DNA of 64,000 bases from Nocardioides panaciterrulae (GTDB taxonomy: Bacteria > Actinomycetota > Actinomycetes > Propionibacteriales > Nocardioidaceae): assembly GCF_013409645.1 (NCBI RefSeq), contig NZ_JACCBG010000001.1:1302001-1366000 (forward strand). The letters run 5' to 3'. The notes under the pieces were generated by a model that saw only the letters and a list, made by a program, of their open reading frames with translations, had not been told where the DNA came from and ran no database searches. Each line of letters opens with the position of its first letter. Within the stretch, counting starts at the first letter, position 1. Below are positions 1 through 64,000 of the stretch, one piece after another. The position numbers and the translations under genes are program-made.

Positions 1-285
1 TTCGAGACCGACCAGCTCTACCTGCCCGTCGACCGCCCGGTGGTGTTCAAGGTGACCAGCGACGACGTGATCCACTCCTTCTGGGTGCCGTCGATGGGCA
101 TCAAGGTCGACGCCAACCCGGGGATGACCACCACGACCCGGACCACGCCGGACCGGATCGGGGTCTACCAGGTGAAGTGCGCGGAGCTCTGCGGCCTGCT
201 CCACGCCGACATGGAGACCGATGCCCATGTCGTCTCGTCCGACGACTTCGCCACGTGGGCCGCGACCCGAGGGGGCAGCTCATGA
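1..285 (+). CDS. ctaC: Cytochrome c oxidase subunit II, C-terminal part (5' end outside window)
   Basis: Frame 1 is open from the first base, so this is the 3' end of a longer gene. The visible 94 residues form the CuA cupredoxin domain that accepts electrons from cytochrome c on the outer face of the membrane. The CuA motif CAELCGLLHADM (Cys-x3-Cys-x3-His-x2-Met) is intact, and an upstream DDVIHSFWVP segment supplies the other conserved His. The stop overlaps the ATG of the subunit I gene by four bases, so the two are probably translationally coupled. The N-terminal membrane anchors lie outside the window. Family assignment is firm. Confidence 0.95.
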   Translation, partial: FETDQLYLPVDRPVVFKVTSDDVIHSFWVPSMGIKVDANPGMTTTTRTTPDRIGVYQVKCAELCGLLHADMETDAHVVSSDDFATWAATRGGSS

Positions 286-2237
286 CCGTCGCCGACACCT
301 ACCAGACCGACCCGGTCACCGGCGGCCCCGACGGCGGGATCATGCGTCGTCTCAACGTCGGGACCGGGATCCTCGGCGGCGTGGTGCTCGCGCTGGCCGC
401 CAACCTGCTCGCCGACTGGCTCGCGGGCGACGCCGTGCACGAGGTCGACGTGCGGGCGACCGCGACCATGGTCGGCTGGGCGGTCGGGTTCATGGCGGGG
501 CTGGGCGCGTTCACCGGGCCGGTGCGCTGGCTGCTCGGCCGCGACCTGACCCATGCCGACGAGCTGTTCCTCGCCGGCAAGGACCAGGGCGAGGGCCGCT
601 ACTTCCGCTTCACCACCGACCACAAGGTCGTCGGCATCCAGTACCTCGTGCTGACCATGGTGATGCTCGGGGCCGGCGGCACGATGGCCATGCTGATCCG
701 CACCGACCTGATCTCGCCGAACTCGGGCTTCCTCGGGCCCCAGACCTACAACTCGCTGGTCGGGCTGCACGGGCTGACGATGATCCTGGCCACGATCATC
801 ATGGTGACCGGGCCGTTCGGGAACTTCGTGGTGCCGCTGATGATCGGCGCCCGGGACATGGCGTTCCCCCGCCTGAACGCGCTCAGCCTGTGGCTGCTCT
901 TCGCGATGCTGCCGGTGCTGTACTCGGCCGCGTTCCTCGGCGGCATCCCGATGGGGTGGGTGGGCTACACGCCGATCGCGGACCAGGGGCCGGCCGGCGT
1001 GGACTCCTACATGGTCGCGATCTTGATCTTCGCGGTCTCCACGGCCGTGGCGGGCGCGAACATCACCACGACCATCCTCACGATGCGGGCCCGGGGCATG
1101 ACCTGGACCCGCACCCCCATCTTCGTGTACGGCGTGCTGGCCAGCGTCGTGCTGGCGCTCCCGGCGTTCCCGATGTTCATGGCCGCCGAGATCCTGCTCC
1201 TGGTGGACCGGTTGATGGGCGGCGGGTTCTACATCCCCAGCCTCGGCGGCCAGCCCTGGCTCTACCAGAACCTCTTCTGGCTGATGGGCCACCCCGAGGT
1301 CTACGTGATCCTCATCCCGGCGGTCACGGCGTTGATGGAGCTGACGGCGGTCTTCGCCCGGAAGCCCTTGTACAGCTTCCGGATCGCGGTGCTGTCCATC
1401 ATCGCCATCGTCGGTCTGAGCGTCACCGTGTGGGCCCACCACATGTTCGCCTCGGGCTGGGCCCCGGACCTCAACGGCCCGTTCATGCTGACCACGGAGC
1501 TGATCTCCATCCCGACCGGTGGTCTGTTCCTGGTGATCCTGGGCACCCTGTGGCGCGGTCGCATCTGGGCCACGTTCCCGATGATGTGCACCTACGCGAT
1601 GCTCTGGAACTTCATCATCGGCGGGATCACGGGCATCTACCTCTCGGACGTGCCGCTGGACTACCAGCTGCACGGCTCGATGTTCGTGACGGCGCACTTC
1701 CACTACACGCTGATGGGGGCGGGGCTGACGGGCGCCATCGGTGCCCTGGCCTACTGGTTCCCGAAGATGACCGGCCGGATGCTCGGTGACACCCCCGGCC
1801 TGGTGTCCTTCTGGCTGGTGCAGATCGGCTTCAACGTCACGTTCCTGGGGATGTTCATGGTCGGCCTGGAGGGCCAGCCGCGGCGGGTGGTCCACTACGG
1901 CGCGTCGCTCCACACGGGCAACCTGATCTCGACGATCGGCGCCTACTTCATCGGCGTCGGCATGCTGGTCCTGCTGTACGACGTGGTCGCCTCCTGGCGG
2001 CACGGCAAGCCCGCCTCGATGAACCCCTGGGGGGCCAAGACCCTCGAGTGGACCGTGCCCAACCCGATCCCGCTGGAGAACTTCGCGGTGCTCCCGGTGG
2101 TCACCGAGGACGCCTACGGGTACGGCGAGCCGGTCCGCGACGCCCCCGCCCGCGCGCCGGCGCCGGTCGCGGCCGGCGCCGGCCCCGGGCAGGGCCCCGG
2201 GCAGGGCGGCGGTACTGGCGAGGAGGCGAGGACGTGA
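282..2237 (+). CDS. ctaD: Cytochrome c oxidase subunit I (heme-copper oxidase, A-type)
   Basis: 651 residues, polytopic. The ATG overlaps the subunit II stop (ATGA), which fixes the start; a longer upstream reading frame is not needed. The binuclear-centre motif GHPEVY (His337, Glu339, Tyr341) carries the CuB ligand, the D-channel glutamate and the cross-linked tyrosine. The HH pair of CuB follows (AHHMF), and AHFHY (His472, His474) supplies heme ligands. ARDMAFPRLN keeps the D-channel Asp. Where A-type enzymes have IPTGVK with the K-channel lysine, this protein reads IPTGGL, with Leu415 at the lysine position. About 100 N-terminal residues with two extra hydrophobic segments precede the core. 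The C-terminus is a Pro/Ala/Gly-rich tail. It acts in the cytoplasmic membrane, reducing O2 and pumping protons. Confidence 0.95.
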   Translation: MTVADTYQTDPVTGGPDGGIMRRLNVGTGILGGVVLALAANLLADWLAGDAVHEVDVRATATMVGWAVGFMAGLGAFTGPVRWLLGRDLTHADELFLAGKDQGEGRYFRFTTDHKVVGIQYLVLTMVMLGAGGTMAMLIRTDLISPNSGFLGPQTYNSLVGLHGLTMILATIIMVTGPFGNFVVPLMIGARDMAFPRLNALSLWLLFAMLPVLYSAAFLGGIPMGWVGYTPIADQGPAGVDSYMVAILIFAVSTAVAGANITTTILTMRARGMTWTRTPIFVYGVLASVVLALPAFPMFMAAEILLLVDRLMGGGFYIPSLGGQPWLYQNLFWLMGHPEVYVILIPAVTALMELTAVFARKPLYSFRIAVLSIIAIVGLSVTVWAHHMFASGWAPDLNGPFMLTTELISIPTGGLFLVILGTLWRGRIWATFPMMCTYAMLWNFIIGGITGIYLSDVPLDYQLHGSMFVTAHFHYTLMGAGLTGAIGALAYWFPKMTGRMLGDTPGLVSFWLVQIGFNVTFLGMFMVGLEGQPRRVVHYGASLHTGNLISTIGAYFIGVGMLVLLYDVVASWRHGKPASMNPWGAKTLEWTVPNPIPLENFAVLPVVTEDAYGYGEPVRDAPARAPAPVAAGAGPGQGPGQGGGTGEEART

Positions 2238-2923
2238 GCACCGAGTCCCTGGTCAACAAGGAAGCCTTCGCCCCCGAGGAGCCGGAGGACTTCGGGGAGC
2301 GGTGGCGCACCGGCGCGCTGCTGCTGATCGTCGCGGACGCCTCGTTCGTCGTCGCGCTGTCCTTCGCGTTCCTGTACCTGCGGGGAGTCGACACCCAGGC
2401 CTCGTTCCACCCGGGCGGGACCGGGGTGGCGTCGCTGTGGTGGCCGTGGGTGGTGACGGTCGTGATGATCGCGTCGTACCTGGCCTACCGCGCAGGTCTC
2501 GAGGCGCACGAGCCCGGACGGCGGCACTTCCTCAACGGTGGCGTCGCCGCGCTGGTCGGCATGGCGGTCGCACTGGTCCTGAGCGTCGTGCAGATGCTCC
2601 GGTTCCCGTTCCACGTCAGCGACAACGCCTACTCCTCGGCCGTGTGGGTGCTCGCCGCCGCCAACGTCTTCCACCTGCTGGCCACGGTGTTCCTGGGCCT
2701 GGGGATCGTGATCCGGGTGCATCGGCGGGTGACGCGCGGGGCCCGCGACTGGCACGTCCGGATCGTCGGGATCTGGTTCGCCTGGGTGAGCGTCGCCTCC
2801 CTCGTCGGGGCGTTGACGGTGACCGTCGCCAACGGCACCGTCGGCTGCCCGCTCGCCCCGGATCAGCCCGACCCCGGGGCACGGTCGGTGCCGTCGTCGT
2901 CATGCTCGAACGCGTCGAGGTAG
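2234..2923 (+). CDS. ctaE: Cytochrome c oxidase subunit III-like protein
   Basis: 229 residues starting at a GTG that overlaps the subunit I stop (GTGA). The protein has about five hydrophobic segments: ALLLIVADASFVVALSFAFLY, a WWPWVVTVVMIASYLAY segment, and three more up to GIWFAWVSVASLVGALTV. The charged FGERWRTGALLL lead-in and the later position after subunits II and I fit subunit III of the CtaE/CyoC family, although the sequence is divergent. It stabilises subunit I and takes no direct part in electron transfer. The last 61 bases overlap the 3' end of the convergent gene on the other strand, so its polar C-terminal tail is coded antisense to that gene. Confidence 0.82.
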   Translation: MSTESLVNKEAFAPEEPEDFGERWRTGALLLIVADASFVVALSFAFLYLRGVDTQASFHPGGTGVASLWWPWVVTVVMIASYLAYRAGLEAHEPGRRHFLNGGVAALVGMAVALVLSVVQMLRFPFHVSDNAYSSAVWVLAAANVFHLLATVFLGLGIVIRVHRRVTRGARDWHVRIVGIWFAWVSVASLVGALTVTVANGTVGCPLAPDQPDPGARSVPSSSCSNASR

Positions 2924-3225
2924 TCGCGCCAGGCCTGCAGGCCGGGGTCGTCGGCGGGGATGTCGCGCTCGGTGTGCGGCCGGGGAGGGCTCGGGCGGCG
3001 GCTCTCGCGCTCGCTCACCACGTGCCACCACATGACGCCGAAGACGACCGCGAACATCGGCCACTCCACGCAGTAGGCCCAGGCGATCTGGTGGCCGTGC
3101 CGGGCACGGGTCAGCTCGAACCAGCCGGCCGCGAGACAGAGACAGACCGCCGGCAGAAACACCAGGTGGTAGCGCACCGCGGCCCTGGACCGCAGCCTCG
3201 ACGAGGTGCCCGGGGGGCCACTCAC
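2863..3225 (-). CDS. Small two-helix membrane protein of the oxidase cluster
   Basis: 120 residues. The GTG start overlaps the stop of the upstream CtaG-like gene (GTGA), marking a two-gene operon. Two hydrophobic stretches are visible: YHLVFLPAVCLCLAAGWFEL, then AYCVEWPMFAVVFGVMWW, followed by a polar tail with LQAWRDYLDAF and an acidic end rich in Asp. I do not recognise a named family. Its place between oxidase subunit III and the assembly factor suggests an accessory or assembly role, which is inference. Its 3' end runs 61 bases into the end of the subunit III gene on the opposite strand. Confidence 0.75.
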   Translation of the reverse strand: MSGPPGTSSRLRSRAAVRYHLVFLPAVCLCLAAGWFELTRARHGHQIAWAYCVEWPMFAVVFGVMWWHVVSERESRRPSPPRPHTERDIPADDPGLQAWRDYLDAFEHDDDGTDRAPGSG

Positions 3226-4094
3226 GGGCTCATACCCCGGGCCAGCGCGGCGTGGCCGGTGTCGGCGCGCCGCGTACGTCGGTCCTCGGCCGCGAGCCAG
3301 CCGTTGCCGGCCACCACCAGCCACGCGGCGCTCAGGACCATCGACGTGGACCACATCAGGATCCCGCCGAGGTGCTGGTCCGCCAGCGGGCCGGGCCCGA
3401 AGGGGCGTGCCACGTGGGCGTAGAACGGGTAGCTCAGGTGTGGCGCCGCGAAGATGAAGAAGCCGGTCATCGCCATCGGCACCATGACGGTGAACAGCGA
3501 GACCAGCCGCACCCAGTGCGGCACGAGGCGACCGCCGATCGTGGGGGACAGGAGCGGCTGGAAGAACACGAGCCCGGCGGCCAGGTAGAGCGGGTGCTCG
3601 ACGTAGTCGTGGAGCACCGGGTGGGCGAGGAACACGTCGTACACGCGGGGCACGTGGCTGAGCGCCATGACCCCCACGAAGCAGCACCAACCGACGACCG
3701 GATGGGTCAGCACCCGGACCGCGTCGCTGCGCAGGATCGGCACCAACCGGCCGCGGCGCACGGGGCCGGGGCTGGCGCGCATCGTCAGCAGCACCGGGTC
3801 CCCCAGGACCAGCAGTGGCGCAGCCAGCATGGTCAGCAGCAGGTGCTGGGTCATGTGGGCGAAGAAGAAGACGTCGTCCCAGGCGCCGGGCGGACCGACC
3901 ACGGCGAGCGCGGCGGCGCCGAGGCCGGCCAGGAAGCAGGCGGTCCGGTGCGCCGGCCAGGGGTGCTGCGGAACCCGGCGGGTGACACCGCGCGCGGCGA
4001 CGACGTACGCCACGGCCGTGAGGACCACGAGCAGCCACGGAAGGGGCGCGGGCTCCCAGCTCCGGGCCAGGTGCAGCGCTTCGCTCACGTCCAT
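3222..4094 (-). CDS. ctaG: Cytochrome c oxidase assembly protein, CtaG (Caa3_CtaG) family
   Basis: 290 residues starting at the ATG reading MDVSEALHLARSW. Seven or so membrane helices are visible. The Caa3_CtaG family signatures are here: FFAHMTQHLLLTMLAAPLLVLGDP, a HPVLHDYVEHPLYLAAGLVFF segment and LADQHLGGILMW, all rich in conserved histidines. The family is required for CuB or copper delivery to caa3-type oxidases. Transcribed divergently from the Sco1 gene with 45 bases between the start codons, so the two likely share a bidirectional promoter region. The longer open frame upstream of this ATG is an artefact of GC-rich DNA antisense to the Sco gene. Confidence 0.9.
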   Translation of the reverse strand: MDVSEALHLARSWEPAPLPWLLVVLTAVAYVVAARGVTRRVPQHPWPAHRTACFLAGLGAAALAVVGPPGAWDDVFFFAHMTQHLLLTMLAAPLLVLGDPVLLTMRASPGPVRRGRLVPILRSDAVRVLTHPVVGWCCFVGVMALSHVPRVYDVFLAHPVLHDYVEHPLYLAAGLVFFQPLLSPTIGGRLVPHWVRLVSLFTVMVPMAMTGFFIFAAPHLSYPFYAHVARPFGPGPLADQHLGGILMWSTSMVLSAAWLVVAGNGWLAAEDRRTRRADTGHAALARGMSP

Positions 4095-4139
4095 CGACGC
4101 TACGCGGCTTCCAGGCTCCGCGTAACGCCCACATTGACG

Positions 4140-4883
4140 ATGCTGCTGGCCGCGATCCTGGTGCTCGGCCTGGCGTCCTGCTCGGCGAAGGAGGGTGCGC
4201 CGGCCGCCGCCGCAGGCGCGATGCCGGACGCCGGCACCTCGCTCGACGCACCGGTGCCCGCGAGCGTGCTCACCGCGCCGCTGACCGACAGCCGCGGTCG
4301 CCCGACCACGCTGGACGCCTTCCGCGGCAAGGTGCTGGTGCTCACCGACGTGATGACCCTCTGCCAGGAGTCCTGCCCCATCGTCACCGCCAGCATGGTG
4401 ACGGCGGCGCGCCGGCTCGAGGCCTCGCTGCGCGGGGACCGGGTGCAGTTCCTCAGCCTCACCGTCGACCCGGGCCGGGACGACGTGCGTCATCTGCGGG
4501 CCTACGAGCGGCAGTTCGGCGCGCTGCCCAACTGGACCCTGCTCACCGGATCGCGCCGGGTCGTCGACGGCCTGTGGGACACGCTCGGGGTCTGGCGCCA
4601 CCGGACCCCGATCGAGCGTCCCTTTCCGCGGGACTGGGTCACCGGCGTCCCGCTGACCACCGACATCGCGCACACGGACGAGCTGATCTTCATCGACGGG
4701 GACCAGCGCTTCCGCTACGAGATGGACGGCTACGGGAACGTGCCGGCCTCGGCGATTCCGGGCCGGATCTACCGCTTCATGGACCGGCTCGGCCATCGCA
4801 ACGTCTCGGCCACCGACCCCGGCGCCTGGACACCGGACCAGGTGACCGAGGTGGTCGACTGGCTGCTCGGAGGAGCGTCATGA
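4140..4883 (+). CDS. Sco1/SenC family copper chaperone lipoprotein
   Basis: 247 residues from ATG 4140; a TTG at 4134 is the only other in-frame start close by, and neither has a clear Shine-Dalgarno sequence. A short signal sequence ends in a lipobox (LASC, Cys14), so the protein should be anchored on the outer face of the membrane. The thioredoxin-like fold carries the copper-binding CQESC motif (Cys75, Cys79), and a conserved His in IAHTDEL (His178) completes the site. The length is slightly above the usual 200 or so because of inserts around [11 protein letters not shown]. Sco proteins load or reduce the CuA site of subunit II, which fits the neighbouring oxidase genes. The next gene starts inside this stop codon. 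Confidence 0.92.
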
Positions 4884-5437
4884 GACGGCTCGTGCGCGTG
4901 ACGGTGCTCGCGGGAGCCCTCGCCGCAGCCCTCGCCGGGGGCACCGCCTGCTCGGCCGGGCTCGAGACGCCGGCGTCGCACTCGGCGCTCGGGGCGGGGG
5001 CGGAGGTGTTCCCGGCCGGCGAGCGGGCCGCGGCTCCGCAGCTGCGCGGCACCACGCTGACCGGGGACGAGCTCGACCTCGCGGACCTGCTCGGGCACGG
5101 TCCGGTGGCGGTGAACGTCTGGGCCTCCTGGTGCGATCCCTGCCGGCGGGAGATGCCGGTCCTCGCGCGGGCCAGCTCGCGGGTGAGGGTGCTCGGGATC
5201 GACGAGCGCGACGATCGCGGCGCCGCGCGGGCGTTCGCTGCCTCCCGGGGCGCGGCGTACCCGAGCCTGTCCGACGCCGACGGCACCCTGCTGGCGAGCC
5301 TGGCAATGCTGCCGCAGAACGCTGTCCCGAGCACGCTCTTCCTCGACGAGCGGGGACGCGTCGCCGCGCGGGTGGTGGGGCCGGTGGACGCCGACGTGCT
5401 GCGGCGGGTCCTCCGCCGGTTGGGGGGCTCCTCATGA
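4880..5437 (+). CDS. TlpA/ResA-like thioredoxin-fold lipoprotein
   Basis: 185 residues. ATG overlaps the Sco1 stop (ATGA). The signal peptide ends in a lipobox-like GGTAC (Cys24). The redox motif is WCDPC (Cys85, Cys88), in the context [19 protein letters not shown] that is typical of TlpA/ResA/CcmG proteins. A cis-proline segment (AVPSTLFLD) follows. Such proteins reduce disulfides outside the membrane. Beside Sco1 the likely client is the CuA cysteine pair of subunit II or Sco1 itself; no cytochrome c maturation genes are in view. The stop overlaps the ctaB start by four bases. Confidence 0.9.
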
Positions 5438-6357
5438 CGCTGTCGCTGGCCGCCGGGACGTCCGGAGCAGGTCGCCTGCACGAGGTGGTCGGCGCCTACG
5501 TGGCGCTGACCAAGCCGCGCATCATCGAGCTGTTGCTCCTCACGACGCTGCCGGTGATGTTCCTGGCGAGCGACGGGGTGCCGCCCCTGGGGCTGGTGGT
5601 CGCGACCCTGGTCGGCGGCACCCTGTCGGCGGGCAGCGCCAACGCCCTCAACTGCGTGGTCGACGCGGACATCGACGCGCGGATGAGGCGGACCCGGCGG
5701 CGGCCGCTGGCGCGCGACGTCGTGACCCGACGCTCGGCCCTGGTGTTCGGGCTCGCGCTCGGGGTCGTGTCGACCGCCGTGCTCGCGGTCCTGGTCAACT
5801 GGTGGTCGGCACTGCTCGCCCTGGCGGCCAATGCCTTCTACGTCGTGGGCTACACGATCTGGCTCAAGCCCCGCACGAGCCAGAACATCGTCTGGGGCGG
5901 GGCCGCCGGCTGCGTGCCCACGCTCATCGCCTGGACCGCGGTGCGCGACGGCCTGGCCTGGCCGCCGGTGGTGCTGTTCGTCGTGGTGTTCTTCTGGACG
6001 CCCCCGCACTTCTGGGCGCTCGCACTGCGCTACCGCGAGGACTATGCCGCGGCGCAGGTGCCGATGCTGCCGGTGGTGGCGCCCGCGCGCGCGGTCGCCC
6101 GGCAGGTCGTCGGGTACGCCGTCCTCACCGTGGCGACGTCCGTGGAGCTGTGGCCGGTCGCGCACACGGGATTCGTGTACCCGGTGATCGCGCTGGTGCT
6201 CGGCGCCGCCTTCGTGGGCGAGGCGCTCCTGCTGCTCCGGCGCTCGCGCGGGTCCGACGCGCTGGCGGTGCTGCGTCCGATGCGGTTGTTCCACTTCTCG
6301 AACCTGTACCTGAGCCTGCTGTTCGTCGCGGTCGCGCTGGTCCCGTTCGTGCCCTGA
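5434..6357 (+). CDS. ctaB: Protoheme IX farnesyltransferase (heme O synthase)
   Basis: 307 residues; the ATG overlaps the preceding stop. A UbiA-family prenyltransferase with about nine membrane helices. The first Asp-rich motif [23 protein letters not shown] carries the polyprenyl diphosphate and Mg binding residues and the MxRTxxRPL signature of Cta[19 protein letters not shown] start and a [15 protein letters not shown] second motif are also family hallmarks. It adds a farnesyl group to heme b to make heme O, the precursor of heme A for the oxidase. It is the last gene of the Sco-TlpA-CtaB operon and is followed by a large palindrome. Confidence 0.96.
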
Positions 6358-6386
6358 CCCAGGAGTCCGCCGAGTCCCAGGAGACA

Positions 6387-6440
6387 CGCCGAGTCGGCGC
6401 AGGTTGACGCCCGCGGGCGTCAACCTGCGCCGACTCGGCG
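6387..6440. terminator. 54-base perfect palindrome between convergent genes
   Basis: Two 27-base arms centred between 6413 and 6414 are exact reverse complements. They lie between the stop of ctaB on the plus strand and the stop of ppsA on the minus strand, 30 and 6 bases away. A stem this long and GC-rich would act as a bidirectional transcription terminator. There is no U-tract on either side, which is common for actinobacterial terminators. Confidence 0.75.
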
Positions 6441-6445
6441 GCTCG

Positions 6446-8761
6446 TCAGCGGCGCACCTGGTCGAGCAGCAGCCGCCGCTCGGCCCGGGCGACGGCCCGG
6501 TGCGCCCGCTCGACCGCGTCGGGGTTCACCGAGATCGAGGTGATGCCGGCGCGGACGAGGAACTCGGCGAACTCCGGCCGGTTCGAGGGGGCCTGCCCGC
6601 ACAGCGAGGACGTGAGACCGGCGTCGCGCGCGGCGCCGATGATCCGGCTGATCGTGTCGAGCACGGCCTCGTCGGACTCGTCGAACAGCTCGGCGCAGAT
6701 CTCGGAGTCGCGGTCCACCCCCAGCACCAGCTGGGTGAGGTCGTTGGAGCCGATCGAGACCCCGTCGATCCCGAGCGCGGCGTACTCCGGGATCCGGTAG
6801 GCGACCGAGGGGACCTCCGCCATCACCCACCGGTGCAGGCCCCGGTCGCGGCCGAGCGGGTGCGCCTCGACCGCCTCGAGGCAGGCCTCGAGCTCCCAGC
6901 GGGTGCGCACGAACGGGATCATCAGGTGCAGGTTCGGCGTCTGCTCGCGCACCCGCGAGATCACGTCGAGGTCGAGGCCGAAGATCTCCGGGTCGCGCAG
7001 ATAGCGGTACGCGCCCCGGTAGCCGATCATCGGGTTCGCCTCGACCGGCTCGAACTGCTCACCGCCGGCCAGGCCGCGGAACTCGTTGGTGCGGAAGTCC
7101 ACGGCCCGGTAGACGACCGGCCGGGGCACGAAGGCCCGGGTGATCCGCAGCACCGAGGCCGCCAGCTTCTCGACGTACTCCTCGCGGCGCCCGGCCGCCA
7201 GCAGCTGCTTGGGGTGCTCGCCGGCCAGCGCGTCGGTGATCAGGAACTCCGCGCGGAGCAGCCCGACCCCGTCGACCGGCATCGCGGCCACCTCCTCGGC
7301 GTGGTCGGCGATCGCCAGGTTCACGTAGAGCAGCGTGCCGGTGGGCTCGCCGGCGGCCGCCGCGACCGGGGCCGTGGCGGCGGGCCCGTGGGCCACCGCC
7401 GTCGCGGCCGCGGTCCGGCCGGCGAGGACGACGCCGCGCGCGCCGTCGACGGTCACGACCTCGCCGTCGCGGAGCGTGGTGGTCGCGGTCCGCGTGGCAA
7501 CCACCGTCGGCAGGTGCAGCTCGCGCCCGACGATCGCGGCGTGGCAGGTGACCCCGCCGCCGTCGGTGACCAGGGCCGCCGCCCGCCGCATGGTCGGGAC
7601 CCAGTCGGGGCTGGTCATCGTCGCGACCAGCACGTCGCCCGGCTGCAGCCGCGCCCCGTCGGCCACGCTGCGCAGGATCCGCACCGGCCCGGACCGGACG
7701 CCCGGCGCCGCGGCCAGCCCGGTCAGCAGCAGGTCGCCGGACGCCCCGGCCGGTTCGCCCACGGCCGTCTCGGGGGTCGGCCCCAGCGTCGTGATCGGGC
7801 GCGACTGGACGATCCAGGTCTGGCCGTCGGCGCGCGCGAACTCCACGTCCTGCGGCGAGCCGTAGTGCCGCTCGATGTCCATCGCGAGGTCGGCGAGCTG
7901 CTGGAGGACGTCGTCGTCGAGCACCCGGCGGGCCTGCTCCTCCAGGGGTACGACGAGCCGCCGGTCGCGACCGTCGGGACCGCGCTCCACCTTCTCGGCC
8001 TTGGTGCCCACGTGGGTCTGGAGGACCGCCCGGGTGGCCTTCGACAACACGTAGGTGTCCGGCTCGACCTGGCCGCCGACCACCACCTCGCCCAACCCGT
8101 AGGCGGCCTCGATCACCAGCTTGTCCCGGTCGCCGGTGGCGGGGTCGGCGGTGAACATGACGCCGGAGACGTCGGAGGGCACCATCCGCTGCACGATCAC
8201 CGCGATCGCGGGCTCCACGTCCAGCCCCTGGGTGCTCCGGTAGGCCACCACGCGCGGGGACCACAGGGACGCCCAGCAGTCCACGACCCGCCGCGCCAGC
8301 TCATCGCCGTCGCGGACGTCGGTGTAGGTCTCGTTCATGCCGGCGAACGAGGTCGACGCGGAGTCCTCCGCGGTCGCCGAGGACCGGACCGCGACCAGTG
8401 GTCGCCCCAGGCCGTCGTACGCCGCGAGGAGCCGCTCGTGCAGCGTCGCCGGCAGCCCGGCCTGGTGCACGAGCTCCTGCAGCTCGGCCGCGGCCTCGGT
8501 CAGGGCCGCGAGGTCGTCGACGTCCGCGGTCGACGAGCGGTCCAGCAGCCGCGCCCGCACCTCGCCCGCGTCCATGGCGTCGAGGTAGGCCCCGGCGGTG
8601 ATCACGAAGCCGGGCGGCACGGGCACTCCGGCCCGGGTGAGCTCACCGAGGTTGGCGCCCTTGCCGCCGACCCGGGGGACGTCGGTGAGGGCCAGGTCCG
8701 CGAACCAGGCGATGGGGTCCTCCAGCGTGCTCACGCCGGACGGTGCGGTGCGCTCGGTCAT
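6446..8761 (-). CDS. ppsA: Phosphoenolpyruvate synthase
   Basis: 771 residues from an ATG with a GGAG about eight bases upstream; this is the usual length for the family. Domains in order: ATP-grasp pyruvate kinase-like N-domain ([44 protein letters not shown]), the swivelling phosphohistidine domain ([14 protein letters not shown], catalytic His407), and the PEP-binding TIM barrel ([35 protein letters not shown], and a C-terminal SSLCGQAPS with the catalytic Cys). It converts pyruvate, ATP and water to PEP, AMP and phosphate, the first step of gluconeogenesis from C3 acids. It stands alone, downstream of the MFS gene on the same strand with a 116-base gap. Confidence 0.95.
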
Positions 8762-8877
8762 GGCGTCAGGCTCCGGGACGGGCTCACCGAGGCACAGGGC
8801 CGTTGGTCGACTGGCGAGGGGCTGATCGGGTCCGGAGGGGCGCCGCCGCCGGCGACCCCTCACGCCCGGCCCCGAGG

Positions 8878-10191
8878 CTAGTCGACCAACGAGGCCACGA
8901 CCGGCGCTCCGGGCATGTCGTTCGCCGGCGGAGCGAGCGGGGTCGGGAGGTCGTCGTACGACGGCATCGACCGCACGCCCCGGACCGCGGAGAACAGCAC
9001 CGGCAGCGCACTGGTCGGGGCGAGGACCGCGCAGACGGCGACCGTCGCGTGCAACCCGATCGCGCCGGCCATCGTGGCCCCCGCGGCGGCGCCGAGCGGC
9101 ATGGTGCCCCAGATGAGGAACCGGTTGCTGGCGTTCATCCGCGCCTGCATCGCCGGTGGGGTCGTGGCCTGGCGCAGGCTGACCGCGTCGACGTTCCACA
9201 GCCCGGTGCCGGCGGCGCTGATTGCGAGACCCAGGGTGAGCCACAGCAGGGTGTACGGGTGCGGTGCGAACGCCGTGAGCGCGAAGCCCGCCTGCAGGGC
9301 GGCGCCGACGACGATGGTCGGGCCGACGCCGATCCGTGCGTTGAGCCGGGGGACCGCCATCGAGCCGAGCAGGTAGCCGACGTTGCTGCCGGCGAGCACC
9401 AGCCCGACCGTCGCGGCACCGAGCTCGAGGTCGCGGACGGCCCAGGTCACCAGGACCGCGAGCAGCCCCTCCACCCAGAAGTTCATCCACGCCGCGCCCA
9501 GCGCCAGCGGTCGGATGAACCGGTGGGCCAGGCAGAACCGCAGGCCCGAGAAGACCTGCGAGACCAGTCGCTCGCGCACCGGTGCCGCGACCGGGGGCAG
9601 GTGCGGCAGCCCGCGCAGCAGCAGCGCGGAGCCCAGGTAGCTCACCGCGTCCACCGCGACGGCCAGCGGCGCGGTGAGCACCTGGACGAGCAGGCCGCCC
9701 AAGCCGGGGCCCGAGGTCTGGGACAGGGCGCGCGCACCCTCGAGCCGGCCGTTCGCGGTCGCGATCGAGCCGTGCGGCACCAGCGCGGGCAGCACCGAGA
9801 GCGCGGCCACGTCGAAGAACACGCTCAGCGACCCCACCCCGAACGCGACCGCGTAGAGCTGGGCGAGCGTGAGCACTCCCGCCAGCCAGGCCAGCGGCAC
9901 GCTGGCCAGCAGGGCACCGCGGAGCAGGTCGGTGGTCACCATCAGCCCCCGCCGCGAGAAGCGGTCCACCCAGGCGCCGGCGGGCAGCCCGAACAGCAGG
10001 AACGGCGCGGTCCCCGCGGCCGCGAGCAGCGCCACCTGGCTGGGGGAGGCGTCCAGCGCCGCCAGCGCGGTCAGCGGCAGTGCCAGCAGCGAGACCTGGG
10101 TGCCGAACAGGCTCACCGCGATCGAGCCCCACACGCGGCCGAACCCGCCTCGCCACCTCAGTCGTGCCACTTGCTCCATCCGGTCCTCCAT
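8878..10191 (-). CDS. MFS transporter, MFS_3 (EntS-like) type
   Basis: 437 residues with about twelve hydrophobic segments. The start [20 protein letters not shown], the [15 protein letters not shown] loop (MFS motif A, DRxxRR) and the [33 protein letters not shown] stretch match the MFS_3 group, which includes enterobactin and macrolide exporters. ATG 10191 was chosen; ATG 10179 with GGAGGA four bases upstream is a close alternative. The gene is transcribed divergently from a MocR-type regulator, and the shared 95-base region holds an inverted repeat, so the exporter is a probable target of that regulator. The substrate is unknown. Confidence 0.9.
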
Positions 10192-10218
10192 GACGCCGCC
10201 TCCTGGTCGCTCCTCTAG

Positions 10219-10256
10219 ATTGATACCCTAAGACATGCAACAATGAGGGTGTCAAT
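10219..10256. promoter_or_regulatory. Imperfect inverted repeat, candidate MocR operator
   Basis: The arms ATTGATACCCT (10219-10229) and AGGGTGTCAAT (10246-10256) pair at 10 of 11 positions with a 16-base spacer. This is an AT-rich island in very GC-rich DNA, located between the divergent MFS and MocR genes. MocR regulators commonly bind repeated sites in such divergent regions; binding here is inferred. Confidence 0.6.
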
Positions 10257-10286
10257 AAGGCGATTGAATGACGCGAGGGTGTGAGC

Positions 10287-11657
10287 ATGGACAACGCCTG
10301 GCAGCCGGGACCGCTGACGCCGGACCGACCGGCCTACGTCGCGCTCGCCGACGCGATCGCCGCCGACCTGGCCCGCGACCGACTGGCGGTCGGCGACCGG
10401 CTGCCCACGCACCGCGCGCTGGCCCGGGCCCTCGGGGTCACGATCGGCACGGTGGCCCGCGGCTACGCCGAGGCCGAGCGTCGCGGTCTGGTCAGCGGGG
10501 AGGTGGGGCGCGGCACGTTCGTCCGCGGTGGCTTCGGCATCGGTACGACGGGCTCCGGACCCGCGGACCTGGCCGCGCTGCACCCGCCGATCGGAGGTGG
10601 TCTCGTGCCCGCCGAGCTGCTCGGGGCCACCCTCGGGGAGCTGGCCGCGGACCCCCTCGCGCTCGCGGCGGTCACCGACACCGAGCGCAGCGCGGACGCA
10701 CCCGCCCATCGGGCCGCCGCCGCCCGCTGGGTGGCACACGGGTCGTTCGCGCCCGACCCCGACCGGGTGCTGCTGACCGCGGGGGCGCAGCACGCCCTGA
10801 GCCTGGCGCTGCTGGCGCTGGTGCCCTCGGGCGGTGCGGTCGCCACGACCCCGCTGACCAACCCGGGTCTGGTGGCGGCCGCGCGACAGCTCGGCGTGCG
10901 CCTGGTCGTCGTGCCGGACGACGAGGAGGGCATGCGCCCGGACCTCCTCGAGCAGGCCTGCGCGGAGCGGGACGTGGCCGTGGTGCACCTGCAGACCACG
11001 CTGGCCAACCCGACCGGCCGGACCACGCCCGCGCCGCGCCGCGCGGAGCTGGCCGAGGCCTGCCGGCGCCGCGACGTCTGGATCCTGGAGGACGACCCGC
11101 TCGCGTTCCTCGCGCCCGACCGGCCGGACCCGGTGGCCGCGCTCGCCCCCGAGCGCACCTGCCACGTCGCCAGTGCCGCGAAGGTGCTCGCGCTCGGCCT
11201 GCGGGTGGGGGTGCTGAGCGCCCCCGAGGCCGCCTACCCCCGACTGGCCGCCGCGCTGCGGTCCTCGACGTGGCTCACCGCGCCGCTGCTGGGCGAGGTG
11301 CTGGCCCGGTGGGTCCGCGACGGGACCGCCGACCGGGTCGTGCGGGCGCGGGTCGAGGCCACCCGGGCGCGGCACGGACTCGCCCGGCAGCTGCTCGCCG
11401 ACCTCGACGTCGTCGGCGAGCCGTCGTCCCCGCACCTGTGGCTGCCACTGCCGGAGCCGTGGTCGACCGGGTCGTTCGTCGCCGCGGCGCGCGAGGCCGA
11501 GGTGCTGGTCGCGCCCGGCGACGACTTCGTGACCGAACGCAGCGAGGCCGCGTTCGGCGTACGCCTGGGGCTGAACGCCGAGGTCGACGACGCCGGTCTC
11601 ACCGCGGCGCTGGTCGCGCTCGTCGGCGTCCTGCGCGCGGGTCCCTCCCCGTCCTGA
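10287..11657 (+). CDS. PLP-dependent aminotransferase-like GntR regulator (MocR/PdxR family)
   Basis: 456 residues from ATG 10287, with GAGGG seven bases upstream; the in-frame GTG six bases earlier would sit too close to that site. Residues 1-75 form a GntR winged helix-turn-helix ([45 protein letters not shown]). The rest is a fold-type I aminotransferase domain: [26 protein letters not shown] for the cofactor Asp, and [17 protein letters not shown] where the PLP-binding lysine sits in SAAKVL. Such proteins sense PLP or an amine and control neighbouring genes. The divergent MFS exporter is the obvious candidate target. Confidence 0.93.
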
Positions 11658-11814
11658 CCGGACGTCCCTGTTGATCGGCCGGGCGCCGGGCAACCGCGTT
11701 CACCGGATCTGCCGCTGAGGGCCCGGGGCGCCGTCGGGCTCGTTCCCGCGACAGATGGCGGGGCGGTTGAACCGGTGCGCCCCCGGCTCCGTGTCTCCGG
11801 CAAGGAGGCACACC

Positions 11815-12021
11815 ATGACGAAGAAGATGCTCGGCCTCGGGGCGGCGCTGGCGCTGGCTCTCTCCGCCGCGACGACCACCAGCGCTGCGGCCGCGGACGA
11901 CCACGGCCACCACCGCGAGCCGCACCACCACCATCACCACGGCCATCACCACGGCCACCACCACGGCCGCGACGACCGCGCCGACCGCTTCTCGGCGATC
12001 CAGGCAGGACAGGACCGCTGA
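11815..12021 (+). CDS. Secreted histidine-rich peptide
   Basis: 68 residues. A very strong AAGGAGG six bases before ATG 11815 fixes the start. An MTKK head and a hydrophobic LGLGAALALALSAATTTSA core form a signal peptide with likely cleavage after SAAAA. The mature part of about 42 residues has a dense His cluster: roughly half of the 20 residues after DDHGHHREP are His, in HHHG units, followed by an Asp/Arg tail. Poly-His of this kind binds Zn, Ni or Cu, so metal buffering outside the cell is a reasonable guess. No family was recognised. It lies 35 bases upstream of an ECF sigma gene on the same strand. Confidence 0.75.
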   Translation: MTKKMLGLGAALALALSAATTTSAAAADDHGHHREPHHHHHHGHHHGHHHGRDDRADRFSAIQAGQDR

Positions 12022-12056
12022 GCCTCGTCGAGGCGCAGAATGGAACCGGAGGTCCG

Positions 12057-12569
12057 GTGGCAGGCAACCAGGTCGCACTGATGCAGCAGCTCCACGACGA
12101 GCACGCCGGGGCGCTGTGGGGCTACTGCGTGCGCCTGACCGGCCACGACCGGGCCCGGGCCGAGGACGTCGTGCAGGAGACGATGCTGCGCGCCTGGCGA
12201 CACTTCCCGGTGCTCGACCAGAGCCGCGGCTCGGTGCGGGCCTGGCTGTTCACGGTCGCGCGCAACATCGTGATCGACGACTGGCGATCGCGGAAGGCCC
12301 ACGGCGAGCTCAGCGTCGCCGAGGTGCCCGAGGTGGGGGACCCGGTCGACCGGACCGACCAGCTGCTGCAGTCCTGGCTGGTCGCCGAGGCGCTCACCCG
12401 GCTCTCCCCGGAGCACCGCGCCGTCCTGCAGGAGTGCTACTACCGTGGTGCCCCGGTCTCGGAGGCCGCCCGGCGGCTCGGGATCCCCGAGGGCACCGTG
12501 AAGTCCCGCACCCACTACGCGCTGCGGGCGTTGAAGCTGGCGCTGGAGGAGATGGGGGTGGGGGCATGA
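12057..12569 (+). CDS. ECF RNA polymerase sigma factor
   Basis: 170 residues from GTG 12057, preceded by GGAGG with a four-base gap. Region 2 is seen in LWGYCVRLTGHDRARAEDVVQETMLRAWRHF and the -10-reading helix VRAWLFTVARNIVIDDWRSRK. Region 4 is LSPEHRAVLQECYYRGAPVSEAARRLGIPEGTVKSRTHYALRAL with its helix-turn-helix. The pattern is close to the SigK/SigL class of actinobacterial ECF factors. The stop overlaps the start of a zinc-finger anti-sigma gene, so the pair is a regulatory module. Its target promoters are not evident; the His-rich gene just upstream is a candidate. Confidence 0.93.
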   Translation: MAGNQVALMQQLHDEHAGALWGYCVRLTGHDRARAEDVVQETMLRAWRHFPVLDQSRGSVRAWLFTVARNIVIDDWRSRKAHGELSVAEVPEVGDPVDRTDQLLQSWLVAEALTRLSPEHRAVLQECYYRGAPVSEAARRLGIPEGTVKSRTHYALRALKLALEEMGVGA

Positions 12570-13267
12570 GCTGCGACTTCGGCCACCTCGACGGCTCCTA
12601 CGTGCTGGGCGCGCTGTCGCCGATCGAGCGCCGGGAGTACGAGGAGCACCTCGACACCTGCCCCACCTGCGCCCACGCGGTCCAGGAGCTGGCCGGCCTG
12701 CCCGGCCTGCTGGCCCGGGTGGACCCCTCGGTGCTCGAGGAGCCGTACGACGAGGAGCAGGTGCCCGAGACGCTGCTGCCCGCCCTGGTGGGCGAGGTAC
12801 GCCGCTCCCGGCGTCGCCGCACGATGACCGCCGGCGTCCTGGCCGCCGCCGCTGCGGCCGTGGTGGTGACGCTGGGAGCGGTCGCGGTCGACGCCACCCA
12901 GGGCGGCGGTGGCACACCGGGGCCGACGCCGACGGTCAGCGCCGCGGCTGGCCGGCCCATGCAGCCGGTCGCCTACACCGGCATGCAGGCCGACGTCGCG
13001 TTCACCCCCGTGCCGTGGGGCACCCGCCTGGACCTGACCTGCAGCTACGCCGAGCAGGCGGGCGGCCAGCGCGGCTCCGGGGCCCGGACGACGTACTCCC
13101 TGGTCGTCCACACGCGCGACGGGCGCACCGAGCAGATCGCGACCTGGCACGCGCTGCCGGGCCGGACCATGCGGCTGGCCGCGGCCACCTCGGCCGCGGC
13201 CGCGGACATCGCCTCGGTCGAGGTGCGCACGGCGCAGGGGCAACCCGTGCTGCGGCTGGCCACCTGA
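12566..13267 (+). CDS. Membrane-anchored zinc-finger anti-sigma factor
   Basis: 233 residues; ATG overlaps the sigma-factor stop (ATGA). The N-terminal ZAS domain has HLDTCPTC, giving His28-x3-Cys32-x2-Cys35, which binds the partner sigma factor. A basic RRSRRRR stretch leads into one membrane helix (TMTAGVLAAAAAAVVVTLGAVAV), and about 120 residues lie outside. The outer domain (SYAEQAGG, TYSLVVHTRDGRTEQIATWHALPGRTM) resembles the sensor part of RskA/RslA-type anti-sigmas. Regulated proteolysis or direct sensing of an envelope or redox signal is expected from the family; the signal itself is not known. Confidence 0.92.
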   Translation: MSCDFGHLDGSYVLGALSPIERREYEEHLDTCPTCAHAVQELAGLPGLLARVDPSVLEEPYDEEQVPETLLPALVGEVRRSRRRRTMTAGVLAAAAAAVVVTLGAVAVDATQGGGGTPGPTPTVSAAAGRPMQPVAYTGMQADVAFTPVPWGTRLDLTCSYAEQAGGQRGSGARTTYSLVVHTRDGRTEQIATWHALPGRTMRLAAATSAAAADIASVEVRTAQGQPVLRLAT

Positions 13268-13340
13268 GCCCGCGCTCCAGACGACGACATGGGCGAACGG
13301 TCGGAGGCCGGACGCCCGCGAGCTGCGGTGTCCGGCGTCC

Positions 13341-13892
13341 TCACCTGACGGCAGAGCCTCCGAGTGGCCCGGCGACGGACTCCGCTCCGGCTCGCCCCTC
13401 CAGGAACGCCGGCAACCAGAACGCCTCCCAGTCCGGGATCTCCTGCCTCTCGATCGGCGCCCGGGTGGGGACCTGCTCGACCACGCGGTAGCGACCGTCG
13501 GCCCGCTCGAGGTAGCGGTAGTTCACCAGCTCGCGGCGCAGGTACGCGAAGTCCTCGTGCACGCTGAGCAGGATCTCGTTCACCTGGGCCTCGGTGTAGA
13601 TTCGGCCCGGTTCGAAACGGGAGAGCACCTCGAGCAGCGCCGCTGCCCTGGTCTTGCGCTTGGCCGGGATCTGCGCCAGGCGCCCGTCGGTGAACAAGCG
13701 GCCGACGAGCCGCAGCTGGTCGCGCCGCGCCGCGTCGTACGCCGTCTGGTCGGCCGAACCGGGTGACGGCGTCCCGCTCGGCGGAGCCTGCTGCTCGATG
13801 GCCGCGCGGGCAACCGTGTAGGGCTCACCGGTCCGGGCCATCCGCGCGCGGACGAGCCGCTTGAAGTCACGATGCCTGGTCACTGTCTTCAC
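13341..13892 (-). CDS. DUF2087 domain-containing protein
   Basis: 183 residues from GTG 13892. The central part FTDGRLAQIPAKRKTRAAALLEVLSRFEPGRIYTEAQVNEILLSVHEDFAYLRRELVNYRYLERADGRYRVV matches the DUF2087 family, which looks like a winged-helix DNA-binding fold and is often fused to regulators. An N-terminal basic helix (DFKRLVRARMARTGEPYTVARA) precedes it. The C-terminal segment PDWEAFWLPAFLEGR is unassigned. The function is unknown; a DNA-binding role is inferred from the fold. It converges with the anti-sigma gene and has a long upstream intergenic region. Confidence 0.85.
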   Translation of the reverse strand: MKTVTRHRDFKRLVRARMARTGEPYTVARAAIEQQAPPSGTPSPGSADQTAYDAARRDQLRLVGRLFTDGRLAQIPAKRKTRAAALLEVLSRFEPGRIYTEAQVNEILLSVHEDFAYLRRELVNYRYLERADGRYRVVEQVPTRAPIERQEIPDWEAFWLPAFLEGRAGAESVAGPLGGSAVR

Positions 13893-14230
13893 CTCGCGTG
13901 CGTCGCGTCCCCAGTCCGCCGCCGCACCGCGTGTGGTTCGACGTGTGCCGTGTGATCGCCCGAGGATCTGCTCCCCTTCGCCGCTTCGCTCGGACTGGGG
14001 CCGACGCGTGGGCTGGGCGCTGGGCGGCGCCTCTGCAGGGATCCTCGCACGTCGGACGCAGCGACTCCATTCCGTTTTCTGCGCCGAACGTCAGCAGCGA
14101 CGGATCGCCGCGGCGCACGCGACCGGCAGGTCCGAAGTCACAGCCGTCCGCTACCAACGCCGGTGTTCCGGCATTCCGCCGCGGGCCACCCTGTGGCGAG
14201 GGGCCTACCTCACCCACAAGGAGGGCGATC
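13893..14230. other. Intergenic region, 338 bases, divergent
   Basis: This stretch separates the divergent DUF2087 and Lys/Ala-rich protein genes. It holds no convincing reading frame, RNA gene or repeat. The lower-GC patch near 14065-14085 (ATTCCGTTTTCTG) is the likeliest place for promoter elements. At its right end AAGGAGGG (14218-14225) is the ribosome-binding site for the gene at 14231. Confidence 0.5.
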
Positions 14231-14620
14231 ATGGCTGAGAAGACCGCGAAGAGCGCGAAGAGCGCGAAGACCGCGAAGAGCGCCGGTGCACCCGCAGCGA
14301 GCACCGGCGCCGGAACGAAGAAGAGCCCGACACCCGCGCCGAGCACGACGGTCGCCAGTGCGGCAGAGCTCTCCGAAGAGGTGCTCAAGTCGGTCGAGAA
14401 GGGTCAGCGGGCCGCGATCGAGGCCGTGCGGCGGTTCGTCGACACGGTCGACGAGGTGATTCCGTCGATCGGGGACCGCCCGTCCCGGCGCCAGACCGTC
14501 ATCGACGCCGCGCTGGACATGGCCGACAAGCTCGTCACCACGCAGTACAGCTTCCTACGCGACGTCGTACGAGACGCGGGCCGCACGCTCGGCAAACCCG
14601 ACGAGACCAAAGCGCAGTAA
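14231..14620 (+). CDS. Lys/Ala-rich protein with helical C-terminal domain
   Basis: 129 residues from ATG 14231, five bases after AAGGAGGG. The first 25 or so residues repeat AEKTAKSAKSAKTAKSA, like histone H1 or HupB tails. A Pro/Thr/Ser linker follows, and then an amphipathic helical region, ELSEEVLKSVEKGQRAAIEAVRRFVDTVDEVIPS and then DAALDMADKLVTTQYSFLRDVVRDAG. That second part looks like a phasin- or apolipoprotein-like helical bundle rather than a nucleoid protein. I recognise no named family. DNA or polyphosphate binding by the basic tail, with self-association by the helices, is a guess. Confidence 0.8.
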   Translation: MAEKTAKSAKSAKTAKSAGAPAASTGAGTKKSPTPAPSTTVASAAELSEEVLKSVEKGQRAAIEAVRRFVDTVDEVIPSIGDRPSRRQTVIDAALDMADKLVTTQYSFLRDVVRDAGRTLGKPDETKAQ

Positions 14621-14702
14621 CCAGCCGCGTGCTCGCGCTCGAACGCCCTCGGATCGGCAGGTCCGCACGGATCGTGGACCGCGCGACCCCGGGCACCGTG
14701 CC

Positions 14703-15149
14703 TCACTCGACGTGCGCACGTCGCAGCGAGAGCCCGTGCTGCGCCCGACCACCGGCGCGGCGCTGGTGCCAGCCGGCGGAGCGCCACGGGTGCTCCACCA
14801 GGAGCACCGCCGCGCCGCCGAGCACGGCCACGACCTCCGCGACCCAGGCCGTGGTGACCCAGGTGCCGGTCCAGAGCTCGTGCACGCCCCACAGGCCGAC
14901 GGTCGCCGAGGTGACGAACGCGCCCAGCGTCGAGAGGCCGAAGCCGATCGCCAGCAGTGGCGGCACCCACCGCCACCAGGCCAGCAGCAGCAGGCCGATG
15001 ACCAGCCCGGCGACCGCGTTGACCATGAAGGCCGGGCCGATCCGGGGCAGCTCGCGGAACCCGTCGTTCCAGAGCTTGTAGTGCACCCATGCCGAGGTCA
15101 GCACCCCGGCGGCGGTGAGCGTTCGCAGCAGCAGTCGTGTCGTCCTCAT
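14703..15149 (-). CDS. Four-helix integral membrane protein
   Basis: 148 residues from ATG 15149. Four hydrophobic segments are visible: LLLRTLTAAGVLTSAWVHY, FMVNAVAGLVIGLLLLAWW, PPLLAIGFGLSTLGAFVTSATVGLWGV and WVAEVVAVLGGAAVLLV. The HYKLWNDGFRELPRIGPAFMVNAVAG loop is the most distinctive part and is shared by uncharacterised actinobacterial membrane proteins. The C-terminus is a short basic tail. It is divergent from the Rieske gene, with 129 bases between the starts. Function is unknown. Confidence 0.8.
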   Translation of the reverse strand: MRTTRLLLRTLTAAGVLTSAWVHYKLWNDGFRELPRIGPAFMVNAVAGLVIGLLLLAWWRWVPPLLAIGFGLSTLGAFVTSATVGLWGVHELWTGTWVTTAWVAEVVAVLGGAAVLLVEHPWRSAGWHQRRAGGRAQHGLSLRRAHVE

Positions 15150-15278
15150 GACAGGTTCACGACGCGGAGCGCCGCCCGGTTCACCGACGTCCTGAACCCG
15201 AACGTCGAGAGGGCCGTATGCAGTGGCAACGAGGCGGCCCGCGGCAGGCGCGGGCCGCGTTCACGAGGAGACCAGCCG

Positions 15279-15821
15279 ATGATCCCGATGGAGCAGGACG
15301 ACCCCCAGCACGGCCCGCAGCACGGCCTCCAGCATGGCCCGCAGGACCGGGCGCCGGGCGGCCCGGCGGCGCACGGCGGGCTCTGCCGGCGCCGGGTCCT
15401 GGCAGCCGGCGCCGGCACCGCGCTCGGTGCCTCGGTGCTCGTGGCCTGCGGCGGCGGCTCCGGATCCGGCGGTACGACGGGCTCCGCCGGCGCGACCGGG
15501 TCCGCGGGCGGGTCCGCGGGCGCCCCGGGCGGCGCGCTGGCCAGGGTGGCCGACGTGCCGGTCGGGGGAGCGGTCTCGGCGACCGGCCCCGACGGCAAGC
15601 CGGTGCTCGTGTGCCAGCCGAAGGCGGGGCAGATCGTCGCGTTCTCCGCGATCTGCACCCACATGGGCTGCACGGTCGCCCCGGACGGGGGCGAGCTGAA
15701 GTGCCCGTGCCACGGCTCGACGTACGACCTGGCCACCGGCGACAACACCGGCGGCCCGGCGCCGAAGCCGCTGCCGCAGGTCAGCGTGACCGTGCGCAAG
15801 GGTGAGGTCGTCGAGACCTGA
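15279..15821 (+). CDS. Rieske [2Fe-2S] lipoprotein
   Basis: 180 residues from ATG 15279, with GAGGAG eight bases upstream. The N-terminus carries QHG repeats, then an Arg run (Arg37-Arg39) before a hydrophobic segment ending in a lipobox (VLVAC, Cys57). It is probably Tat-exported in folded form and lipid-anchored. The Rieske domain is complete: CTHMGC (Cys126, His128, disulfide Cys131) and CPCHGS (Cys142, disulfide Cys144, His145). A Gly/Ser/Ala linker separates anchor and domain. No cytochrome b or c1 gene is nearby, so this is a stand-alone Rieske protein, not the bc1 subunit; its electron partners are unknown. Confidence 0.92.
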   Translation: MIPMEQDDPQHGPQHGLQHGPQDRAPGGPAAHGGLCRRRVLAAGAGTALGASVLVACGGGSGSGGTTGSAGATGSAGGSAGAPGGALARVADVPVGGAVSATGPDGKPVLVCQPKAGQIVAFSAICTHMGCTVAPDGGELKCPCHGSTYDLATGDNTGGPAPKPLPQVSVTVRKGEVVET

Positions 15822-15870
15822 CGGCCGGTCCAGCGCGGACCCCGGCCCGCCTCACACCGGCCCCGGCGCC

Positions 15871-17754
15871 TCACGCCGACACCGGGTGGTGCTCCTGGGC
15901 CCGGTCGAGCGCCTTGTCCAGCGTGATCGCGGCGTCGATCAGCGACAGGTGGGTGAAGGCCTGGGGGAAGTTGCCGATCTGCTCGCCGTTGAGCGCGATC
16001 TCCTCGGAGTAGAGCCCGAGGTGGTTGGCGTAGGTCAGCATCTTCTCGAAGGTGATCCGCGCCTTGTCCACCTGCCCGGCCCGGGCCAGGGAGTCGACGT
16101 AGGCGAACGTGCACAGCGAGAACGTGCCCTCCGAGCCGCGCAGGCCGTCGGGGGAGGCCTCCGGGTCGTAGCGGTAGACGAGGCTGTCGGTGACCAGCTC
16201 CTCGTCCATCGCGGCCAGCGTGGACAGCCACATCGGGTCGTTCGGGGCCACGAAGCCGACCGTGGTCATCCGCAGCAGCGCGGAGTCCAGCACCTGGGTC
16301 TTGTAGTGCTGCACGAACGCCTGCCGCTCGGGGCTGAAGCCCCGGTCCATCACCTGGTTGTAGATCGCGTCGCGCTCGGTGCGCCAGCGGTCGACCGGCG
16401 CCGGTCGACCGTTCTCCTGGGCCAGCCGGATGCCGCGGTCGAGCGCCACCCAGCTCATCAGCCGGCCGTAGGTGAAGTCCTGGCGGCCGCCGCGGGTCTC
16501 CCAGATCCCCTCCTCGGGCTGGTCCCAGTGCTCGCTGACCCAGTCGATGACTTCGGACAGCTTCTGCCAGCCGCGGTGTCCCGCCTGCAGCCCGCGCCGG
16601 GCGGCGAAGTAGATGCTGTCGACCGCCTCGCCGTAGATGTCGAGCTGGAGCTGGTCGGCGGCGCCGTTGCCGACGCGCACCGGGGAGGACCCGCGGTAGC
16701 CCTCCCAGTGGTCGAGGACCTCCTCGGAGAGGTCGCTGGAGCCGTCGACGCGGTACATGATCTTCAGCGGTCCGGCGCCGTCGCGACCGGCCTGCTCCTC
16801 GACCCGGTCGGCGAGCCAGTGCCCGAGGGCCACCGCCTCGTCGGTGAATCCCAGCCCCAGCAGGGCGTAGACCGAGAACGACGCGTCGCGCACCCAGGTG
16901 TAGCGGTAGTCCCAGTTCCGCTCGCCCCCCACCTGCTCGGGGAGGCCCGCGGTCGGCGCCGCCACGATCGCGCCGGTGGGGGCGTAGGTCATCAGCTTCA
17001 GCGTGATGGCCGAGCGGTTGAGGGTCTCCCGCCACCGGCCCTCGTAGGTCGACTGGGCGAGCCAGGACTCCCAGAAGTGCACGGTCTCGTCGAAGAGTGC
17101 CCGCACCTCGTCGGTGTGGATCCGGCGCACGGGCACCGCGGTGCCGGTCTCCAGCACCACCCCCCGCACCTGGCCGGCGGTGAGCTCGAGGTGGGCGTGC
17201 ACGTCGCCCTCGGCGTCGACCTGCAGCTGGCCGAGCTGCTCGTCGCCGGGCTGGCGGACCAGGTTCAGCGTGATCGCGGTGGTGTGGCCCTGGAAGACGA
17301 TCCCGTCGTCGAGCAGCCGGGTGTGGTGGGCCTCCCGGCCGTAGTCGAAGCGGGGGGCGACCTCGATGTCGAAGCCCATCCGGCCACGCACGCACCGCAG
17401 CATCCGGACCAGGCGGTGCCGGTCGGTGGCCGTGCCCGGCTCGGAGACCGGCATGAAGTCGACGACCTCGCCGACGCCGCCCTCGGTGAGGAACCGGGTG
17501 ACCAGGACCGCGGTGTCGGGGAAGTACAGCTGTTTGGTGGTGACCTCCTCGACCGCCGGGCGGACGCGGAAGTGCCCGCCCTTGGCGTGGTCGAGCAGGC
17601 AGCCGAAGATGCTGGGGGAGTCGAACCGGGGCGCGCAGAACCAGTCGATGGTCCCGTCGGTGGCGACCAGGGCGGAGGTCTGGAGGTCGCCGATCAGGCC
17701 GTGGTCGGCGATGAGGGGGTAGTCGGACGGAGCTGACGACGCGGAGGGGGACAC
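15871..17754 (-). CDS. Glycoside hydrolase family 15 protein (glucoamylase/trehalase-like)
   Basis: 627 residues from GTG 17754, with AAGGA eight bases upstream. The N-terminal beta-sandwich starts IADHGLIGDLQTSALVATDGTIDWFCAPRFDSPSIF, a hallmark of bacterial GH15 proteins. The (alpha/alpha)6 barrel has ERNWDYRYTWVRDASFS, then PEEGIWETRGG with the proposed catalytic acid, and a C-terminal SLCTFAYVDSLARAG with EEIALNGEQIGNFPQAFTHLSLIDAA. No signal peptide is present, so it acts in the cytoplasm. Mycobacterial relatives hydrolyse trehalose; others cut alpha-glucans. The gene is monocistronic. Confidence 0.93.
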   Translation of the reverse strand: MSPSASSAPSDYPLIADHGLIGDLQTSALVATDGTIDWFCAPRFDSPSIFGCLLDHAKGGHFRVRPAVEEVTTKQLYFPDTAVLVTRFLTEGGVGEVVDFMPVSEPGTATDRHRLVRMLRCVRGRMGFDIEVAPRFDYGREAHHTRLLDDGIVFQGHTTAITLNLVRQPGDEQLGQLQVDAEGDVHAHLELTAGQVRGVVLETGTAVPVRRIHTDEVRALFDETVHFWESWLAQSTYEGRWRETLNRSAITLKLMTYAPTGAIVAAPTAGLPEQVGGERNWDYRYTWVRDASFSVYALLGLGFTDEAVALGHWLADRVEEQAGRDGAGPLKIMYRVDGSSDLSEEVLDHWEGYRGSSPVRVGNGAADQLQLDIYGEAVDSIYFAARRGLQAGHRGWQKLSEVIDWVSEHWDQPEEGIWETRGGRQDFTYGRLMSWVALDRGIRLAQENGRPAPVDRWRTERDAIYNQVMDRGFSPERQAFVQHYKTQVLDSALLRMTTVGFVAPNDPMWLSTLAAMDEELVTDSLVYRYDPEASPDGLRGSEGTFSLCTFAYVDSLARAGQVDKARITFEKMLTYANHLGLYSEEIALNGEQIGNFPQAFTHLSLIDAAITLDKALDRAQEHHPVSA

Positions 17755-17859
17755 GGTGCGGTCCTTTCGGCAGGAGAGGTGATGACTCCACGCTGCTCAC
17801 CTCGCGCGTCCGGCGCGTCGTCCCCGAAGGGTGATCCGCCCCTCCGGACAGGGAGCGGC

Positions 17860-20800
17860 TCACTCGTAGCGCAGCGCCTCGGCCGGCCAGGTGCGCGAGG
17901 CCCGGACGCTGGGCAGCCAGGTCGTCAGGACCGAGCAGGCGACCACGACGAACAGGATCAGCGCGAGCGCCGGCCAGGGCGGCTGGAGGGTCAGGCGCTC
18001 CCAGCCGGGCTGTCCGGCCGTGTCCCGGACGACGTTGAAGGCGACCCACAGTCCCAGCAGGGTCCCGATCACCACGCCGAGCAGCGTGATGAACAGCGAC
18101 TCGACCAGGAAGCTCGCCTGCACCATCCGGGCCTGGAAGCCGATCGCGCGCAGCACCCCGATCTGCTGGCGACGCTCCACCACCGCTCGGGCGCTGATCA
18201 CCCCCAGCGCGGCCACGCCGATCACCAGGCCGAGCCCGAGGAAGCCGAGGATGAGGTACTGGAACGTGAGCGAGGACGAGACCGCGTCGTGCAGCGACTG
18301 GCTCACCGCCGTGGCCTGCATGCCGTTGTCGAGGAACGCCGACTCCAGCCGGTCGGCCGCCCTCACGGGATCGACGCCGTCCCGCACCCGGAAGTACCAG
18401 ACGCTCGGCGCGGCCGCGGCGCCGAGGGGAGCGAGCGTCCGCTGTGCGGTCGAGAGCCCGACCATGGCGAGCGGCACCGAGTCGGCCAGCACTCCGACCA
18501 CCCGCAGTCGCAGCACCCGACCGGTGCGGGTGTCCCGGGCCTCGACGGGCACGGGGGTGAACCCCTGGTCCTCGAGGGCGAAGCCGTGCAACCGGAAGTC
18601 CGAGACCACCGCGGTGCCCCAGTTCGCCCGGCGCGGCACCGAGTAGGAGTCGACGACGGCCAGGCCCGGGTGCCGGGCGAGGGCGTTCCACACCGCGCGG
18701 TCCGAGTCGTAGCCCGCGGCGCGGGTGGCGAAGCCGTACGTCGTGTCCGCGAGGAACCGGTCGTCCAGCCCGCGGACGACGTACCCCTCCCATGATCCGG
18801 CGCCCGACCCGGGTCCGGCGCCGCCCTGGCGAGCGTCGACCGGCACGAACGACTGTCCGGCGTAGGCCGTGAGGTCGCCGGCGCCCACCCCCGGCGCGGT
18901 GCGGAGCGCCCGGCCCATGTCGTGCACCGGGCTCGACGGCGAGGTCTGCGCGGTGATGTCGTACCCGCCCCCGAAGGTCGCGGCGTCGTCGATCGTCGCC
19001 AGGAACGACGCCGAGATCGAGGCGCCGGTCACCAGCGTGAACACCACCAGCGTGAACAGCCCGAGCGTCGCGCCGGTGCGGAAGCGGTTGCGCAGCGGCG
19101 CCGCGATCGCGGTGCGCAGCACCGGCGCCGCCCGCCGGGACCGACCGAAGACCCACATCAGCCCGTCGAGCACCGGGTGCAGGTTGTAGACCACCACCCA
19201 GGTAGCGCCCGCGACCAGCAGCAGGCCGACCAGCACGAACACGTCGAAGCCCATCCGCAGGTCAGGCACCAGCGCCTTGTAGACGCTGAACGGCAGCAGG
19301 TTCCACGCCAGCACACCGAGCCCCGCGACGCTGTAGGCGAGCCGCTCGCCACCGCCGAGCGACCGGATCGCCGGCACCAGGGCGACCAGGGCGACCGAGC
19401 CGCCGACCAGCAGCTGGACCGCGCTGTGGGAGGCGTACGCCCCGGCGACGAGCGCCGCCCCGAGGAGCAGCAGCAGCGCGGCCAGCAGCCAGCCCGACCG
19501 CCGCCGGCGCCGGCGGGGCGGCTGCGGCAGGTTCCGCACCGCGGCCACGATGTTGAGCCGGCTGACCCGCCACGCGGCCAGTGCGACCACCGCGAGCGTG
19601 AGCAGCGCGCCGAGCGAGAACGCCACCACCAGGCTGGTCCAGGTGAGCCGATAGCGGATCTCGACGATTCCGGAGTCGGCCAGCGCACCCGCGATCCCAC
19701 GCACCATCAGCAGGGACAGGCCCAGTCCCAGCACCGCCCCGACGGCCGCGGCGAGGACGTCGTACGCCGCCCCCTCGAAGACGAACATCTCGACCAGGTG
19801 CCGCCGCTGGGTGCCGATGGCGCGCGCGGTCCCCATCTCCCCCCGGCGCTCGGCGGCGAGCATCACGAAGACCAGGAAGATCAGCAGGATGCCGGCGCTG
19901 ATCGTGAAGGTGCCGAAGGTGGAGAAGAGCGAGAGGAAGGTCGCGCCCTGCTGGTCCGCCAGCCGGAGCCCGTCGGACTTGACCGGCTCGACCCTGAGCC
20001 CCAGCGCGCGGGCCGTCGGGGCGAGCGCCGAGCGGACCCGGTCGGTCAGGTCGGCACCGCTGACCGCGTCGCCGTCGTTGGAGATCAGCACGTGCTGCAC
20101 GCGGTCGCCGACCCCGAGCACGGCCTGGGCCCGGTTCAGCGGCATCAGCAGTGCCGAGTCCTCCGTGCCGGTCCCGTCGTAGCCGACGACACCGGCCACC
20201 CGCAGGGAGACCTGGCGTCCGCGGGCGAAGACGAGCAGCCGGTCGCCCCGGCTCGCGTGCAGGTCGGCGGCGGCCTCGGCGTTGATCCATGTCGAGCCGG
20301 CCGGCAGGTCGCCGAGGCCGACCTGCCGGCCCGAGGAGTCGGTGAGGTGCCCGAAGCCGGACATCGCGCTCGGATCGGTCGCGAACAGGCGCACCGCGGG
20401 CTCGTTGGTGCGGCTGGCCGGGTCCTGGACCGCGACGCTCTCGCTGATCCCGGGGGCGGCTCCGTCCACCCGGGCACGCGCCGCGCCGCCGCGACCACCG
20501 CGCGCGCCTCGCCCGCGCCCAGGTAGCGCGGCGTGCCCGCCTCGCCCAGCGTCGCCACGTCGGGAGTGGACCCGCTGCGGGCCGAGACCAGCTCGTCGGT
20601 CTGCCCCAGCTGGCTGATCACCGCGGTGCGGACGGTGCTCGCCATGATGTCCCCGAAGCCCAGCGCCGCGCCGATGATCATCGTGCCGAGCATCAGCCCG
20701 CTCACGATGATCGCCGACCGGCCGCGGCGCCGGGTGAGGTTGCGGACCCCCAGCTTGAGCAGCACCACGCGGCGGCTCGCCAGGACGGCGACCGCGGCGA

Positions 20801-20870
20801 GCACCAGCACCACGAGCACGCCGAGGACGACCGCGAGCGTGCCGACCGGGGCACCGAAGAGCGTGCTCAC
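17860..20870 (-). pseudogene. MacB/FtsX-type ABC transporter permease, disrupted by one frameshift
   Basis: About 1,003 codons in two frames. The first part (GTG 20870, overlapping the upstream stop) encodes the first helix, KLGVRNLTRRRGRSAIIVSG and a second helix, then an outer domain up to AARRVPG. The frame then changes, and the remainder continues from 20469 as VDGAAPGISESVAV through two FtsX core domains to the stop at 17860 (LRYE end). The join lies in the run CCC at 20469-20471. One extra C there would restore PG-VDG, which is what I would expect from the family. This could be a true mutation or a sequencing error in a GC run. The ATPase gene in the same operon is intact. Confidence 0.85.
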
Positions 20871-21196
20871 GGGTGGGGCGCCGGTACGCCCGCCGTGGGC
20901 AGCTCGGCGAACGCGACCTCGTAGCGCCCGCGTCCCGGCGGGGACCGGAAGATCGTCGTGAACTTCTCGAGCACCTCGGCGTAGAAGCCGGTGCCGCCGG
21001 CGGTCTCCGCGGCCTCGGCGGTGTCCCAGAACGTGACCACGGCGCCGGTGCCCTCAGGGTTGGCCAGCACCAGCACGCCGGCGTACCCGGGCTGACGTCT
21101 CAGCTCGGGGACGACCTCGTCCTCGTAGAGCCGCACCGCCGTACTCGTGTCGATGCGCATCGTGTCGATCTCAATCTGCGTGACTCGCGCGTACAC
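20867..21196 (-). CDS. Antibiotic biosynthesis monooxygenase-like (ABM) ferredoxin-fold protein
   Basis: 109 residues from GTG 21196, with GGAGG six bases upstream. It starts 26 bases inside the end of the ABC ATPase gene and its stop overlaps the permease start (GTGA). The pattern [55 protein letters not shown] is that of a dimeric alpha-beta barrel protein of the ABM or stress-responsive type: substrate-free beta strands, a helix with [16 protein letters not shown], then a strand. It has no metal or flavin motif. Its role inside an ABC transporter operon is unclear. Confidence 0.8.
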
Positions 21197-21968
21197 CCTG
21201 GTCCTCCCTCGCCGGTTCCTCCCTCGCCGGTTCCTCACTGAAGCGCGCGTCCGTGACCTGCTCGTCGACGACCTGGCCGTCGAGCATCCGCAGGATCCGG
21301 TCGGTGCGGCGTCCCACCGCGATGTCGTGGGTGACGATGAGGAACGTCAGCCCCCGCTCGCGGTTGAGCCGCCGCATCAGCGTGGTGACGTCGTCGGCGG
21401 TCTCGCTGTCGAGATCGCCGGTCGGCTCGTCGGCCCAGACGATGGCCGGGTCGTTGACCAGGGCACGGGCGATGGTGACCCGTTGCCGCTCGCCGCCGGA
21501 CATCTCCTCGGGCACGTGGTCGGCGCGGTCCGCGAGCCCGACCAGCCCCAGCGCCTCGAGCGACCGGCGACGCGCCTCGGCGGGCCGCCGTCCGGCGAGC
21601 AGGAGCGCCATCTCCACGTTCTCGACGGCCGAGAGCACCGGCATCAGGTTGTAGAACTGGAAGACGAAGCCCATCCGCTCCGCGCGGTAGCGGGTACGTG
21701 CGCGGTCGCGCAGGTCGGCCAGGCTGACGCCCTCGATGAGCACCTGGCCGGAGTCGATCTCGTCGATGCCGGACAGACAGTTCAGCAACGTGGTCTTGCC
21801 GCAGCCGCTCGGCCCCATGACCGCGACCATCTCGCCGCGCCGCAGCTCCAGGTCGACGCCGTTGAGGGCCGCGACCTGCACCCGTCCGGTGTCGTACGTC
21901 TTGTGCACCCCCGTGGCGCGCACGATGACGTCGTCGCTCATGATCGCACTCGGCGAGCTCGCGCTCAC
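21171..21968 (-). CDS. ABC transporter ATP-binding protein (MacB/LolD class)
   Basis: 265 residues from GTG 21968, which overlaps the SHOCT gene stop; ATG 21941 is an alternative start. All ABC motifs are present: Walker [11 protein letters not shown]-loop [20 protein letters not shown], signature MSGGERQR, Walker [16 protein letters not shown] and the H-loop IVTHD. The FQFYNLMP and DEPTGDLDS sequences are characteristic of the MacB/LolD/FtsE branch that partners FtsX-like permeases. The cognate permease is the frameshifted gene downstream, so the transporter may be inactive in this genome as sequenced. Confidence 0.94.
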
Positions 21969-22267
21969 GCCTGGAGGATCCGGGCCTTCTGCTGGGCGAA
22001 CTCCTCCTCGGTGAGGACGCCCTGGTCGCGCAGGGCAGCGAGGTCCTTGAGCTGCTGGACCAGGTCCGGCCCGGGCGCCTGCGGCGGTGGCGGTGGCGGT
22101 GCCTGCTGGTAGGCCTGCTGCTCGTAGGCCTGCTGGCGTTCGGCGGCGATCTGGGCGTCGCGTCCGGCGAAGCGTTCGGCCTGCCGGCGCTGCACCCGGC
22201 CGCTGACGGCGGTCGCGGTGCCGGCGACCACGGCCGTTCGGGCGACTCCTCGGACGAGTCCGGGCAT
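21965..22267 (-). CDS. SHOCT domain protein
   Basis: 100 residues from ATG 22267, with AGGAGG upstream. The N-terminus [25 protein letters not shown] is a short amphipathic or membrane-associated segment. A Gln-rich and poly-Pro linker follows, and the last 30 residues ([30 protein letters not shown]) are a SHOCT motif, a short C-terminal oligomerisation module. It is the first gene of the four-gene ABC transporter operon and its stop overlaps the ATPase start. Confidence 0.9.
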
Positions 22268-22289
22268 GGCGGTCCTCCTCGGGTGCGGG

Positions 22290-22733
22290 TCAGGCGCTGG
22301 CGTCGAGAGCGTTCACGGCGGCGATCACGTCGGTCGCCGGGATCCGGGCGCTCGCGATCAGCTCACCGCCGCTGCGCCGGGCGGCGGCCACGAAGGGGGC
22401 CGCCCAGGTGTTCTCATAGATCAGCAGCGCCGCGACGGTGCCGCTGTCCATGGCGCCGGCGGCCTCGGCGACGTCGTCGTCGCCCAGGAGGCCGGACCGG
22501 GCGCCGGCGAAGTACGAGAACCCCGCCGCCGGCCCGGCCGGGTCGGTCAGCTCGAGCACCTCGACGCCCCCGTCGTCGTCCTTGGCCAGGACCACGAGAT
22601 CGTAGAGGCGGATCGTCCCGGCGTCCACGAGGTCCATCAGGGCCTGCGCGGCCTCGCCGGTGAGGCGGTCGCGGGGGAACTCCAGCAGCGCGAAGTCCAC
22701 GGGTCCGTGGATCTCGGTCTCGGTCGCGGTCAC
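22290..22733 (-). CDS. DUF6325 family protein
   Basis: 147 residues from GTG 22733. The GPVDFALLEFPRDRLTGEAAQALMDLVDAGTIRLYDLVVLAKDDDGGV start is typical of a small actinobacterial family (DUF6325) related to the DUF1269-type membrane-stress proteins. A second half, SGTVAALLIYENTWAAPFVAAARRSGGELIASARIP, follows. No signal peptide or catalytic motif is visible. It lies 22 bases upstream of the SHOCT gene on the same strand and probably shares its operon. Function is unknown. Confidence 0.85.
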   Translation of the reverse strand: MTATETEIHGPVDFALLEFPRDRLTGEAAQALMDLVDAGTIRLYDLVVLAKDDDGGVEVLELTDPAGPAAGFSYFAGARSGLLGDDDVAEAAGAMDSGTVAALLIYENTWAAPFVAAARRSGGELIASARIPATDVIAAVNALDASA

Positions 22734-22856
22734 GGCTCCATCTCCTCGGTGTCCTCAGGCGATGCTGACGGTTCCCACGCTAGGGATCCGGCCGCCGTGC
22801 GCGGATCGTCCTCGCGGGATGATGCCGCCGTCCCGTCCTCGCGGTTGCGTGGTCGC

Positions 22857-23693
22857 ATGTGTCGGTGGATGGCCTACTTCGGTGACCCGTTGCCCGTCGA
22901 GGAGCTGCTGTTCCGGCCGCAGCACTCGCTGATCGACCAGAGCCTGCACTCGCGGCTGGGCGCGACCACCACCAACGGTGACGGGTTCGGGATCGGCTGG
23001 TACGGCGACGGGCCGCGCCCGGCGGTGTTCAAGAGCATCGACCCGGCGTGGAACGACCGGAACCTGCGGGAGCTGGCCGGCCAGGTCAGCACCCGGCTCT
23101 TCTTCGACCACGTGCGCGCCTCGACCGGCTCGGCGGTCCAGCGCAGCAACTGCCACCCGTTCCGGCACGACCAGTGGTTGTGGATGCACAATGGCTCGAT
23201 CGCCGACTTCGGCCTGCTCAAGCGGGACCTGGTGCTGGCCATCGAGCCGGCGCTCTTCTCGGACCTCGAGGGGTCCACCGACTCCGAGACGCTGTTCTTC
23301 CTGGCCCTGTCCTTCGGGCTGGCCGAGGACCCGGTGCGCGCGGTCGAGCGCACCGTGGGGCTGGTCGAGGACGTCGCCGCACGGCACGGGGTGGCCGACC
23401 CGGTGCAGATGACCGTGGCCACCACCGACGGCTCCTCGATGTGGTGCTTCCGCTACTCGACCGCGGGCCGCACCCGATCGCTGTTCTACTCCACCGGCGT
23501 GGCCGAGCTGCGGGCCCTGCACCCGGAGCTGGAGGTGCTGCGCGAGCTCGGCGACGAGAGCCGCCTGGTGGTCTCCGAGCCGCTGCGGGACCTGCCCGAC
23601 GCGTGGCACGAGGTCCCCGAGTCGTCGTGGGGCGTGGTCCGCCCCGGCGCCGACGACCTGCAGCCGTTCCGTCCCATCCGGCCCGCGGCGTAG
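22857..23693 (+). CDS. Class II glutamine amidotransferase (YafJ-like)
   Basis: 278 residues. MCRWMAYFGDP places Cys2 as the N-terminal nucleophile of an Ntn-hydrolase. HSRLGATTTNGDGFGIGWYGD, FFDHVRASTGSAVQRSNCHPF and WMHNGSIADF are the class II amidotransferase motifs, with HNG and GDG for substrate binding. There is no synthase domain, so it matches the stand-alone YafJ family. It should hydrolyse glutamine or a gamma-glutamyl compound; the EgtC-like Ntn hydrolases of ergothioneine synthesis are relatives, but no egt genes are nearby. No Shine-Dalgarno sequence is obvious. Confidence 0.92.
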   Translation: MCRWMAYFGDPLPVEELLFRPQHSLIDQSLHSRLGATTTNGDGFGIGWYGDGPRPAVFKSIDPAWNDRNLRELAGQVSTRLFFDHVRASTGSAVQRSNCHPFRHDQWLWMHNGSIADFGLLKRDLVLAIEPALFSDLEGSTDSETLFFLALSFGLAEDPVRAVERTVGLVEDVAARHGVADPVQMTVATTDGSSMWCFRYSTAGRTRSLFYSTGVAELRALHPELEVLRELGDESRLVVSEPLRDLPDAWHEVPESSWGVVRPGADDLQPFRPIRPAA

Positions 23694-23741
23694 GCCGCGC
23701 GGGCCCGGCTCACTCGCGGCTCACCCTGGGGCCGCCCGGGG

Positions 23742-25547
23742 TCACCCGGACGTGCCGAGCAGCTCGTCGGGGCAGGCGGTGCCGCGGGGCAGCTTGTACG
23801 GCGCCGCGATCCGGTAGGTCCCCGCCGCCGGGGCGTGCAGCACCGTCCACTGCACCGCGTGGTCGGGACGCATCGGCTCGGCCTGGCTCAGGCAGCCGTC
23901 GGTGTTGACCGGCGTGCCGCCGGGCGTGGTCGCGGCGGGGGCCGGGATCGGCTCGCCCGCCTGGTCCACGAGGCTGAGCCAGGGGGAGTCCGGCACCCGC
24001 ACCAGCACGTCGCCGGCGCGGGGCATGAACAGCACCACCTCCGCGGCGTCGAACGAGGTCACCACCGCCGGCGACTGCACCAGCGACGTCGGCTCGCGGA
24101 CCGCGTAGAGGCTCCAGCTGGGGTCGGACCACACCTTGCGCAGGTACGGCAGGCCGCGGGCCACCAGGGCGTTCTCGGCCAGCCCCGCCTGGTCCGGCTC
24201 GCCGGAGGACAGCACGACGAAGTGCACCGCCCACCGGTGCAGCCAGTGCCGGTAGGACCGGGGGGTGAGCGCACCGTCGGCGTAGAACAGCGGGTTGCGC
24301 TCGGCGTCGGCCTGCCGGTTCCAGCCGCGGGCCAGGTTGACGTACGGCGACAGCGCGGACGACTCCCGGTGGCTGGCCGCCGGGACGACCTCGACCCGGG
24401 CGTCGCCGGCGTGCCGGGCCGCGAGCTGGCGCAGCAGCGGGTGGACGTCGACGGTCCAGGCGGCGGCCGGGCGCGAACCGACCACGTCTCGGGTGGCGGT
24501 GGCGACCTGCCAGATCGCCGAGGTGAGCACCGCCGCCGCCAGGACCGCCGCGACCCGGCGGGGGTCGGCGTGCAGGGCCGCCGGCCACCGGTCCCGCAAC
24601 GGCTCGGCCGGCCGCCGCACGGCCACCGCCACCACCAGCACGCCGCCGAAGATCAGCCCCAGCCGGGTGATGTTGGTGCCGATCTGGGAGGGGATCACCC
24701 ACACCGCGACCACGCCCACGGCGTACAGCACGGCGCCGAGGCGCACGGTGCGCCACCAGGAGGGGGAGAGCAGGAAGACCGCCGCCGCGAAGGCCAGCGG
24801 CAGGATCATCGAGGCCCAGGGCATCGGCTGCTGGCCCGAGAACGGGAACAGCCAGGCCGACAGCGCGACGACCGCCACGGGCGGCAGCCCGATCGCGAGC
24901 GACGCCGCCCGGCGCCGCCCCAGCCAGAGCGCGGCCGCGACGATGCCGACGAAGAGCCCGGCGACCGGGCTGCCGGTGGTCGCCGCGGCGGCGAGCAGGC
25001 CCACGACCGCGGCCCGCGGCCACCGGTGCCGGGCCGCCGGCGTGCGCCAGCGCTGCGGCCACACGAAGACCGCCGCGACGGCCGCCAGGCCGAACATCAG
25101 CCCCAGGCCGAAGGTCACCCGGCCCGACACCGCGTTGCCCGCGAACGCCGCCGCCCCGAACAGCGCGGGCCACAGCGGCCGGGCCACGGCCCGGCTGCGC
25201 ACGAGCAGCAGCGCCAGCAGCCCCGACGAGACGGTGCCGGCGAGCATCATCGTGGGGCGGACGCCCAGCACCGCCATGACGTAGGGGGACAGGACGCTGT
25301 AGGACACCGGGTGCATGCCGCCGTACCACGCGAGGTTGTAGGCGCTGTCGGGATGGGCGCGCGCGAACTCCGCCCAGGCGTCCTGGGCGGCGATGTCCCC
25401 GCCGCTGGTGGCCAGCAGCGCCCACCAGAGCACGTGCAGGGCGGCGGCGACGAGCGTGGTCACCAGCACGGGGTGGCGCGACACCAGCGGTCGGCGCTCC
25501 GGCGCCGGCGCCGCCGGCTCGCGGGTGAGCAGCTGGCTGGCCGCCAT
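23742..25547 (-). CDS. Polytopic membrane protein with C-terminal extracellular domain
   Basis: 601 residues from ATG 25547, five bases after a G-rich AGGGGGG; the frame is open to TTG 25607, but that extension is only translated tandem repeat. About ten to twelve helices span residues 20-380, including HPVLVTTLVAAALHVLWWALL and YNLAWYGGMHPVSYSVLSPYVMAVLG near the start. About 220 polar residues follow. The layout resembles a membrane glycosyltransferase or arabinosyltransferase-like protein, but I see no clear catalytic DE/DD motif. It diverges from the PAP2 gene. Function is unknown, and an MFS label would be unsafe. Confidence 0.8.
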   Translation of the reverse strand: MAASQLLTREPAAPAPERRPLVSRHPVLVTTLVAAALHVLWWALLATSGGDIAAQDAWAEFARAHPDSAYNLAWYGGMHPVSYSVLSPYVMAVLGVRPTMMLAGTVSSGLLALLLVRSRAVARPLWPALFGAAAFAGNAVSGRVTFGLGLMFGLAAVAAVFVWPQRWRTPAARHRWPRAAVVGLLAAAATTGSPVAGLFVGIVAAALWLGRRRAASLAIGLPPVAVVALSAWLFPFSGQQPMPWASMILPLAFAAAVFLLSPSWWRTVRLGAVLYAVGVVAVWVIPSQIGTNITRLGLIFGGVLVVAVAVRRPAEPLRDRWPAALHADPRRVAAVLAAAVLTSAIWQVATATRDVVGSRPAAAWTVDVHPLLRQLAARHAGDARVEVVPAASHRESSALSPYVNLARGWNRQADAERNPLFYADGALTPRSYRHWLHRWAVHFVVLSSGEPDQAGLAENALVARGLPYLRKVWSDPSWSLYAVREPTSLVQSPAVVTSFDAAEVVLFMPRAGDVLVRVPDSPWLSLVDQAGEPIPAPAATTPGGTPVNTDGCLSQAEPMRPDHAVQWTVLHAPAAGTYRIAAPYKLPRGTACPDELLGTSG

Positions 25548-25557
25548 GTGCACCCCC

Positions 25558-25602
25558 CTGTCTGGTTCCGTGCTGTCTGGTCCCGTGCTGTCCGGTTTCT
25601 GG
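25558..25602. repeat. Three tandem 15-base repeats in a divergent promoter region
   Basis: CTGTCTGGTTCCGTG (25558-25572) is followed directly by CTGTCTGGTCCCGTG (25573-25587) and CTGTCCGGTTTCTGG (25588-25602). Copies 1 and 2 differ at one base, copy 3 at more. The array lies between the start of the membrane protein gene (25547, minus strand) and the PAP2 gene (25662, plus strand), so it could be a set of regulator sites. Confidence 0.75.
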
Positions 25603-25661
25603 GACAAATCGTGTCACGAAGCCCTACCGGAGGCCGACTCATCGCGTTGTTACGATGCCTC

Positions 25662-26735
25662 GTGACCTCCTCGACCTCGCTCACCACGACGTCGGACACC
25701 GGTTCCGGCCACCGGTCCGAGGAGTCCGACGGGGTCCGCTGGGCGGCGGGCATCTGGGTGATCGTGGTGGTCTTCGCGGTCATCACCGCCTGGTGGTCCC
25801 ACCACGTCGGGATCCCGCTGCGCGACCCGGACGGGAAGATGTTCCGCGGCCGCCTGCTCAGCGCGGTCGTGCTGCTGGCGGTGCTCTCGGTGCTCGAGGC
25901 GGCCTGGCGCGGCTGGCGCACGAAGCGGCCGCAGGCCTCGCTCCCGCGGTTGGTCCGCGGCCTGCCCGCCGTCTGGCGGGCCCGCTGGACCAACCGCCGG
26001 CTGGCGCTGGCGCTGGCCGGCCTGGTCGCCTACCACGCGGTCTACATCTGCTACCGCAACCTGAAGAGCTGGGACGCCTTCAACACCGTCCGCGACCAGC
26101 AGATGCTGCGCTGGGACCGGGACCTGTTCGGGGGACACAGCCCGGCGGTGCTGCTGCACGACCTGCTGGGCACGCACGCCTGGGCGTACGTCCTGGTGGT
26201 CGTCTACAAGGCGTTCACCTACCTGGTGCCGCTGTCGGTGATGGGCTCGCTGGCGTTCGTCCCGCGGATCCGCGAGGCTTACGTGTTCCTGGCCTCCTCC
26301 CTGTGGGTCTGGGTGCTGGGGGTCGGCTCCTACTACCTGATCCCGACCCTGGGCCCGTTCGCCTCCGCGCCGCGCGAGTTCGCCGGGCTGCCGCACACCT
26401 CGATCACCAGCACCCAGGCGGAGTACCTCGCGCAGCGCGCGCACCTGCTGGCCGACCCGTCCGCGTCCGACGCGTTCGCGAGCATCTCGGCCTTCGCCAG
26501 CCTGCACGTGGGCTTCACCTGCATGGTGCTGTTCATGATGCTCTACTACCGGCGCCGGTGGCTGTCGGTGGCGCTGACGGTCTACCTGGTCCTGGTGATG
26601 ATCGCGACCGTCTACCTCGGCTGGCACTTCGTCTCCGACGTCGGCGCCGGCGTGGTGCTGGCCGGGCTCGCCGTGCTGCTGGGCCGGCTGACCGTCTATC
26701 CGCGCTGGCACCGCGGGGACATGCCCACCGGCTGA
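25662..26735 (+). CDS. PAP2-superfamily membrane phosphatase / transferase
   Basis: 357 residues from GTG 25662. A TACGAT -10-like hexamer ends five bases upstream and there is no Shine-Dalgarno sequence, so the message is probably leaderless. Six or so helices are visible. The PAP2 motifs are SLHVGFT (Ser-x2-His-x3-Thr) near residue 287 and GWHFVSDVGAG (His-x4-Asp type) near residue 330. The overall form, with a Y-Y-L-I-P-T-L-G-P loop, is that of the AUR1/inositol-phosphorylceramide-synthase-like branch. It likely cleaves or transfers a lipid phosphate on the outer side of the membrane. Confidence 0.9.
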   Translation: MTSSTSLTTTSDTGSGHRSEESDGVRWAAGIWVIVVVFAVITAWWSHHVGIPLRDPDGKMFRGRLLSAVVLLAVLSVLEAAWRGWRTKRPQASLPRLVRGLPAVWRARWTNRRLALALAGLVAYHAVYICYRNLKSWDAFNTVRDQQMLRWDRDLFGGHSPAVLLHDLLGTHAWAYVLVVVYKAFTYLVPLSVMGSLAFVPRIREAYVFLASSLWVWVLGVGSYYLIPTLGPFASAPREFAGLPHTSITSTQAEYLAQRAHLLADPSASDAFASISAFASLHVGFTCMVLFMMLYYRRRWLSVALTVYLVLVMIATVYLGWHFVSDVGAGVVLAGLAVLLGRLTVYPRWHRGDMPTG

Positions 26736-26780
26736 CCGGGTACGGACCCACTCCACCGTTCCCGGCACCGAGGAGTGAGC

Positions 26781-27962
26781 ATGAAGGCGGTCACCTGGCA
26801 CGGCCGACGCGACGTCCGCGTCGAAGAGGTCCCCGACCCGGTCCTGAAGGAGTCGAACGACGCGATCGTCCGGATCACCTCCAGCGGACTGTGCGGCTCG
26901 GACCTGCACCTCTACGAGACGCTGGGCCCCTTCATGGGGGAGGGCGACGTGCTGGGCCACGAGCCCATGGGCATCGTCGAGGAGGTCGGCTCCGAGGTCG
27001 GCGACCTGAAGATCGGCGACCGGGTGGTGGTGCCCTTCCAGATCTGCTGCGGGCACTGCTGGATGTGCGCCCAGGGCCTGCACACCCAGTGCGAGACGAC
27101 CCAGGTGCGCGACCAGGGCATGGGCGCCGCGCTCTTCGGCTTCAGCAAGCTCTACGGCGAGGTGCCCGGCGCGCAGGCGGAGTACCTGCGGGTCCCGCAG
27201 GCGCAGTTCATGCCGATCAAGGTGCCCGAGGGGCCGCCGGACGATCGGTTCCTGTTCCTCTCCGACGTGCTGCCGACCGCGTGGCAGTCCTTCGTCTACG
27301 CCGACGTCCCCAAGGACGGCACGCTGCTGGTCCTCGGGCTCGGACCCATCGGGGAGATGGCCTGCCGGATCGCGCGGCACCAGGGCTACCGGGTGCTCGC
27401 GGTCGACCGGGTCCCCGAGCGGCTGGCCCGGGCGGCGGGCCGCGGGGTCGAGGTGCTCGACATGCGTGAGGTCGACGACGTCGGCGAGGAGGTGCGCTCG
27501 CGCACCCAGGGCCGAGGCGCCGACGCGGTCATCGACGCGGTCGGCATGGAGGCGCACGGCTCGCCGGTCGCCGAGCTCGGCCAGCGGATCTTCAACGCGC
27601 TGCCCAAGCGGCTCACCGCCCCGATCATGAACAAGGCCGGCCTGGACCGGATGGCCGCGATCTACACCGCCATCGACGCGGTCCGGCGCGGCGGCACCGT
27701 CTCCCTGATCGGGGTCTACGGCGGCCAGTCCGACCCGCTGCCGATGCTCACGATGTTCGACAAGCAGCTCCAGCTGCGGATGGGCCAGGCCAACGTCAAG
27801 CGGTGGGTGGACGACATCATGCCGTTGCTGACCGACGACGCCGATCCGCTGGGCACCGAGGACTTCGCCACCCACCGGGTGCCGCTGGCCGAGGCACCCA
27901 CGGCGTACGACAACTTCCAGAAGAAGCAGGACGGCACGATCAAGGTCGTCTTCCAGCCGTAG
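26781..27962 (+). CDS. Zinc-dependent alcohol dehydrogenase, formaldehyde-dehydrogenase-like subgroup
   Basis: 393 residues from ATG 26781, five bases after AGGAG; an in-frame GTG two codons earlier overlaps that site. Catalytic Zn ligands sit in SSGLCGSDLHLY and GHEPMGIVEEVG. The structural Zn cysteines are in CCGHCWMCAQGLHTQC. The Rossmann motif is GLGPIGEMA, and AVDRVPERL follows it with the acidic NAD-binding residue. An insert near 270-300 and the length match the group of glutathione-independent formaldehyde dehydrogenase-like enzymes. The physiological substrate cannot be told from sequence. It follows the PAP2 gene by 45 bases on the same strand. Confidence 0.92.
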   Translation: MKAVTWHGRRDVRVEEVPDPVLKESNDAIVRITSSGLCGSDLHLYETLGPFMGEGDVLGHEPMGIVEEVGSEVGDLKIGDRVVVPFQICCGHCWMCAQGLHTQCETTQVRDQGMGAALFGFSKLYGEVPGAQAEYLRVPQAQFMPIKVPEGPPDDRFLFLSDVLPTAWQSFVYADVPKDGTLLVLGLGPIGEMACRIARHQGYRVLAVDRVPERLARAAGRGVEVLDMREVDDVGEEVRSRTQGRGADAVIDAVGMEAHGSPVAELGQRIFNALPKRLTAPIMNKAGLDRMAAIYTAIDAVRRGGTVSLIGVYGGQSDPLPMLTMFDKQLQLRMGQANVKRWVDDIMPLLTDDADPLGTEDFATHRVPLAEAPTAYDNFQKKQDGTIKVVFQP

Positions 27963-28030
27963 CAGCGGCCGCACCGACCAGCGGCCGGCCGGTGGTTCGA
28001 CCGGTGGTTGACCGGCGGTTGGACGGCCGC

Positions 28031-28044
28031 GGGCCCAAGGTCCC
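28031..28044. promoter_or_regulatory. Candidate DosR/DevR-like box
   Basis: GGGCCCAAGGTCCC agrees with the mycobacterial dormancy-box core GGGACTWWAGTCCC at 11 of 14 positions. It lies 56 bases upstream of the site-2 protease gene, whose relative Rip3 (Rv2625c) is a DosR-regulon member in M. tuberculosis. The match is suggestive only, because GC-rich palindromes occur by chance here. Confidence 0.3.
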
Positions 28045-28069
28045 CGCGGTGGTGTCGGTGGACCCGTGT

Positions 28070-28104
28070 CCACGCCCCCACGCGTTCCTAGCGTGGGGGC
28101 GTGG
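28070..28104. promoter_or_regulatory. Hairpin covering the start codon of the site-2 protease gene
   Basis: 14-base arms (28070-28083 and 28091-28104) are perfect complements with a 7-base loop, and the right arm includes the GTG start at 28101. A TAGCGT -10-like hexamer (28089-28094) overlaps the stem. In DNA it could be an operator. If transcription starts upstream of the left arm, it would mask the start codon in the mRNA. Confidence 0.5.
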
Positions 28105-29282
28105 TCGTCTTCCGGGTCCGTGGTGTCCCGATCAGGATCGGCTGGAGCTGGCTCGCGATCGTCGCCCTGGTCTTCTGGTCGTTGGCGGCCGTGCTCTTCC
28201 CGAACGCCTACCCGGGCCGCCCGGCCGGGGAGTACGTCGCGATGGCGGCCGTCGGCACCCTGCTGCTGTTCGCCTCGCTGCTGGTCCACGAGCTGTGCCA
28301 CACGCTGCAGTCGATGCGTGAGGGCGTGCACGTCAAGGACATCACGCTGTTCCTCTTCGGGGGCGTGTCCCAGGCCGACGAGCCGGTGCCCAGCTTCGGC
28401 GCGGAGTTCCGGATCGTCGCGGCGGGACCGCTGGCCTCGTTCGTGCTGATGCTGTTCTTCGGGCTGCTCGCCCTCGTCGGCGACGTGGCCGGGCTGGCCG
28501 ACCCGTGGGTGGGGGTGCTGGGCTACCTGGCCCGGATCAACGGGCTGCTCCTGGTCTTCAACCTGGTGCCCGCGCTGCCCCTGGACGGTGGCCGGCTGCT
28601 GCACTCGTGGCTGTGGCGGCGGTCCGGGGACCGGGAGCGGGCCACGATCCGGGCGGCCGGCGCCGGCCGGGTCTTCGCGATCATGCTGATCTCGCTGGGG
28701 GTGGCGGTGGCCCTGGTCGGCGACACCGTGGGCGGGGTGTGGTTCGTCGCGATCGGCTGGTTCCTGCTGCAGGCGGTCCGGGCGGAGGTGATGTCCGCGC
28801 GGGCGACCCAGGCGTTCACGGGCCTGCGGGTGCGGGACCTGATGACCGCGCCGCCGGTGTGCCTGCGCCCCGACAGGACGGTCGCCGACCTCGCGGCCCA
28901 CCTCGACGAGCTGGGCCACCACCCGGCCTACCCCGTGGTCGCCGACGGCCGCTACCTCGGCACGCTGGTGCTGGCCCGGGCCGGCGCGGTCCCCGAGCAC
29001 CGCCGGGGCGACGTGCGGGTCGGCGAGCTGATGGTGCCGGCCGATGCGCTGCCGGTGCTGCACCCCGAGGACGAGGTCGTCGAGGCCGCACAGCGGGTGA
29101 GCGCCGCCCTCGGCGCCCCGGGCGTGGCGCACCGCGGCGAGGCGCCCACCTCCTGGGTGGTCCTGGGCGGCCCGTCGGGCGACGAACCGGTGGCCGTGCT
29201 CTCGACCACCGACCTCGAGCGGGTGATCGCCACCGCCGACCTGCGTGGCGAGGCCGGCGCCCGCGACCGCGCGGAGCGGTGA
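28101..29282 (+). CDS. Site-2 protease (M50, Rip3-like) with tandem CBS domains
   Basis: 393 residues from GTG 28101, six bases downstream of TAGCGT (leaderless arrangement). The intramembrane zinc site is HELCH (His63, Glu64, His67) in helix 2, and the third ligand is in PALPLDGGRLLHS (Asp162). Six hydrophobic segments cover residues 10-230. Residues 245-380 form two CBS motifs (VRDLMTAPPVCLRPDRTVADLA; VGELMVPADALPVLHPEDEVVEAAQRV), which usually bind adenylates. This order matches mycobacterial Rip3/Rv2625c. It would cleave membrane-bound substrates such as anti-sigma factors; none is assigned. Confidence 0.93.
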   Translation: MVVFRVRGVPIRIGWSWLAIVALVFWSLAAVLFPNAYPGRPAGEYVAMAAVGTLLLFASLLVHELCHTLQSMREGVHVKDITLFLFGGVSQADEPVPSFGAEFRIVAAGPLASFVLMLFFGLLALVGDVAGLADPWVGVLGYLARINGLLLVFNLVPALPLDGGRLLHSWLWRRSGDRERATIRAAGAGRVFAIMLISLGVAVALVGDTVGGVWFVAIGWFLLQAVRAEVMSARATQAFTGLRVRDLMTAPPVCLRPDRTVADLAAHLDELGHHPAYPVVADGRYLGTLVLARAGAVPEHRRGDVRVGELMVPADALPVLHPEDEVVEAAQRVSAALGAPGVAHRGEAPTSWVVLGGPSGDEPVAVLSTTDLERVIATADLRGEAGARDRAER

Positions 29283-29333
29283 CCCTGGACCGCGCGCAGC
29301 GGTGACCCTGGGACGCCTGCCTACAGTGACCGG

Positions 29334-30026
29334 ATGACCACCACCGTCCCGCGCCCGGCCGTGCTGCTGCTCGACGTCAACGAGACCGTCTCCGACCTCG
29401 GACCGATGGAGGACAGGTTCGCGGAGGTGGGGGCGCCTCCGGCGCTGGCGGGGACCTGGTTCGCCGGGGTGCTGCGCGACGGCTTCGCCCTCGCGGTCGC
29501 CGGGGTCTCGGCGCCGTTCGCCCGGATCGGCGCCGACTGCCTGCGCGGTCACCTCGCGGGCCTGACGCTGGACCGGCCGCTCGAGGAGGCTGTCGAGCAC
29601 GTGATGAGCAGCTTCACCTCGCTGGACGTACACCCCGACGTCCGCTCGGGGCTGCCGGACCTGGCCGCGGCCGGACTGCGGGTCGCCACGCTGAGCAACG
29701 GGGCGGCGACGGTCGCGAGGCAGCTGCTCGGCAGCGCCGGCCTGGACGGGCACGTCGAGGCGATGTTGTCGGTCGAGGACGCCGGCGTGTGGAAGCCGGC
29801 CCCGGCCGCCTACGCCTACGGCTGCGACGTCATGGGCGTCGCACCCGCCGACGCGATGCTGGTCGCGGTGCACCCCTGGGACCTCGACGGAGCCGCGCGG
29901 GCCGGGCTACGGACCTGCTGGGTCGACCGGACCGGGACGCCCTACCCGTCGTACTTCCGGAAGCCGGACCTCGTCGTCAGCGGCTTCGACGACCTCGCTC
30001 GCCAATTTGGCCCGGCGCGGCTGTGA
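29334..30026 (+). CDS. HAD-superfamily hydrolase, type II haloacid dehalogenase-like
   Basis: 230 residues from ATG 29334, six bases after a TACAGT hexamer with no Shine-Dalgarno sequence, so probably leaderless. HAD motifs: I LLLDVNETVSDL with nucleophile Asp14, II VATLSNGA, III with Lys in VWKPAPAAY, and IV VAVHPWDLDGAARAG, where the haloacid dehalogenase family usually reads HxWDxxGA. LDVNETL-type motif I and the SNG motif indicate L-2-haloacid dehalogenase relatives. Actual dehalogenation is not established. It converges with selB across a 194-base gap. Confidence 0.9.
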   Translation: MTTTVPRPAVLLLDVNETVSDLGPMEDRFAEVGAPPALAGTWFAGVLRDGFALAVAGVSAPFARIGADCLRGHLAGLTLDRPLEEAVEHVMSSFTSLDVHPDVRSGLPDLAAAGLRVATLSNGAATVARQLLGSAGLDGHVEAMLSVEDAGVWKPAPAAYAYGCDVMGVAPADAMLVAVHPWDLDGAARAGLRTCWVDRTGTPYPSYFRKPDLVVSGFDDLARQFGPARL

Positions 30027-30132
30027 TGACCTAGCCCGACCGTCCGACCGCCCGGTCGTTTGGGCGCCTGGTCGCCCGGGCAGCCGGAACCGATGTCGTC
30101 CTGCCGGGCCCCTCCGGGGGAGGTGCCGCTGC

Positions 30133-30158
30133 CGGTTGAACAAATGTATGTTCAACCG
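30133..30158. promoter_or_regulatory. Operator-like palindrome CGGTTGAACA-N6-TGTTCAACCG
   Basis: Perfect 10-base arms (30133-30142 and 30149-30158) flank AATGTA. It is one of the few AT-rich islands in the region and looks like a TetR- or MarR-type operator. It lies between the convergent ends of the HAD gene and selB, where no promoter is expected. The rest of the 30027-30220 gap holds no visible gene. Confidence 0.45.
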
Positions 30159-30220
30159 CGAAGGGGTAGCCCTCGGGCGGCCACCGGCCACCAAGGCCGC
30201 CGCCGGCGTAGCCCGACCGC

Positions 30221-31981
30221 TCAGCCGCGGACCTGCCGCCGGTCGTCGGGCAGCCGCAGCGTGCGACCGGTCCGGTCGAGGTGGGCGAGCAGCGGCAGCG
30301 CCACCCGGCGGCTGGTGCCGAGCGCCTGACGGGCCTGGCTGGTCGTGAACGGCTGCGGCAGCCCGCGGAGCACGTCCCGTGCCTCCTCGTCGGCGCCGGG
30401 CAGCAGCACCACACCCTCCGCCACCCGCAGCACGTGGCCGGTGCGGTGCAGCGCGGCCACCGTCTTCGGGTCCAGGCCGAGCTGCGCCAACCGGCCGGCG
30501 TCCGGGGCGGCGAACGGAGCGTCACGCAGGTCGGCGGCCAGGCCCTCGACCGCACGGGCCAGCGCCGGGGGCAGGCCGGGTGCGCGGTCCCGTCGGACCC
30601 GGGCCTCCTCGATCCGCAGCGGCGGTGCGACCAACGGCGGCACCAGGGCGGCGTCGGGCAGGTCGAGCTCGTGGGCCAGCGCGGCCGGGGTCACGCCCGG
30701 CTGCAGCGGCGTGGCGAGTCGGTCGACCGCCGCGACCAGGTCCGCCCGCAGCCGGGCCGCGCGCTCGGGGGAGAGCAGCCAGTCGCCCGCGCGCACCGAT
30801 CCCGCGGGGAGCGGCTCGGTCGGCACGCCGATGCGGCGCAGCAGGTCGGCGCGCACCAGTCCGCGCGCGGCCAGCTGCCCGGCCAGGGCGCCGTCGTACG
30901 ACGCGAGGGCGGCGGCGCGGGTGCGGGCCGAGCCCCGGCGGCCGAGGGGCGGGGGCGCCGGGTCGAGCACCCGGACCCCCCACACGGTCCGGCTGCCGGG
31001 GTCGCGCAGCAGCGCCCGGTCGCCCAGCCGGAGCGGGAGCGGGTGCTCCAGCGCCAGCCGCGCGTGCCGGTCGCCGAGCGGCCGCGCGCGCACCGTGGTC
31101 ATCGCCGCGCCGACGTGCAGCACCGGCCGTTCGGGCAGGCGCTGGGTGAGGTCCCCGGTCAGCCGGACGTCGAGCGTGGTCACGGCCTCGAACGCGTCGG
31201 GGCTGACCAGTACGGTGCCGCGGCTGATCGCCTCGGGCGCCCGGCCGCCGAGGTCGACGGCGACCCTGGCCACCCCCCGGACGGACTCGACGGGGCGGCC
31301 CAGCGACTCCAGGCCGCGGACCCGCACCGGCTCGTCGCCCACGCACAGCGTGTCGCCGACCCGGATGGTGCCGGCCGGGAGGGTGCCGGTCACCACGGTG
31401 CCGGTGCCGTGCACGGTGAACCGCCGGTCGATCCAGAGTCGTACGGCGGCCTCCGGGTCGGGCTGGGGGACCGACTCGAGCACGCCGGCGAGCGCGGCCC
31501 GGAGATCGTCCAGCCCGGCACCGGTGCGGCCGCTGACGGTGACCGCCGGGGCGTCGCGCAGCCCGGTGTGGGCCAGCTCCTCGCGGGCGCGCGCCACGGC
31601 AGGTGCCGGGTCGGCGAGGTCGGACCTGGTGACCACCAGCACGCCGTGCCGCACGCCGAGCGCGTCGAGCGCGGCGAGGTGCTCGGCGGCCTGCGGCATC
31701 CACGGGTCGTCGGCGGCGACCACGAGCATCGCGACGGGCACCGGGCCCACGCCGGCCAGCGCGGTGGAGACGAAGCGGGAGTGCCCCGGCACGTCGACGA
31801 AGGCGACGTCGCCCAGGCTCCGGCCGTCGGGCGCCACCAGCTCGGTCCAGCAGTAGCCGAGCTCGATCGACAGCCCGCGGCGCCGCTCCTCCTCGAGCCG
31901 GTCCGGGTCGCTGCCCGTGAGCGCCCTGACAAGCGTGGACTTGCCGTGGTCCACGTGGCCGGCGGTGGCGACGACGTGCAC
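30221..31981 (-). CDS. selB: Selenocysteine-specific elongation factor SelB
   Basis: 586 residues from GTG 31981, one base after the selA stop. The N-terminal GTPase has G1 GHVDHGKST, G3 VDVPGHSRF and G4 VTRSDL. Two beta-barrel domains follow (FTVHGTGTVVTGTLPAGTIRVGDTL). The C-terminal third holds the winged-helix repeats (ALAHELDLPDAAL; FTTSQARQALGTSRRVALPLLAHLDRTG) that bind the SECIS hairpin of the mRNA. It delivers Sec-tRNA to the ribosome at recoded UGA. The target in this window is fdhA, 3.7 kb away. Confidence 0.96.
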   Translation of the reverse strand: MHVVATAGHVDHGKSTLVRALTGSDPDRLEEERRRGLSIELGYCWTELVAPDGRSLGDVAFVDVPGHSRFVSTALAGVGPVPVAMLVVAADDPWMPQAAEHLAALDALGVRHGVLVVTRSDLADPAPAVARAREELAHTGLRDAPAVTVSGRTGAGLDDLRAALAGVLESVPQPDPEAAVRLWIDRRFTVHGTGTVVTGTLPAGTIRVGDTLCVGDEPVRVRGLESLGRPVESVRGVARVAVDLGGRAPEAISRGTVLVSPDAFEAVTTLDVRLTGDLTQRLPERPVLHVGAAMTTVRARPLGDRHARLALEHPLPLRLGDRALLRDPGSRTVWGVRVLDPAPPPLGRRGSARTRAAALASYDGALAGQLAARGLVRADLLRRIGVPTEPLPAGSVRAGDWLLSPERAARLRADLVAAVDRLATPLQPGVTPAALAHELDLPDAALVPPLVAPPLRIEEARVRRDRAPGLPPALARAVEGLAADLRDAPFAAPDAGRLAQLGLDPKTVAALHRTGHVLRVAEGVVLLPGADEEARDVLRGLPQPFTTSQARQALGTSRRVALPLLAHLDRTGRTLRLPDDRRQVRG

Positions 31982-31982
31982 C

Positions 31983-33458
31983 TCAGCGGGTCCCGTCCGT
32001 GGGCCGCCCCGCGCCGGGCACCGCGCCGGGCAGGTCGGGACCGGCCGCGCCCAGGGCGGCGAGAACGGCGGCGAGCAGGGCGTCGTCCTGCTCGGCCGGC
32101 ACGGCCACCAGGTCCAGCAGCAGGCGCCCCTCGTGGACCCGCCCGAGCACCGGGACCCGTCCGGCGCGCAGCGGCCCGGCCAGGCGGGCGTCGAGGGCGA
32201 CGGCGGCGCTGGGCAGCACCACCCCCGGCGCGCCCCCGCCTCCGACCGCCGCCTGGGACCGCACGGCCTCGGCGCTCCGCCTGCGGGGTGCGCCGGAGGC
32301 CGGCTCCTGGGCCGGCTCCGGAGCCGCGGCCACGGCAGGGTTGACGGCGGAGTCGATGGCGGCGTTGATCGCGGCGGCCAACCGTTCCGCCCGGGCGAGG
32401 AGCTCGCCCGGCTCGGCGTCGAGTGCGGTCGCCACCGGGGTGGCCGGGCCGCTGAGCGTCGCCTCCAGCGCCGCCAGCGTCAGCTTGTCGACCCGCAGGG
32501 CCCGCGCCAGCGGGTGGCGCCGCAGCCGGTGCACGAGCTCGGCGCGGCCGAGCAGCAGGCCGGCCTGGGGGCCGCCGAGCAGCTTGTCGCCCGAGGCGGT
32601 CACCAGGTCGGCCCCGGCGCGCAGCACGGTCGCCGCGTCCGGCTCCTCGGGCAGCCGGGGATGCGGCGCGAGCAGCCCCGAGCCGATGTCGACGACCAGC
32701 GGCACGCCGCGCGCGGCGGCGAGGGTGGCCAGCTCGTCGACGGCGACGCTGGAGGTGAACCCCTCGACCCGGAAGTTCGACGGGTGCACCTTGAGCACGA
32801 ACGCGGTCCGCTCGCCGAGCGCGTCGGCGTAGTCCCGCGCGTGCACCCGGTTGGTGGTGCCGACCTCGCGCAGCCGTGCGCCCGCGGACTCGACCAGGTC
32901 GGGGACCCGGAACCCGTCGCCGATCTCGACCATCTCGCCCCGGGCCACCACGACCTCCCGGCCCGGACCGTCGGCGACGTGGGCCAGGGCGCTGGTGGCC
33001 AGCGCCAGCGCGGCGGCCCCGTTGTTCACGACGTGCACGTCGCCGGCGTCGGGGACGGCCGCGGCCAGCGCGGCCAGCGCGCCCGCGCCCCGGCGCCCGC
33101 GGCTCCCGGTCGCCAGGTCGAGCTCGACGTCGGTGGTCCCGGCGGCCGCCGCCAGCGCCTCGACGGCGGCGGCGGACAGCGGCGCCCGACCCAGATTGGT
33201 GTGCACCACCACGCCGGTCGCGTTGATCACCGGGCGCAGCGAGGACGCACCGGCCGGGAGCGCGTCACGGACGGCGCCGACGACGTCCTCGGGCGCGACC
33301 TCACCCCGCCGGCAGGCGTCCAGCACCGCGGTCACGACCGCCTTGGTGCGGGCGCGCCCCAGCCGCTCGGCGGCCGCGGCCACCGCCGGGTCGGCGAGCA
33401 CGGCGTCGGTGCGCGGCGTCCGACGTCGCGGATCCTCTGCCGCCCCAGCTCCCGTCAC
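31983..33458 (-). CDS. selA: L-seryl-tRNA(Sec) selenium transferase
   Basis: 491 residues from GTG 33458. A TAGAGT hexamer lies eight bases upstream, overlapping the stop of the preceding esterase gene, so selA may have its own leaderless promoter. The PLP-lysine motif is SGDKLLGGPQAG (Lys292). VINATGVVVHTNLGRAPLS, ATGSRGRRG and VVDIGSGLL are other SelA hallmarks. A Pro/Ala-rich insert of about 50 residues before the last domain (AVAAAPEPAQEPASGAP) is unusual. The enzyme turns Ser-tRNA(Sec) into Sec-tRNA(Sec) using selenophosphate from SelD. It is followed directly by selB. Confidence 0.96.
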   Translation of the reverse strand: MTGAGAAEDPRRRTPRTDAVLADPAVAAAAERLGRARTKAVVTAVLDACRRGEVAPEDVVGAVRDALPAGASSLRPVINATGVVVHTNLGRAPLSAAAVEALAAAAGTTDVELDLATGSRGRRGAGALAALAAAVPDAGDVHVVNNGAAALALATSALAHVADGPGREVVVARGEMVEIGDGFRVPDLVESAGARLREVGTTNRVHARDYADALGERTAFVLKVHPSNFRVEGFTSSVAVDELATLAAARGVPLVVDIGSGLLAPHPRLPEEPDAATVLRAGADLVTASGDKLLGGPQAGLLLGRAELVHRLRRHPLARALRVDKLTLAALEATLSGPATPVATALDAEPGELLARAERLAAAINAAIDSAVNPAVAAAPEPAQEPASGAPRRRSAEAVRSQAAVGGGGAPGVVLPSAAVALDARLAGPLRAGRVPVLGRVHEGRLLLDLVAVPAEQDDALLAAVLAALGAAGPDLPGAVPGAGRPTDGTR

Positions 33459-33469
33459 GTTCCGGGACT

Positions 33470-34396
33470 CTAGCCGGAGGCGCCGAGCGCCGGTGCCGCC
33501 CCGTCGCCGGTGCCGATCAGCCCCTGCAGCAACCGGGCCTCGGCCTCCATGCCGGAGCGCAGCGGATGGTACGCCGCGGCCCGGCGCAGGCTCTCGACCG
33601 AGCCGTTGATCCACGCGTCCGGCCCCGCGCAGGCGTCGTGCCCGGTCGAGGCGGCGTAGGTGTCGGCGAAGTGGGCGCCGTCGAGCGCCGCCGTCGACTG
33701 CAGGGCGGTGTTGAGGGTGCGCTCGATCCGGTCCGCCCACCGGTAGTCCCCGGCGGCGAGCGGGATCGCCCGGCAGGTGCCGTCGGCCGGCAGCACCCGC
33801 GGGTAGCCGACGACCCACACCTCGGCCTTCGGCGCCCGGGCGCGGATCCGGCGCAGCAGCGTCCGCAGGTGCGCCCGCACGTGGTCCACCTTCGCGGCGA
33901 GCTCGTCGGTGCCGTCGTCGTCGGTGTAGGCGTCGCGGCAGGGGGCCCCGTCGGGGTCGCGGCGGGCCAGGCGGGGGCAGGTGCGGAACAGCGCGGAGAA
34001 CAACCCGTCGTCGTTGCCGCCGATGCCCAGCGTCACCAGGTCGGTGCCGCGGTCCAGCGCGGCGAGCTGCGGCGGGGACGGCGGCCCGGGAAGACCGGTG
34101 TGCACCGGCCGGGACAGGTCCTTGCTCTCGGCACCGGTGCAGGTCACGTCCCGGAACGACGTCACGTGCAGCCGCCGGGCCAGCAGGGAGGGGTAGTTGT
34201 GGTCCGAGCGCAGGCACAGGCCCGCCTCCAGGCGCTGCCGCGGGATGAGCGGGCCGGCACTGTAGGAGTCGCCCAGCGCAACGTAGTCCAGGCCGGGGGA
34301 GGGGGCTTCCGCGGGCGTGGTCGCCACGGCCGCGGCACCGGCGACCGCGAGGGCCAGGGCGGCCAGGAGACGGGTCCTTCGGTACGTCCGCCTCAC
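33470..34396 (-). CDS. Secreted SGNH-hydrolase family esterase/lipase
   Basis: 308 residues from GTG 34396, close behind a GAGAGGGG stretch. The start VRRTYRRTRLLAALALAVAGAAAVATTPAEA is a signal peptide, so the enzyme is exported. Block I is YVALGDSYSAG with the nucleophilic Ser, block III LGIGGND, and block V AAAYHPLRSGM with the catalytic His. Paired cysteines (for example in LCLRSDHNY, VTCTGAES and RTCPRL) suggest disulfides, as in the Streptomyces scabies esterase group. The stop is 12 bases from the selA start, but a functional link to selenium metabolism is not evident. Confidence 0.92.
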   Translation of the reverse strand: MRRTYRRTRLLAALALAVAGAAAVATTPAEAPSPGLDYVALGDSYSAGPLIPRQRLEAGLCLRSDHNYPSLLARRLHVTSFRDVTCTGAESKDLSRPVHTGLPGPPSPPQLAALDRGTDLVTLGIGGNDDGLFSALFRTCPRLARRDPDGAPCRDAYTDDDGTDELAAKVDHVRAHLRTLLRRIRARAPKAEVWVVGYPRVLPADGTCRAIPLAAGDYRWADRIERTLNTALQSTAALDGAHFADTYAASTGHDACAGPDAWINGSVESLRRAAAYHPLRSGMEAEARLLQGLIGTGDGAAPALGASG

Positions 34397-34400
34397 CCCC

Positions 34401-34460
34401 CTCTCAGACGTGGGCCTCTCGGGCGTGGACTTCTCGGGCGTGGACTGCTCAGGCGTGGGT
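34401..34460. repeat. Four degenerate 15-base tandem repeats
   Basis: CTCTCAGACGTGGGC, CTCTCGGGCGTGGAC, TTCTCGGGCGTGGAC and TGCTCAGGCGTGGGT follow one another from 34401 to 34460. They span the gap between the cation efflux stop (34449) and the esterase start (34396) on the minus strand. The period of five codons means that upstream translation of the esterase frame would read STPE-like pentapeptides, but the signal peptide argues that translation starts after the array. Confidence 0.65.
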
Positions 34461-35363
34461 GGCGTGCTCGTGGTCGGCGTGCGAGGCGGGCTCGAACTGG
34501 ATCGTCGAGTGCTCGACGTCGAAGTCGGTGTCCAGGACGTGCTGCAGCTCGTCGAGCATCGGGCCGAGGTGGCCGTCGAGGAAGCAGGAGTCGTCGACGA
34601 CGACATGGGCGGTGAGCACCGGAAGCCCGGTCGCGACCTGGCTGGCGTGCAGGTCGTGCACGTCGTGGACGTGGGCCAGGGAGAGCATCCGCTGCCGCAC
34701 CTCGGTCAGCTCGAGTCCCTTGGGCGTCGACTCCAGCAGCACGTCCACACTGTCGCGCAGCAGCCGCACCGTCCGGGGGATGATCAGCACGCCGATCACC
34801 AACGAGGCGACCGCGTCGGCGCGCAGCCAGCCGGTGAGGGCGATGACGGCCGCGGCCAGCAGCACGGCGACCGAGCCGAGTGCGTCGTTGAGCACCTCGA
34901 GGAAGGCCGCGCGCATGTTCAGGTCGGCGCCGCGGCCTCCCAGCAGCACCACGAGGCTGATCAGGTTGCCGACCAGCCCGACGACGCCGAAGACGACCAT
35001 CGCCGTGGGCGCGACCTCGGGCGGGGCCAGGAGCCGCTTGACGCCCTCGACCAGCACGAACAGCCCGACGGTGAGGAGTACGGCGGCCTGCGCGGCGGCG
35101 GCCAGCACCTCGGCCCGCCGGTAGCCCCAGGTCCGCTCGTCGGTGGCGGGCCGGCGGGCGAGCGCGGCCGCGAGCACCGCCATCGTCAGGCCGGCGACGT
35201 CGGTGAGCATGTGCCCGGCATCCGCGAGCAGCGCGAGGCTCCCGGAGACGACCGCCCCGACGACCTCGACCACCAGCACGGTGATCGTGATGGCGAGGAC
35301 GGTGACCAGGCGGCCCCGGTGATCGGCGAGGCCGACGCTCCCGTGGTCGTGGCCGGCGCCCAT
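34449..35363 (-). CDS. Cation diffusion facilitator (Zn/Co/Cd efflux, CzcD/ZitB type)
   Basis: 304 residues from ATG 35363, six bases after AAGGAG; a GTG six codons earlier overlaps that site. Six membrane helices are visible. LLADAGHMLTDV in helix 2 and FLEVLNDALGSV in helix 5 give the transport-site Asp/His/Asp residues. His clusters at both ends (GHDHGS; SHADHEHATHA) fit metal handling. The C-terminal cytoplasmic domain has VHDVHDLHASQVATGLPVLTAHVVV. It exchanges divalent metal for protons. The tRNA-Sec gene lies 29 bases upstream on the same strand and may be cotranscribed with it. Confidence 0.94.
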   Translation of the reverse strand: MGAGHDHGSVGLADHRGRLVTVLAITITVLVVEVVGAVVSGSLALLADAGHMLTDVAGLTMAVLAAALARRPATDERTWGYRRAEVLAAAAQAAVLLTVGLFVLVEGVKRLLAPPEVAPTAMVVFGVVGLVGNLISLVVLLGGRGADLNMRAAFLEVLNDALGSVAVLLAAAVIALTGWLRADAVASLVIGVLIIPRTVRLLRDSVDVLLESTPKGLELTEVRQRMLSLAHVHDVHDLHASQVATGLPVLTAHVVVDDSCFLDGHLGPMLDELQHVLDTDFDVEHSTIQFEPASHADHEHATHA

Positions 35364-35392
35364 GGGCGACTCCTTCGGCACTCAGGATCCGT

Positions 35393-35487
35393 TGGCGGAG
35401 GCGGACGGGAATCGAACCCGCCGGACCCGGATACCGGGCCCCTACGGTTTTGAGGACCGCGCCCGTCACCAGACGAGAAACGCCTCC
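35393..35487 (-). tRNA. selC: tRNA-Sec (anticodon UCA), with encoded CCA
   Basis: The minus strand reads GGAGGCGT at the 5' end and CCGCCTCC then G-CCA at the 3' end, giving at least seven acceptor pairs. A six-pair D stem (CTCGTC / GACGGG) with a TGGT loop, typical of tRNA-Sec, is followed by an anticodon stem GCGGT/ACCGT around CCTCAAA, so the anticodon is TCA. A long variable arm (GGCCCGG / CCGGGTCC) and a T arm with GGGTTCGATTCCC complete it. Total length 95 with CCA. In this alignment base 33 is C, where almost all tRNAs have U. It lies between the fdh and selAB blocks. Confidence 0.95.
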
Positions 35488-35708
35488 GCGGAGAAACCTA
35501 GCGGGTGCGGGGGAGCGCCGTAGGGTCGCCCGTCCCGACGGCGCGCCGACATAGTTCTGCCCGGGCTCTGCGTGGGTCTCTGCGCGGGGTTTCTGCGCGG
35601 GCGCAGACAAATCTCGACCCGGTCGGGTTTGGATCGCCGTGGTGTGGTTACGGTGAGAACCAGCAGCCCGGACATCGGCCCGGCTGGATCGGACGGAGGA
35701 CTGACCAG

Positions 35709-38700
35709 GTGGGTGTCAAGACGTTCATCGGTTCCTGGCCGTTGGTTCGCCAGGCCACCGGCGAGGACCGGTTGGGCCGCGGCAGCGCGGCGATGTCCCC
35801 CCGCAGCGAGCACCTCTCGCCCCGGACGGTCGAGGCCGACAAGGTCGTGGACTCCGTCTGCCCGTTCTGCGCCGTGGGCTGCGCGCAGAAGGTCTACGTC
35901 AAGGACGGCCAGGTCACCCAGATCGAGGGCAACCCGGCCAGCCCGATCTCGCGCGGCCGGCTGTGCCCCAAGGGCAGCGCCAGCAAGCAGCTGGTCACCT
36001 CGCCGACCCGCGTCACCAAGGTCCGCTACCGGCGCCCGCACGGCACCGAGTGGGAGGACCTCGAGCTCGACACCGCGATGGACATGATCGCGGACCGCGT
36101 CATCGAGACCCGCAAGCAGTTCTGGGAGTGGGAGGACGACCAAGGCCGTCGTACCCGCCGGACCACTGGCATCGCCAGCCTCGGAGGAGCGACCCTCGAC
36201 AACGAGGAGAACTACCTCATGAAGAAGCTCTACACGGCGATGGGTGCGATCCAGATCGAGAACCAGGCCCGTATTTGACACTCCTCCACGGTTCCCGGTC
36301 TGGGAACCTCGTTCGGCCGTGGTGGTGCCACCAGCTTCCTCCAGGACCTGCAGAACGCTGACTGCATCCTGATCGAGGGCTCCAACATGGCGGAGGCCCA
36401 CCCCGTGGGCTTCCAGTGGGTGATGGAGGCCAAGCGCCGCGGCGCCACGATCATCCACGTCGACCCGCGGTTCACCCGGACCTCGGCGGTGGCGGACCTG
36501 CACGTCCCGATCCGGGCCGGGTCCGACATCGCGTTCCTGGGTGCCCTGATCAACCACGTGCTCAGCAACGACCTCGACTTCCGTGAGTACGTCGTGGCGT
36601 ACACCAACGCGGCCTCGATCGTCGATGAGGACTTCCAGGACACCGAGGAGCTCGACGGGCTGTTCTCCGGGTTCGACTCCGAGCGCAACCACTACGACCC
36701 GAAGACCTGGCAGTACGAAGGGGCCAAGGCCGCGCCGTCGGCCGGCCAGCGAGACCCCGCCCAGGACGCCGGCCCGGACGAGGAGCCGGACCCGGGGGCC
36801 GAACAGGACAACCACAAGTCGGCGCACGAGGCGGCGAAGTCGGAGTCGCACGGCTCCGGCGGCCCCGCCCTGGCCAACAAGCCGATCCGCGACGAGACCC
36901 TGCAGCACCCGCGGTGCGTCTTCCAGATCCTCAAGCGCCACTTCGCCCGCTACACCCCCGAGATGGTGCAGGAGGTGTGCGGCATCAGCCCCGAGCAGTT
37001 CCGGGCGGTCGCCGACGCGCTGACCTCCAACAGCGGCCGGGAGCGCACCGGTGCGTTCTGCTACGCCGTGGGCTGGACCCACCACACCGTCGGCGCGCAG
37101 ATGATCCGCTCCGCCGCGATCCTGCAGACGCTGCTGGGCAACATCGGCCGGCCGGGCGGCGGCATCATGGCGCTGCGCGGGCACGCCAGCATCCAGGGCT
37201 CGACCGACATCCCGACGCTGTTCAACATCCTGCCGGGCTACCTGCCGATGCCCCATGCGGGAATGCACCACGACCTCGAGGAGTACGTCGCCTCCGACGC
37301 CGGCGCGACCGGCTTCTGGGGGAACATGAAGTCGTACATGGTCAGCCTGCTGAAGTCCTACTGGGGCGACGCGGCCACGCCGGAGAACGAGTTCTGCTTC
37401 GACTACCTGCCGCGGCTGACCGGCGACGCGTCGACGTACACCACGGTGAAGTCGATGATCGACGGCGGCTGCAAGGGCTACTTCGTGGTCGGGGAGAACC
37501 CGGCGGTGGGCTCGGCCAACGGCAAGATGCAGCGGCTCGGCATGGCCAACCTCGACTGGCTGGTGGTCCGGGATCTGCAGATGATCGAGTCGGCGACGTT
37601 CTGGAAGGACGGCCCCGAGATCGAGACCGGGGAACTGGTCACCGAGGAGATCGGCACCGAGATCTTCTTCCTCCCCGCGGCCTCGCACGTGGAGAAGGCG
37701 GGCTCGTTCACCCAGACCCAGCGGATGCTCCAGTGGCGCGACAAGGCCGTCGAGCCGCCGGGGGACTGCCGCAGCGAGCTGGACTTCTACCACGAGCTGG
37801 GCAAGCGGATCCGGGCGAAGCTGGCGGGCTCCACCGACGAGATGGACCGGCCGCTGCTCGACCTGGTCTGGGACTACCCGATGACCGAGGACGGGGAGAC
37901 CGACGGCCACGCGGTGCTGCGCGAGATCAACGGCACCGGGCCGGACGGCAGCGCGCTGTCGGCGTACACCGAGCTCAAGGACGACGGGTCCACGGCCTGC
38001 GGCTGCTGGATCTACTGCGGGGTCTACGCCGACGAGGTCAACCAGGCCCGGCGCCGCAAGCCGCACTGGGAGCAGGACTACGTGGCCTCCGAGTGGGGGT
38101 GGGTGTGGCCGGCGAACCGCCGGATCATCTACAACCGCGCCTCGGCGGCCCCGGACGGCACCCCGTGGAGCGAGCGGAAGAAGTACGTCTGGTGGGACGC
38201 GGAGGCCGGCAAGTGGACCGGTTCCGACGTGCCCGACTTCATCGTGGACCGTCCTCCGGACTACGTGCCGCCGGACGACGCCCGGGGCCCCGACGCGATC
38301 GGCGGCAAGGACCCGTTCGTCATGCAGACCGACGGCAAGGCGTGGCTCTACGCGCCGCTGGGGGTGGCCGACGGCCCGCTGCCCACGCACTACGAGCCGC
38401 CGGAGTCGCCGGTGCGCAACCCGCTCTACGGGCAGCAGAACAACCCCTCGCGGCGCAAGCTGTCCGATGCGTCGAACCCGATCAACCCCAGCTTCAGCGA
38501 GGTGTTCCCGTACGTGTTCACCAGCTACCGGCTGACCGAGCACCACACCGCGGGCGGCATGAGCCGGACCCTGCCGTACCTCACCGAGCTGCAGCCCGAG
38601 CCGTTCTGCGAGGTCTCGCCGCGGCTGGCGGCCGAGCGCGGGCTCGAGCACGGCGGCTGGGCGACGATCGTGACCGGTCGCACGGCGATCGAGGCGCGGG

Positions 38701-38990
38701 TGCTGGTGACCGAGCGGCTGCGCTCGCTGCGGCTGGGCGACCAGTGGGTCGAGCAGGTCGGCCTGCCGTACCACTGGGGGCGCAACGGCATCACGCAGGG
38801 CGACTCGCCCAACGACCTGGTCAACGTGACGATGGACCCCAACGTCTACATCCAGGACAAGGTGGGCACCTGTGACATCCGGCCGGGCCGGCGTCCGCGC
38901 GGGCCGGCGCTCACGACGTACGTCGAGGACTACCGGCGGCGTGCAGGCATCGACATGACCGATCCGACCGACGGAGGGACCGACCGGTGA
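35709..38990 (+). CDS. fdhA: Formate dehydrogenase alpha subunit, selenocysteine-containing
   Basis: 1,093 residues if the TGA at 36276-36278 is read as Sec190. The GTG start has GGAGGA eight bases upstream. A [4Fe-4S] site (Cys51, Cys54, Cys58, Cys86) opens the molybdopterin domain. The active site reads NQARI-Sec-HSSTVPGLGTSFGRGG, equal in form to E. coli FdnG/FdoG. The frame continues unbroken after the TGA (AEAHPVGFQWVMEAKRRGA) to the C-terminal cofactor domain. An acidic low-complexity insert of about 60 residues lies near 336-398. It oxidises formate to CO2 with a Mo/W-bis-MGD cofactor. No twin-Arg signal is obvious, so its side of the membrane is uncertain. The stop overlaps fdhB. Confidence 0.95.
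36276..36318 (+). promoter_or_regulatory. Bacterial SECIS element in fdhA (UGA plus hairpin)
   Basis: The recoded UGA is at 36276-36278. Eleven bases later a seven-pair stem GGTTCCC/GGGAACC (36290-36296, 36302-36308) closes the pentaloop GGTCT. The 11-base distance and the GGUCU loop are the same as in the E. coli fdhF SECIS that SelB recognises. The coding sequence runs through the hairpin. Confidence 0.92.
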
Positions 38991-39916
38991 CCAGCTCCCT
39001 CGACCGCTCGTTGTGGGGTCCGCTGGACGACGTCCAGCGCGACGCCGGCTACGACGCGCACCCGCCCCGGATGGGGTTCTTCACCGACACCTCGGTCTGC
39101 ATCGGCTGCAAGGCCTGCGAGGTGGCGTGCAAGGAGTGGAACGACGTCCCCGAGGACGGCTACCTGCTCACCGGCATGTCCTACGACAACACCGAGGCGC
39201 TCGGCGCGAGCACCTGGCGGCACGTGGCGTTCGTCGAGCAGCCTGTCACCGCACCGGCCGGCGGCGGCGCGGCCACCGAGCTGGGCATGCCCGGCATGGG
39301 CCCGCCGGCCCCGGCCGGCGACGACCAGGCGACCGCGTCGGGTGCGGACGGCGTGCGCTGGCTGATGTCCTCGGACGTGTGCAAGCACTGCACCCACGCC
39401 GCCTGCCTCGACGTGTGTCCCACCGGTGCGCTGTTCCGGACCGAGTTCGGCACCGTGGTCGTGCAGCCCGACGTCTGCAACGGGTGCGGCTACTGCGTCT
39501 CGGCGTGCCCCTACGGCGTGATCGACCTGCGCAAGGAGGACGGTCGGGCGTTCAAGTGCACGCTGTGCTACGACCGGCTCAAGGTGGGGGAGTCCCCGGC
39601 CTGTGCGAAGGCGTGCCCCACGGAGTCGATCCAGTTCGGCGAGCTGAGCGAGCTGCGCGAGCGTGCCGACCAGCGGGTCGCGGAGCTGCACGCCAAGGGC
39701 GTCGACGTGGCCCGCCTCTACGGCGCGGACCCGAACGACGGCGTCGGCGGCGACGGGGCGTTCTTCCTGCTGCTCGACGAGCCGGAGGTCTACGGCCTGC
39801 CGCCCGACCCCGTGGTCACCACCCGGGACCTCGGGTCGATCTGGAAGCACGTCGGAGCGGCGGCGGCCACCCTCGTCGGGGTCGGGGTCGCGTCGTTCCT
39901 CGGGAGGAAGAAGTGA
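38987..39916 (+). CDS. fdhB: Formate dehydrogenase beta subunit, four-cluster Fe-S protein
   Basis: 309 residues; GTG overlaps the fdhA stop (GTGA). Four ferredoxin-type Cys groups are present: CIGCKACEVACKEW, CKHCTHAACLDVCPTG, CNGCGYCVSACPYG and CTLCYDRLKVGESPACAKACP, matching FdnH/FdoH. A C-terminal hydrophobic segment (HVGAAAATLVGVGVASFLGRKK) should anchor it in the membrane. An insert rich in Ala/Gly/Pro (near 90-115) separates clusters 1 and 2. It carries electrons from FdhA to the membrane subunit encoded next. Confidence 0.95.
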   Translation: MTSSLDRSLWGPLDDVQRDAGYDAHPPRMGFFTDTSVCIGCKACEVACKEWNDVPEDGYLLTGMSYDNTEALGASTWRHVAFVEQPVTAPAGGGAATELGMPGMGPPAPAGDDQATASGADGVRWLMSSDVCKHCTHAACLDVCPTGALFRTEFGTVVVQPDVCNGCGYCVSACPYGVIDLRKEDGRAFKCTLCYDRLKVGESPACAKACPTESIQFGELSELRERADQRVAELHAKGVDVARLYGADPNDGVGGDGAFFLLLDEPEVYGLPPDPVVTTRDLGSIWKHVGAAAATLVGVGVASFLGRKK

Positions 39917-39923
39917 GGCGCCG

Positions 39924-40916
39924 ATGAGCCCGCGCGGTGGAGGCGGCGGTGGCCGCGGCGAGACGCCGATGGTGCCGGAGGCGGAGTTCGAGTCCTACTA
40001 CGGGCGCCAGATCCTCAAGACGCCGACGTGGAAGACGCCCGACGTGCCGCTCTACCTCTTCCTCGGAGGGCTGGCCGGCGGCTCGTCGCTGCTCGCGGAG
40101 GGGGCCGCGCTGCAGGACCTGCCTGCCCTGGAGCGGGTCGCCCGCGGTGCGGCCGCGGCCGGTGCCGGGATCGGCACGGTCTTCCTGGTCCACGACCTCG
40201 GGCGTCCCGAGCGGTTCCTCAACATGTTGCGGGTCTTCAAGATCACCTCACCGCTCTCGGTCGGGTCGTTCATCCTCGCGCCGTTCTCGGCCCTGTCGAC
40301 CGCTGCCCTCGGCTCGCACCTGACCGGCCGGCTCCCGCGGCTCGGCCGGCTCTCCGGCGTCGGCGCCGCTGCGTTCGGGCCGCCGCTGGCGACCTACACC
40401 GCGGCGTTGATCACGAACACCGCCGTCCCGGCCTGGCACGAGGGGCACCGGGAGATGCCGTTCATCTTCGGCGGCTCCGGGGCCGCCGCGGCCGGCGGGC
40501 TGGCGATGGCGCTCGCGCCGGTCTCGCAGAGCGGGCCGGCGAAGCGGATGGCGCTGGCCGGAGCCGCGATCGACCTCGCCGGGGTGGAGCTGATGAACCG
40601 CCGCCTCGGGATGCTGGCCGAGCCCTACGAGCAGGGGAAGTCCGGCCGGCTGATGAAGACGGCCCGCGCGCTCACCGTCACCGGGGTCGGGCTCTCGCTG
40701 CTGGGACGCCGGTCCCGGTTCGCGCGCGCCGTCGCCGGTGCGGCCTACGTCGCGGGCTCGGTGACGCTCCGCTTCGGGATCTTCGAGGCCGGCCTGGCCT
40801 CGGCCCGCGACCCGAAGTACGTCGTGGTGCCGCAGCGCGAGCGGCTGGAGAAGCGCGCGGCCGAGCAGCGCAAGGTCACGGGCGGGGTCACGGGGTCGAG
40901 CAGCCCCACTGCCTGA
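39924..40916 (+). CDS. nrfD: NrfD/PsrC-type membrane subunit of formate dehydrogenase
   Basis: 330 residues from ATG 39924, seven bases after the fdhB stop. A cytoplasmic lead (ESYYGRQILKTPTWKTPDVPLYLFLGG) precedes about eight helices. LAGGSSLLAEG, HDLGRPERFLNMLRVFKITSPLSVGSFIL and TYTAALITNTAVPAWHEGHREMPFIFGGSG are NrfD/PsrC hallmarks, including the quinone-site region. NrfD proteins have no heme, so this complex would reduce quinone directly, without the diheme cytochrome b (FdnI) of E. coli. The C-terminal tail is basic and polar. Confidence 0.92.
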   Translation: MSPRGGGGGGRGETPMVPEAEFESYYGRQILKTPTWKTPDVPLYLFLGGLAGGSSLLAEGAALQDLPALERVARGAAAAGAGIGTVFLVHDLGRPERFLNMLRVFKITSPLSVGSFILAPFSALSTAALGSHLTGRLPRLGRLSGVGAAAFGPPLATYTAALITNTAVPAWHEGHREMPFIFGGSGAAAAGGLAMALAPVSQSGPAKRMALAGAAIDLAGVELMNRRLGMLAEPYEQGKSGRLMKTARALTVTGVGLSLLGRRSRFARAVAGAAYVAGSVTLRFGIFEAGLASARDPKYVVVPQRERLEKRAAEQRKVTGGVTGSSSPTA

Positions 40917-41078
40917 GCCGCCGGGCGGTGGGCGGCGCGGGTCGCCACCGTTCGGTGGAGGGGCCGCCCTCAGCAGGTCCTGGGCGGTCCGGCGGCCGAG
41001 CGCCGGACCTCACCCCCGCGTCGATACCCTCACCGGCCGGCGGGCATGCTGGAGCGGGTCGAGCGAGGGGAGCAGCAC

Positions 41079-42092
41079 GTGACGAGTGACCAGATGAGGG
41101 CCCTGGCCGGGACGGTCCGCCTGACGCAGTACGCCTCGGGCGGGGGATGCGCCTGCAAGGTCCCGCCGGGCGAGCTCGAGCGGGTGCTGGCCGGGCTCGG
41201 CGGCGCCTCCGGCGACGACCTCCTGGTGGGGCTCGAGAACGGCGACGACGGTGCCGTCGTACGCATCCAGGAGGACCGGGCGGTGGTGGCGACCGCGGAC
41301 TTCTTCACCCCGGTCGTCGACGACGCCTACGACTGGGGGCGCATCGCCGCGGCGAACGCGCTCTCCGACGTCTACGCGATGGGCGGCGACCCCGTGGTCG
41401 CGGTGAACCTGCTGGCCTGGCCGCGCGACCGGATCCCGTTCGAGCTGGCCGCGGAGGTGCTGCGCGGGGGAGCGGCGGTGTGCGCCGAGGCCGGCTGCCA
41501 CCTGGCCGGCGGGCACAGCATCGACGACCCGGAGCCGAAGTACGGGCTCGCGGTCACCGGGATCGCCGATCCCGCCCGGCTGCTGCGCAACGACGCGGGC
41601 GTCGCGGGGGTGCCGCTGACGCTGACCAAGCCGCTCGGCCTCGGCATCCTCAACAACCGGCACAAGGCGACCGGCGAGGTGTTCGCGGACGCCGTCGCCA
41701 CGATGACCGCCCTGAACCGGGACGCCTCGCTCGCCGCCCGCCGCGCCGGCCACACCTGCGCCACCGACGTGACCGGCTTCGGCCTGCTCGGGCACCTGTA
41801 CAAGCTCTGCCGGGCCAGCGGCGTCTCCGCCGTCCTCGACGCGGCCGCGGTGCCCTACCTCGAAGCCGCGCGCCCCTCGCTGGCCGAGGGCTTCGTGCCC
41901 GGCGGGAGCCGGCGCAACCTGGACTGGGTCCGCCCGCACGTCGCCACCTCCGGCTCGGTCACGGAGGAGGAGCTGCTGCTCCTCGCCGACGCCCAGACCT
42001 CCGGTGGCCTCCTGGTCGCCGGCGAGCTGCCCGGCCACCCCGTGATCGGGGAGCTGGTGCCGGCCGGCGAGCACGCCGTCGTCGTGCGGTGA
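41079..42092 (+). CDS. selD: Selenide, water dikinase (selenophosphate synthetase)
   Basis: 337 residues from GTG 41079, six bases after AGGGGAG; an in-frame ATG at 41046 lacks a ribosome-binding site. The catalytic loop GGGCACK (Cys24, Cys26, Lys27) has Cys at the position that is Sec in some SelD proteins. ADFFTPVVDDAYDWGRIAAANALSDVYAMGG is the ATP and Mg site of the PurM-like fold. LAGGHSIDDPEPKYGLAVTG and ATDVTGFGLLGHL are further SelD motifs. It makes selenophosphate for SelA. It lies 162 bases downstream of the fdh operon on the same strand. Confidence 0.96.
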   Translation: MTSDQMRALAGTVRLTQYASGGGCACKVPPGELERVLAGLGGASGDDLLVGLENGDDGAVVRIQEDRAVVATADFFTPVVDDAYDWGRIAAANALSDVYAMGGDPVVAVNLLAWPRDRIPFELAAEVLRGGAAVCAEAGCHLAGGHSIDDPEPKYGLAVTGIADPARLLRNDAGVAGVPLTLTKPLGLGILNNRHKATGEVFADAVATMTALNRDASLAARRAGHTCATDVTGFGLLGHLYKLCRASGVSAVLDAAAVPYLEAARPSLAEGFVPGGSRRNLDWVRPHVATSGSVTEEELLLLADAQTSGGLLVAGELPGHPVIGELVPAGEHAVVVR

Positions 42093-42130
42093 CCTGAGGC
42101 TGGCAGGGGGCTGTGGCCGGCCGGGGGCCG

Positions 42131-42500
42131 GTCGGGGTGGTGAATGGTGGGAGGCTGCAGGGCGGCGGGCCGGATTTCTGCGGTTGGTCGCCATTCCGCA
42201 TCGACCCGGGGACGAGGTGGTCCCACCCCCCCCCGGGGTCGCGCGGTCGGGCTCAGCCCCGGTGGGCGGGTCGGGGTGGTGAATGGTGGGAGGCTGCAGG
42301 GCGGCGGGCCGGATTTCTGCGGTTGGTCGCCATTCCGCATCGACCCGGGACGAGGTGATCCCACCCCCCCCGGGGTCGCGCGGTCGGGCTCAGCCCCGGT
42401 GGGCGGGTCGGGGTGGTGAATGGTGGGAGGCTGCAGGACGGCGGGCCGGATTTCTGCGGTTGGTCGCCATTCCGCATCGACCCCGGACAACGTGACCCCA
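42131..42500. repeat. Three-copy tandem repeat of about 137 bases
   Basis: Near-identical copies start at 42131, 42270 and 42407 (spacing 139 and 137). The third is cut after about 95 bases. The shared core runs GTCGGGGTGGTGAATGGTGG to the sequence CCATTCCGCATCGACCC. Copies differ by a few bases, chiefly in a run of 9 versus 8 C. The array fills most of the 450-base gap between selD and the DUF5709 gene (42093-42542). Short reading frames cross it on both strands, but none has a ribosome-binding site or family resemblance, so it is treated as non-coding. Confidence 0.9.
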
Positions 42501-42542
42501 CCCACGGGTTTGAACGGCCCACCCGGCGGCAACCGGAGAGAC

Positions 42543-42932
42543 ATGAGCGAAGACCAGCTGCAGCCCCAGGACACCCTCGACGACCGGGGGGTGGACGACG
42601 TGCTTGACGAGGGCATCTCGCCCGCCGAGCGGCCACGCGGGGTCACCGCGAAGGGTGTGACGCCCCTGGAGGAGATCGAGGGCGAGACGCTCGACGAGCG
42701 GCTCCGCCAGGAGGAGCCGGAGGTCTGGGAGCAGGCTGACGACGAGCGGGACGCGGACGTCGTGGACGGGCCGGTCGGCGGTGAGGTGGGCGACGAGCGA
42801 GCCGGGCGGCTGCTCGCTCCCGACGAGGGCACCCACGAGGACCACGACGGGCTGGTGGCCGAGGACGAGGGCATCGACGGCGCCGGTGCGAGCGCGGAGG
42901 AGGCCGCCGTCCACGTCATCGAGGAGCCGTGA
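42543..42932 (+). CDS. DUF5709 domain-containing acidic protein
   Basis: 129 residues from ATG 42543, with GGAGAG upstream. The sequence QPQDTLDDRGVDDVLDEGISPAERPRGVTAKGVTPLEEIEGETLDERLRQEEPE is the DUF5709 signature found widely in actinobacteria. It is very acidic, has no signal peptide or membrane segment and is probably disordered in parts. The C-terminal half (GRLLAPDEGTHEDHDGLVAEDEGIDGAGASAEEAAVHVI) also belongs to the family pattern. No function is established. It converges with the flavodoxin gene. Confidence 0.9.
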   Translation: MSEDQLQPQDTLDDRGVDDVLDEGISPAERPRGVTAKGVTPLEEIEGETLDERLRQEEPEVWEQADDERDADVVDGPVGGEVGDERAGRLLAPDEGTHEDHDGLVAEDEGIDGAGASAEEAAVHVIEEP

Positions 42933-42947
42933 CCGGCGGCGGTCCGC

Positions 42948-43499
42948 TCAGGCCGAGCGGGCCGTCTCGGCGCGCAGCAGCTCGAGCAGGTGCTGTGACC
43001 AGGCCCGAGCGCGCTCGCGCTCGCCGTCGACGAGTGGCCCCTTGACGTCCTTGACGTAGAAGCTGACCGGGCGGTCGAGGACGGGGAAGCCGTGCGAGCG
43101 CAGCACGCGCGCGGTCTTGCGCGCCGCCGAGCCCGGCCAGTGCTGCGCGCGGTCGGCGCGGGTGTCGAAGACCGCGACGCTCGGTCGCGCGCCCACGACC
43201 GGGAACAGCACGTCGAGGGAGGTCAGCCACTCACGGACGCCCAGCTCCGCCCGGGACTCCGGTGCCCCCTGGCGTACGGCGTCCGCGCGGGTGCTGGGCC
43301 TGCTGAGCGTGAACGCGTGCGTGGGCGCCCCGAGCACCAGCAGGCGACACCCCGCGAGGTCCTCCGGGCGCACGTGCCTGACGTCGGCGAGCACGACCTG
43401 CCACCCGTCGGAGGCGAGCCCGTCGCCGACCTCGCGCGAGAGCTTCTCGGTGTTGCCGAACATCGACTCGAACACCACGACGGCCTTGTTGGTGGTCAT
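42948..43499 (-). CDS. Flavodoxin family protein
   Basis: 183 residues from ATG 43499. The flavodoxin FMN phosphate loop is AVVVFESMFGNTEKLSREV (T/S-x-x-G-N-T type). Other flavin loops are LLVLGAPTHAFTLSRPSTRADA and the segment around VAVFDTRADRAQHWPGSAARKTARVLRSHGF. It binds FMN and should carry one or two electrons. Beside alcohol dehydrogenase and stress protein genes it probably belongs to a redox stress cluster. The upstream ADH gene ends 82 bases before its start; that gap contains short repeats of GGCCCTGGTCTGCGG. Confidence 0.9.
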   Translation of the reverse strand: MTTNKAVVVFESMFGNTEKLSREVGDGLASDGWQVVLADVRHVRPEDLAGCRLLVLGAPTHAFTLSRPSTRADAVRQGAPESRAELGVREWLTSLDVLFPVVGARPSVAVFDTRADRAQHWPGSAARKTARVLRSHGFPVLDRPVSFYVKDVKGPLVDGERERARAWSQHLLELLRAETARSA

Positions 43500-43581
43500 G
43501 CTCCCGGTCCTCTCGGTTGGCTGCGCGCGGTCACGGCCCTGGTCTGCGGCCCCTGGACTGCGGCCCTGGTCTGCGGTGTGG

Positions 43582-44646
43582 TCACGGGCGGTAGCTGTCG
43601 TGCGGCACCACCACGGCCCGGCCGCGCACGGTGCCGTGCCGCAGGTCGAGGTAGGCCTGGGCGGCGTCCTCCAGCGTGTAGAGCTCGGACTCGGCGTGCA
43701 GCAGTCCGCGGGCGGCCAGGTCGAGCACCTCGGCCAGCTCGCGCCGGTTGCCCCAGTACGTCGTCTGCACGCTCGCCTCGTAGGGCAACGAGAAGAACGA
43801 GACCGGCAGCGTGCCGCCGGCGATGCCGACCAGGGTGAGGTCGCCGAGCTGACGGACGCAGTGCGCGGCCGCGGCGAGGGTGTCGTCGGAGCCGACGAAG
43901 TCGAGGACGACGTCAGCGCCGACGCCGCCGGTGAACTCCCGGACCTGGTCGACGAGCTGCTCGCCGGGCGGGAGGGCCAGCTCGGCTCCCGAGGACAGCG
44001 CGAGGTCCCGGGCCGCCTCCCGGGCGTCCACGGCGACGATCCGCGCGGCGGTGGTGGCCCGCAGGATCTGCACCCCCAGGTGGCCGAGGCCGCCCACGCC
44101 GATGACCACCGCGGTCGCGCCCGGGACCAGCTTGGCGTTGGAGCGGCGGATGGCGTGGTACGGCGTGAGCCCGGCGTCGGTGAGCGGCGCGGCGGCCACC
44201 GGGTCCAGCCCGTCCGGCAGCGGGACCACGTGCCGCGCGGCCGGGACCAGCAGGAACTCGGCCATGCCGCCGTCCAGCCCGAGGCCACCGCCACCGCTGC
44301 GGACCGGGGCGAGGTCGGGGCGCTCGCAGTAGGTCTCGAGCCCGTCCCGGCACCGGGCACAGGTGCCGCACCCCCAGGCACCGACCACGGCCACGGGCTG
44401 GCCCGGCTCGAGGTCCCGGACGCCGGCGCCCACCGCGTGCACCCAGCCGGCGTTCTCGTGACCCAGCGTGAACGGCGGGTCCCAGGGCAGCTGGCCCGCC
44501 TCGAAGTCGTGCATCAGGTGCAGGTCGGAGTGGCAGGCGCCGGCGGCCCCGACCTGGACGCGGACCTCCCCGGGACCGGGGTCGGGGACCGGCAGGTCCT
44601 CGAGGACGGGCTCGCTCTTCCAGGACTTCAGGCGCAGCGCTCGCAT
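43582..44646 (-). CDS. NAD(P)-dependent zinc alcohol dehydrogenase
   Basis: 354 residues from ATG 44646, five bases after GGAGAGG. Catalytic Zn ligands are in GAAGACHSDLHLM (Cys) and TLGHENAGWVHAVG (His/Glu). Structural Zn cysteines lie in GCGTCARCRDGLETYC. The Rossmann motif is GVGGLGHLGVQ, and IVAVDAREAARDLA carries the Asp that favours NAD. Medium-chain length, close to the AdhP/AdhA group. It is divergent from the two-domain universal stress protein at 44807. A palindromic site with DosR-box character lies between them. Confidence 0.93.
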   Translation of the reverse strand: MRALRLKSWKSEPVLEDLPVPDPGPGEVRVQVGAAGACHSDLHLMHDFEAGQLPWDPPFTLGHENAGWVHAVGAGVRDLEPGQPVAVVGAWGCGTCARCRDGLETYCERPDLAPVRSGGGGLGLDGGMAEFLLVPAARHVVPLPDGLDPVAAAPLTDAGLTPYHAIRRSNAKLVPGATAVVIGVGGLGHLGVQILRATTAARIVAVDAREAARDLALSSGAELALPPGEQLVDQVREFTGGVGADVVLDFVGSDDTLAAAAHCVRQLGDLTLVGIAGGTLPVSFFSLPYEASVQTTYWGNRRELAEVLDLAARGLLHAESELYTLEDAAQAYLDLRHGTVRGRAVVVPHDSYRP

Positions 44647-44731
44647 CGCAGCCTCTCCGGTCGGGGACGTCGTCGCCCCCAGCCTCCCGGGTGCGCGGGG
44701 GTGCACGCAGGGGCCTCGGACCGCTCAGCGG

Positions 44732-44745
44732 CGGACGTTCGTCCC
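44732..44745. promoter_or_regulatory. Candidate DosR/DevR-like box between ADH and USP genes
   Basis: CGGACGTTCGTCCC agrees with the core GGGACTWWAGTCCC at 11 of 14 positions and contains the perfect palindrome GGACG-TT-CGTCC. It lies 86 bases upstream of the ADH start (minus strand) and 61 bases upstream of the USP start (plus strand). The link to a DosR-type regulator is inferred. Confidence 0.35.
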
Positions 44746-44806
44746 TTGGGCATCCGGGTGGCCGGGGTGAGGGTGGGGGCACTCTCACCCGTTCAGGAGG
44801 TCTGCC

Positions 44807-45808
44807 ATGGCCCAGTCCGAGTCCGAGGCCGAGTCCGGGCCCGACGCCACGCCGTCGACCGCGAGGCCGGTCGTCGTCGCCGTCGGCAACCAGCCCGCCG
44901 ACAGTGCCCTGGAGTACGCCGCGCAGCAGGCCCTGCGCGAGGGGTGCGGGCTGCACCTGATCCACGTCCTCCACCCCGGTCCCACGGGCCCGGAGTCGGC
45001 CCTCCTGGACTACACCGAGGTCGACCAGGTCGGGCACGACCTGCTGCAGGCGGCGGTCGAGCGGGCCGGCGACCTCCTCGGGGGGCGGGCCCCCCTGACC
45101 AGCGCGCTGCTCCGGGGCCCGGTCGTGTCGACCCTGCTGGAGGCCACCGAGGGCACCGCCCGGGCGGTCGTCATGCAACGGCGCGACGTCTCCCGGGTGA
45201 TCCGCAGCGTGACCCGCTCGATCTCCAGCGGGGTGGCCTCGCACGCGCACGTGCCGGTGGTGTCGGTGCCGGCCGGCTGGTCGGAGGCGGCGGTGGAGCG
45301 CAACCATGGGCGGCCGGTGGTCACGGTCGGCGTCGACGTCCCGGGCCGGTGTGCGCCCGTGGTCGCCACGGCCGCCGCCGAGGCCCGGTCCCGCGACGGG
45401 TCCCTGCACGTGCTGCACACCTGGTGGTTCCCCAGCGTCTACGACGACGTCATCACCAGCCGGGTCGAGAACGCCGCGTGGGCCGACCGCGCGCGGGAGG
45501 AGATCCAGGCGGTGGTCGCGGGCCTCGGGGACGCCGTCCGCGGGGTCCCCGTCGAGATCGAGGCCCGCCACGCCCATCCGGCCGACGCGCTGCTGGACGC
45601 GGGGCGGGAGTCGACGCTGCTGGTGGTCGGACGGCACGACCCGCTGGTGCCGTTCGGCTCCCACCTCGGTCCCGTCGCCCGTGCCGTGCTGCGCGACGCC
45701 GGGTGCCCGGTGCTGCTCGCCAACCCGACCGACGCCCACGGCATCCGACGCCGGCACCACCACAGCACCTCCGACACCACGACGCCCGAGTCGATGGTGA
45801 TGTTCTGA
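44807..45808 (+). CDS. Universal stress protein with two UspA domains
   Basis: 333 residues from ATG 44807, with CAGGAGG six bases upstream. Two Usp folds in tandem: VVVAVGNQPADSALEYAAQQALREGCGLHLIHV in the first, and VTVGVDVPGRCAPVVATAAAEARSRDGSLHVLHTWW in the second. The second ends LLVVGRHDPLVPFGSHLGPVARAVLRDAGCPVLLA, keeping part of the G-x2-G-x9-G-S/T ATP signature, while the first has MQRRDVSRVIRSVTRSISSGVASHAHVPVVSVP. A His-rich tail follows. Such tandem USPs are common in actinobacterial stress regulons. Confidence 0.92.
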   Translation: MAQSESEAESGPDATPSTARPVVVAVGNQPADSALEYAAQQALREGCGLHLIHVLHPGPTGPESALLDYTEVDQVGHDLLQAAVERAGDLLGGRAPLTSALLRGPVVSTLLEATEGTARAVVMQRRDVSRVIRSVTRSISSGVASHAHVPVVSVPAGWSEAAVERNHGRPVVTVGVDVPGRCAPVVATAAAEARSRDGSLHVLHTWWFPSVYDDVITSRVENAAWADRAREEIQAVVAGLGDAVRGVPVEIEARHAHPADALLDAGRESTLLVVGRHDPLVPFGSHLGPVARAVLRDAGCPVLLANPTDAHGIRRRHHHSTSDTTTPESMVMF

Positions 45809-45818
45809 CCGGAGCCGG

Positions 45819-46823
45819 TCAGGGCAGGGTCACGACGAGCGAGCCGCTGACCGCACCCGCGGCCAGGTCGGCCAGAGCGCGGTCGGTCTGGTCGAACGGA
45901 TACGCCGTGGCGTGCACCTGCAGCGGCAGCCGGTCGGCCAGCCGCAGCAGCTCATCGGCGTCGCGACGGGTGTTGGCGGTGACCGTGCGCAGGTCCCGCT
46001 CGCCGAAGAGGTGCCGTTGGTAGTCGAGCGCCGGCACCTCGGTCATGTGGATGCCGGCGAGCGCCAGCGTGCCACCACGCTCGAGCGCCTCGAGGGCGAC
46101 CGGGACCAGCTCGCCGGCGGGGGCGAAGACGATCGCCGAGTCCAGCGGCACGGGCGGCCGGGCCGCGGCGTCACCGACGAAACTGGCGCCAACTTCCTCG
46201 GCCAGGGCCCGGTTCCGGGCGCCGCGGGTCATCACGTAGAGCTCGGCGCCAGCGGCCCGGGCGACCTGGGCGGTCAGGTGCGCGCTCGAACCGAAGCCGT
46301 AGAGCCCGAGTCGGCCGCCCGGTGGCAGCGCCGCCCGGGCCAGCGCCCGGTAGCCGATGATCCCGGCGCAGAGCAGCGGCGCGGCGTGGACGTCGTCGTA
46401 GCCCTCGGGAAGCCGGTGCACGAAGGCCTCCGGGGCAACGACGTACTCGGCGAACCCGCCGTCGGCGTCCCACCCGGTGTACTCCGAGCGGGGGCACAGG
46501 TTCTCGGCGCCGCTGCGGCACCAGCGGCAGCGCCCGCAGGTCCGGCGCAGCCAGGCGACGCCGACCCGGTCACCGAGCGCGAACCGTGCTGCCCCGGGCC
46601 CGCTGCGGTCCACCACGCCGACGGCCTGGTGCCCCGGGACGACCCCGGGACGTCGCGGGGCCAGGTCGCCCTCGACGAGGTGCAGGTCGGTGCGGCAGAC
46701 GCCGCAGGCGCGCACCCGGATCCGCACCTCACCGGCGCCCGCCTCCGGCACCTCGCGCTCGCCCAGCGCGACCGGTCGGCTCGTGATGGGGGCCGGGGTC
46801 GCCACCGACCAGGCGCGCATCAT
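45819..46823 (-). CDS. Zinc-binding alcohol dehydrogenase family protein (AdhA-like)
   Basis: 334 residues; ATGATGA at 46823 overlaps the stop of the upstream USP gene, so either of two adjacent ATGs may be used. Catalytic Zn site in RACGVCRTDLHLVEGD and VPGHQAVGVVD, with structural Zn in RRTCGRCRWCRSGAENLC. The YTGWDADGGFAEYVVAPEAF and LLCAGIIGYRALARA segments match the AdhA-type group that is often in dormancy and hypoxia regulons. The nucleotide-binding loop is LYGFGSSAHLTAQVA, replacing the usual GxGxxG with GFGSSA. It is the third gene of a USP-USP-ADH operon. Confidence 0.92.
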   Translation of the reverse strand: MMRAWSVATPAPITSRPVALGEREVPEAGAGEVRIRVRACGVCRTDLHLVEGDLAPRRPGVVPGHQAVGVVDRSGPGAARFALGDRVGVAWLRRTCGRCRWCRSGAENLCPRSEYTGWDADGGFAEYVVAPEAFVHRLPEGYDDVHAAPLLCAGIIGYRALARAALPPGGRLGLYGFGSSAHLTAQVARAAGAELYVMTRGARNRALAEEVGASFVGDAAARPPVPLDSAIVFAPAGELVPVALEALERGGTLALAGIHMTEVPALDYQRHLFGERDLRTVTANTRRDADELLRLADRLPLQVHATAYPFDQTDRALADLAAGAVSGSLVVTLP

Positions 46824-47281
46824 CCCCGGGCGGGCGCCAGCGCGGGCAGCACCTCGGGCTCGCCGGCCTCGCGGACGACCGCGACCGGGCAGGTGCCCCG
46901 CTCACGGCACCGGTCGGCCAGGCCGTGGCGGCCGGTCGCGCCCAGGACCAGCAGCCGGCTGTCGTGCGACCGCTCGGCCAGCAGCCGCTCGGGCCGGGCG
47001 TTCTCCAGGGTGAGGCTCATCCTCGGCGGGGCCGCGCGACCGGACGTGACCTCGCCGACCACCCGCTGCTGGGCGCTCCGGGCTCGCTCCCGCGCGTCGC
47101 TGTAGTGCCCCGGCACGTCGTGCAGGAACACCGGGGCGTCGTGGGGCCAGGCGGTCACGACCTCGACCGACCAGCCGCGGCTCGCGGCCACCTCGACCGC
47201 CCAGCGCAGCGCCCGGAGGCTGTCGGGCGACCCGTCGACCCCGACCACGACGTCGCTGCCCACCGCCCGCGACCTGGTCAC
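46820..47281 (-). CDS. Universal stress protein
   Basis: 153 residues from GTG 47281, overlapping the stop of the preceding USP gene. DVVVGVDGSPDSLRALRWAVEVAASRGWSVEVVTAW is the usual Usp opening with the ATP-contacting Asp. The C-terminal motif LLVLGATGRHGLADRCRERGTCPVAVVRE keeps G-A-x-G-R-H-G but lacks the full Gly-x9-Gly-Ser nucleotide loop. Second gene of the operon that runs from 47763 to 45819. Confidence 0.9.
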   Translation of the reverse strand: MTRSRAVGSDVVVGVDGSPDSLRALRWAVEVAASRGWSVEVVTAWPHDAPVFLHDVPGHYSDARERARSAQQRVVGEVTSGRAAPPRMSLTLENARPERLLAERSHDSRLLVLGATGRHGLADRCRERGTCPVAVVREAGEPEVLPALAPARG

Positions 47282-47763
47282 GGCAGGGCCTCCGGCACCG
47301 CGGGTGCGACCTCGAACCGGGCCGGCGGCGGAGACGCGACCTCCCGGGCGCCGGGGCGGGGGACGAGCACGACGGGACAGGGGGCGTGGCAGGCGAGCCG
47401 CGCACAGGTGCTGTCCTCGCGCTCGTCTCGGCACTGCAGCACGAGCTGTCGAGCGCCGGTGGCGCGCCGCAGGATCGCCTCGGTGACCGGTGCGGCATGC
47501 GCGAGCTCGGTGGTGACGCGCAGTCCCTCGGCCATGGCCGAGGCGCTCACGGCGACGGCCTGGAGCAACCGCTCGCCGCGGTCGCAGGCCTGGGGTGATG
47601 CGCCGGGAGGGATGACGTGCAGGAGGTGGAGCCCGCAACCGGCTCGGCGCGCCGCCGGCACGGCGTAGGCGAGCGCGGGCACCGCCTCGTCGTCGACGGC
47701 GACGAGGATCGGAGCGCGGGCGTCTTGGGCAGGAGGCTCGACGGACAGGGGGCGGACGGCCAT
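47278..47763 (-). CDS. Universal stress protein, divergent
   Basis: 161 residues from ATG 47763; no strong ribosome-binding site is visible. ILVAVDDEAVPALAYAVPAARRAGCGLHLLHVIPP is the Usp opening, and LVLQCRDEREDSTCARLACHAPCPVVLVPRP replaces the standard ATP-binding loop, with four Cys in that stretch. Nucleotide binding is therefore doubtful, and a thiol or metal role could be considered. First gene of the USP-USP-ADH operon, with a DosR-box-like site 35 bases upstream of its start. Confidence 0.87.
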   Translation of the reverse strand: MAVRPLSVEPPAQDARAPILVAVDDEAVPALAYAVPAARRAGCGLHLLHVIPPGASPQACDRGERLLQAVAVSASAMAEGLRVTTELAHAAPVTEAILRRATGARQLVLQCRDEREDSTCARLACHAPCPVVLVPRPGAREVASPPPARFEVAPAVPEALP

Positions 47764-47798
47764 GCCAGAAGCCAACCCGGCGGACGCGGTCCAGCACA

Positions 47799-47812
47799 GT
47801 GACGAAAGGCCC
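47799..47812. promoter_or_regulatory. Candidate DosR/DevR-like box
   Basis: GTGACGAAAGGCCC agrees with the core GGGACTWWAGTCCC at 11 of 14 positions. It is 35 bases upstream of the divergent USP start at 47763. A weaker copy (GGGACCTCCGGCCC, 10 of 14) lies at 47932-47945, upstream of the small membrane protein gene. The rest of the 47764-47997 gap has no visible gene. Confidence 0.35.
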
Positions 47813-47997
47813 TCGTCGCGATGTTTGCGCCACGTTTGTGGGCTCACACACGTGCGCGCGCACCACCGGGACGAACCGGGCGGCCCGCGGGGCCGACCCC
47901 GGGTCAGCGGGGACCACGGCACCGCGCGGCGGGGACCTCCGGCCCTGACCGCGGGCGGCCCGGGGGCAGGACGGTAGGCCTCGAGGAGGTGCCGACC

Positions 47998-48225
47998 ATG
48001 ACCGCTGACCTGTCCGCCGGACCCCGTTACCTGCCCGACCCGCTGGACCGACGCGGCCGGACGGGTCGCCCGAGCTTCGGCGAGCGTCGTCCCGTGGCCC
48101 TCACCGTCCTCACGATGGGCTGTCTGGTGGTGCTCGCCTTGTCGCTGAGCTTCGCCGTCGGCCAGGTCATGGTCCAGGCCGTCCGGGTCGTCCTGGACCT
48201 GGTGTCGTCCCTGTCCCTGTCGTGA
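47998..48225 (+). CDS. Small single-helix membrane protein
   Basis: 75 residues from ATG 47998, with GAGGAGG about eight bases upstream. A polar, basic N-terminal half (DPLDRRGRTGRPSFGERRP) is followed by one hydrophobic segment (VALTVLTMGCLVVLALSLSFAVG) and an amphipathic C-terminus (MVQAVRVVLDLVSSLSLS). No family was recognised. It is ten bases upstream of another membrane protein gene on the same strand and divergent from the USP operon. Confidence 0.75.
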   Translation: MTADLSAGPRYLPDPLDRRGRTGRPSFGERRPVALTVLTMGCLVVLALSLSFAVGQVMVQAVRVVLDLVSSLSLS

Positions 48226-48235
48226 AGAGGCTGCC

Positions 48236-48820
48236 ATGAGGACCTATCGCCTGTGGTGGGGCACCACCGCGCTGATCCTGGTGGCGATCGGCCTGCCCCT
48301 CGCCATGGCCCGGCTGGGCGTCGCGCAGGTGCTGGCGGTCGGGATCCCGATGGCCGGCATCGGCGCGCTCTACGCGTACCTCTACGCCGCCGAGGACGGC
48401 GGCGGTCCGGCCTGGATCTGCGCCTGGGCGGCCCGGGCCGGGGTCGGTGTCCCGGCCGCGGTCGGGCTGCTCGCTCCGCTGGGACCCGGTGGGCTGGTGC
48501 CGATCCTGCTGTTCCTCGTCGCCGCGCCCCGGTGCGTGGCCTGGTTCCAGCACCGGTACGGCGAGTTCGCGGCGCAGGGCCTGCCGAGCCGGCCGGCGTT
48601 CGCCTCCCGGATCAGCGACCACGACCTCTCGCTCGCGTGGGAGTCCAGCTACCTCGCGCTGCAGCAGGCGACCGACCTGGCCACCAAGGCCCGGATCGTC
48701 CGGGTGCGCACCGCCCTGCTCGACGAGCTCGACCGGCGCTCCTCGCCGACCGGCCGCAGCCGGCGCTGGGTCGCCAGTCCCGACCAGCTGTACGCCGCCC
48801 GGGCGCCGCAGCGCCACTGA
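48236..48820 (+). CDS. Membrane protein of unknown function
   Basis: 194 residues from ATG 48236, with AAGAGG upstream. Three or four hydrophobic segments: TTALILVAIGLPLAMARLGVAQVLAVGIPMAGIGALYAYLY, then GVGVPAAVGLLAPLGPGGLVPILLFLVAA. The last 90 residues are polar and helical (HDLSLAWESSYLALQQATDLATKARIVRVRTALLDELDRRS), with a basic end. No named family was recognised. It is likely cotranscribed with the small membrane protein upstream and close to the stress cluster. Confidence 0.75.
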   Translation: MRTYRLWWGTTALILVAIGLPLAMARLGVAQVLAVGIPMAGIGALYAYLYAAEDGGGPAWICAWAARAGVGVPAAVGLLAPLGPGGLVPILLFLVAAPRCVAWFQHRYGEFAAQGLPSRPAFASRISDHDLSLAWESSYLALQQATDLATKARIVRVRTALLDELDRRSSPTGRSRRWVASPDQLYAARAPQRH

Positions 48821-48875
48821 CCGACCGCAGCGCCACTGACCGGCCCCGCGTCACCGGCCGGCGGCGACGGGCGGG

Positions 48876-50480
48876 TCAGGAACCGGGGGTGGCCGAGACC
48901 GTCACGTCGAACTGGTCGTGGTCGTCGACCGGGTCCCCGCTGCACGAGTAGGTCGTCTGCTGCTGGCAGTCGAACCGGGTCGAGGCGTTGACGAGGCTCA
49001 GCGCCACCCGGTGCACGTTCTCGGTGCCGAAGGGGAAGTTCAGCTCGCCGTGACCGCTGGCGTCCAGCGGGATGGCCTCGCGGGTGTCCTTGCCGTGGGT
49101 CCAGCGGATCACGACGTACGCGCGCGGCTGGCTGTCCGCGATCGGCCCGTCGATCGTGATCCTGCCCTTCCAGCCGGCGCCGTCCAGCGACCTGCCGGGC
49201 TTCAGCACGGCGTTGCGCGAGGCCATGTGGCGGACCGTGAACGTGTGCTGGGCGGTGGGGGCGTCCTGCTGCAGGGTCCAGGTCCGGGTGATCGCCGCCT
49301 TGGGCCAGTGCCTGCCCTCGGCGTAGGTCCTCCCGGACTCGACGTTGCCGGCGGCGTACGTCGTGAAGACCTCGGGGAAGCCGCCGCGGCGGGCGAGGAC
49401 GGCGTCCACGGCCTGGGTGGAGTAGAGGCCGCCGCCACGCCGGTCGGGGGCCTCGGCGGCCTTCGTCCAGATCTGGCGGACGGTCTTGAGCCCGTAGTGG
49501 CTGCTGAGGTACTCGAAGAACGGCCAGTTGCCGTACTGGTTGAAGCCCTGTGGGTCGAAGTAGTCCAGCGGGCCGGCGGGCCGGTTCACCTGGCCGTACT
49601 TGAGGTACTGCCGGTTGTCGTTGACGCCGTCGGCGAACCGCTCCTCCATCCAGGTGGCGGTGGCCTCCATCAGCCACTGGTCCTCCTGGTAGTCGTAGGC
49701 GAACTGCACGGCGTGGAAGAACTCGTGGGCCGCGGTCACCCGCAGGCTGTCGACCGGCCTGGCCCGGAACTGGCTGCGCGCGAAGTCGTTGTCGAGCACG
49801 CAGTAGCCCGAGGCCTCCCGCTCGTGGTGGGGCTTGAGGTACTCGGGGGCGCAGTAGCCGTAGAGGTAGTTGGCGCCGACGTCCTTGAGGTAGACGTCGA
49901 ACTTGTTGTTGCCGCCGTGGTGGCCGTCGCGGACCGGGCGGCGGTAGCCGAGCTCGCCCACCTCCAGCCGCCACACGTCGTTCATGGTCCGCAGGGTCCG
50001 CGTGACCCACGCGTTGCTGGCCCGGTCGGAGGTCCTGGTCACCCAGTGGATGCAGAAGTGGCCGGCGCAGCGGTGCTTGGCCTTGGTGCGGTAACCGTCG
50101 CCGTAGATGTCGTTGCTGCCGTTGGTCGGCCGGGCGAGCACCGCGCGCGCCTGGCGCCGGTCCCCGCCGCTGAGGCCGGGCAGCGCCGCGAAGAGGTCGC
50201 GCATGGCCAGGGTCCCCTCGATCCGGTGCGGGGTGGACCCGGCGGCGGACCCGGCGGCGGACCCGGCGGCTGGGGCGGCCGTACCGGCGAGGACCTGCTG
50301 CGCCCTCGCGAGGGCGGCCCGAGCGTGGGGGGAGGAGGTGTCGGGGAGTCGCGCGCCCACGGCCACCGCGGCACCCCGGCGGGCCGCCGGAGCGGTGGGC
50401 GCAGCCTCGGCCGCGCCCGGTGGGATCGCGGACAGGGCGGCGGCCACCGTGAGGACGGCGGCGAGGATCGGACGGCGCAT
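48876..50480 (-). CDS. Secreted putative zinc metalloprotease (MXAN_6640-like)
   Basis: 534 residues from ATG 50480. MRRPILAAVLTVAAALSAIPPGAAEA is a signal peptide. The propeptide-like region contains GSAAGS repeats. The catalytic motif is HEFFHAVQ (His252, Glu253, His256), with MEATATWMEERFADGVND some 20 residues on supplying a possible third ligand Glu. Upstream NKFDVYLKDVGANYLYGYCAPE and paired cysteines (CAGHFC) suggest a disulfide-bonded exported enzyme. The MEATATWMEE pattern is that of a family of putative metalloproteases in actinobacteria and myxobacteria. The C-terminal 150 residues form beta-rich domains. The substrate is unknown. Confidence 0.88.
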   Translation of the reverse strand: MRRPILAAVLTVAAALSAIPPGAAEAAPTAPAARRGAAVAVGARLPDTSSPHARAALARAQQVLAGTAAPAAGSAAGSAAGSTPHRIEGTLAMRDLFAALPGLSGGDRRQARAVLARPTNGSNDIYGDGYRTKAKHRCAGHFCIHWVTRTSDRASNAWVTRTLRTMNDVWRLEVGELGYRRPVRDGHHGGNNKFDVYLKDVGANYLYGYCAPEYLKPHHEREASGYCVLDNDFARSQFRARPVDSLRVTAAHEFFHAVQFAYDYQEDQWLMEATATWMEERFADGVNDNRQYLKYGQVNRPAGPLDYFDPQGFNQYGNWPFFEYLSSHYGLKTVRQIWTKAAEAPDRRGGGLYSTQAVDAVLARRGGFPEVFTTYAAGNVESGRTYAEGRHWPKAAITRTWTLQQDAPTAQHTFTVRHMASRNAVLKPGRSLDGAGWKGRITIDGPIADSQPRAYVVIRWTHGKDTREAIPLDASGHGELNFPFGTENVHRVALSLVNASTRFDCQQQTTYSCSGDPVDDHDQFDVTVSATPGS

Positions 50481-50565
50481 GACGAGGGTTCCCCCAGCCG
50501 GGTCGAGTGTGCCGGACCGGACCACCCTAACGGTGCGGGCCGGCACCGCCCCGTCCAGTCCGGGC

Positions 50566-50964
50566 TCAGCCCGTCGCGGAGATCTTCTCGATGAGCGCGG
50601 TGGTGGAGATCGCCGGCGTCCGCGGCAGGTAGACCACCTCGCAGACGTCCCGGAACTCGTCGAATCGACCGGACCAGTCGTCGCCCATCACGAGCACGTC
50701 CGCGGCGTACTTCACGATGTACTCGCGCTTGAGCTCGAGGCTCTCCTCGACGAAGACCTCGTCGACCGGCTTGAGCGCGGCGACGATGGCCAGCCGCTCA
50801 GCCTGGCTGAAGACCGGCTCGCGGCCCTTCTTGCGCAGGTTCAGCTCATCGGCGGAGACGCCGACGACCAGCCGGTCGCCCAGGGCTGCGGCACGCTCGA
50901 TGACCCTCAGGTGGCCGACGTGGAAGACGTCGAAGGTGCCGAAGGTGATGACGGTCCGGGACAT
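50566..50964 (-). CDS. Adenylyltransferase/cytidylyltransferase family protein (TagD-like)
   Basis: 132 residues from ATG 50964, six bases downstream of a CACAAT hexamer and without a Shine-Dalgarno sequence. The HIGH-type nucleotide motif is GTFDVFHVGHLRVIERA, and RTPAISTTALI is the RTxGIST motif, both as in glycerol-3-phosphate cytidylyltransferase (TagD). YVVKYAAD-like VKYAADVLVMGDDWSGRFDEF also fits. It would transfer CMP (or AMP) to a sugar- or polyol-phosphate for wall or lipid synthesis. It lies 85 bases upstream of the metalloprotease on the same strand. Confidence 0.9.
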   Translation of the reverse strand: MSRTVITFGTFDVFHVGHLRVIERAAALGDRLVVGVSADELNLRKKGREPVFSQAERLAIVAALKPVDEVFVEESLELKREYIVKYAADVLVMGDDWSGRFDEFRDVCEVVYLPRTPAISTTALIEKISATG

Positions 50965-51034
50965 GCGGGGATTGTGGCACGCCCGGGTCCCTGGTCCGGC
51001 ACCCCGTCACCCGGGTGGGGGACACTTGGCCGCG

Positions 51035-52348
51035 ATGACCTCGACGCTGCCCACCGGCCCCTCGACCGGCACCTCGACCGGCACCTCCTCCGCGCCCGGC
51101 GGTCCCCGGCTGGACTCGGCCGCCGACGAGGACCGCCGGCGCGGCCTGCGCCGGATGCGGACCCTGGCCGTCTCGCTGCTGGCGCTGGCGGCGGTGGTGT
51201 ACGTCGCCACCCTGGACCGGGACGGGTTCTGGGGCTTCGTCAACAGCGGCGCGGAGGCCTCCATGGTCGGTGCGATCGCCGACTGGTTCGCGGTGACCGC
51301 GCTGTTCCGCCACCCGCTCGGGCTGCCGGTGCCGCACACGGCGCTGATCCCGCGGCGCAAGGACGAGCTCGGTCGCAGCCTCGAGGACTTCGTCGGGGAG
51401 AACTTCCTCGCCGAGGACATCATCCGCGACCGGATCGCCGCGGCGTCCATCTCGCGTCGGGTCGGTCGGTGGCTCTCCGAGCCCGCCCACGCGCGTCGCG
51501 TGGTCGACGAGGCCTCCGAGGTGGCGTCGATCGGGCTGTCGAAGGTCCGTGACGAGCACATCGCGGAGCTGGTCACCGAGGCGCTGGTGCCGCGGTTCCG
51601 CGAGGAGCCGATCGCCCCGCTGCTGGGCGGGCTGCTGCAGGAGGTGGTCCGCGACGACCTGCACCACGGCCTGGTCGACCTGACGCTGGCCGAGCTGCAC
51701 GCCTGGCTGGAGCGCAACCCCGAGACCGTGATCGAGATCCTCGGCGAGCGGGCGCCGTGGTGGGCCCCGACCCGCCTCAACGAGGCGGTCACCGCGCGCA
51801 TCCACCTCGAGCTGGTCCGGTGGGTGGGCGACATCCGCGACGACCCCCGCCACCACGCCCGCCAGGCGTTCGACTCGGTGCTGGCGCAGCTCGCCCACGA
51901 CCTGCTCTCCGACCCCGGGACCCAGGAGCGCACCGAGCGGCTCAAGGAGCGGCTGCTGGACCACCCGCAGGTCATCGAGTCCAGCATCTCGCTGTGGAAC
52001 GCGCTGCGCCGCGTGCTGCTCACCTCGCTGGGCGACCCCGAGGGGGCGGTGCGGCAGCGGATGCTGACCGAGCTGAGCCGGTTCGCGACGCGTCTGGACG
52101 CCGAGGAGGAGCTGCGCGACCGGCTGGACGGCTTCGCCGCCGATGTCGCCGTCTTCGCGGTGGACCGTTACGGGCGCGAGATCACCGCGGTCATCACGCA
52201 CACGGTGCAGCGCTGGGACGGCCGCGAGGCGGCCCGGAAGATCGAGCTGCACGTGGGCCGCGACCTGCAGTTCATCCGCATCAACGGCACGATCGTCGGC
52301 GGCCTGGTCGGCGTGCTCATCCACACCGGCTCGGTGCTGCTGGGCTGA
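51035..52348 (+). CDS. DUF445 family membrane protein
   Basis: 437 residues from ATG 51035, eight bases after GACACT, so it may be leaderless. A Thr/Ser/Gly-rich head is followed by a helix (TLAVSLLALAAVVYVATL), then GFVNSGAEASMVGAIADWFAVTALFRHPLGLPVPHTALIPRRKDELG, the core DUF445 signature. A long helical region (about residues 110-390) leads to a C-terminal helix, IRINGTIVGGLVGVLIHTGSVLLG. YjiN of E. coli belongs to this family. Function is unknown; it is an inner-membrane protein with a large soluble coiled portion. Confidence 0.93.
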   Translation: MTSTLPTGPSTGTSTGTSSAPGGPRLDSAADEDRRRGLRRMRTLAVSLLALAAVVYVATLDRDGFWGFVNSGAEASMVGAIADWFAVTALFRHPLGLPVPHTALIPRRKDELGRSLEDFVGENFLAEDIIRDRIAAASISRRVGRWLSEPAHARRVVDEASEVASIGLSKVRDEHIAELVTEALVPRFREEPIAPLLGGLLQEVVRDDLHHGLVDLTLAELHAWLERNPETVIEILGERAPWWAPTRLNEAVTARIHLELVRWVGDIRDDPRHHARQAFDSVLAQLAHDLLSDPGTQERTERLKERLLDHPQVIESSISLWNALRRVLLTSLGDPEGAVRQRMLTELSRFATRLDAEEELRDRLDGFAADVAVFAVDRYGREITAVITHTVQRWDGREAARKIELHVGRDLQFIRINGTIVGGLVGVLIHTGSVLLG

Positions 52349-52461
52349 CGTTTCCGCCCGGGCGGTGGGTGGTCCACCGTCGCCGGCGAGGAATCGGTGG
52401 ACAGCTCACCGCCCGGGCGGGCCCGTGGGCCGGACCGGGTGCCGTGACCGACAATGGGCGG

Positions 52462-52707
52462 GTGAGCACCCCCTTCGACGTCCCGATCCGCGACGACTCC
52501 ATCCGGCTCGGCCAGTTCCTGAAGCTGGCCAACCTGGTGGAGTCCGGGGCGGAGGCCAAGCCGCTGATCGCCGACGGCGCGGTCACGGTCAACGGCGAGG
52601 TCGAGACCCGGCGCGGCCGGCAGCTGGTCCTGGGCGACGTGGTCGGCCTGGCCGGGCAGGCGGCCCGCGTCGCCGAGGAGTCCGCGGGCGACGACCTGCC
52701 CTGGTGA
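52462..52707 (+). CDS. S4-domain RNA-binding protein
   Basis: 81 residues from GTG 52462, six bases after GACAAT, with no Shine-Dalgarno sequence; leaderless is likely. The S4 fold is clear: IRLGQFLKLANLVESGAEAKPLIADGAVTVNGEVETRRGRQLVLGDVV. It matches the YaaA/YbcJ group of small S4 proteins that bind structured RNA, often linked to ribosome biogenesis. It is followed by a cruciform-like terminator. Confidence 0.92.
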   Translation: MSTPFDVPIRDDSIRLGQFLKLANLVESGAEAKPLIADGAVTVNGEVETRRGRQLVLGDVVGLAGQAARVAEESAGDDLPW

Positions 52708-52769
52708 GACCGGCCGCGCGACGACGGCGCCAATGACGCCGCGCCTACGACGACACCGCGAACGACGAA

Positions 52770-52827
52770 CGCCGGGACGTCAGAGGAATCGGGGGCCGCA
52801 GCCCCCGGTCCGGATAACGTCCCGGCG
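52770..52827. terminator. Two-tier hairpin downstream of the S4 gene
   Basis: Outer arms CGCCGGGACGT (52770-52780) and ACGTCCCGGCG (52817-52827) are perfect complements. They enclose an inner hairpin CGGGGGC-CGCA-GCCCCCG (52790-52807). It sits between the convergent S4 and FKBP genes, as expected for a bidirectional terminator. Confidence 0.65.
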
Positions 52828-52894
52828 CGTCGCCCCGGCGCCCTCTCCCGGCCCACAGGCCGGAGCCCGAGCGGGCCGGGGAGCGGGGTGGCGC

Positions 52895-53263
52895 TCAGCT
52901 CACGCCGAGCAGGTCCACCACGAAGATCAGCGTCTCGCCGGGCTTGATGACCCCGCCGGCCCCGCGGTCGCCGTACCCGAGGTGCGGGGGGATGACCAGC
53001 TGGCGGCGGCCGCCGACCTTCATGCCCTGGACGCCCTGGTCCCAGCCGGCGATGACCTGGCCGACCCCGAGCCGGAACCGCAGCGGCTCGCCCCGGTTGT
53101 AGGACGCGTCGAACTCCTCGCCGGTGGAGTGCGCGACCCCGACGTAGTGGACCGAGACGGTGCTGCCGGCCGTGGCCTCGGCGCCCTCACCCTCGGTGAC
53201 CTCGGTGACCACCAGGTCGGCGGGCGGCTCGAAGTCGGGGAAGTCGATCTCGGGCTTGTCCAT
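52895..53263 (-). CDS. FKBP-type peptidyl-prolyl cis-trans isomerase
   Basis: 122 residues from ATG 53263, with GAGAGGA upstream and a TAGGGT hexamer about 35 bases before the start. The single FKBP domain is complete: VSVHYVGVAHSTGEEFDASYNRGEPLRFRLGVGQVIAGWDQGVQGMKVGGRRQLVIPPHLGYGDRG and ETLIFVVDLL. It has no signal peptide, so it is a cytoplasmic isomerase that speeds proline isomerisation in protein folding. The gene stands alone. Confidence 0.95.
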   Translation of the reverse strand: MDKPEIDFPDFEPPADLVVTEVTEGEGAEATAGSTVSVHYVGVAHSTGEEFDASYNRGEPLRFRLGVGQVIAGWDQGVQGMKVGGRRQLVIPPHLGYGDRGAGGVIKPGETLIFVVDLLGVS

Positions 53264-53307
53264 GTTGTCCTCTCGCAGGGGGTTGGTCGGGCCACCCTAA
53301 CGAGGGG

Positions 53308-53325
53308 CCGGTCGCCGGCGACCGG
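53308..53325. terminator. 18-base palindrome downstream of the CBS gene
   Basis: CCGGTCGC followed by CGGCGACCGG makes a perfect self-complementary 18-mer, 28 bases past the stop of the CBS gene on the minus strand. It probably ends that transcript. A TAGGGT -10-like hexamer for the FKBP gene lies just beyond it (forward ACCCTA at 53294-53299). Confidence 0.45.
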
Positions 53326-53353
53326 GGGAGTGGAGCTGCCGGCGCGGGGCGGC

Positions 53354-53785
53354 TCAGGCCCGGTGCAGGTAGTTGTCGAGCTGGTCGCGCTCGAACTGCA
53401 GCTGGTCGATCCGGTGCTTGACCACGTCGCCGATGCTGATGATGCCGACCAGCCGGTCGCCCTCGACGACCGGCACATGCCGCACCCGGTGCTCGGTCAT
53501 GGTCTTCATCAGGTCCTCCAGAGAGGTGTCCCGGTGGCAGGTCTCGACCTCGGCGGTCATGATCGCCCGGACCGTGTTGTTGACGACCGTGCCGTCCTGG
53601 TGCAGGTGGCGCACCACGTCGCGCTCGCTGACGATGCCCTCCACCGTGCTGCCGTCGCCGCTGACGATGAGCGCGCCGACGTTGTGCTCGTGGAGTAGGG
53701 CGATCAGCTCACGCACCCCGGCGTCCGGGGCGATCGTGACCACGTCGTGACGGGGCTTGGCCTTGAGTACGTCGCCGATCCGCAT
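53354..53785 (-). CDS. Two-CBS-domain protein
   Basis: 143 residues from ATG 53785, with GGAGG upstream. Two CBS motifs fill the protein: VVTIAPDAGVRELIALLHEHNVGALIVSGDGSTVEGIVSERDVVRHL and CHRDTSLEDLMKTMTEHRVRHVPVVEGDRLVGIISIGDVVKHRI. A helical end (DQLQFERDQLDNYLHRA) follows. CBS pairs bind adenosine nucleotides and sense energy state. Mycobacterial Hrp1 is a comparable stand-alone two-CBS protein, but orthology is not shown. It has no operon partner. Confidence 0.93.
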   Translation of the reverse strand: MRIGDVLKAKPRHDVVTIAPDAGVRELIALLHEHNVGALIVSGDGSTVEGIVSERDVVRHLHQDGTVVNNTVRAIMTAEVETCHRDTSLEDLMKTMTEHRVRHVPVVEGDRLVGIISIGDVVKHRIDQLQFERDQLDNYLHRA

Positions 53786-53921
53786 CGCGCTACCTCCGCC
53801 TGGTCAGGTGCGAGTGGGTGTGCCTCCGACGCTACTCGCGCGGCCGGCCCGAGGCGCAGGAACACGCCCGCCTCACCGGAACGAGGGACGGGTCAGGGTC
53901 GCCGGGACGCGGGCGCGCCGG

Positions 53922-54800
53922 TCAGCGCGGCCGGCGGTCGCGCAGGTCGGAGACCGAGCCGGGCCGGTGCGGCCGCGAGTCGGGGTCGTCGTCGTCGTGG
54001 GGCAGCGTGCCGAGGAAGCCGAGCGCAGCCTCGTGCAGGTGCCCGTTGGAGGCCAGCGCGTTGCCGCCGAACGGCCCGTCGGTCCCCGCCAGCGAGGTGA
54101 AGCGGCCGCCGGCCTCCCGGACGATCACGTCGAGCGCGGCCATGTCGTAGACCTCGAGCTCGGGCTCGGCGGCCAGGTCGACGGCGCCCTCGGCGAGCAG
54201 CATGTAGGACCAGAAGTCGCCGTACGCCCGGGTGCGCCAGCAGCGCCGGGTGAGCGACACGAAGTCCTCGAGCCGGCCGCGCTCGTCCCACCCCGACAGC
54301 GAGGAGTAGGCGAACGACGCGTCCTCGAGCCGCCGCACGTCGGAGACCTGGCAGCGGGTCGCCTTCAGCAGCGAACGACCGGTCCAGGCCCCGTTGCCGA
54401 GGGAGGCCCACCAGCGGCGCTGCAGCAGCGGCGCCGACACCACGCCGAGCACCACCGTCTCGTCGACCACCAGCGAGATCAGCGTGGCCCAGACCGGCAC
54501 GCCGCGGACGAAGTTCTTGGTGCCGTCGATCGGGTCGATCACCCATCGGCGCTGGCTGTGCCCGCTGGTGCCCTGCTCCTCGCCGGTGACCGCGTCGCGC
54601 GACCGCACCCGCGAGAGCGTACGGCGGATGCTCTGCTCGACCGCCTGGTCGGCGTCGGTGACGGGAGTCAGGTCCGGCTTGGTCATGACGTGCAGGTCGA
54701 GCGCCTTGAACCGGTCGGTGGTGATGGAGTCGGCGTCGTCGGCCAGGAGGTGCGCGAGGCGCAGGTCGTCGGTGTAGTCGGTCGCACCCGGGGTCGGCAT
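53922..54800 (-). CDS. hisN: Histidinol-phosphatase, inositol-monophosphatase-like (HisN)
   Basis: 292 residues from ATG 54800, seven bases after TAGCCT, so probably leaderless. Li-sensitive phosphatase motifs: TKPDLTPVTDADQAVE, GEEQGTS (metal Glu), WVIDPIDGTKNFVRG (DPxDGT) and YDMAALDVIVREAGG with SLAG for the last metal Asp. The length and the FAYSSLSGWDE and CWRTRAYGDFWSYMLLAEGAVD segments match the actinobacterial histidinol-phosphatase HisN rather than IMPase. It removes phosphate from histidinol phosphate in the penultimate part of histidine synthesis. Confidence 0.9.
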   Translation of the reverse strand: MPTPGATDYTDDLRLAHLLADDADSITTDRFKALDLHVMTKPDLTPVTDADQAVEQSIRRTLSRVRSRDAVTGEEQGTSGHSQRRWVIDPIDGTKNFVRGVPVWATLISLVVDETVVLGVVSAPLLQRRWWASLGNGAWTGRSLLKATRCQVSDVRRLEDASFAYSSLSGWDERGRLEDFVSLTRRCWRTRAYGDFWSYMLLAEGAVDLAAEPELEVYDMAALDVIVREAGGRFTSLAGTDGPFGGNALASNGHLHEAALGFLGTLPHDDDDPDSRPHRPGSVSDLRDRRPR

Positions 54801-54902
54801 GGGCCACAGGCTATGCCCCACGACCGTGCGGCAGCCGCCGGCCACGGGCAGCGTGTCCGGCGGCGGTCTCAGGGTGCGCGCAGGAGCCGGCCGGGAGCGG
54901 GG

Positions 54903-55892
54903 TCAGTACGCCGGCTCGCTGCGCGCGGCCAGCAGCCGGCGGAACGACTCCACCCGGTCCGGGTCGGCCGCGCCGGAGGCGACGGCCAGGTCGAGCCCGC
55001 ACTCGGGCTCGCCGGCGCCGTGCGTGCAGCCGCGGGAGCACTCCCCGGTCAGCTCGTCGAGATCGGGGAAGGCTCCGATGAGCTGACCGGGCCGCACGTG
55101 GGCGAGCCCGAAGGACCGGATGCCGGGGGTATCGACGATCCAGCCGGCACCGTCGGGCAGCGCCAGCATGAACGCCGAGGTCGAGGTGTGCCGGCCTCGC
55201 CCGGTGACCGCGTTCACCACGCCCACCTGGCGGTCGGCCGCCGGCACCAGCGCGTTGACCAGCGTCGACTTGCCGACGCCGCTGTGGCCCAGCAGCACGC
55301 TGGTCCGCCCGTGCAGCCGCTCGCGGAGCGCGTCGAGGTCGCCGCCCTTGCGGGTCACCACCCACGGCACGCCGAGGGAGCGGTACGTCGAGAGCAGCGT
55401 CTCGGGGTCGGCCAGGTCGGACTTGGTCAGGCACAGCAGCGGCTGCATGCCCGCGTCGTACGCCGCCACCAGCGCGCGGTCGATCAGCCGCGGCCGGGGC
55501 TCGGGGTCGGCCAGCGCGGTGACGACCACGAGCTGGTCGGCGTTGGAGACGATGACCCGCTCGACCGGGTCGTCGTCGTCGGCGGTGCGCCGCAGCACCG
55601 TCCGGCGCTCGGCCACCTCCACGATCCGGGCCAGCGAGCCGTCGGCGCCGGAGGTGTCGCCGACCGCGCGGACGCGGTCGCCGACGACGACCCCCTTGCG
55701 CCCCAGCGGCCGCGCCTTCATCGCCATCACCGTGGCGTCGTCGACGAGCAGCGTGTAGCGGCCGCGGTCGACGGTGACGACCACGCCGTCGACGGCGTCC
55801 TCGTAGCTGGGACGCTCCTTGGTGCGGGGGCGGGTGTGGCGGCGGGGACGCTCGTAGTGCTCGTGGTCGTGCTCGGTGTACCGGCCGCTCAT
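54903..55892 (-). CDS. rsgA: Ribosome small subunit-dependent GTPase A
   Basis: 329 residues; the ATG overlaps the aroA stop (ATGA). Circularly permuted GTPase: an OB-fold start ([15 protein letters not shown]), G4 LCLTKSDL ahead of G1 [14 protein letters not shown], then G3 [11 protein letters not shown]. The zinc knuckle is [14 protein letters not shown] near the C-terminus. A His/Arg-rich tail of about 35 residues at the N-terminus is specific to this branch. RsgA checks late 30S subunit maturation. Cotranscribed with aroA, as in many actinobacteria. Confidence 0.95.
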
Positions 55893-57223
55893 CCGCGGGC
55901 CCCCGCCGGCTCCACGAGGCGGGACCAGAGGCCGGCGAAGTCGGGGAAGGTCTTGCCGGTGGTGGCGATGTTCTCGACCTCGACGCCGTCGACGGCCGCG
56001 CCGACGATCACGCCGGCATGGGCCATCCGGTGGTCGGCGTAGGTGTGGAAGACCCCGCCGTGCAGGGTGGCGGGCCGCAGGCTCAGGCCGTCGGGATGCT
56101 CGGTCACGTCGGCGCCGAGCCCGCCCAGCTCCGCCGCGAGCGCCGCCAGCCGGTCGGTCTCGTGGGCGCGGATGTGGGCGATGCCGCGCAGGTGGGAGGG
56201 GGAGGAGGCCACCGCGCAGAGCGCGGCCACCGCGGGTGCGAGCTCGCCCACGTCGTGCAGGTCGACGTCGATGCCCTCCAGGGCGTCGGGGCCGGTGACC
56301 CGGAGGCCCTCCTCGACATGGTCGACCCGACAGCCCATCCGGGCGAGGATCTCGCGCAGGGCGTCGCCGGCCTGGGTGGTGTGCCGCGGCCAGTCGCGCA
56401 CGACGACCGAGCCCCCGGACACGGCGGCGAGCGCCAGGAACGGCGCCGCGTTGGACAGGTCGGGCTCGATCCGGTGGTCGACCGGGCGGATCGGCCCGGG
56501 GGCCACCACCCACCGGTTCGCGCCGCCGCCGGCGGCGGGATCGTCGACCTGGACGCCGTGCTCGCGCAGCATCGCCACCGTCATGTCGATGTGGGGCAGC
56601 GACGGCACCGGCTTGCCGTCGTGGCGGACGTCGACGCCGCGTTCGTAGCGGGCGCCCGCGAGCAGCAGCGCCGAGATGAACTGCGAGGAGGCCGAGGCGT
56701 CGACGACCACCGTGCCGCCGGCCACCGAACCGCTGCCGTGCACGACGAAGGGCAACGCGCCGCGACCGCCGTCCTCGATGCGGACGCCGAGGCCGCGCAG
56801 CGCGGCGAGCACCTCGCCGATCGGGCGGCTGCGCATGTGCGGGTCGCCGTCGAAGGCGACCCGGGCCGTGGACAGCGCCGCGACCGGCGGCACGAAGCGC
56901 ATGACCGTGCCGGCCAGGCCGCAGTCGACGGCCGCGTCCCGGTCGAACCGGCCCGGGGTGACCCGCCAGTCCGCGCCCGAGGTGTCCACCGAGGAGCCGA
57001 GCGCGGTCAGGGCGGCGGCCATCAGCGTCGTGTCGCGCGAGCGCAGCGCGCCCCCGACGGTGGACGGGCCGTCGGCCAGCGCGGCCAGCACCAGCGCACG
57101 GTTGGTGAGCGACTTGCTGCCGGGCAGCGCCACCGTCAGGTCGACCGGCTCCCGCACGCGCGGCGCCGGCCAGGGGTCGGGCACGCCCGACCCGGTGCAG
57201 GGCTCACTCCGGGGCTGGCTCAC
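55889..57223 (-). CDS. aroA: 3-phosphoshikimate 1-carboxyvinyltransferase (EPSP synthase)
   Basis: 444 residues from GTG 57223. The substrate loop [20 protein letters not shown] is present, with [31 protein letters not shown] and [19 protein letters not shown]. The C-terminal signature is [24 protein letters not shown] and [22 protein letters not shown]. It joins PEP to shikimate-3-phosphate in aromatic amino-acid synthesis. The length is normal. The stop overlaps the rsgA start by four bases. Confidence 0.96.
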
Positions 57224-57266
57224 CGCGCCAGCCTAGAGGGTTGCGGGGCGAGCCGGGCGCGGCGCG

Positions 57267-57797
57267 TCAGCCGACCTTCGCCTTGGCGAGCTTCGCCTCC
57301 CGGCGGGCCGACTGTGCGAAGTGCCGGCCCTCGCGGCGGGCGTCCCGGGCGGCGCGGCGGGCGCGCCACGCGACGCCGGGCTTCCCGTCGGTGTCGCCGG
57401 CGGCGATGATCAGGCCGCCCAGCATCGAGACGTTCTTGAAGAAGTGCAGCTGCTGCTGGGCGCGGTCCCCCTTGTCCTCGACCTCCCAGAACCGGTGGCC
57501 GGCGGCGGTCGTCGGGACCAGCGAGGCGGCCAGCACCAGGGCGGACAGCCGGGGCGCGCGGCCGGTGGCCAGGGCGGCGGCGGCGCCGAGCTGGGCCACC
57601 GCGTTGATCCGCACCAGCGTCACCGGGTCCTCCGGGATCGGCAGCTGGGGCACGGCCTTGCGGGCCATGGGCACCACCTTCTCGGTGATCGGTCCGGCCT
57701 TGCCGGCCAGCATCGTCGCGTTGCGCAGGGCGTTGACGCCGCCGACCACGAACATGGACGCGAGCATCGGGCGGGCGATCGTTCGGCTCAGGGTCAT
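57267..57797 (-). CDS. DoxX family membrane protein
   Basis: 176 residues from ATG 57797. LSRTIARPMLASMFVVGGVNALRNA and VTLVRINAVAQLGAAAALATGRAPRLSALVLAASLVPTTAAGHRFWEVEDKGDRAQQQLHFFKNVSMLGGLIIAAG form the four-helix DoxX fold. The last 35 residues are strongly basic (RRAARDARREGRHFAQSARREAKLAKAKVG) and cytoplasmic. DoxX proteins have been linked to membrane oxidoreductase complexes and thiol stress; the role here is not known. It is divergent from the SRAP gene with 100 bases between. Confidence 0.92.
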   Translation of the reverse strand: MTLSRTIARPMLASMFVVGGVNALRNATMLAGKAGPITEKVVPMARKAVPQLPIPEDPVTLVRINAVAQLGAAAALATGRAPRLSALVLAASLVPTTAAGHRFWEVEDKGDRAQQQLHFFKNVSMLGGLIIAAGDTDGKPGVAWRARRAARDARREGRHFAQSARREAKLAKAKVG

Positions 57798-57897
57798 GGC
57801 TCTAGTTCTACCCCGTTCCCCTCACGACGATGCGTCACCGGCCGCGGGAGACCGCGAAGTGGGACGCGCGTCGCCGCCACACCCTAGGCTTCCTGGC

Positions 57898-58662
57898 ATG
57901 TGTGGTCGCTACGCCTCGAGCCGGCGCCCGGAGGACCTCGTCGAGGAGTTCGAGATCGAGGAGAACCGGGTCGCCGCGCCGCTGGAGCCGGACTACAACG
58001 TGGCGCCCACCAAGGAGGTGTACGCCGTGGTCGAGCGGCCGCCTCGCGCGCCCGGCGACGGCCCGCCCGAGCCCGCGGCCCGGCAGCTGCGGGTGGTGCG
58101 CTGGGGACTGGTGCCGTCCTGGGCGAAGGACCCGTCCATCGGCAACCGGCTGATCAACGCCCGGATGGAGACCGTGGCGGAGAAGCCGGCGTACAAGCGG
58201 GCCTTCGCCAGGCGTCGCTGCCTGCTGCCCGCGGACGGCTACTTCGAGTGGTACCCGACCGAGCAGCACACCTTGGCCGGCAAGCCGCGCAAGCAGCCCT
58301 TCTTCATCCGTCCCACCGACGGCGGGGTGCTGGCGATGGCGGGGCTGTACGAGATCTGGCGCGACCCCACCCGGGCGGACGACGACCCGGAGCGCTACCG
58401 CTGGACCTGCACCGTGCTGACCACCCAGGCGGAGGACGCCGTGGGCCGCATCCACGACCGGATGCCGCTGGCCGTGGAGCGGGAGCGCTGGGACCGCTGG
58501 CTGGACCCGACGGTCGCGGACCGCGACGACCTGCTCGGCCTGCTCGTGCCCGCCGCCCCGGGCCGGCTCGAGGCGTTCCCCGTGTCCACCGCGGTCAGCA
58601 ACGTGCGCAACAACGGCCCCCAGCTGATCGAGCCGATCCCGCCCGAGGAGGCGATGGCGTGA
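57898..58662 (+). CDS. SOS response-associated peptidase (SRAP, YedK/HMCES-like)
   Basis: 254 residues from ATG 57898, seven bases after TAGGCT (leaderless arrangement). MCGRYAS exposes the catalytic Cys2. YNVAPTKEVYAVV holds the conserved Asn, LPADGYFEWYP the Glu, and RIHDRMPLAVE the His. WGLVPSWAKDPSIGNRLINARMET is the DNA-binding region. SRAP proteins trap abasic sites in single-stranded DNA by a thiazolidine link. The gene overlaps the next by four bases. No LexA box was seen upstream. Confidence 0.95.
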   Translation: MCGRYASSRRPEDLVEEFEIEENRVAAPLEPDYNVAPTKEVYAVVERPPRAPGDGPPEPAARQLRVVRWGLVPSWAKDPSIGNRLINARMETVAEKPAYKRAFARRRCLLPADGYFEWYPTEQHTLAGKPRKQPFFIRPTDGGVLAMAGLYEIWRDPTRADDDPERYRWTCTVLTTQAEDAVGRIHDRMPLAVERERWDRWLDPTVADRDDLLGLLVPAAPGRLEAFPVSTAVSNVRNNGPQLIEPIPPEEAMA

Positions 58663-59330
58663 CCACCGAGCTCCGAGTCCCCACCCCGCACGGCGAGGCG
58701 CGGCTGGTCACCAGCCGCTCGCGGCACCCGGTGGCCACGCTGCTCCTCAGCCACGGCGCGGGGGCGGGCATCGACACCGCGGACCTCGAGGCGCTCGCCG
58801 GGAACCTGCCGCGGCACGGGATCACGGTGGTCCGCCTCGAGCAGCCCTGGAAGGTCGCGGGCAAGCGGGTGGCCACCCGGCCCTCGTCGCTCGACGACGC
58901 CCTGGTCGCCGCCGCCAACCGGCTACGCACCCGAACCCCCCTGGTCGTCGGCGGCCGCTCGGCCGGCGCCCGCTCGGCCGCCCGTTGCGCGCGCCAGCTC
59001 GGCGCGGCGGGGTGCCTGGCGCTGTCGTTCCCGCTGCACCCGGTCGGCCACCCCGAGAAGTCGCGCCTCGAGGAGCTGCGGGCCGCCCGGGTCCCGACCC
59101 TGGTGGTGCAGGGGGAGAACGACGTGATGGGCCGCCCCGAGGAGTTCCCGTCGGACGTCGACCTGGCGGTCGTGCCGAACGCCGACCACGGCCTGAAGGT
59201 GCCCGTGCGCGGCGAGGTGACCCAGCACGAGGCGCTCGGGATCGTGGTGGAGGCGACCCTGGAGTGGCTGGTGCGCGAGGTCGTCGGTGAGGGCCCGGCC
59301 GGCGGCGCCGCCGGAGCGGTGCGCGGGTGA
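58659..59330 (+). CDS. Alpha/beta hydrolase family protein
   Basis: 223 residues from GTG 58659, overlapping the SRAP stop (GTGA). The nucleophile elbow is VGGRSAGARSA (G-x-S-x-G with Ser in GRSAG). LLLSHGAGAGIDTADLEALAGNLPRHGITVVRLEQPW is the oxyanion and N-terminal part. VVQGENDVMGRPEEF provides the acid Asp and NADHGLKVP the His. This matches the KANL3/Tex30-like hydrolase group found beside SRAP genes in actinobacteria. The substrate is unknown. Confidence 0.9.
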   Translation: MTTELRVPTPHGEARLVTSRSRHPVATLLLSHGAGAGIDTADLEALAGNLPRHGITVVRLEQPWKVAGKRVATRPSSLDDALVAAANRLRTRTPLVVGGRSAGARSAARCARQLGAAGCLALSFPLHPVGHPEKSRLEELRAARVPTLVVQGENDVMGRPEEFPSDVDLAVVPNADHGLKVPVRGEVTQHEALGIVVEATLEWLVREVVGEGPAGGAAGAVRG

Positions 59331-59334
59331 GCGG

Positions 59335-59360
59335 GGAATGACCCGGCCCCGCGTCGTGTT
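59335..59360 (+). promoter_or_regulatory. Sigma-R/SigH-type promoter of the sigR operon
   Basis: GGAAT (59335-59339) and GTT (59358-59360) are separated by exactly 18 bases, the consensus of promoters read by SigR of Streptomyces and SigH of mycobacteria. A housekeeping-like TAGACT (59413-59418) lies further down, eight bases before the ATG. The operon therefore seems to have an autoregulated and a constitutive promoter. Confidence 0.85.
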
Positions 59361-59426
59361 GGGAACGACGTGCTTGCCACTCTCGAACCTGCACCCACGC
59401 CCGCTGGGTCCCTAGACTGGGATGCG

Positions 59427-60062
59427 ATGACTGACTCCCTGAACATCCCCGACGAGGTCGTGGACCCCGCCACGGAGACCGACGAGCAGCGCTCGGCCCG
59501 TTTCGAGCGTGACGCGCTGCCGTTCCTCGACCAGCTCTACTCGGCCGCGATGCGGATGACCCGCAACCCCGCGGACGCCGAGGACCTGGTGCAGGAGACC
59601 TTCGCGAAGGCCTACTCGTCCTTCCACCAGTTCCGCCCGGGCACCAACCTCAAGGCGTGGCTGTACCGGATCCTGACCAACACCTTCATCAACACCTACC
59701 GCAAGAAGCAGCGCCAGCCTCAGCAGTCGATGGCCGAGGACGTCGAGGACTGGCAGCTCGCGCGGGCGGAGTCGCACTCCTCGACCGGGCTGCGGTCGGC
59801 GGAGATGGAGGCGCTCGAGCACCTGCCCGACTCGCAGGTCAAGGACGCGCTGCAGCGACTTCCCGAGGAGTTCCGGCTGGCGGTCTACCTCGCGGACGTC
59901 GAGGGATTCGCCTACAAGGAGATCGCCGAGATCATGGAGACCCCCATCGGCACCGTCATGTCCCGGTTGCACCGGGGCCGCAGGCAGCTGCGGGACATGC
60001 TCTCGGACTACGTGCGGACCAACGACCTGCTGTCGGCCGGCCACGAGGGAGGCAAGTCGTGA
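59427..60062 (+). CDS. sigR: ECF sigma factor of the SigR/SigH (thiol-oxidative stress) family
   Basis: 211 residues from ATG 59427. Region 2: [66 protein letters not shown]. Region 4: [48 protein letters not shown]. Both are near-diagnostic for SigR/SigH. An in-frame GTG at 59370 would give a 19-residue longer form that could be made only from the upstream sigma-R promoter, whose expected start lies two to four bases before it. The stop overlaps the rsrA start. The regulon normally includes thioredoxins and mycothiol genes. Confidence 0.95.
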
Positions 60063-60325
60063 GCGAGCATCAGCACCCCGGCGAGGACTGTGTGGACTTC
60101 CTCGAGCGGATCGTCTACCTCCTCGACAACGAGCTCGACGAGGCGGACTGCTCGGCGGTCCGGCTGCACCTCGACGAGTGCAGCCCCTGCTTGGAGAAGT
60201 ACGACCTACAGCGCACGGTCAAGGCCGTGGTCGCCCGGTCCTGCTCCGAGGCCGCGCCCCGGGAGCTGCGGGAGCGCGTGATGCTGCGGATCCGTGAGGT
60301 CCAGGTCCGGATCACCGAGGGCTAG
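60059..60325 (+). CDS. rsrA: Mycothiol-system zinc-dependent anti-sigma factor (RsrA)
   Basis: 88 residues; GTG overlaps the sigR stop (GTGA). The redox zinc site is Cys11, His37, Cys41 and Cys44 (HLDECSPC), in the same numbering as Streptomyces RsrA. Cys31 and Cys62 are also kept, while RsrA Cys61 is Ser here. It binds reduced SigR; disulfide stress expels zinc and frees the sigma factor. It has no membrane segment and is followed by a strong hairpin. Confidence 0.95.
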
Positions 60326-60382
60326 CGCGCGGATCCGCGCGAGCCGGTCTCCGGACCCGGGCCCCGGAGACGGTCCCGACAT

Positions 60383-60422
60383 GCACAGGAGCCCCCGACC
60401 GACCGGTCGGGGGCTCCTGTGC
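60383..60422. terminator. Bidirectional hairpin terminator
   Basis: 18-base perfect arms (60383-60400, 60405-60422) surround the loop GACC. It lies between the ends of rsrA (plus strand) and the bL37 gene (minus strand), 58 and 33 bases away. Confidence 0.85.
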
Positions 60423-60454
60423 TTGCTGCCTGACCAGGGGTCGGGCAGCTGCGC

Positions 60455-60529
60455 TCAGGCGTTCGGGCGCTTGCCGTGGTTCGCGCCCTTCTTCTTGCGA
60501 GCGCGGCGCTTGCGGCCGGTCTTGCCCAT
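60455..60529 (-). CDS. 50S ribosomal protein bL37 (24 residues)
   Basis: A 25-codon frame reading MGKTGRKRRARKKKG then ANHGKRPNA, from ATG 60529 with GGAGGA five bases upstream. It is extremely basic and ends in the ANHGKRPN tail of bL37, a tiny actinobacterial large-subunit protein first seen in mycobacterial ribosome structures. It is below the size limit of most gene finders. In actinobacteria it commonly sits next to the sigR/sigH-anti-sigma pair, as here. The identification rests on recalled sequence similarity. Confidence 0.85.
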   Translation of the reverse strand: MGKTGRKRRARKKKGANHGKRPNA

Positions 60530-60635
60530 GATGTCCTCCGGTTCGATCGCGGTCTGTGCCCCCCGCGGGTCGTGCCGAACGAGGGTCCGTCGGCCATCCT
60601 CTCAAAACTGTGGGGCGAGGCGAAATCCGGCTCGG

Positions 60636-61025
60636 TCACAGCCGGCCGAGGAACCGTTCCGCGTCCACGACGACCCGGGTGATCTCGCCGGTGGCCACCA
60701 CCCGGCCGGCACCGCTCCCGCCGACGTGCCGGGCGGCCACGGTGAAGCGGTGCAGCCGCCCGTCGGCGTACGACAGCGACGCCGACACCTCGAGCTCCCG
60801 GCCGACCGGGCTGGCCCCGGTGTGCTCCAGCGCGATCCGGGTGCCGACGCTGGTGGAGCCCTCCGGGAGGGTCGGCTCCAGGGCCGCGCAGGTGGCGGCC
60901 TCGCACCACGCCAGCAGCCGCGGCGTGCCGAGCACCGGCAGGCTGCCCGAGCCGAGCGCGGCGGCCGTGTCGTCCGGGCCCACGGTGAACCGCAGGACCG
61001 CCTCGGCCGGCTCCGGGCCGCTCAC
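60636..61025 (-). CDS. Hotdog-fold thioesterase family protein
   Basis: 129 residues from GTG 61025, overlapping the stop of the acetyltransferase gene. LRFTVGPDDTAAALGSGSLPVLGTPRLLAWCEAATCAALEPTLPEGSTSVGTRIALEHTGASPVGRELEVSASL is the FlK-like hotdog pattern: V-G-T-P-R-L-L-A-W-C-E-A in the central helix, G-T-R-I-x-L-E-H-T in the next strand. Such proteins hydrolyse small acyl-CoA thioesters. The stop lies 106 bases from the start of the bL37 gene. Confidence 0.88.
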   Translation of the reverse strand: MSGPEPAEAVLRFTVGPDDTAAALGSGSLPVLGTPRLLAWCEAATCAALEPTLPEGSTSVGTRIALEHTGASPVGRELEVSASLSYADGRLHRFTVAARHVGGSGAGRVVATGEITRVVVDAERFLGRL

Positions 61026-61513
61026 TCGCCGAGCTCCTTGCGGAACGCGACCAGCGAGACGTGGGGCACCGGCCGCCAGTCCCGTTCCGGGGTCCGCACG
61101 AAGCCCAGCCGCTCGTAGAGCCGGTGCGCGTCGGCCATCTCCGGCAGGCTCGACATCACGATCGCGGGGGCGCCCTCCTCGCGGAACCGGTCGAGGACCA
61201 GGCGCACCAGCGCCTCGCCCACGCCCGCGCGGCGGGCGGAGGGCGCCACGGCGAGCATCCGGAACTCGCCCTCGTCGTGGTCGGCCAGCTCCTGCCAGGG
61301 GGAGCCCTCGCGGCACAGCGTGACGGTGCCGAGGACCTCGTCGCCGTCGTCGGGGGTGGCCAACCACAGCTCCGCCTCCAGCGCGCGTGCGGCGGCGTTG
61401 CGCAGGTGGTCGAGGTAGGGGTCGTCGGGGCCGAGGGTGAAGTCGGCGTACGCCCGGACGGTCACCTCGCCGACGGCCTCGTAGTCGCGGGGGGTGGCGC
61501 GGCGCAGACGCAT
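61022..61513 (-). CDS. GNAT family N-acetyltransferase
   Basis: 163 residues from ATG 61513. The acetyl-CoA loop is RMLAVAPSARRAGVGEALVRLVLDRFREEG (Arg-x2-Gly-x-Gly/Ala form), preceded by VLGTVTLCREGSPWQELADHDEGEF and followed by MADAHRLYERLGFVRTPERDW. This is a compact single-domain GNAT; the acceptor is unknown. It overlaps the thioesterase gene by four bases. The 37-base gap to the upstream TPP-enzyme gene suggests one operon of three genes. Confidence 0.92.
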   Translation of the reverse strand: MRLRRATPRDYEAVGEVTVRAYADFTLGPDDPYLDHLRNAAARALEAELWLATPDDGDEVLGTVTLCREGSPWQELADHDEGEFRMLAVAPSARRAGVGEALVRLVLDRFREEGAPAIVMSSLPEMADAHRLYERLGFVRTPERDWRPVPHVSLVAFRKELGE

Positions 61514-61550
61514 GACTCTCCTTCGCGGGCCGACGGTCGGGTGCGGGCCC

Positions 61551-63326
61551 TCAGATTCCGAACGTGGCGCGAGGGTAGGCGGCCCCCACGTCGGTGATCA
61601 CGTTGACCAGGTACGGCACGTCGGCGGCGAAGGCCCGATCGAGCGCCGGACCGATCCCGCGCGGGTCGGTGACCGTCTCGCCGGCGCCGCCGAGCGCGCG
61701 CACGACCTCGTCGTAGGCGGTGCGCGGGGCCAGGTCGGCGGCCACGTCGTAGCCGTAGAGCATCTGCATGGGCCCCTTCTCCAGGCCCCACGCGGAGTTG
61801 TTGCCCAGCACCATCACCACCGGCAGCCCGTGGCGGACCAGCGTGTCGACGTCCATCAGCGAGAACCCCGCGGCCCCGTCGCCGAGCAGCAGCACGACCT
61901 GGGCCGAGGGGCGGGCCAGCCGGGCCGCGATCGCGGCGCCCAGCCCGGCGCCCAGGCACCCGTACGGGCCGGGATCGAGCCAGCACCCGGGCCGGCGCGG
62001 CTCGACGAACTTGCCGGCGAAGCTGACGAAGTCGCCCCCGTCGCCGATCACCACCGCGTCGTAGGCGAGGCGGGGGACCAGCTCGCCGTAGATCCGGGCC
62101 GGGTGGATCGGATCGGCCTCGGCGGCGAGCAGCTCGGCGTCGCGGGCGGTGGCGGCCGCCACCGCGCCCTGGAGGTCGTCCACCCACGCCGACCAGTCGG
62201 GACGGCGGTCGACCCGGTCCAGGGCCGCGAGCAGGCCGTCGAGGCACCGGCTGAGGTCGCCCGCCAGCGACACCGCGAGGTCGGCGTGCGTCGCGACCTG
62301 GCCGGGGGAGTCGGCGACGTGCACGACCGGCGCCGGAGTGCCTCCGTCCTTGCCCCCGAACGTGCCGTAGCCGAGCCGGAAGTCCAGGGGGGTGCCGACC
62401 ACGACCACCAGGTCGCTGCCGCCGAGCGCCCGGCCACGCGCCTTGGTGACCAGCAGCGGGTGGCCGCCGGGCACGACGCCGCGGCCCATCCCGTTGGTGA
62501 TCGCGGGCAGGCCCGCCTCCTCGACGAGGCGCAGCGCGGCCTCCTCCGCGCCGTCGGCCCAGACGTCGGTGCCGAGCACCAGCACCGGGCGCCGGGCGCC
62601 GGCCAGCAGCTCGGCGACCCGGGTGAGGGCGTCCGGGTCCGGCTCCGCGCCCCCGGCGGCCGCTGGGTCGGCCCCGGGGCTGGGCACCACCCCGGCGGCC
62701 GGGGCGAACAGCTCGTCCATGGGCACGTCGACGAAGACCGGCCCGCGGTGGGCGGACCCGGCCAGCGTGAAGGCCTCGTGCACCCCGGCGAGCACGTCGC
62801 CCGCGTGGTGCAGCGTGCGGGCCTGCTTGGCCACCGGCCCGATGATCGGCGGCTGGTCGAGCTCCTGCAGGCTGCCGCTGCCCCAGCGGTTGGCCGGGGC
62901 GCGCCCGCCGAGGACCACCATCGGCGACCCGGAGAACTGCGCCTGGGCGATCGCGCTCACCGCGTTGGTGACGCCCGGTCCGGCGGTCAGCACCGCCAGC
63001 CCGGGGACCCGGGTCAGCTTCCCGGTGGCCTCCGCGGCGAAGGCGGCGGTCTGCTCGTGGCGCACGTCGAGCAGCCGCAGCGGCGGGTCGGCCTTCACGG
63101 CCCCGTCGTACATCGGGAAGACGTGGGCGCCGGAGAGCGTGAACATCGTCTCCACGCCGTGGGCGCGGGCCACCGCCACCGCCAGGTCCCCGGCATGGCC
63201 GCTGAGGGTCCCGGCCGCCGACGCCCCGCTGCCGCTTGAGGTGCCGCCCGAGGTGCCGTCGGGGGAGTCGCCCGGGCCCTCGCTGGGGGTCGATCCGTCG
63301 TCCGTGCGGGTTCCGGCGTCGCTCAT
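61551..63326 (-). CDS. Thiamine diphosphate enzyme, acetolactate synthase large-subunit-like
   Basis: 591 residues from ATG 63326. The first 40 residues are a Gly/Ser/Thr-rich tail. The PYR domain has VARAHGVETMFTLSGAHVFPMYDGAV and VRHEQTAAFAAEATGKLTRVPGLAVLTAGPGVTNAVSAIAQAQFSGSPMVVLGG, including the catalytic Glu of RHEQ. The TPP motif is LLGDGAAGFSLMDVDTLVRHGLPVVMVLGNNS. It resembles biosynthetic acetolactate synthase, but no small regulatory subunit is adjacent, and SGAHVFP replaces the usual PGG. It may be a specialised decarboxylase or ligase such as IlvX or an oxalyl-CoA-type enzyme; the reaction is open. Confidence 0.9.
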   Translation of the reverse strand: MSDAGTRTDDGSTPSEGPGDSPDGTSGGTSSGSGASAAGTLSGHAGDLAVAVARAHGVETMFTLSGAHVFPMYDGAVKADPPLRLLDVRHEQTAAFAAEATGKLTRVPGLAVLTAGPGVTNAVSAIAQAQFSGSPMVVLGGRAPANRWGSGSLQELDQPPIIGPVAKQARTLHHAGDVLAGVHEAFTLAGSAHRGPVFVDVPMDELFAPAAGVVPSPGADPAAAGGAEPDPDALTRVAELLAGARRPVLVLGTDVWADGAEEAALRLVEEAGLPAITNGMGRGVVPGGHPLLVTKARGRALGGSDLVVVVGTPLDFRLGYGTFGGKDGGTPAPVVHVADSPGQVATHADLAVSLAGDLSRCLDGLLAALDRVDRRPDWSAWVDDLQGAVAAATARDAELLAAEADPIHPARIYGELVPRLAYDAVVIGDGGDFVSFAGKFVEPRRPGCWLDPGPYGCLGAGLGAAIAARLARPSAQVVLLLGDGAAGFSLMDVDTLVRHGLPVVMVLGNNSAWGLEKGPMQMLYGYDVAADLAPRTAYDEVVRALGGAGETVTDPRGIGPALDRAFAADVPYLVNVITDVGAAYPRATFGI

Positions 63327-63348
63327 GCGGGCAGGTTACTCGGCGTGG

Positions 63349-64000
63349 TTACCCGGGCGTAGGCAGGAGGAAGTCGGGGTTCGTGGCCTTCAGCGCCTGC
63401 ACCAGCACCAGGAGCAGGTCCGCGCGGACCTCGGGCGGCCGGGGGCCGAGCGCGAGCTGCAGGTGGAGCGCGCGCAGGAACGCCTGCGCGTTGCCGCCGA
63501 CCAGGAACGGGTCGCGATCGTCGTAGGACGCCCGGGTGCCGGCGGCGGCCGCCACCCGGGCGATCCAGGGCTCGAGGACCCGCTCGGGCACCAGGTTGCG
63601 GCGCAGCACCTTCATGGTCGCCCGGGCCAGCCGGTCGGGCTCGCCGGAGGTGAACAGGGTGTCGACGGGCAGCAGCACCCGGTCGGCGATGACGTCGAGC
63701 ACCACGGTCAGCTCGGGGGTGTTGAGGTGCGGTGACTCCGCGAGCGTGCCGAGCGCGTCGGCGCCGTGGGCGACCGCGTGCGCCCAGCCGCTGCCGGTCA
63801 CGTGGCCGCGCAGGTCGCGCTCGCGCAGCAGCCAGGTGGCGATCCGGTCGCCCCACTCGAGGATCTTGCCGCCGGGGAGCAGCGGGCGGCCGTTGTCGCG
63901 GGCGATGCACTCGGCCAGCACCAGCACCGAGAAGCTGCGGCGGAAGACCGAGTCGGTGCCCCGCTCCCCGAGGCCCACCTGCAGGCCGGCGGCCATGCCG
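63349..64000 (-). CDS. DUF2785 domain-containing protein (5' end outside window)
   Basis: At least 216 residues are visible; the frame is open to the window edge, and the first Met seen (63996) is probably internal. FRRSFSVLVLAECIARDN, GDRIATWLLRERDLRGHVTGSGWAHAVAHGADALGTLAESPHLN and VLDVIADRVLLPVDTLFTSGEPDRLARATMKVLRRNLV are the helical repeats of DUF2785. The protein is all-helical and cytoplasmic, of unknown function. Its stop is 22 bases from the TPP-enzyme start, so it may lead that operon. Confidence 0.9.
   Translation of the reverse strand, partial: GMAAGLQVGLGERGTDSVFRRSFSVLVLAECIARDNGRPLLPGGKILEWGDRIATWLLRERDLRGHVTGSGWAHAVAHGADALGTLAESPHLNTPELTVVLDVIADRVLLPVDTLFTSGEPDRLARATMKVLRRNLVPERVLEPWIARVAAAAGTRASYDDRDPFLVGGNAQAFLRALHLQLALGPRPPEVRADLLLVLVQALKATNPDFLLPTPG

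Follow-up and report, generated by a model that had tools for sequence, protein, structure and literature searches.

The locus described here raises the question of whether one stretch of chromosome can hold everything specific to selenocysteine (Sec) use together with the protein that uses it, and whether such a block passes between related bacteria as a unit. The window, by which we mean the whole 64,000-nt stretch of Nocardioides panaciterrulae DNA that was analysed, lies in a complete genome of 4.27 Mb on one contig. Within it, selB, selA, selC, a UGA-recoded formate dehydrogenase (FDH) operon and selD occupy 11.87 kb (30221-42092), the five key genes spanning 11,866 nt (Table 1). The earlier note had placed the sel genes and a Sec-FDH operon in a single 12-kb locus, and profile searches, ARAGORN and Rfam confirmed both the gene set and its coordinates. 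The gene set of the bacterial Sec-decoding trait is complete, as SelA, SelB and SelD all score above curated cut-offs and a tRNA-Sec with a UCA anticodon is present, this being the single copy above the Rfam RF01852 cut-off genome-wide. FdhA exceeds the NF041513 cut-off by about 550 bits.

The genes are read in two directions, in the order selC, CDF, SGNH, selA and selB on the minus strand and fdhA, fdhB, fdhC (NrfD-like) and selD on the plus strand. The GTG start of selA was picked by eye within an ORF at 31983-34217, as was the GTG start of fdhA, which follows a GGAGG and places Sec at codon 190. A search of the SGNH hydrolase with NCBIfam profiles gave no match, and no twin-arginine signal was seen in the FdhA N-terminus. 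A scan for sigma-70 promoters and terminators found nothing that exceeds shuffled sequences, and the selC-fdhA intergenic region has no 9-mer common to more than seven of the 20 loci compared. A 137-nt repeat considered as a structured RNA was rejected (fold z -0.27). Elsewhere in the window, at 3-2237, lies a gene for a COX1-type oxidase subunit, which fits an aerobe.

Table 1. Positions (window numbering) of the genes and RNA elements of the locus, with the evidence for each.
Feature	Position	Strand	Evidence and remarks
selB, Sec-specific elongation factor, 586 aa, C-terminal winged helix	30221..31981	-	TIGR00475 251.7 bits, cut-off 242.25
selA, L-seryl-tRNA(Sec) selenium transferase	about 31983..33458	-	TIGR00474 412.3 bits, cut-off 267.9; PF03841
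SGNH/GDSL hydrolase, signal-like N-terminus	33470..34396	-	PF13472; start picked by eye
CDF cation efflux protein	34449..35363	-	TIGR01297 260.8 bits; ATG with Shine-Dalgarno picked by eye
selC, tRNA-Sec, anticodon UCA, encoded CCA	35393..35487	-	ARAGORN; Rfam RF01852 77 bits, gathering score 47
fdhA, selenocysteine formate dehydrogenase alpha	35709..38990	+	NF041513 (actinobacterial formate dehydrogenase) 1954.3 bits, cut-off 1400
In-frame TGA, predicted Sec codon, context QARI-U-HSSTVPG	36276..36278	+	sole in-frame TGA of fdhA
Predicted SECIS hairpin GGUUCCC-GGUCU-GGGAACC, 11 nt past UGA	36290..36308	+	synonymous covariation; model R1 38.7 bits
fdhB, 4Fe-4S electron-transfer subunit	38987..39916	+	PF13247; TIGR01582 188.8 bits, under its cut-off of 334.7
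fdhC, NrfD-like membrane subunit	39924..40916	+	PF03916 44.2 bits; start approximate
selD, selenide water dikinase, Cys form (GGCACK)	41046..42092	+	TIGR00476 385.5 bits, cut-off 125

We then examined the UGA codon and the hairpin predicted to lie behind it. In the loci examined, the active-site motif of FdhA gave 125 matches with a stop (TGA) at this position and none with Cys, as well as one chance match with Ser. The third bases of a Val and a Gly codon, both fourfold degenerate, pair with each other across the stem in all 57 distinct sequences (window included), and they do so through five kinds of pair (C-G, T-A, T-G, G-T and G-C), while the outermost pair of the stem is open in 25 of the 57. 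Since several letters of the stem and of the loop were set in advance in the pattern used for this comparison, which omitted one unlike loop (L176), the conservation of the loop was taken from a freer listing, in which a loop T is kept in 58 of 58 distinct FdhA sequences, despite a G+C content of 74% in the window. Folded as a single sequence, the hairpin is not stronger than its shuffles (z 0.26); the support for this predicted element is covariation, not fold energy. The client gene has both the UGA and a covarying hairpin, the predicted SECIS element to which SelB would bind.

The proposal that fdhA is the main or only selenoprotein of this bacterium held within the limits of a genome-wide search, in which no second selenoprotein was detected by an FdhA protein search, by a SECIS model trained on FDH hairpins or by a fixed-distance pattern. 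The FdhA search matched FdhA itself only. The model (R1, linker masked, with the window hairpin as one of its 24 training rows) found fdhA at 38.7 bits (E=2.6e-6) and its next best match at 18.7 bits (E=0.555); four weaker matches were rejected as selenoproteins, as none has the TGA and the stem together. The TGA-RGTCT pattern occurs at 39 sites, 30 of which were inspected, and the full stem was present in fdhA and at one other site, L284, which was rejected because its TGA is the normal stop codon of a TetR gene. SelD was likewise rejected as a Sec client, being the Cys form here. Rather than many other selenoproteins, the part of sequence space searched offers fdhA as the sole convincing UGA-recoded gene with a SECIS element. 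It would be quite improbable, in our judgement, that the sel genes serve several selenoproteins and that their clustering with fdhA is just part of the picture, given the single FdhA homologue, the lack of any other convincing SECIS element in the genome and the Cys form of SelD. This alternative draws on the three Sec-FDH systems reported in Actinomycetospora chiangmaiensis (in the available text of PMC7176365), on four of 14 related genomes tested (G200, G003, G010 and G036), which bear sel genes and in which no Sec-FDH of the FdhA family was found, and on the reach of the search itself, as nine of the 39 pattern sites were unread, other UGA-hairpin spacings were covered by the FDH-trained model alone and stems unlike those of FDH mark its limit.

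The locus had also been described as self-contained, and this is correct for Sec, all the Sec-specific genes being clustered, but not for formate oxidation. FDH activity needs FdhD and the cofactor. The fdhD gene is about 0.8 Mb from the locus, at genome position 2,147,363 (PF02634 177.6 bits, cut-off 27.2, and under the TIGR00129 and NF001943 cut-offs), and neither a seryl-tRNA synthetase nor molybdopterin genes were found among the locus proteins scanned. Hence, the block is complete for Sec and incomplete for FDH activity.

To place the locus among its relatives, we used 294 genomes of the Nocardioidaceae, 81 of which have a selA above the cut-off, in one copy each. For the family loci, 79 of the 80 such genomes besides our own were read in regions of 4-20 kb and G025 by a 2.9-kb locus only; G293, with a split selA below the cut-off, was added. 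The genes selA, selB and selC stand together in 74 of 80 family loci and all five genes in 63 of 80 (median span 9.3 kb), a figure that counts truncated contigs as misses and is a slight undercount, because the profile-positive selA of L116 was missed by tblastn. That so many related loci carry all five genes indicates that the clustering is not due to chance. Three arrangements recur. Type A, which is that of the window (selB-selA-selC, then fdhA..selD), was found in 18 family loci, type B (selB-selA-selC, then selD-fdhA) in 38 and type C, with fdhA inverted, in five. Beyond the family, we compared named loci, nearly all from actinomycetes, which were chosen as the best 80 of at least 292 relatives by six exact peptides of the window SelA and so lean to close relatives; among these best 80, the five genes are together in 52 and the order fdhA-selD-selC-selB-selA occurs in 35, many of them Streptomyces.

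The exceptions show how the cluster comes apart. Among the 14 genomes mentioned above, in which fdhA was missing, far away or cut off, nine have a Sec-FDH with a TGA elsewhere, and in G116 the FDH match does not cover the Sec site. In G050 and G101, selC and fdhA are both about 16-23 kb from selA; in G236, the sel genes (3.34 Mb) and the Sec-FDH (2.31 Mb) are about 1 Mb apart; and in G028, selC is on a separate contig. The scattered sel gene order that the earlier note had named as counter-evidence did not appear in the relatives searched, and parts are split or reshuffled in some of them.

The two genes that lie between selC and selA in the window, in a gap of about 1.9 kb, are those of the CDF protein and the SGNH hydrolase; they now sit in one compact minus-strand row with the sel genes. 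In the 74 family loci where the spacing of selC and selA could be measured, it is -100 to 250 nt in 61, 354 nt in one and more than 700 nt in 11, and in the remaining one selC is on the opposite side. Seven of the 11 long gaps were read, and their contents are unrelated genes, with no integrase seen by eye in any of the seven. Relatives of the CDF gene occur in two of 80 family loci and in one of the best 80 of at least 292 named relatives, always outside the selC-selA gap; in the family loci, both the CDF gene (2/80) and the SGNH gene (5/80) lie beyond selB, on its far side. The CDF gene was also considered as a conserved partner, an idea that came from a permease in Actinomycetospora, and was rejected by synteny. 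As selC adjoins selA in most loci and the contents of the seven gaps read are unrelated, we regard the CDF and SGNH genes as a probable insertion, specific to this lineage, at the selC 3′ end and outside the Sec system, in keeping with their earlier designation as possible passengers. It is very doubtful that they contribute to the function of the locus, for instance in metal or selenium handling: their shared orientation and their distance of tens of nucleotides from selC and selA would suit such a role, which is opposed by the neighbouring positions of selC and selA in the family, by the unrelated contents of the other gaps and by the rarity and placement of both genes elsewhere.

We next looked at whether the locus genes share the history of the genomes that carry them. 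A tree of rpoBC was built for 60 of the 294 genomes, 36 with sel and 24 without, the latter hand-picked from the same genus and hence non-random. On this tree, the presence of Sec requires 13 changes, at least 11 of which are forced by starred branches, compared to a mean of 19.1 for shuffled labels, so that Sec presence is more clustered than under shuffling. For the comparison between trees, 32 genomes having all the genes were used, with rpoBC alone as the core tree and rows with short proteins dropped. The patristic distances of fdhA, selA, selB and selD correlate mutually at 0.65-0.81 (Spearman) vs. 0.23-0.29 with rpoBC, the value for rpoB vs. rpoC being 0.78. A correlation with rpoBC as high as that of the locus genes was reached in 4-17 of 999 permutations; as this weak correlation still tops most permutations, vertical descent has a part in the history of the locus.

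Two conflicts with the rpoBC tree are of the kind that the exchange of a block predicts. Type A, which comprises 13 of the 32 genomes, forms one branch in the FdhA tree (support 100) and in the SelAB tree (98.8), and a type A clade is rejected on rpoBC (lnL 564 lower, p-AU 6e-66). Conversely, G238 is sister to G150 and G219 on rpoBC (a starred branch), and a clade of these three is rejected on FdhA (p 2e-57) and on SelAB (p 2e-47). In a larger SelAB tree of 74 rows, from which short proteins were likewise dropped, type A needs four changes, with G007 and G042 falling outside. The block is also divisible, and its parts reassort as well, since, out of 17 strong splits in the FdhA tree, three conflict with selB and four with selD. 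In summary, a history shared by the locus genes and unlike that of rpoBC, as expected for a transferred unit, is supported by these sequence comparisons.

The same trees bear on the alternative of an ancestral locus inherited mainly by vertical descent, with old sel/fdh variants that coexisted and were then differentially lost, giving both the patchy distribution and the tree conflict without transfer. The clustering of Sec presence on the rpoBC tree and the weak correlation with rpoBC are in line with it, as is a SelAB tree of 150 rows, in which families largely hold together (15 label changes, 12 being the least possible) and the Nocardioidaceae found outside the main clade are type C and G003. 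We nevertheless regard it as unlikely, as none of the 294 genomes holds two over-cut-off selA genes, the four locus genes agree with one another far more than with rpoBC and many parallel losses would presumably be required. On the reading that we prefer, transfer of the block, exchange between families looks rare in this sample, SelAB mostly following taxonomy in the 150-row tree. Hence, the suggestion that the locus could move between actinobacteria as one unit is upheld within the Nocardioidaceae, where the locus trees agree and conflict with rpoBC, and applies rarely between families.

A further possibility is that the clustering is kept for co-regulation and not by passage between genomes. 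The compact operons, in which selB starts 1 nt past the selA stop and the start of fdhB and the end of fdhA share 4 nt, and the divergent arrangement of selC and fdhA are what such an explanation would lead one to expect. It leaves the conflict with rpoBC unpredicted, and the order varies among the types though the genes remain together, so that we consider it possible but clearly the less favoured account; co-regulation and block transfer are in any case compatible.

Signs of a mobile element were also sought. No integrase or transposase domain was found in the locus proteins scanned, and the selC 3′ end has no second copy in the 64-kb window. Integration at the tRNA end was rejected on the grounds of this single occurrence and of the lack of an integrase in the seven inserts read. 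The nearest sel-negative genome in the rpoBC tree, G254 (94% rpoBC identity), retains the alcohol dehydrogenase (ADH) of the right flank with USP-like genes, and none of the window locus genes has a match there within about 20 kb on either side. As the left flank is without a match, G254 gives no clean empty-site junction. Since no mobility gene was seen, the simplest guess for the movement of the block would be homologous recombination between the flanking DNA of relatives.

Taken together, we think it probable that the locus is a complete Sec cassette, which is predicted to serve one FDH and likely passes as a unit from one related actinobacterium to another. Judging from the protein families, SelD would supply selenophosphate, the general seryl-tRNA synthetase would charge tRNA-Sec and SelA would turn the tRNA-bound serine into Sec, which SelB would bring to the ribosome on meeting the hairpin of the fdhA mRNA 11 nt past the UGA. 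FdhA would then oxidise formate, with electrons passing to the 4Fe-4S protein FdhB, to the NrfD-like FdhC and presumably to the quinone pool. For the Nocardioidaceae as a whole, the arguments are evenly balanced on a wider proposal, namely that UGA recoding and its single client form an accessory trait, gained, lost or swapped together at least 11 times in the 60 sampled genomes, as interchangeable types A, B and C (never two per sampled genome) and without mobility machinery of its own. The locus is a compact, natural, one-client extension of the genetic code, with closely related genomes that have it and others that do not, and the family comparison opens the questions of what a 21st amino acid gains or costs a species and whether an extension of the code can travel as a dispensable block.

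Clusters of sel genes with fdhA, and their transfer, have already been published, as has the finding that fdhA is the sole selenoprotein in some clades (PMC1794560, PMC5029168), and Peng 2016 lists actinobacterial cases of sel and fdhA transfer (PMC5029168). As in our case, the clusters of Zhang 2006 and Peng 2016 combine selABC with fdhA as the only selenoprotein and are proposed to have moved together; unlike ours, they are from other lineages and, in the available text of these papers, come without quantification within a family (PMC1794560, PMC5029168). The selABCD-fdnG-fdxH region of Corynebacterium aurimucosum ATCC 700975 also brings together the sel genes, selC included, with an FDH that contains a UGA, and its authors describe the order as highly conserved; it differs in family and in neighbours, and the accessible part of the report has no transfer analysis of the region (PMC2830990). 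The FDH1 cluster of A. chiangmaiensis (locus L143) likewise joins a Sec-FDH to selA and selB, and selenite-dependent formate removal was measured in that species; in contrast to the window, its selD is outside the cluster, a permease lies between fdhC1 and selA and there are three Sec-FDH systems (as described in the available text of PMC7176365). Another actinomycete, Streptomyces incarnatus, has the same gene set, selABCD with a Sec-FDH, presented in a draft genome note whose accessible text is without transfer content (PMC4498112). The literature searched contained no family-level study of sel/Sec-FDH transfer for Nocardioides. Compared to these known systems, in which the clustering and the idea of transfer are already established in print, what is new here is the family-scale evidence for an exchangeable one-client block.

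The selC-selA junction, which holds the CDF and SGNH genes in the window, is widened (>700 nt) there and in 11 of the 74 Nocardioidaceae loci, and in two family genomes, G050 and G101, selC and selA lie 16-23 kb apart. The junction is possibly a preferred breakpoint at the tRNA end. On the other side of selC, a TAG (CTA on the selC strand) stands about 10 nt 5′ of the gene, and a count by eye found it in 15 of 20 loci resembling the window's order, with selB-selA-selC divergent from fdhA..selD. This TAG may be a -10 promoter element, which would make the tRNA nearly leaderless.

Features of the window at and around the sel/FDH locus
Feature	Coordinates	Description	Basis
selC-selA junction	33458-35393		
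TAG 5′ of selC	35488-35510		
Palindromic intergenic repeat unit	42121-42503	directly after selD; 3 tandem copies, 137-nt period	
Flanking genes	26775-29282 and 43582-45808	zinc alcohol dehydrogenases, M50-CBS membrane protease, universal stress protein	domain matches

Elsewhere in the family, the sel genes are not always found with a Sec-FDH. In G236, a single-contig genome, they are found at 3.34 Mb (locus L041) and a Sec-FDH is encoded at 2.31 Mb. This enzyme is 83% like its counterpart in the window; the block is here either split apart or put together from two sources. In G200, selB, selA, selC and selD are all present (locus L095) and divergent, and no Sec-FDH of the window's FdhA family was recovered from this genome. 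A transposase-like ORF was recognised by eye at the edge of L095.

Two further observations concern loci from other lineages. The SelD active site of a Pseudonocardiaceae MAG (L161) reads AG*ACK, with an apparent UGA, unlike the GGCACK of 129 hits. A contig filed as a Spirochaetaceae MAG (L127) holds a sel/FDH block whose SelA and FdhA are 64-66% like those of the window, and its taxonomic placement is possibly a binning error.

The palindromic unit next to selD has 19 matches genome-wide, with further clusters near 0.962 and 1.513 Mb, and looks like a member of a dispersed palindromic repeat family; an exact 27-mer from it was absent from all 326 other loci searched. Further out, the set of flanking genes is reminiscent of hypoxia or dormancy gene neighbourhoods.
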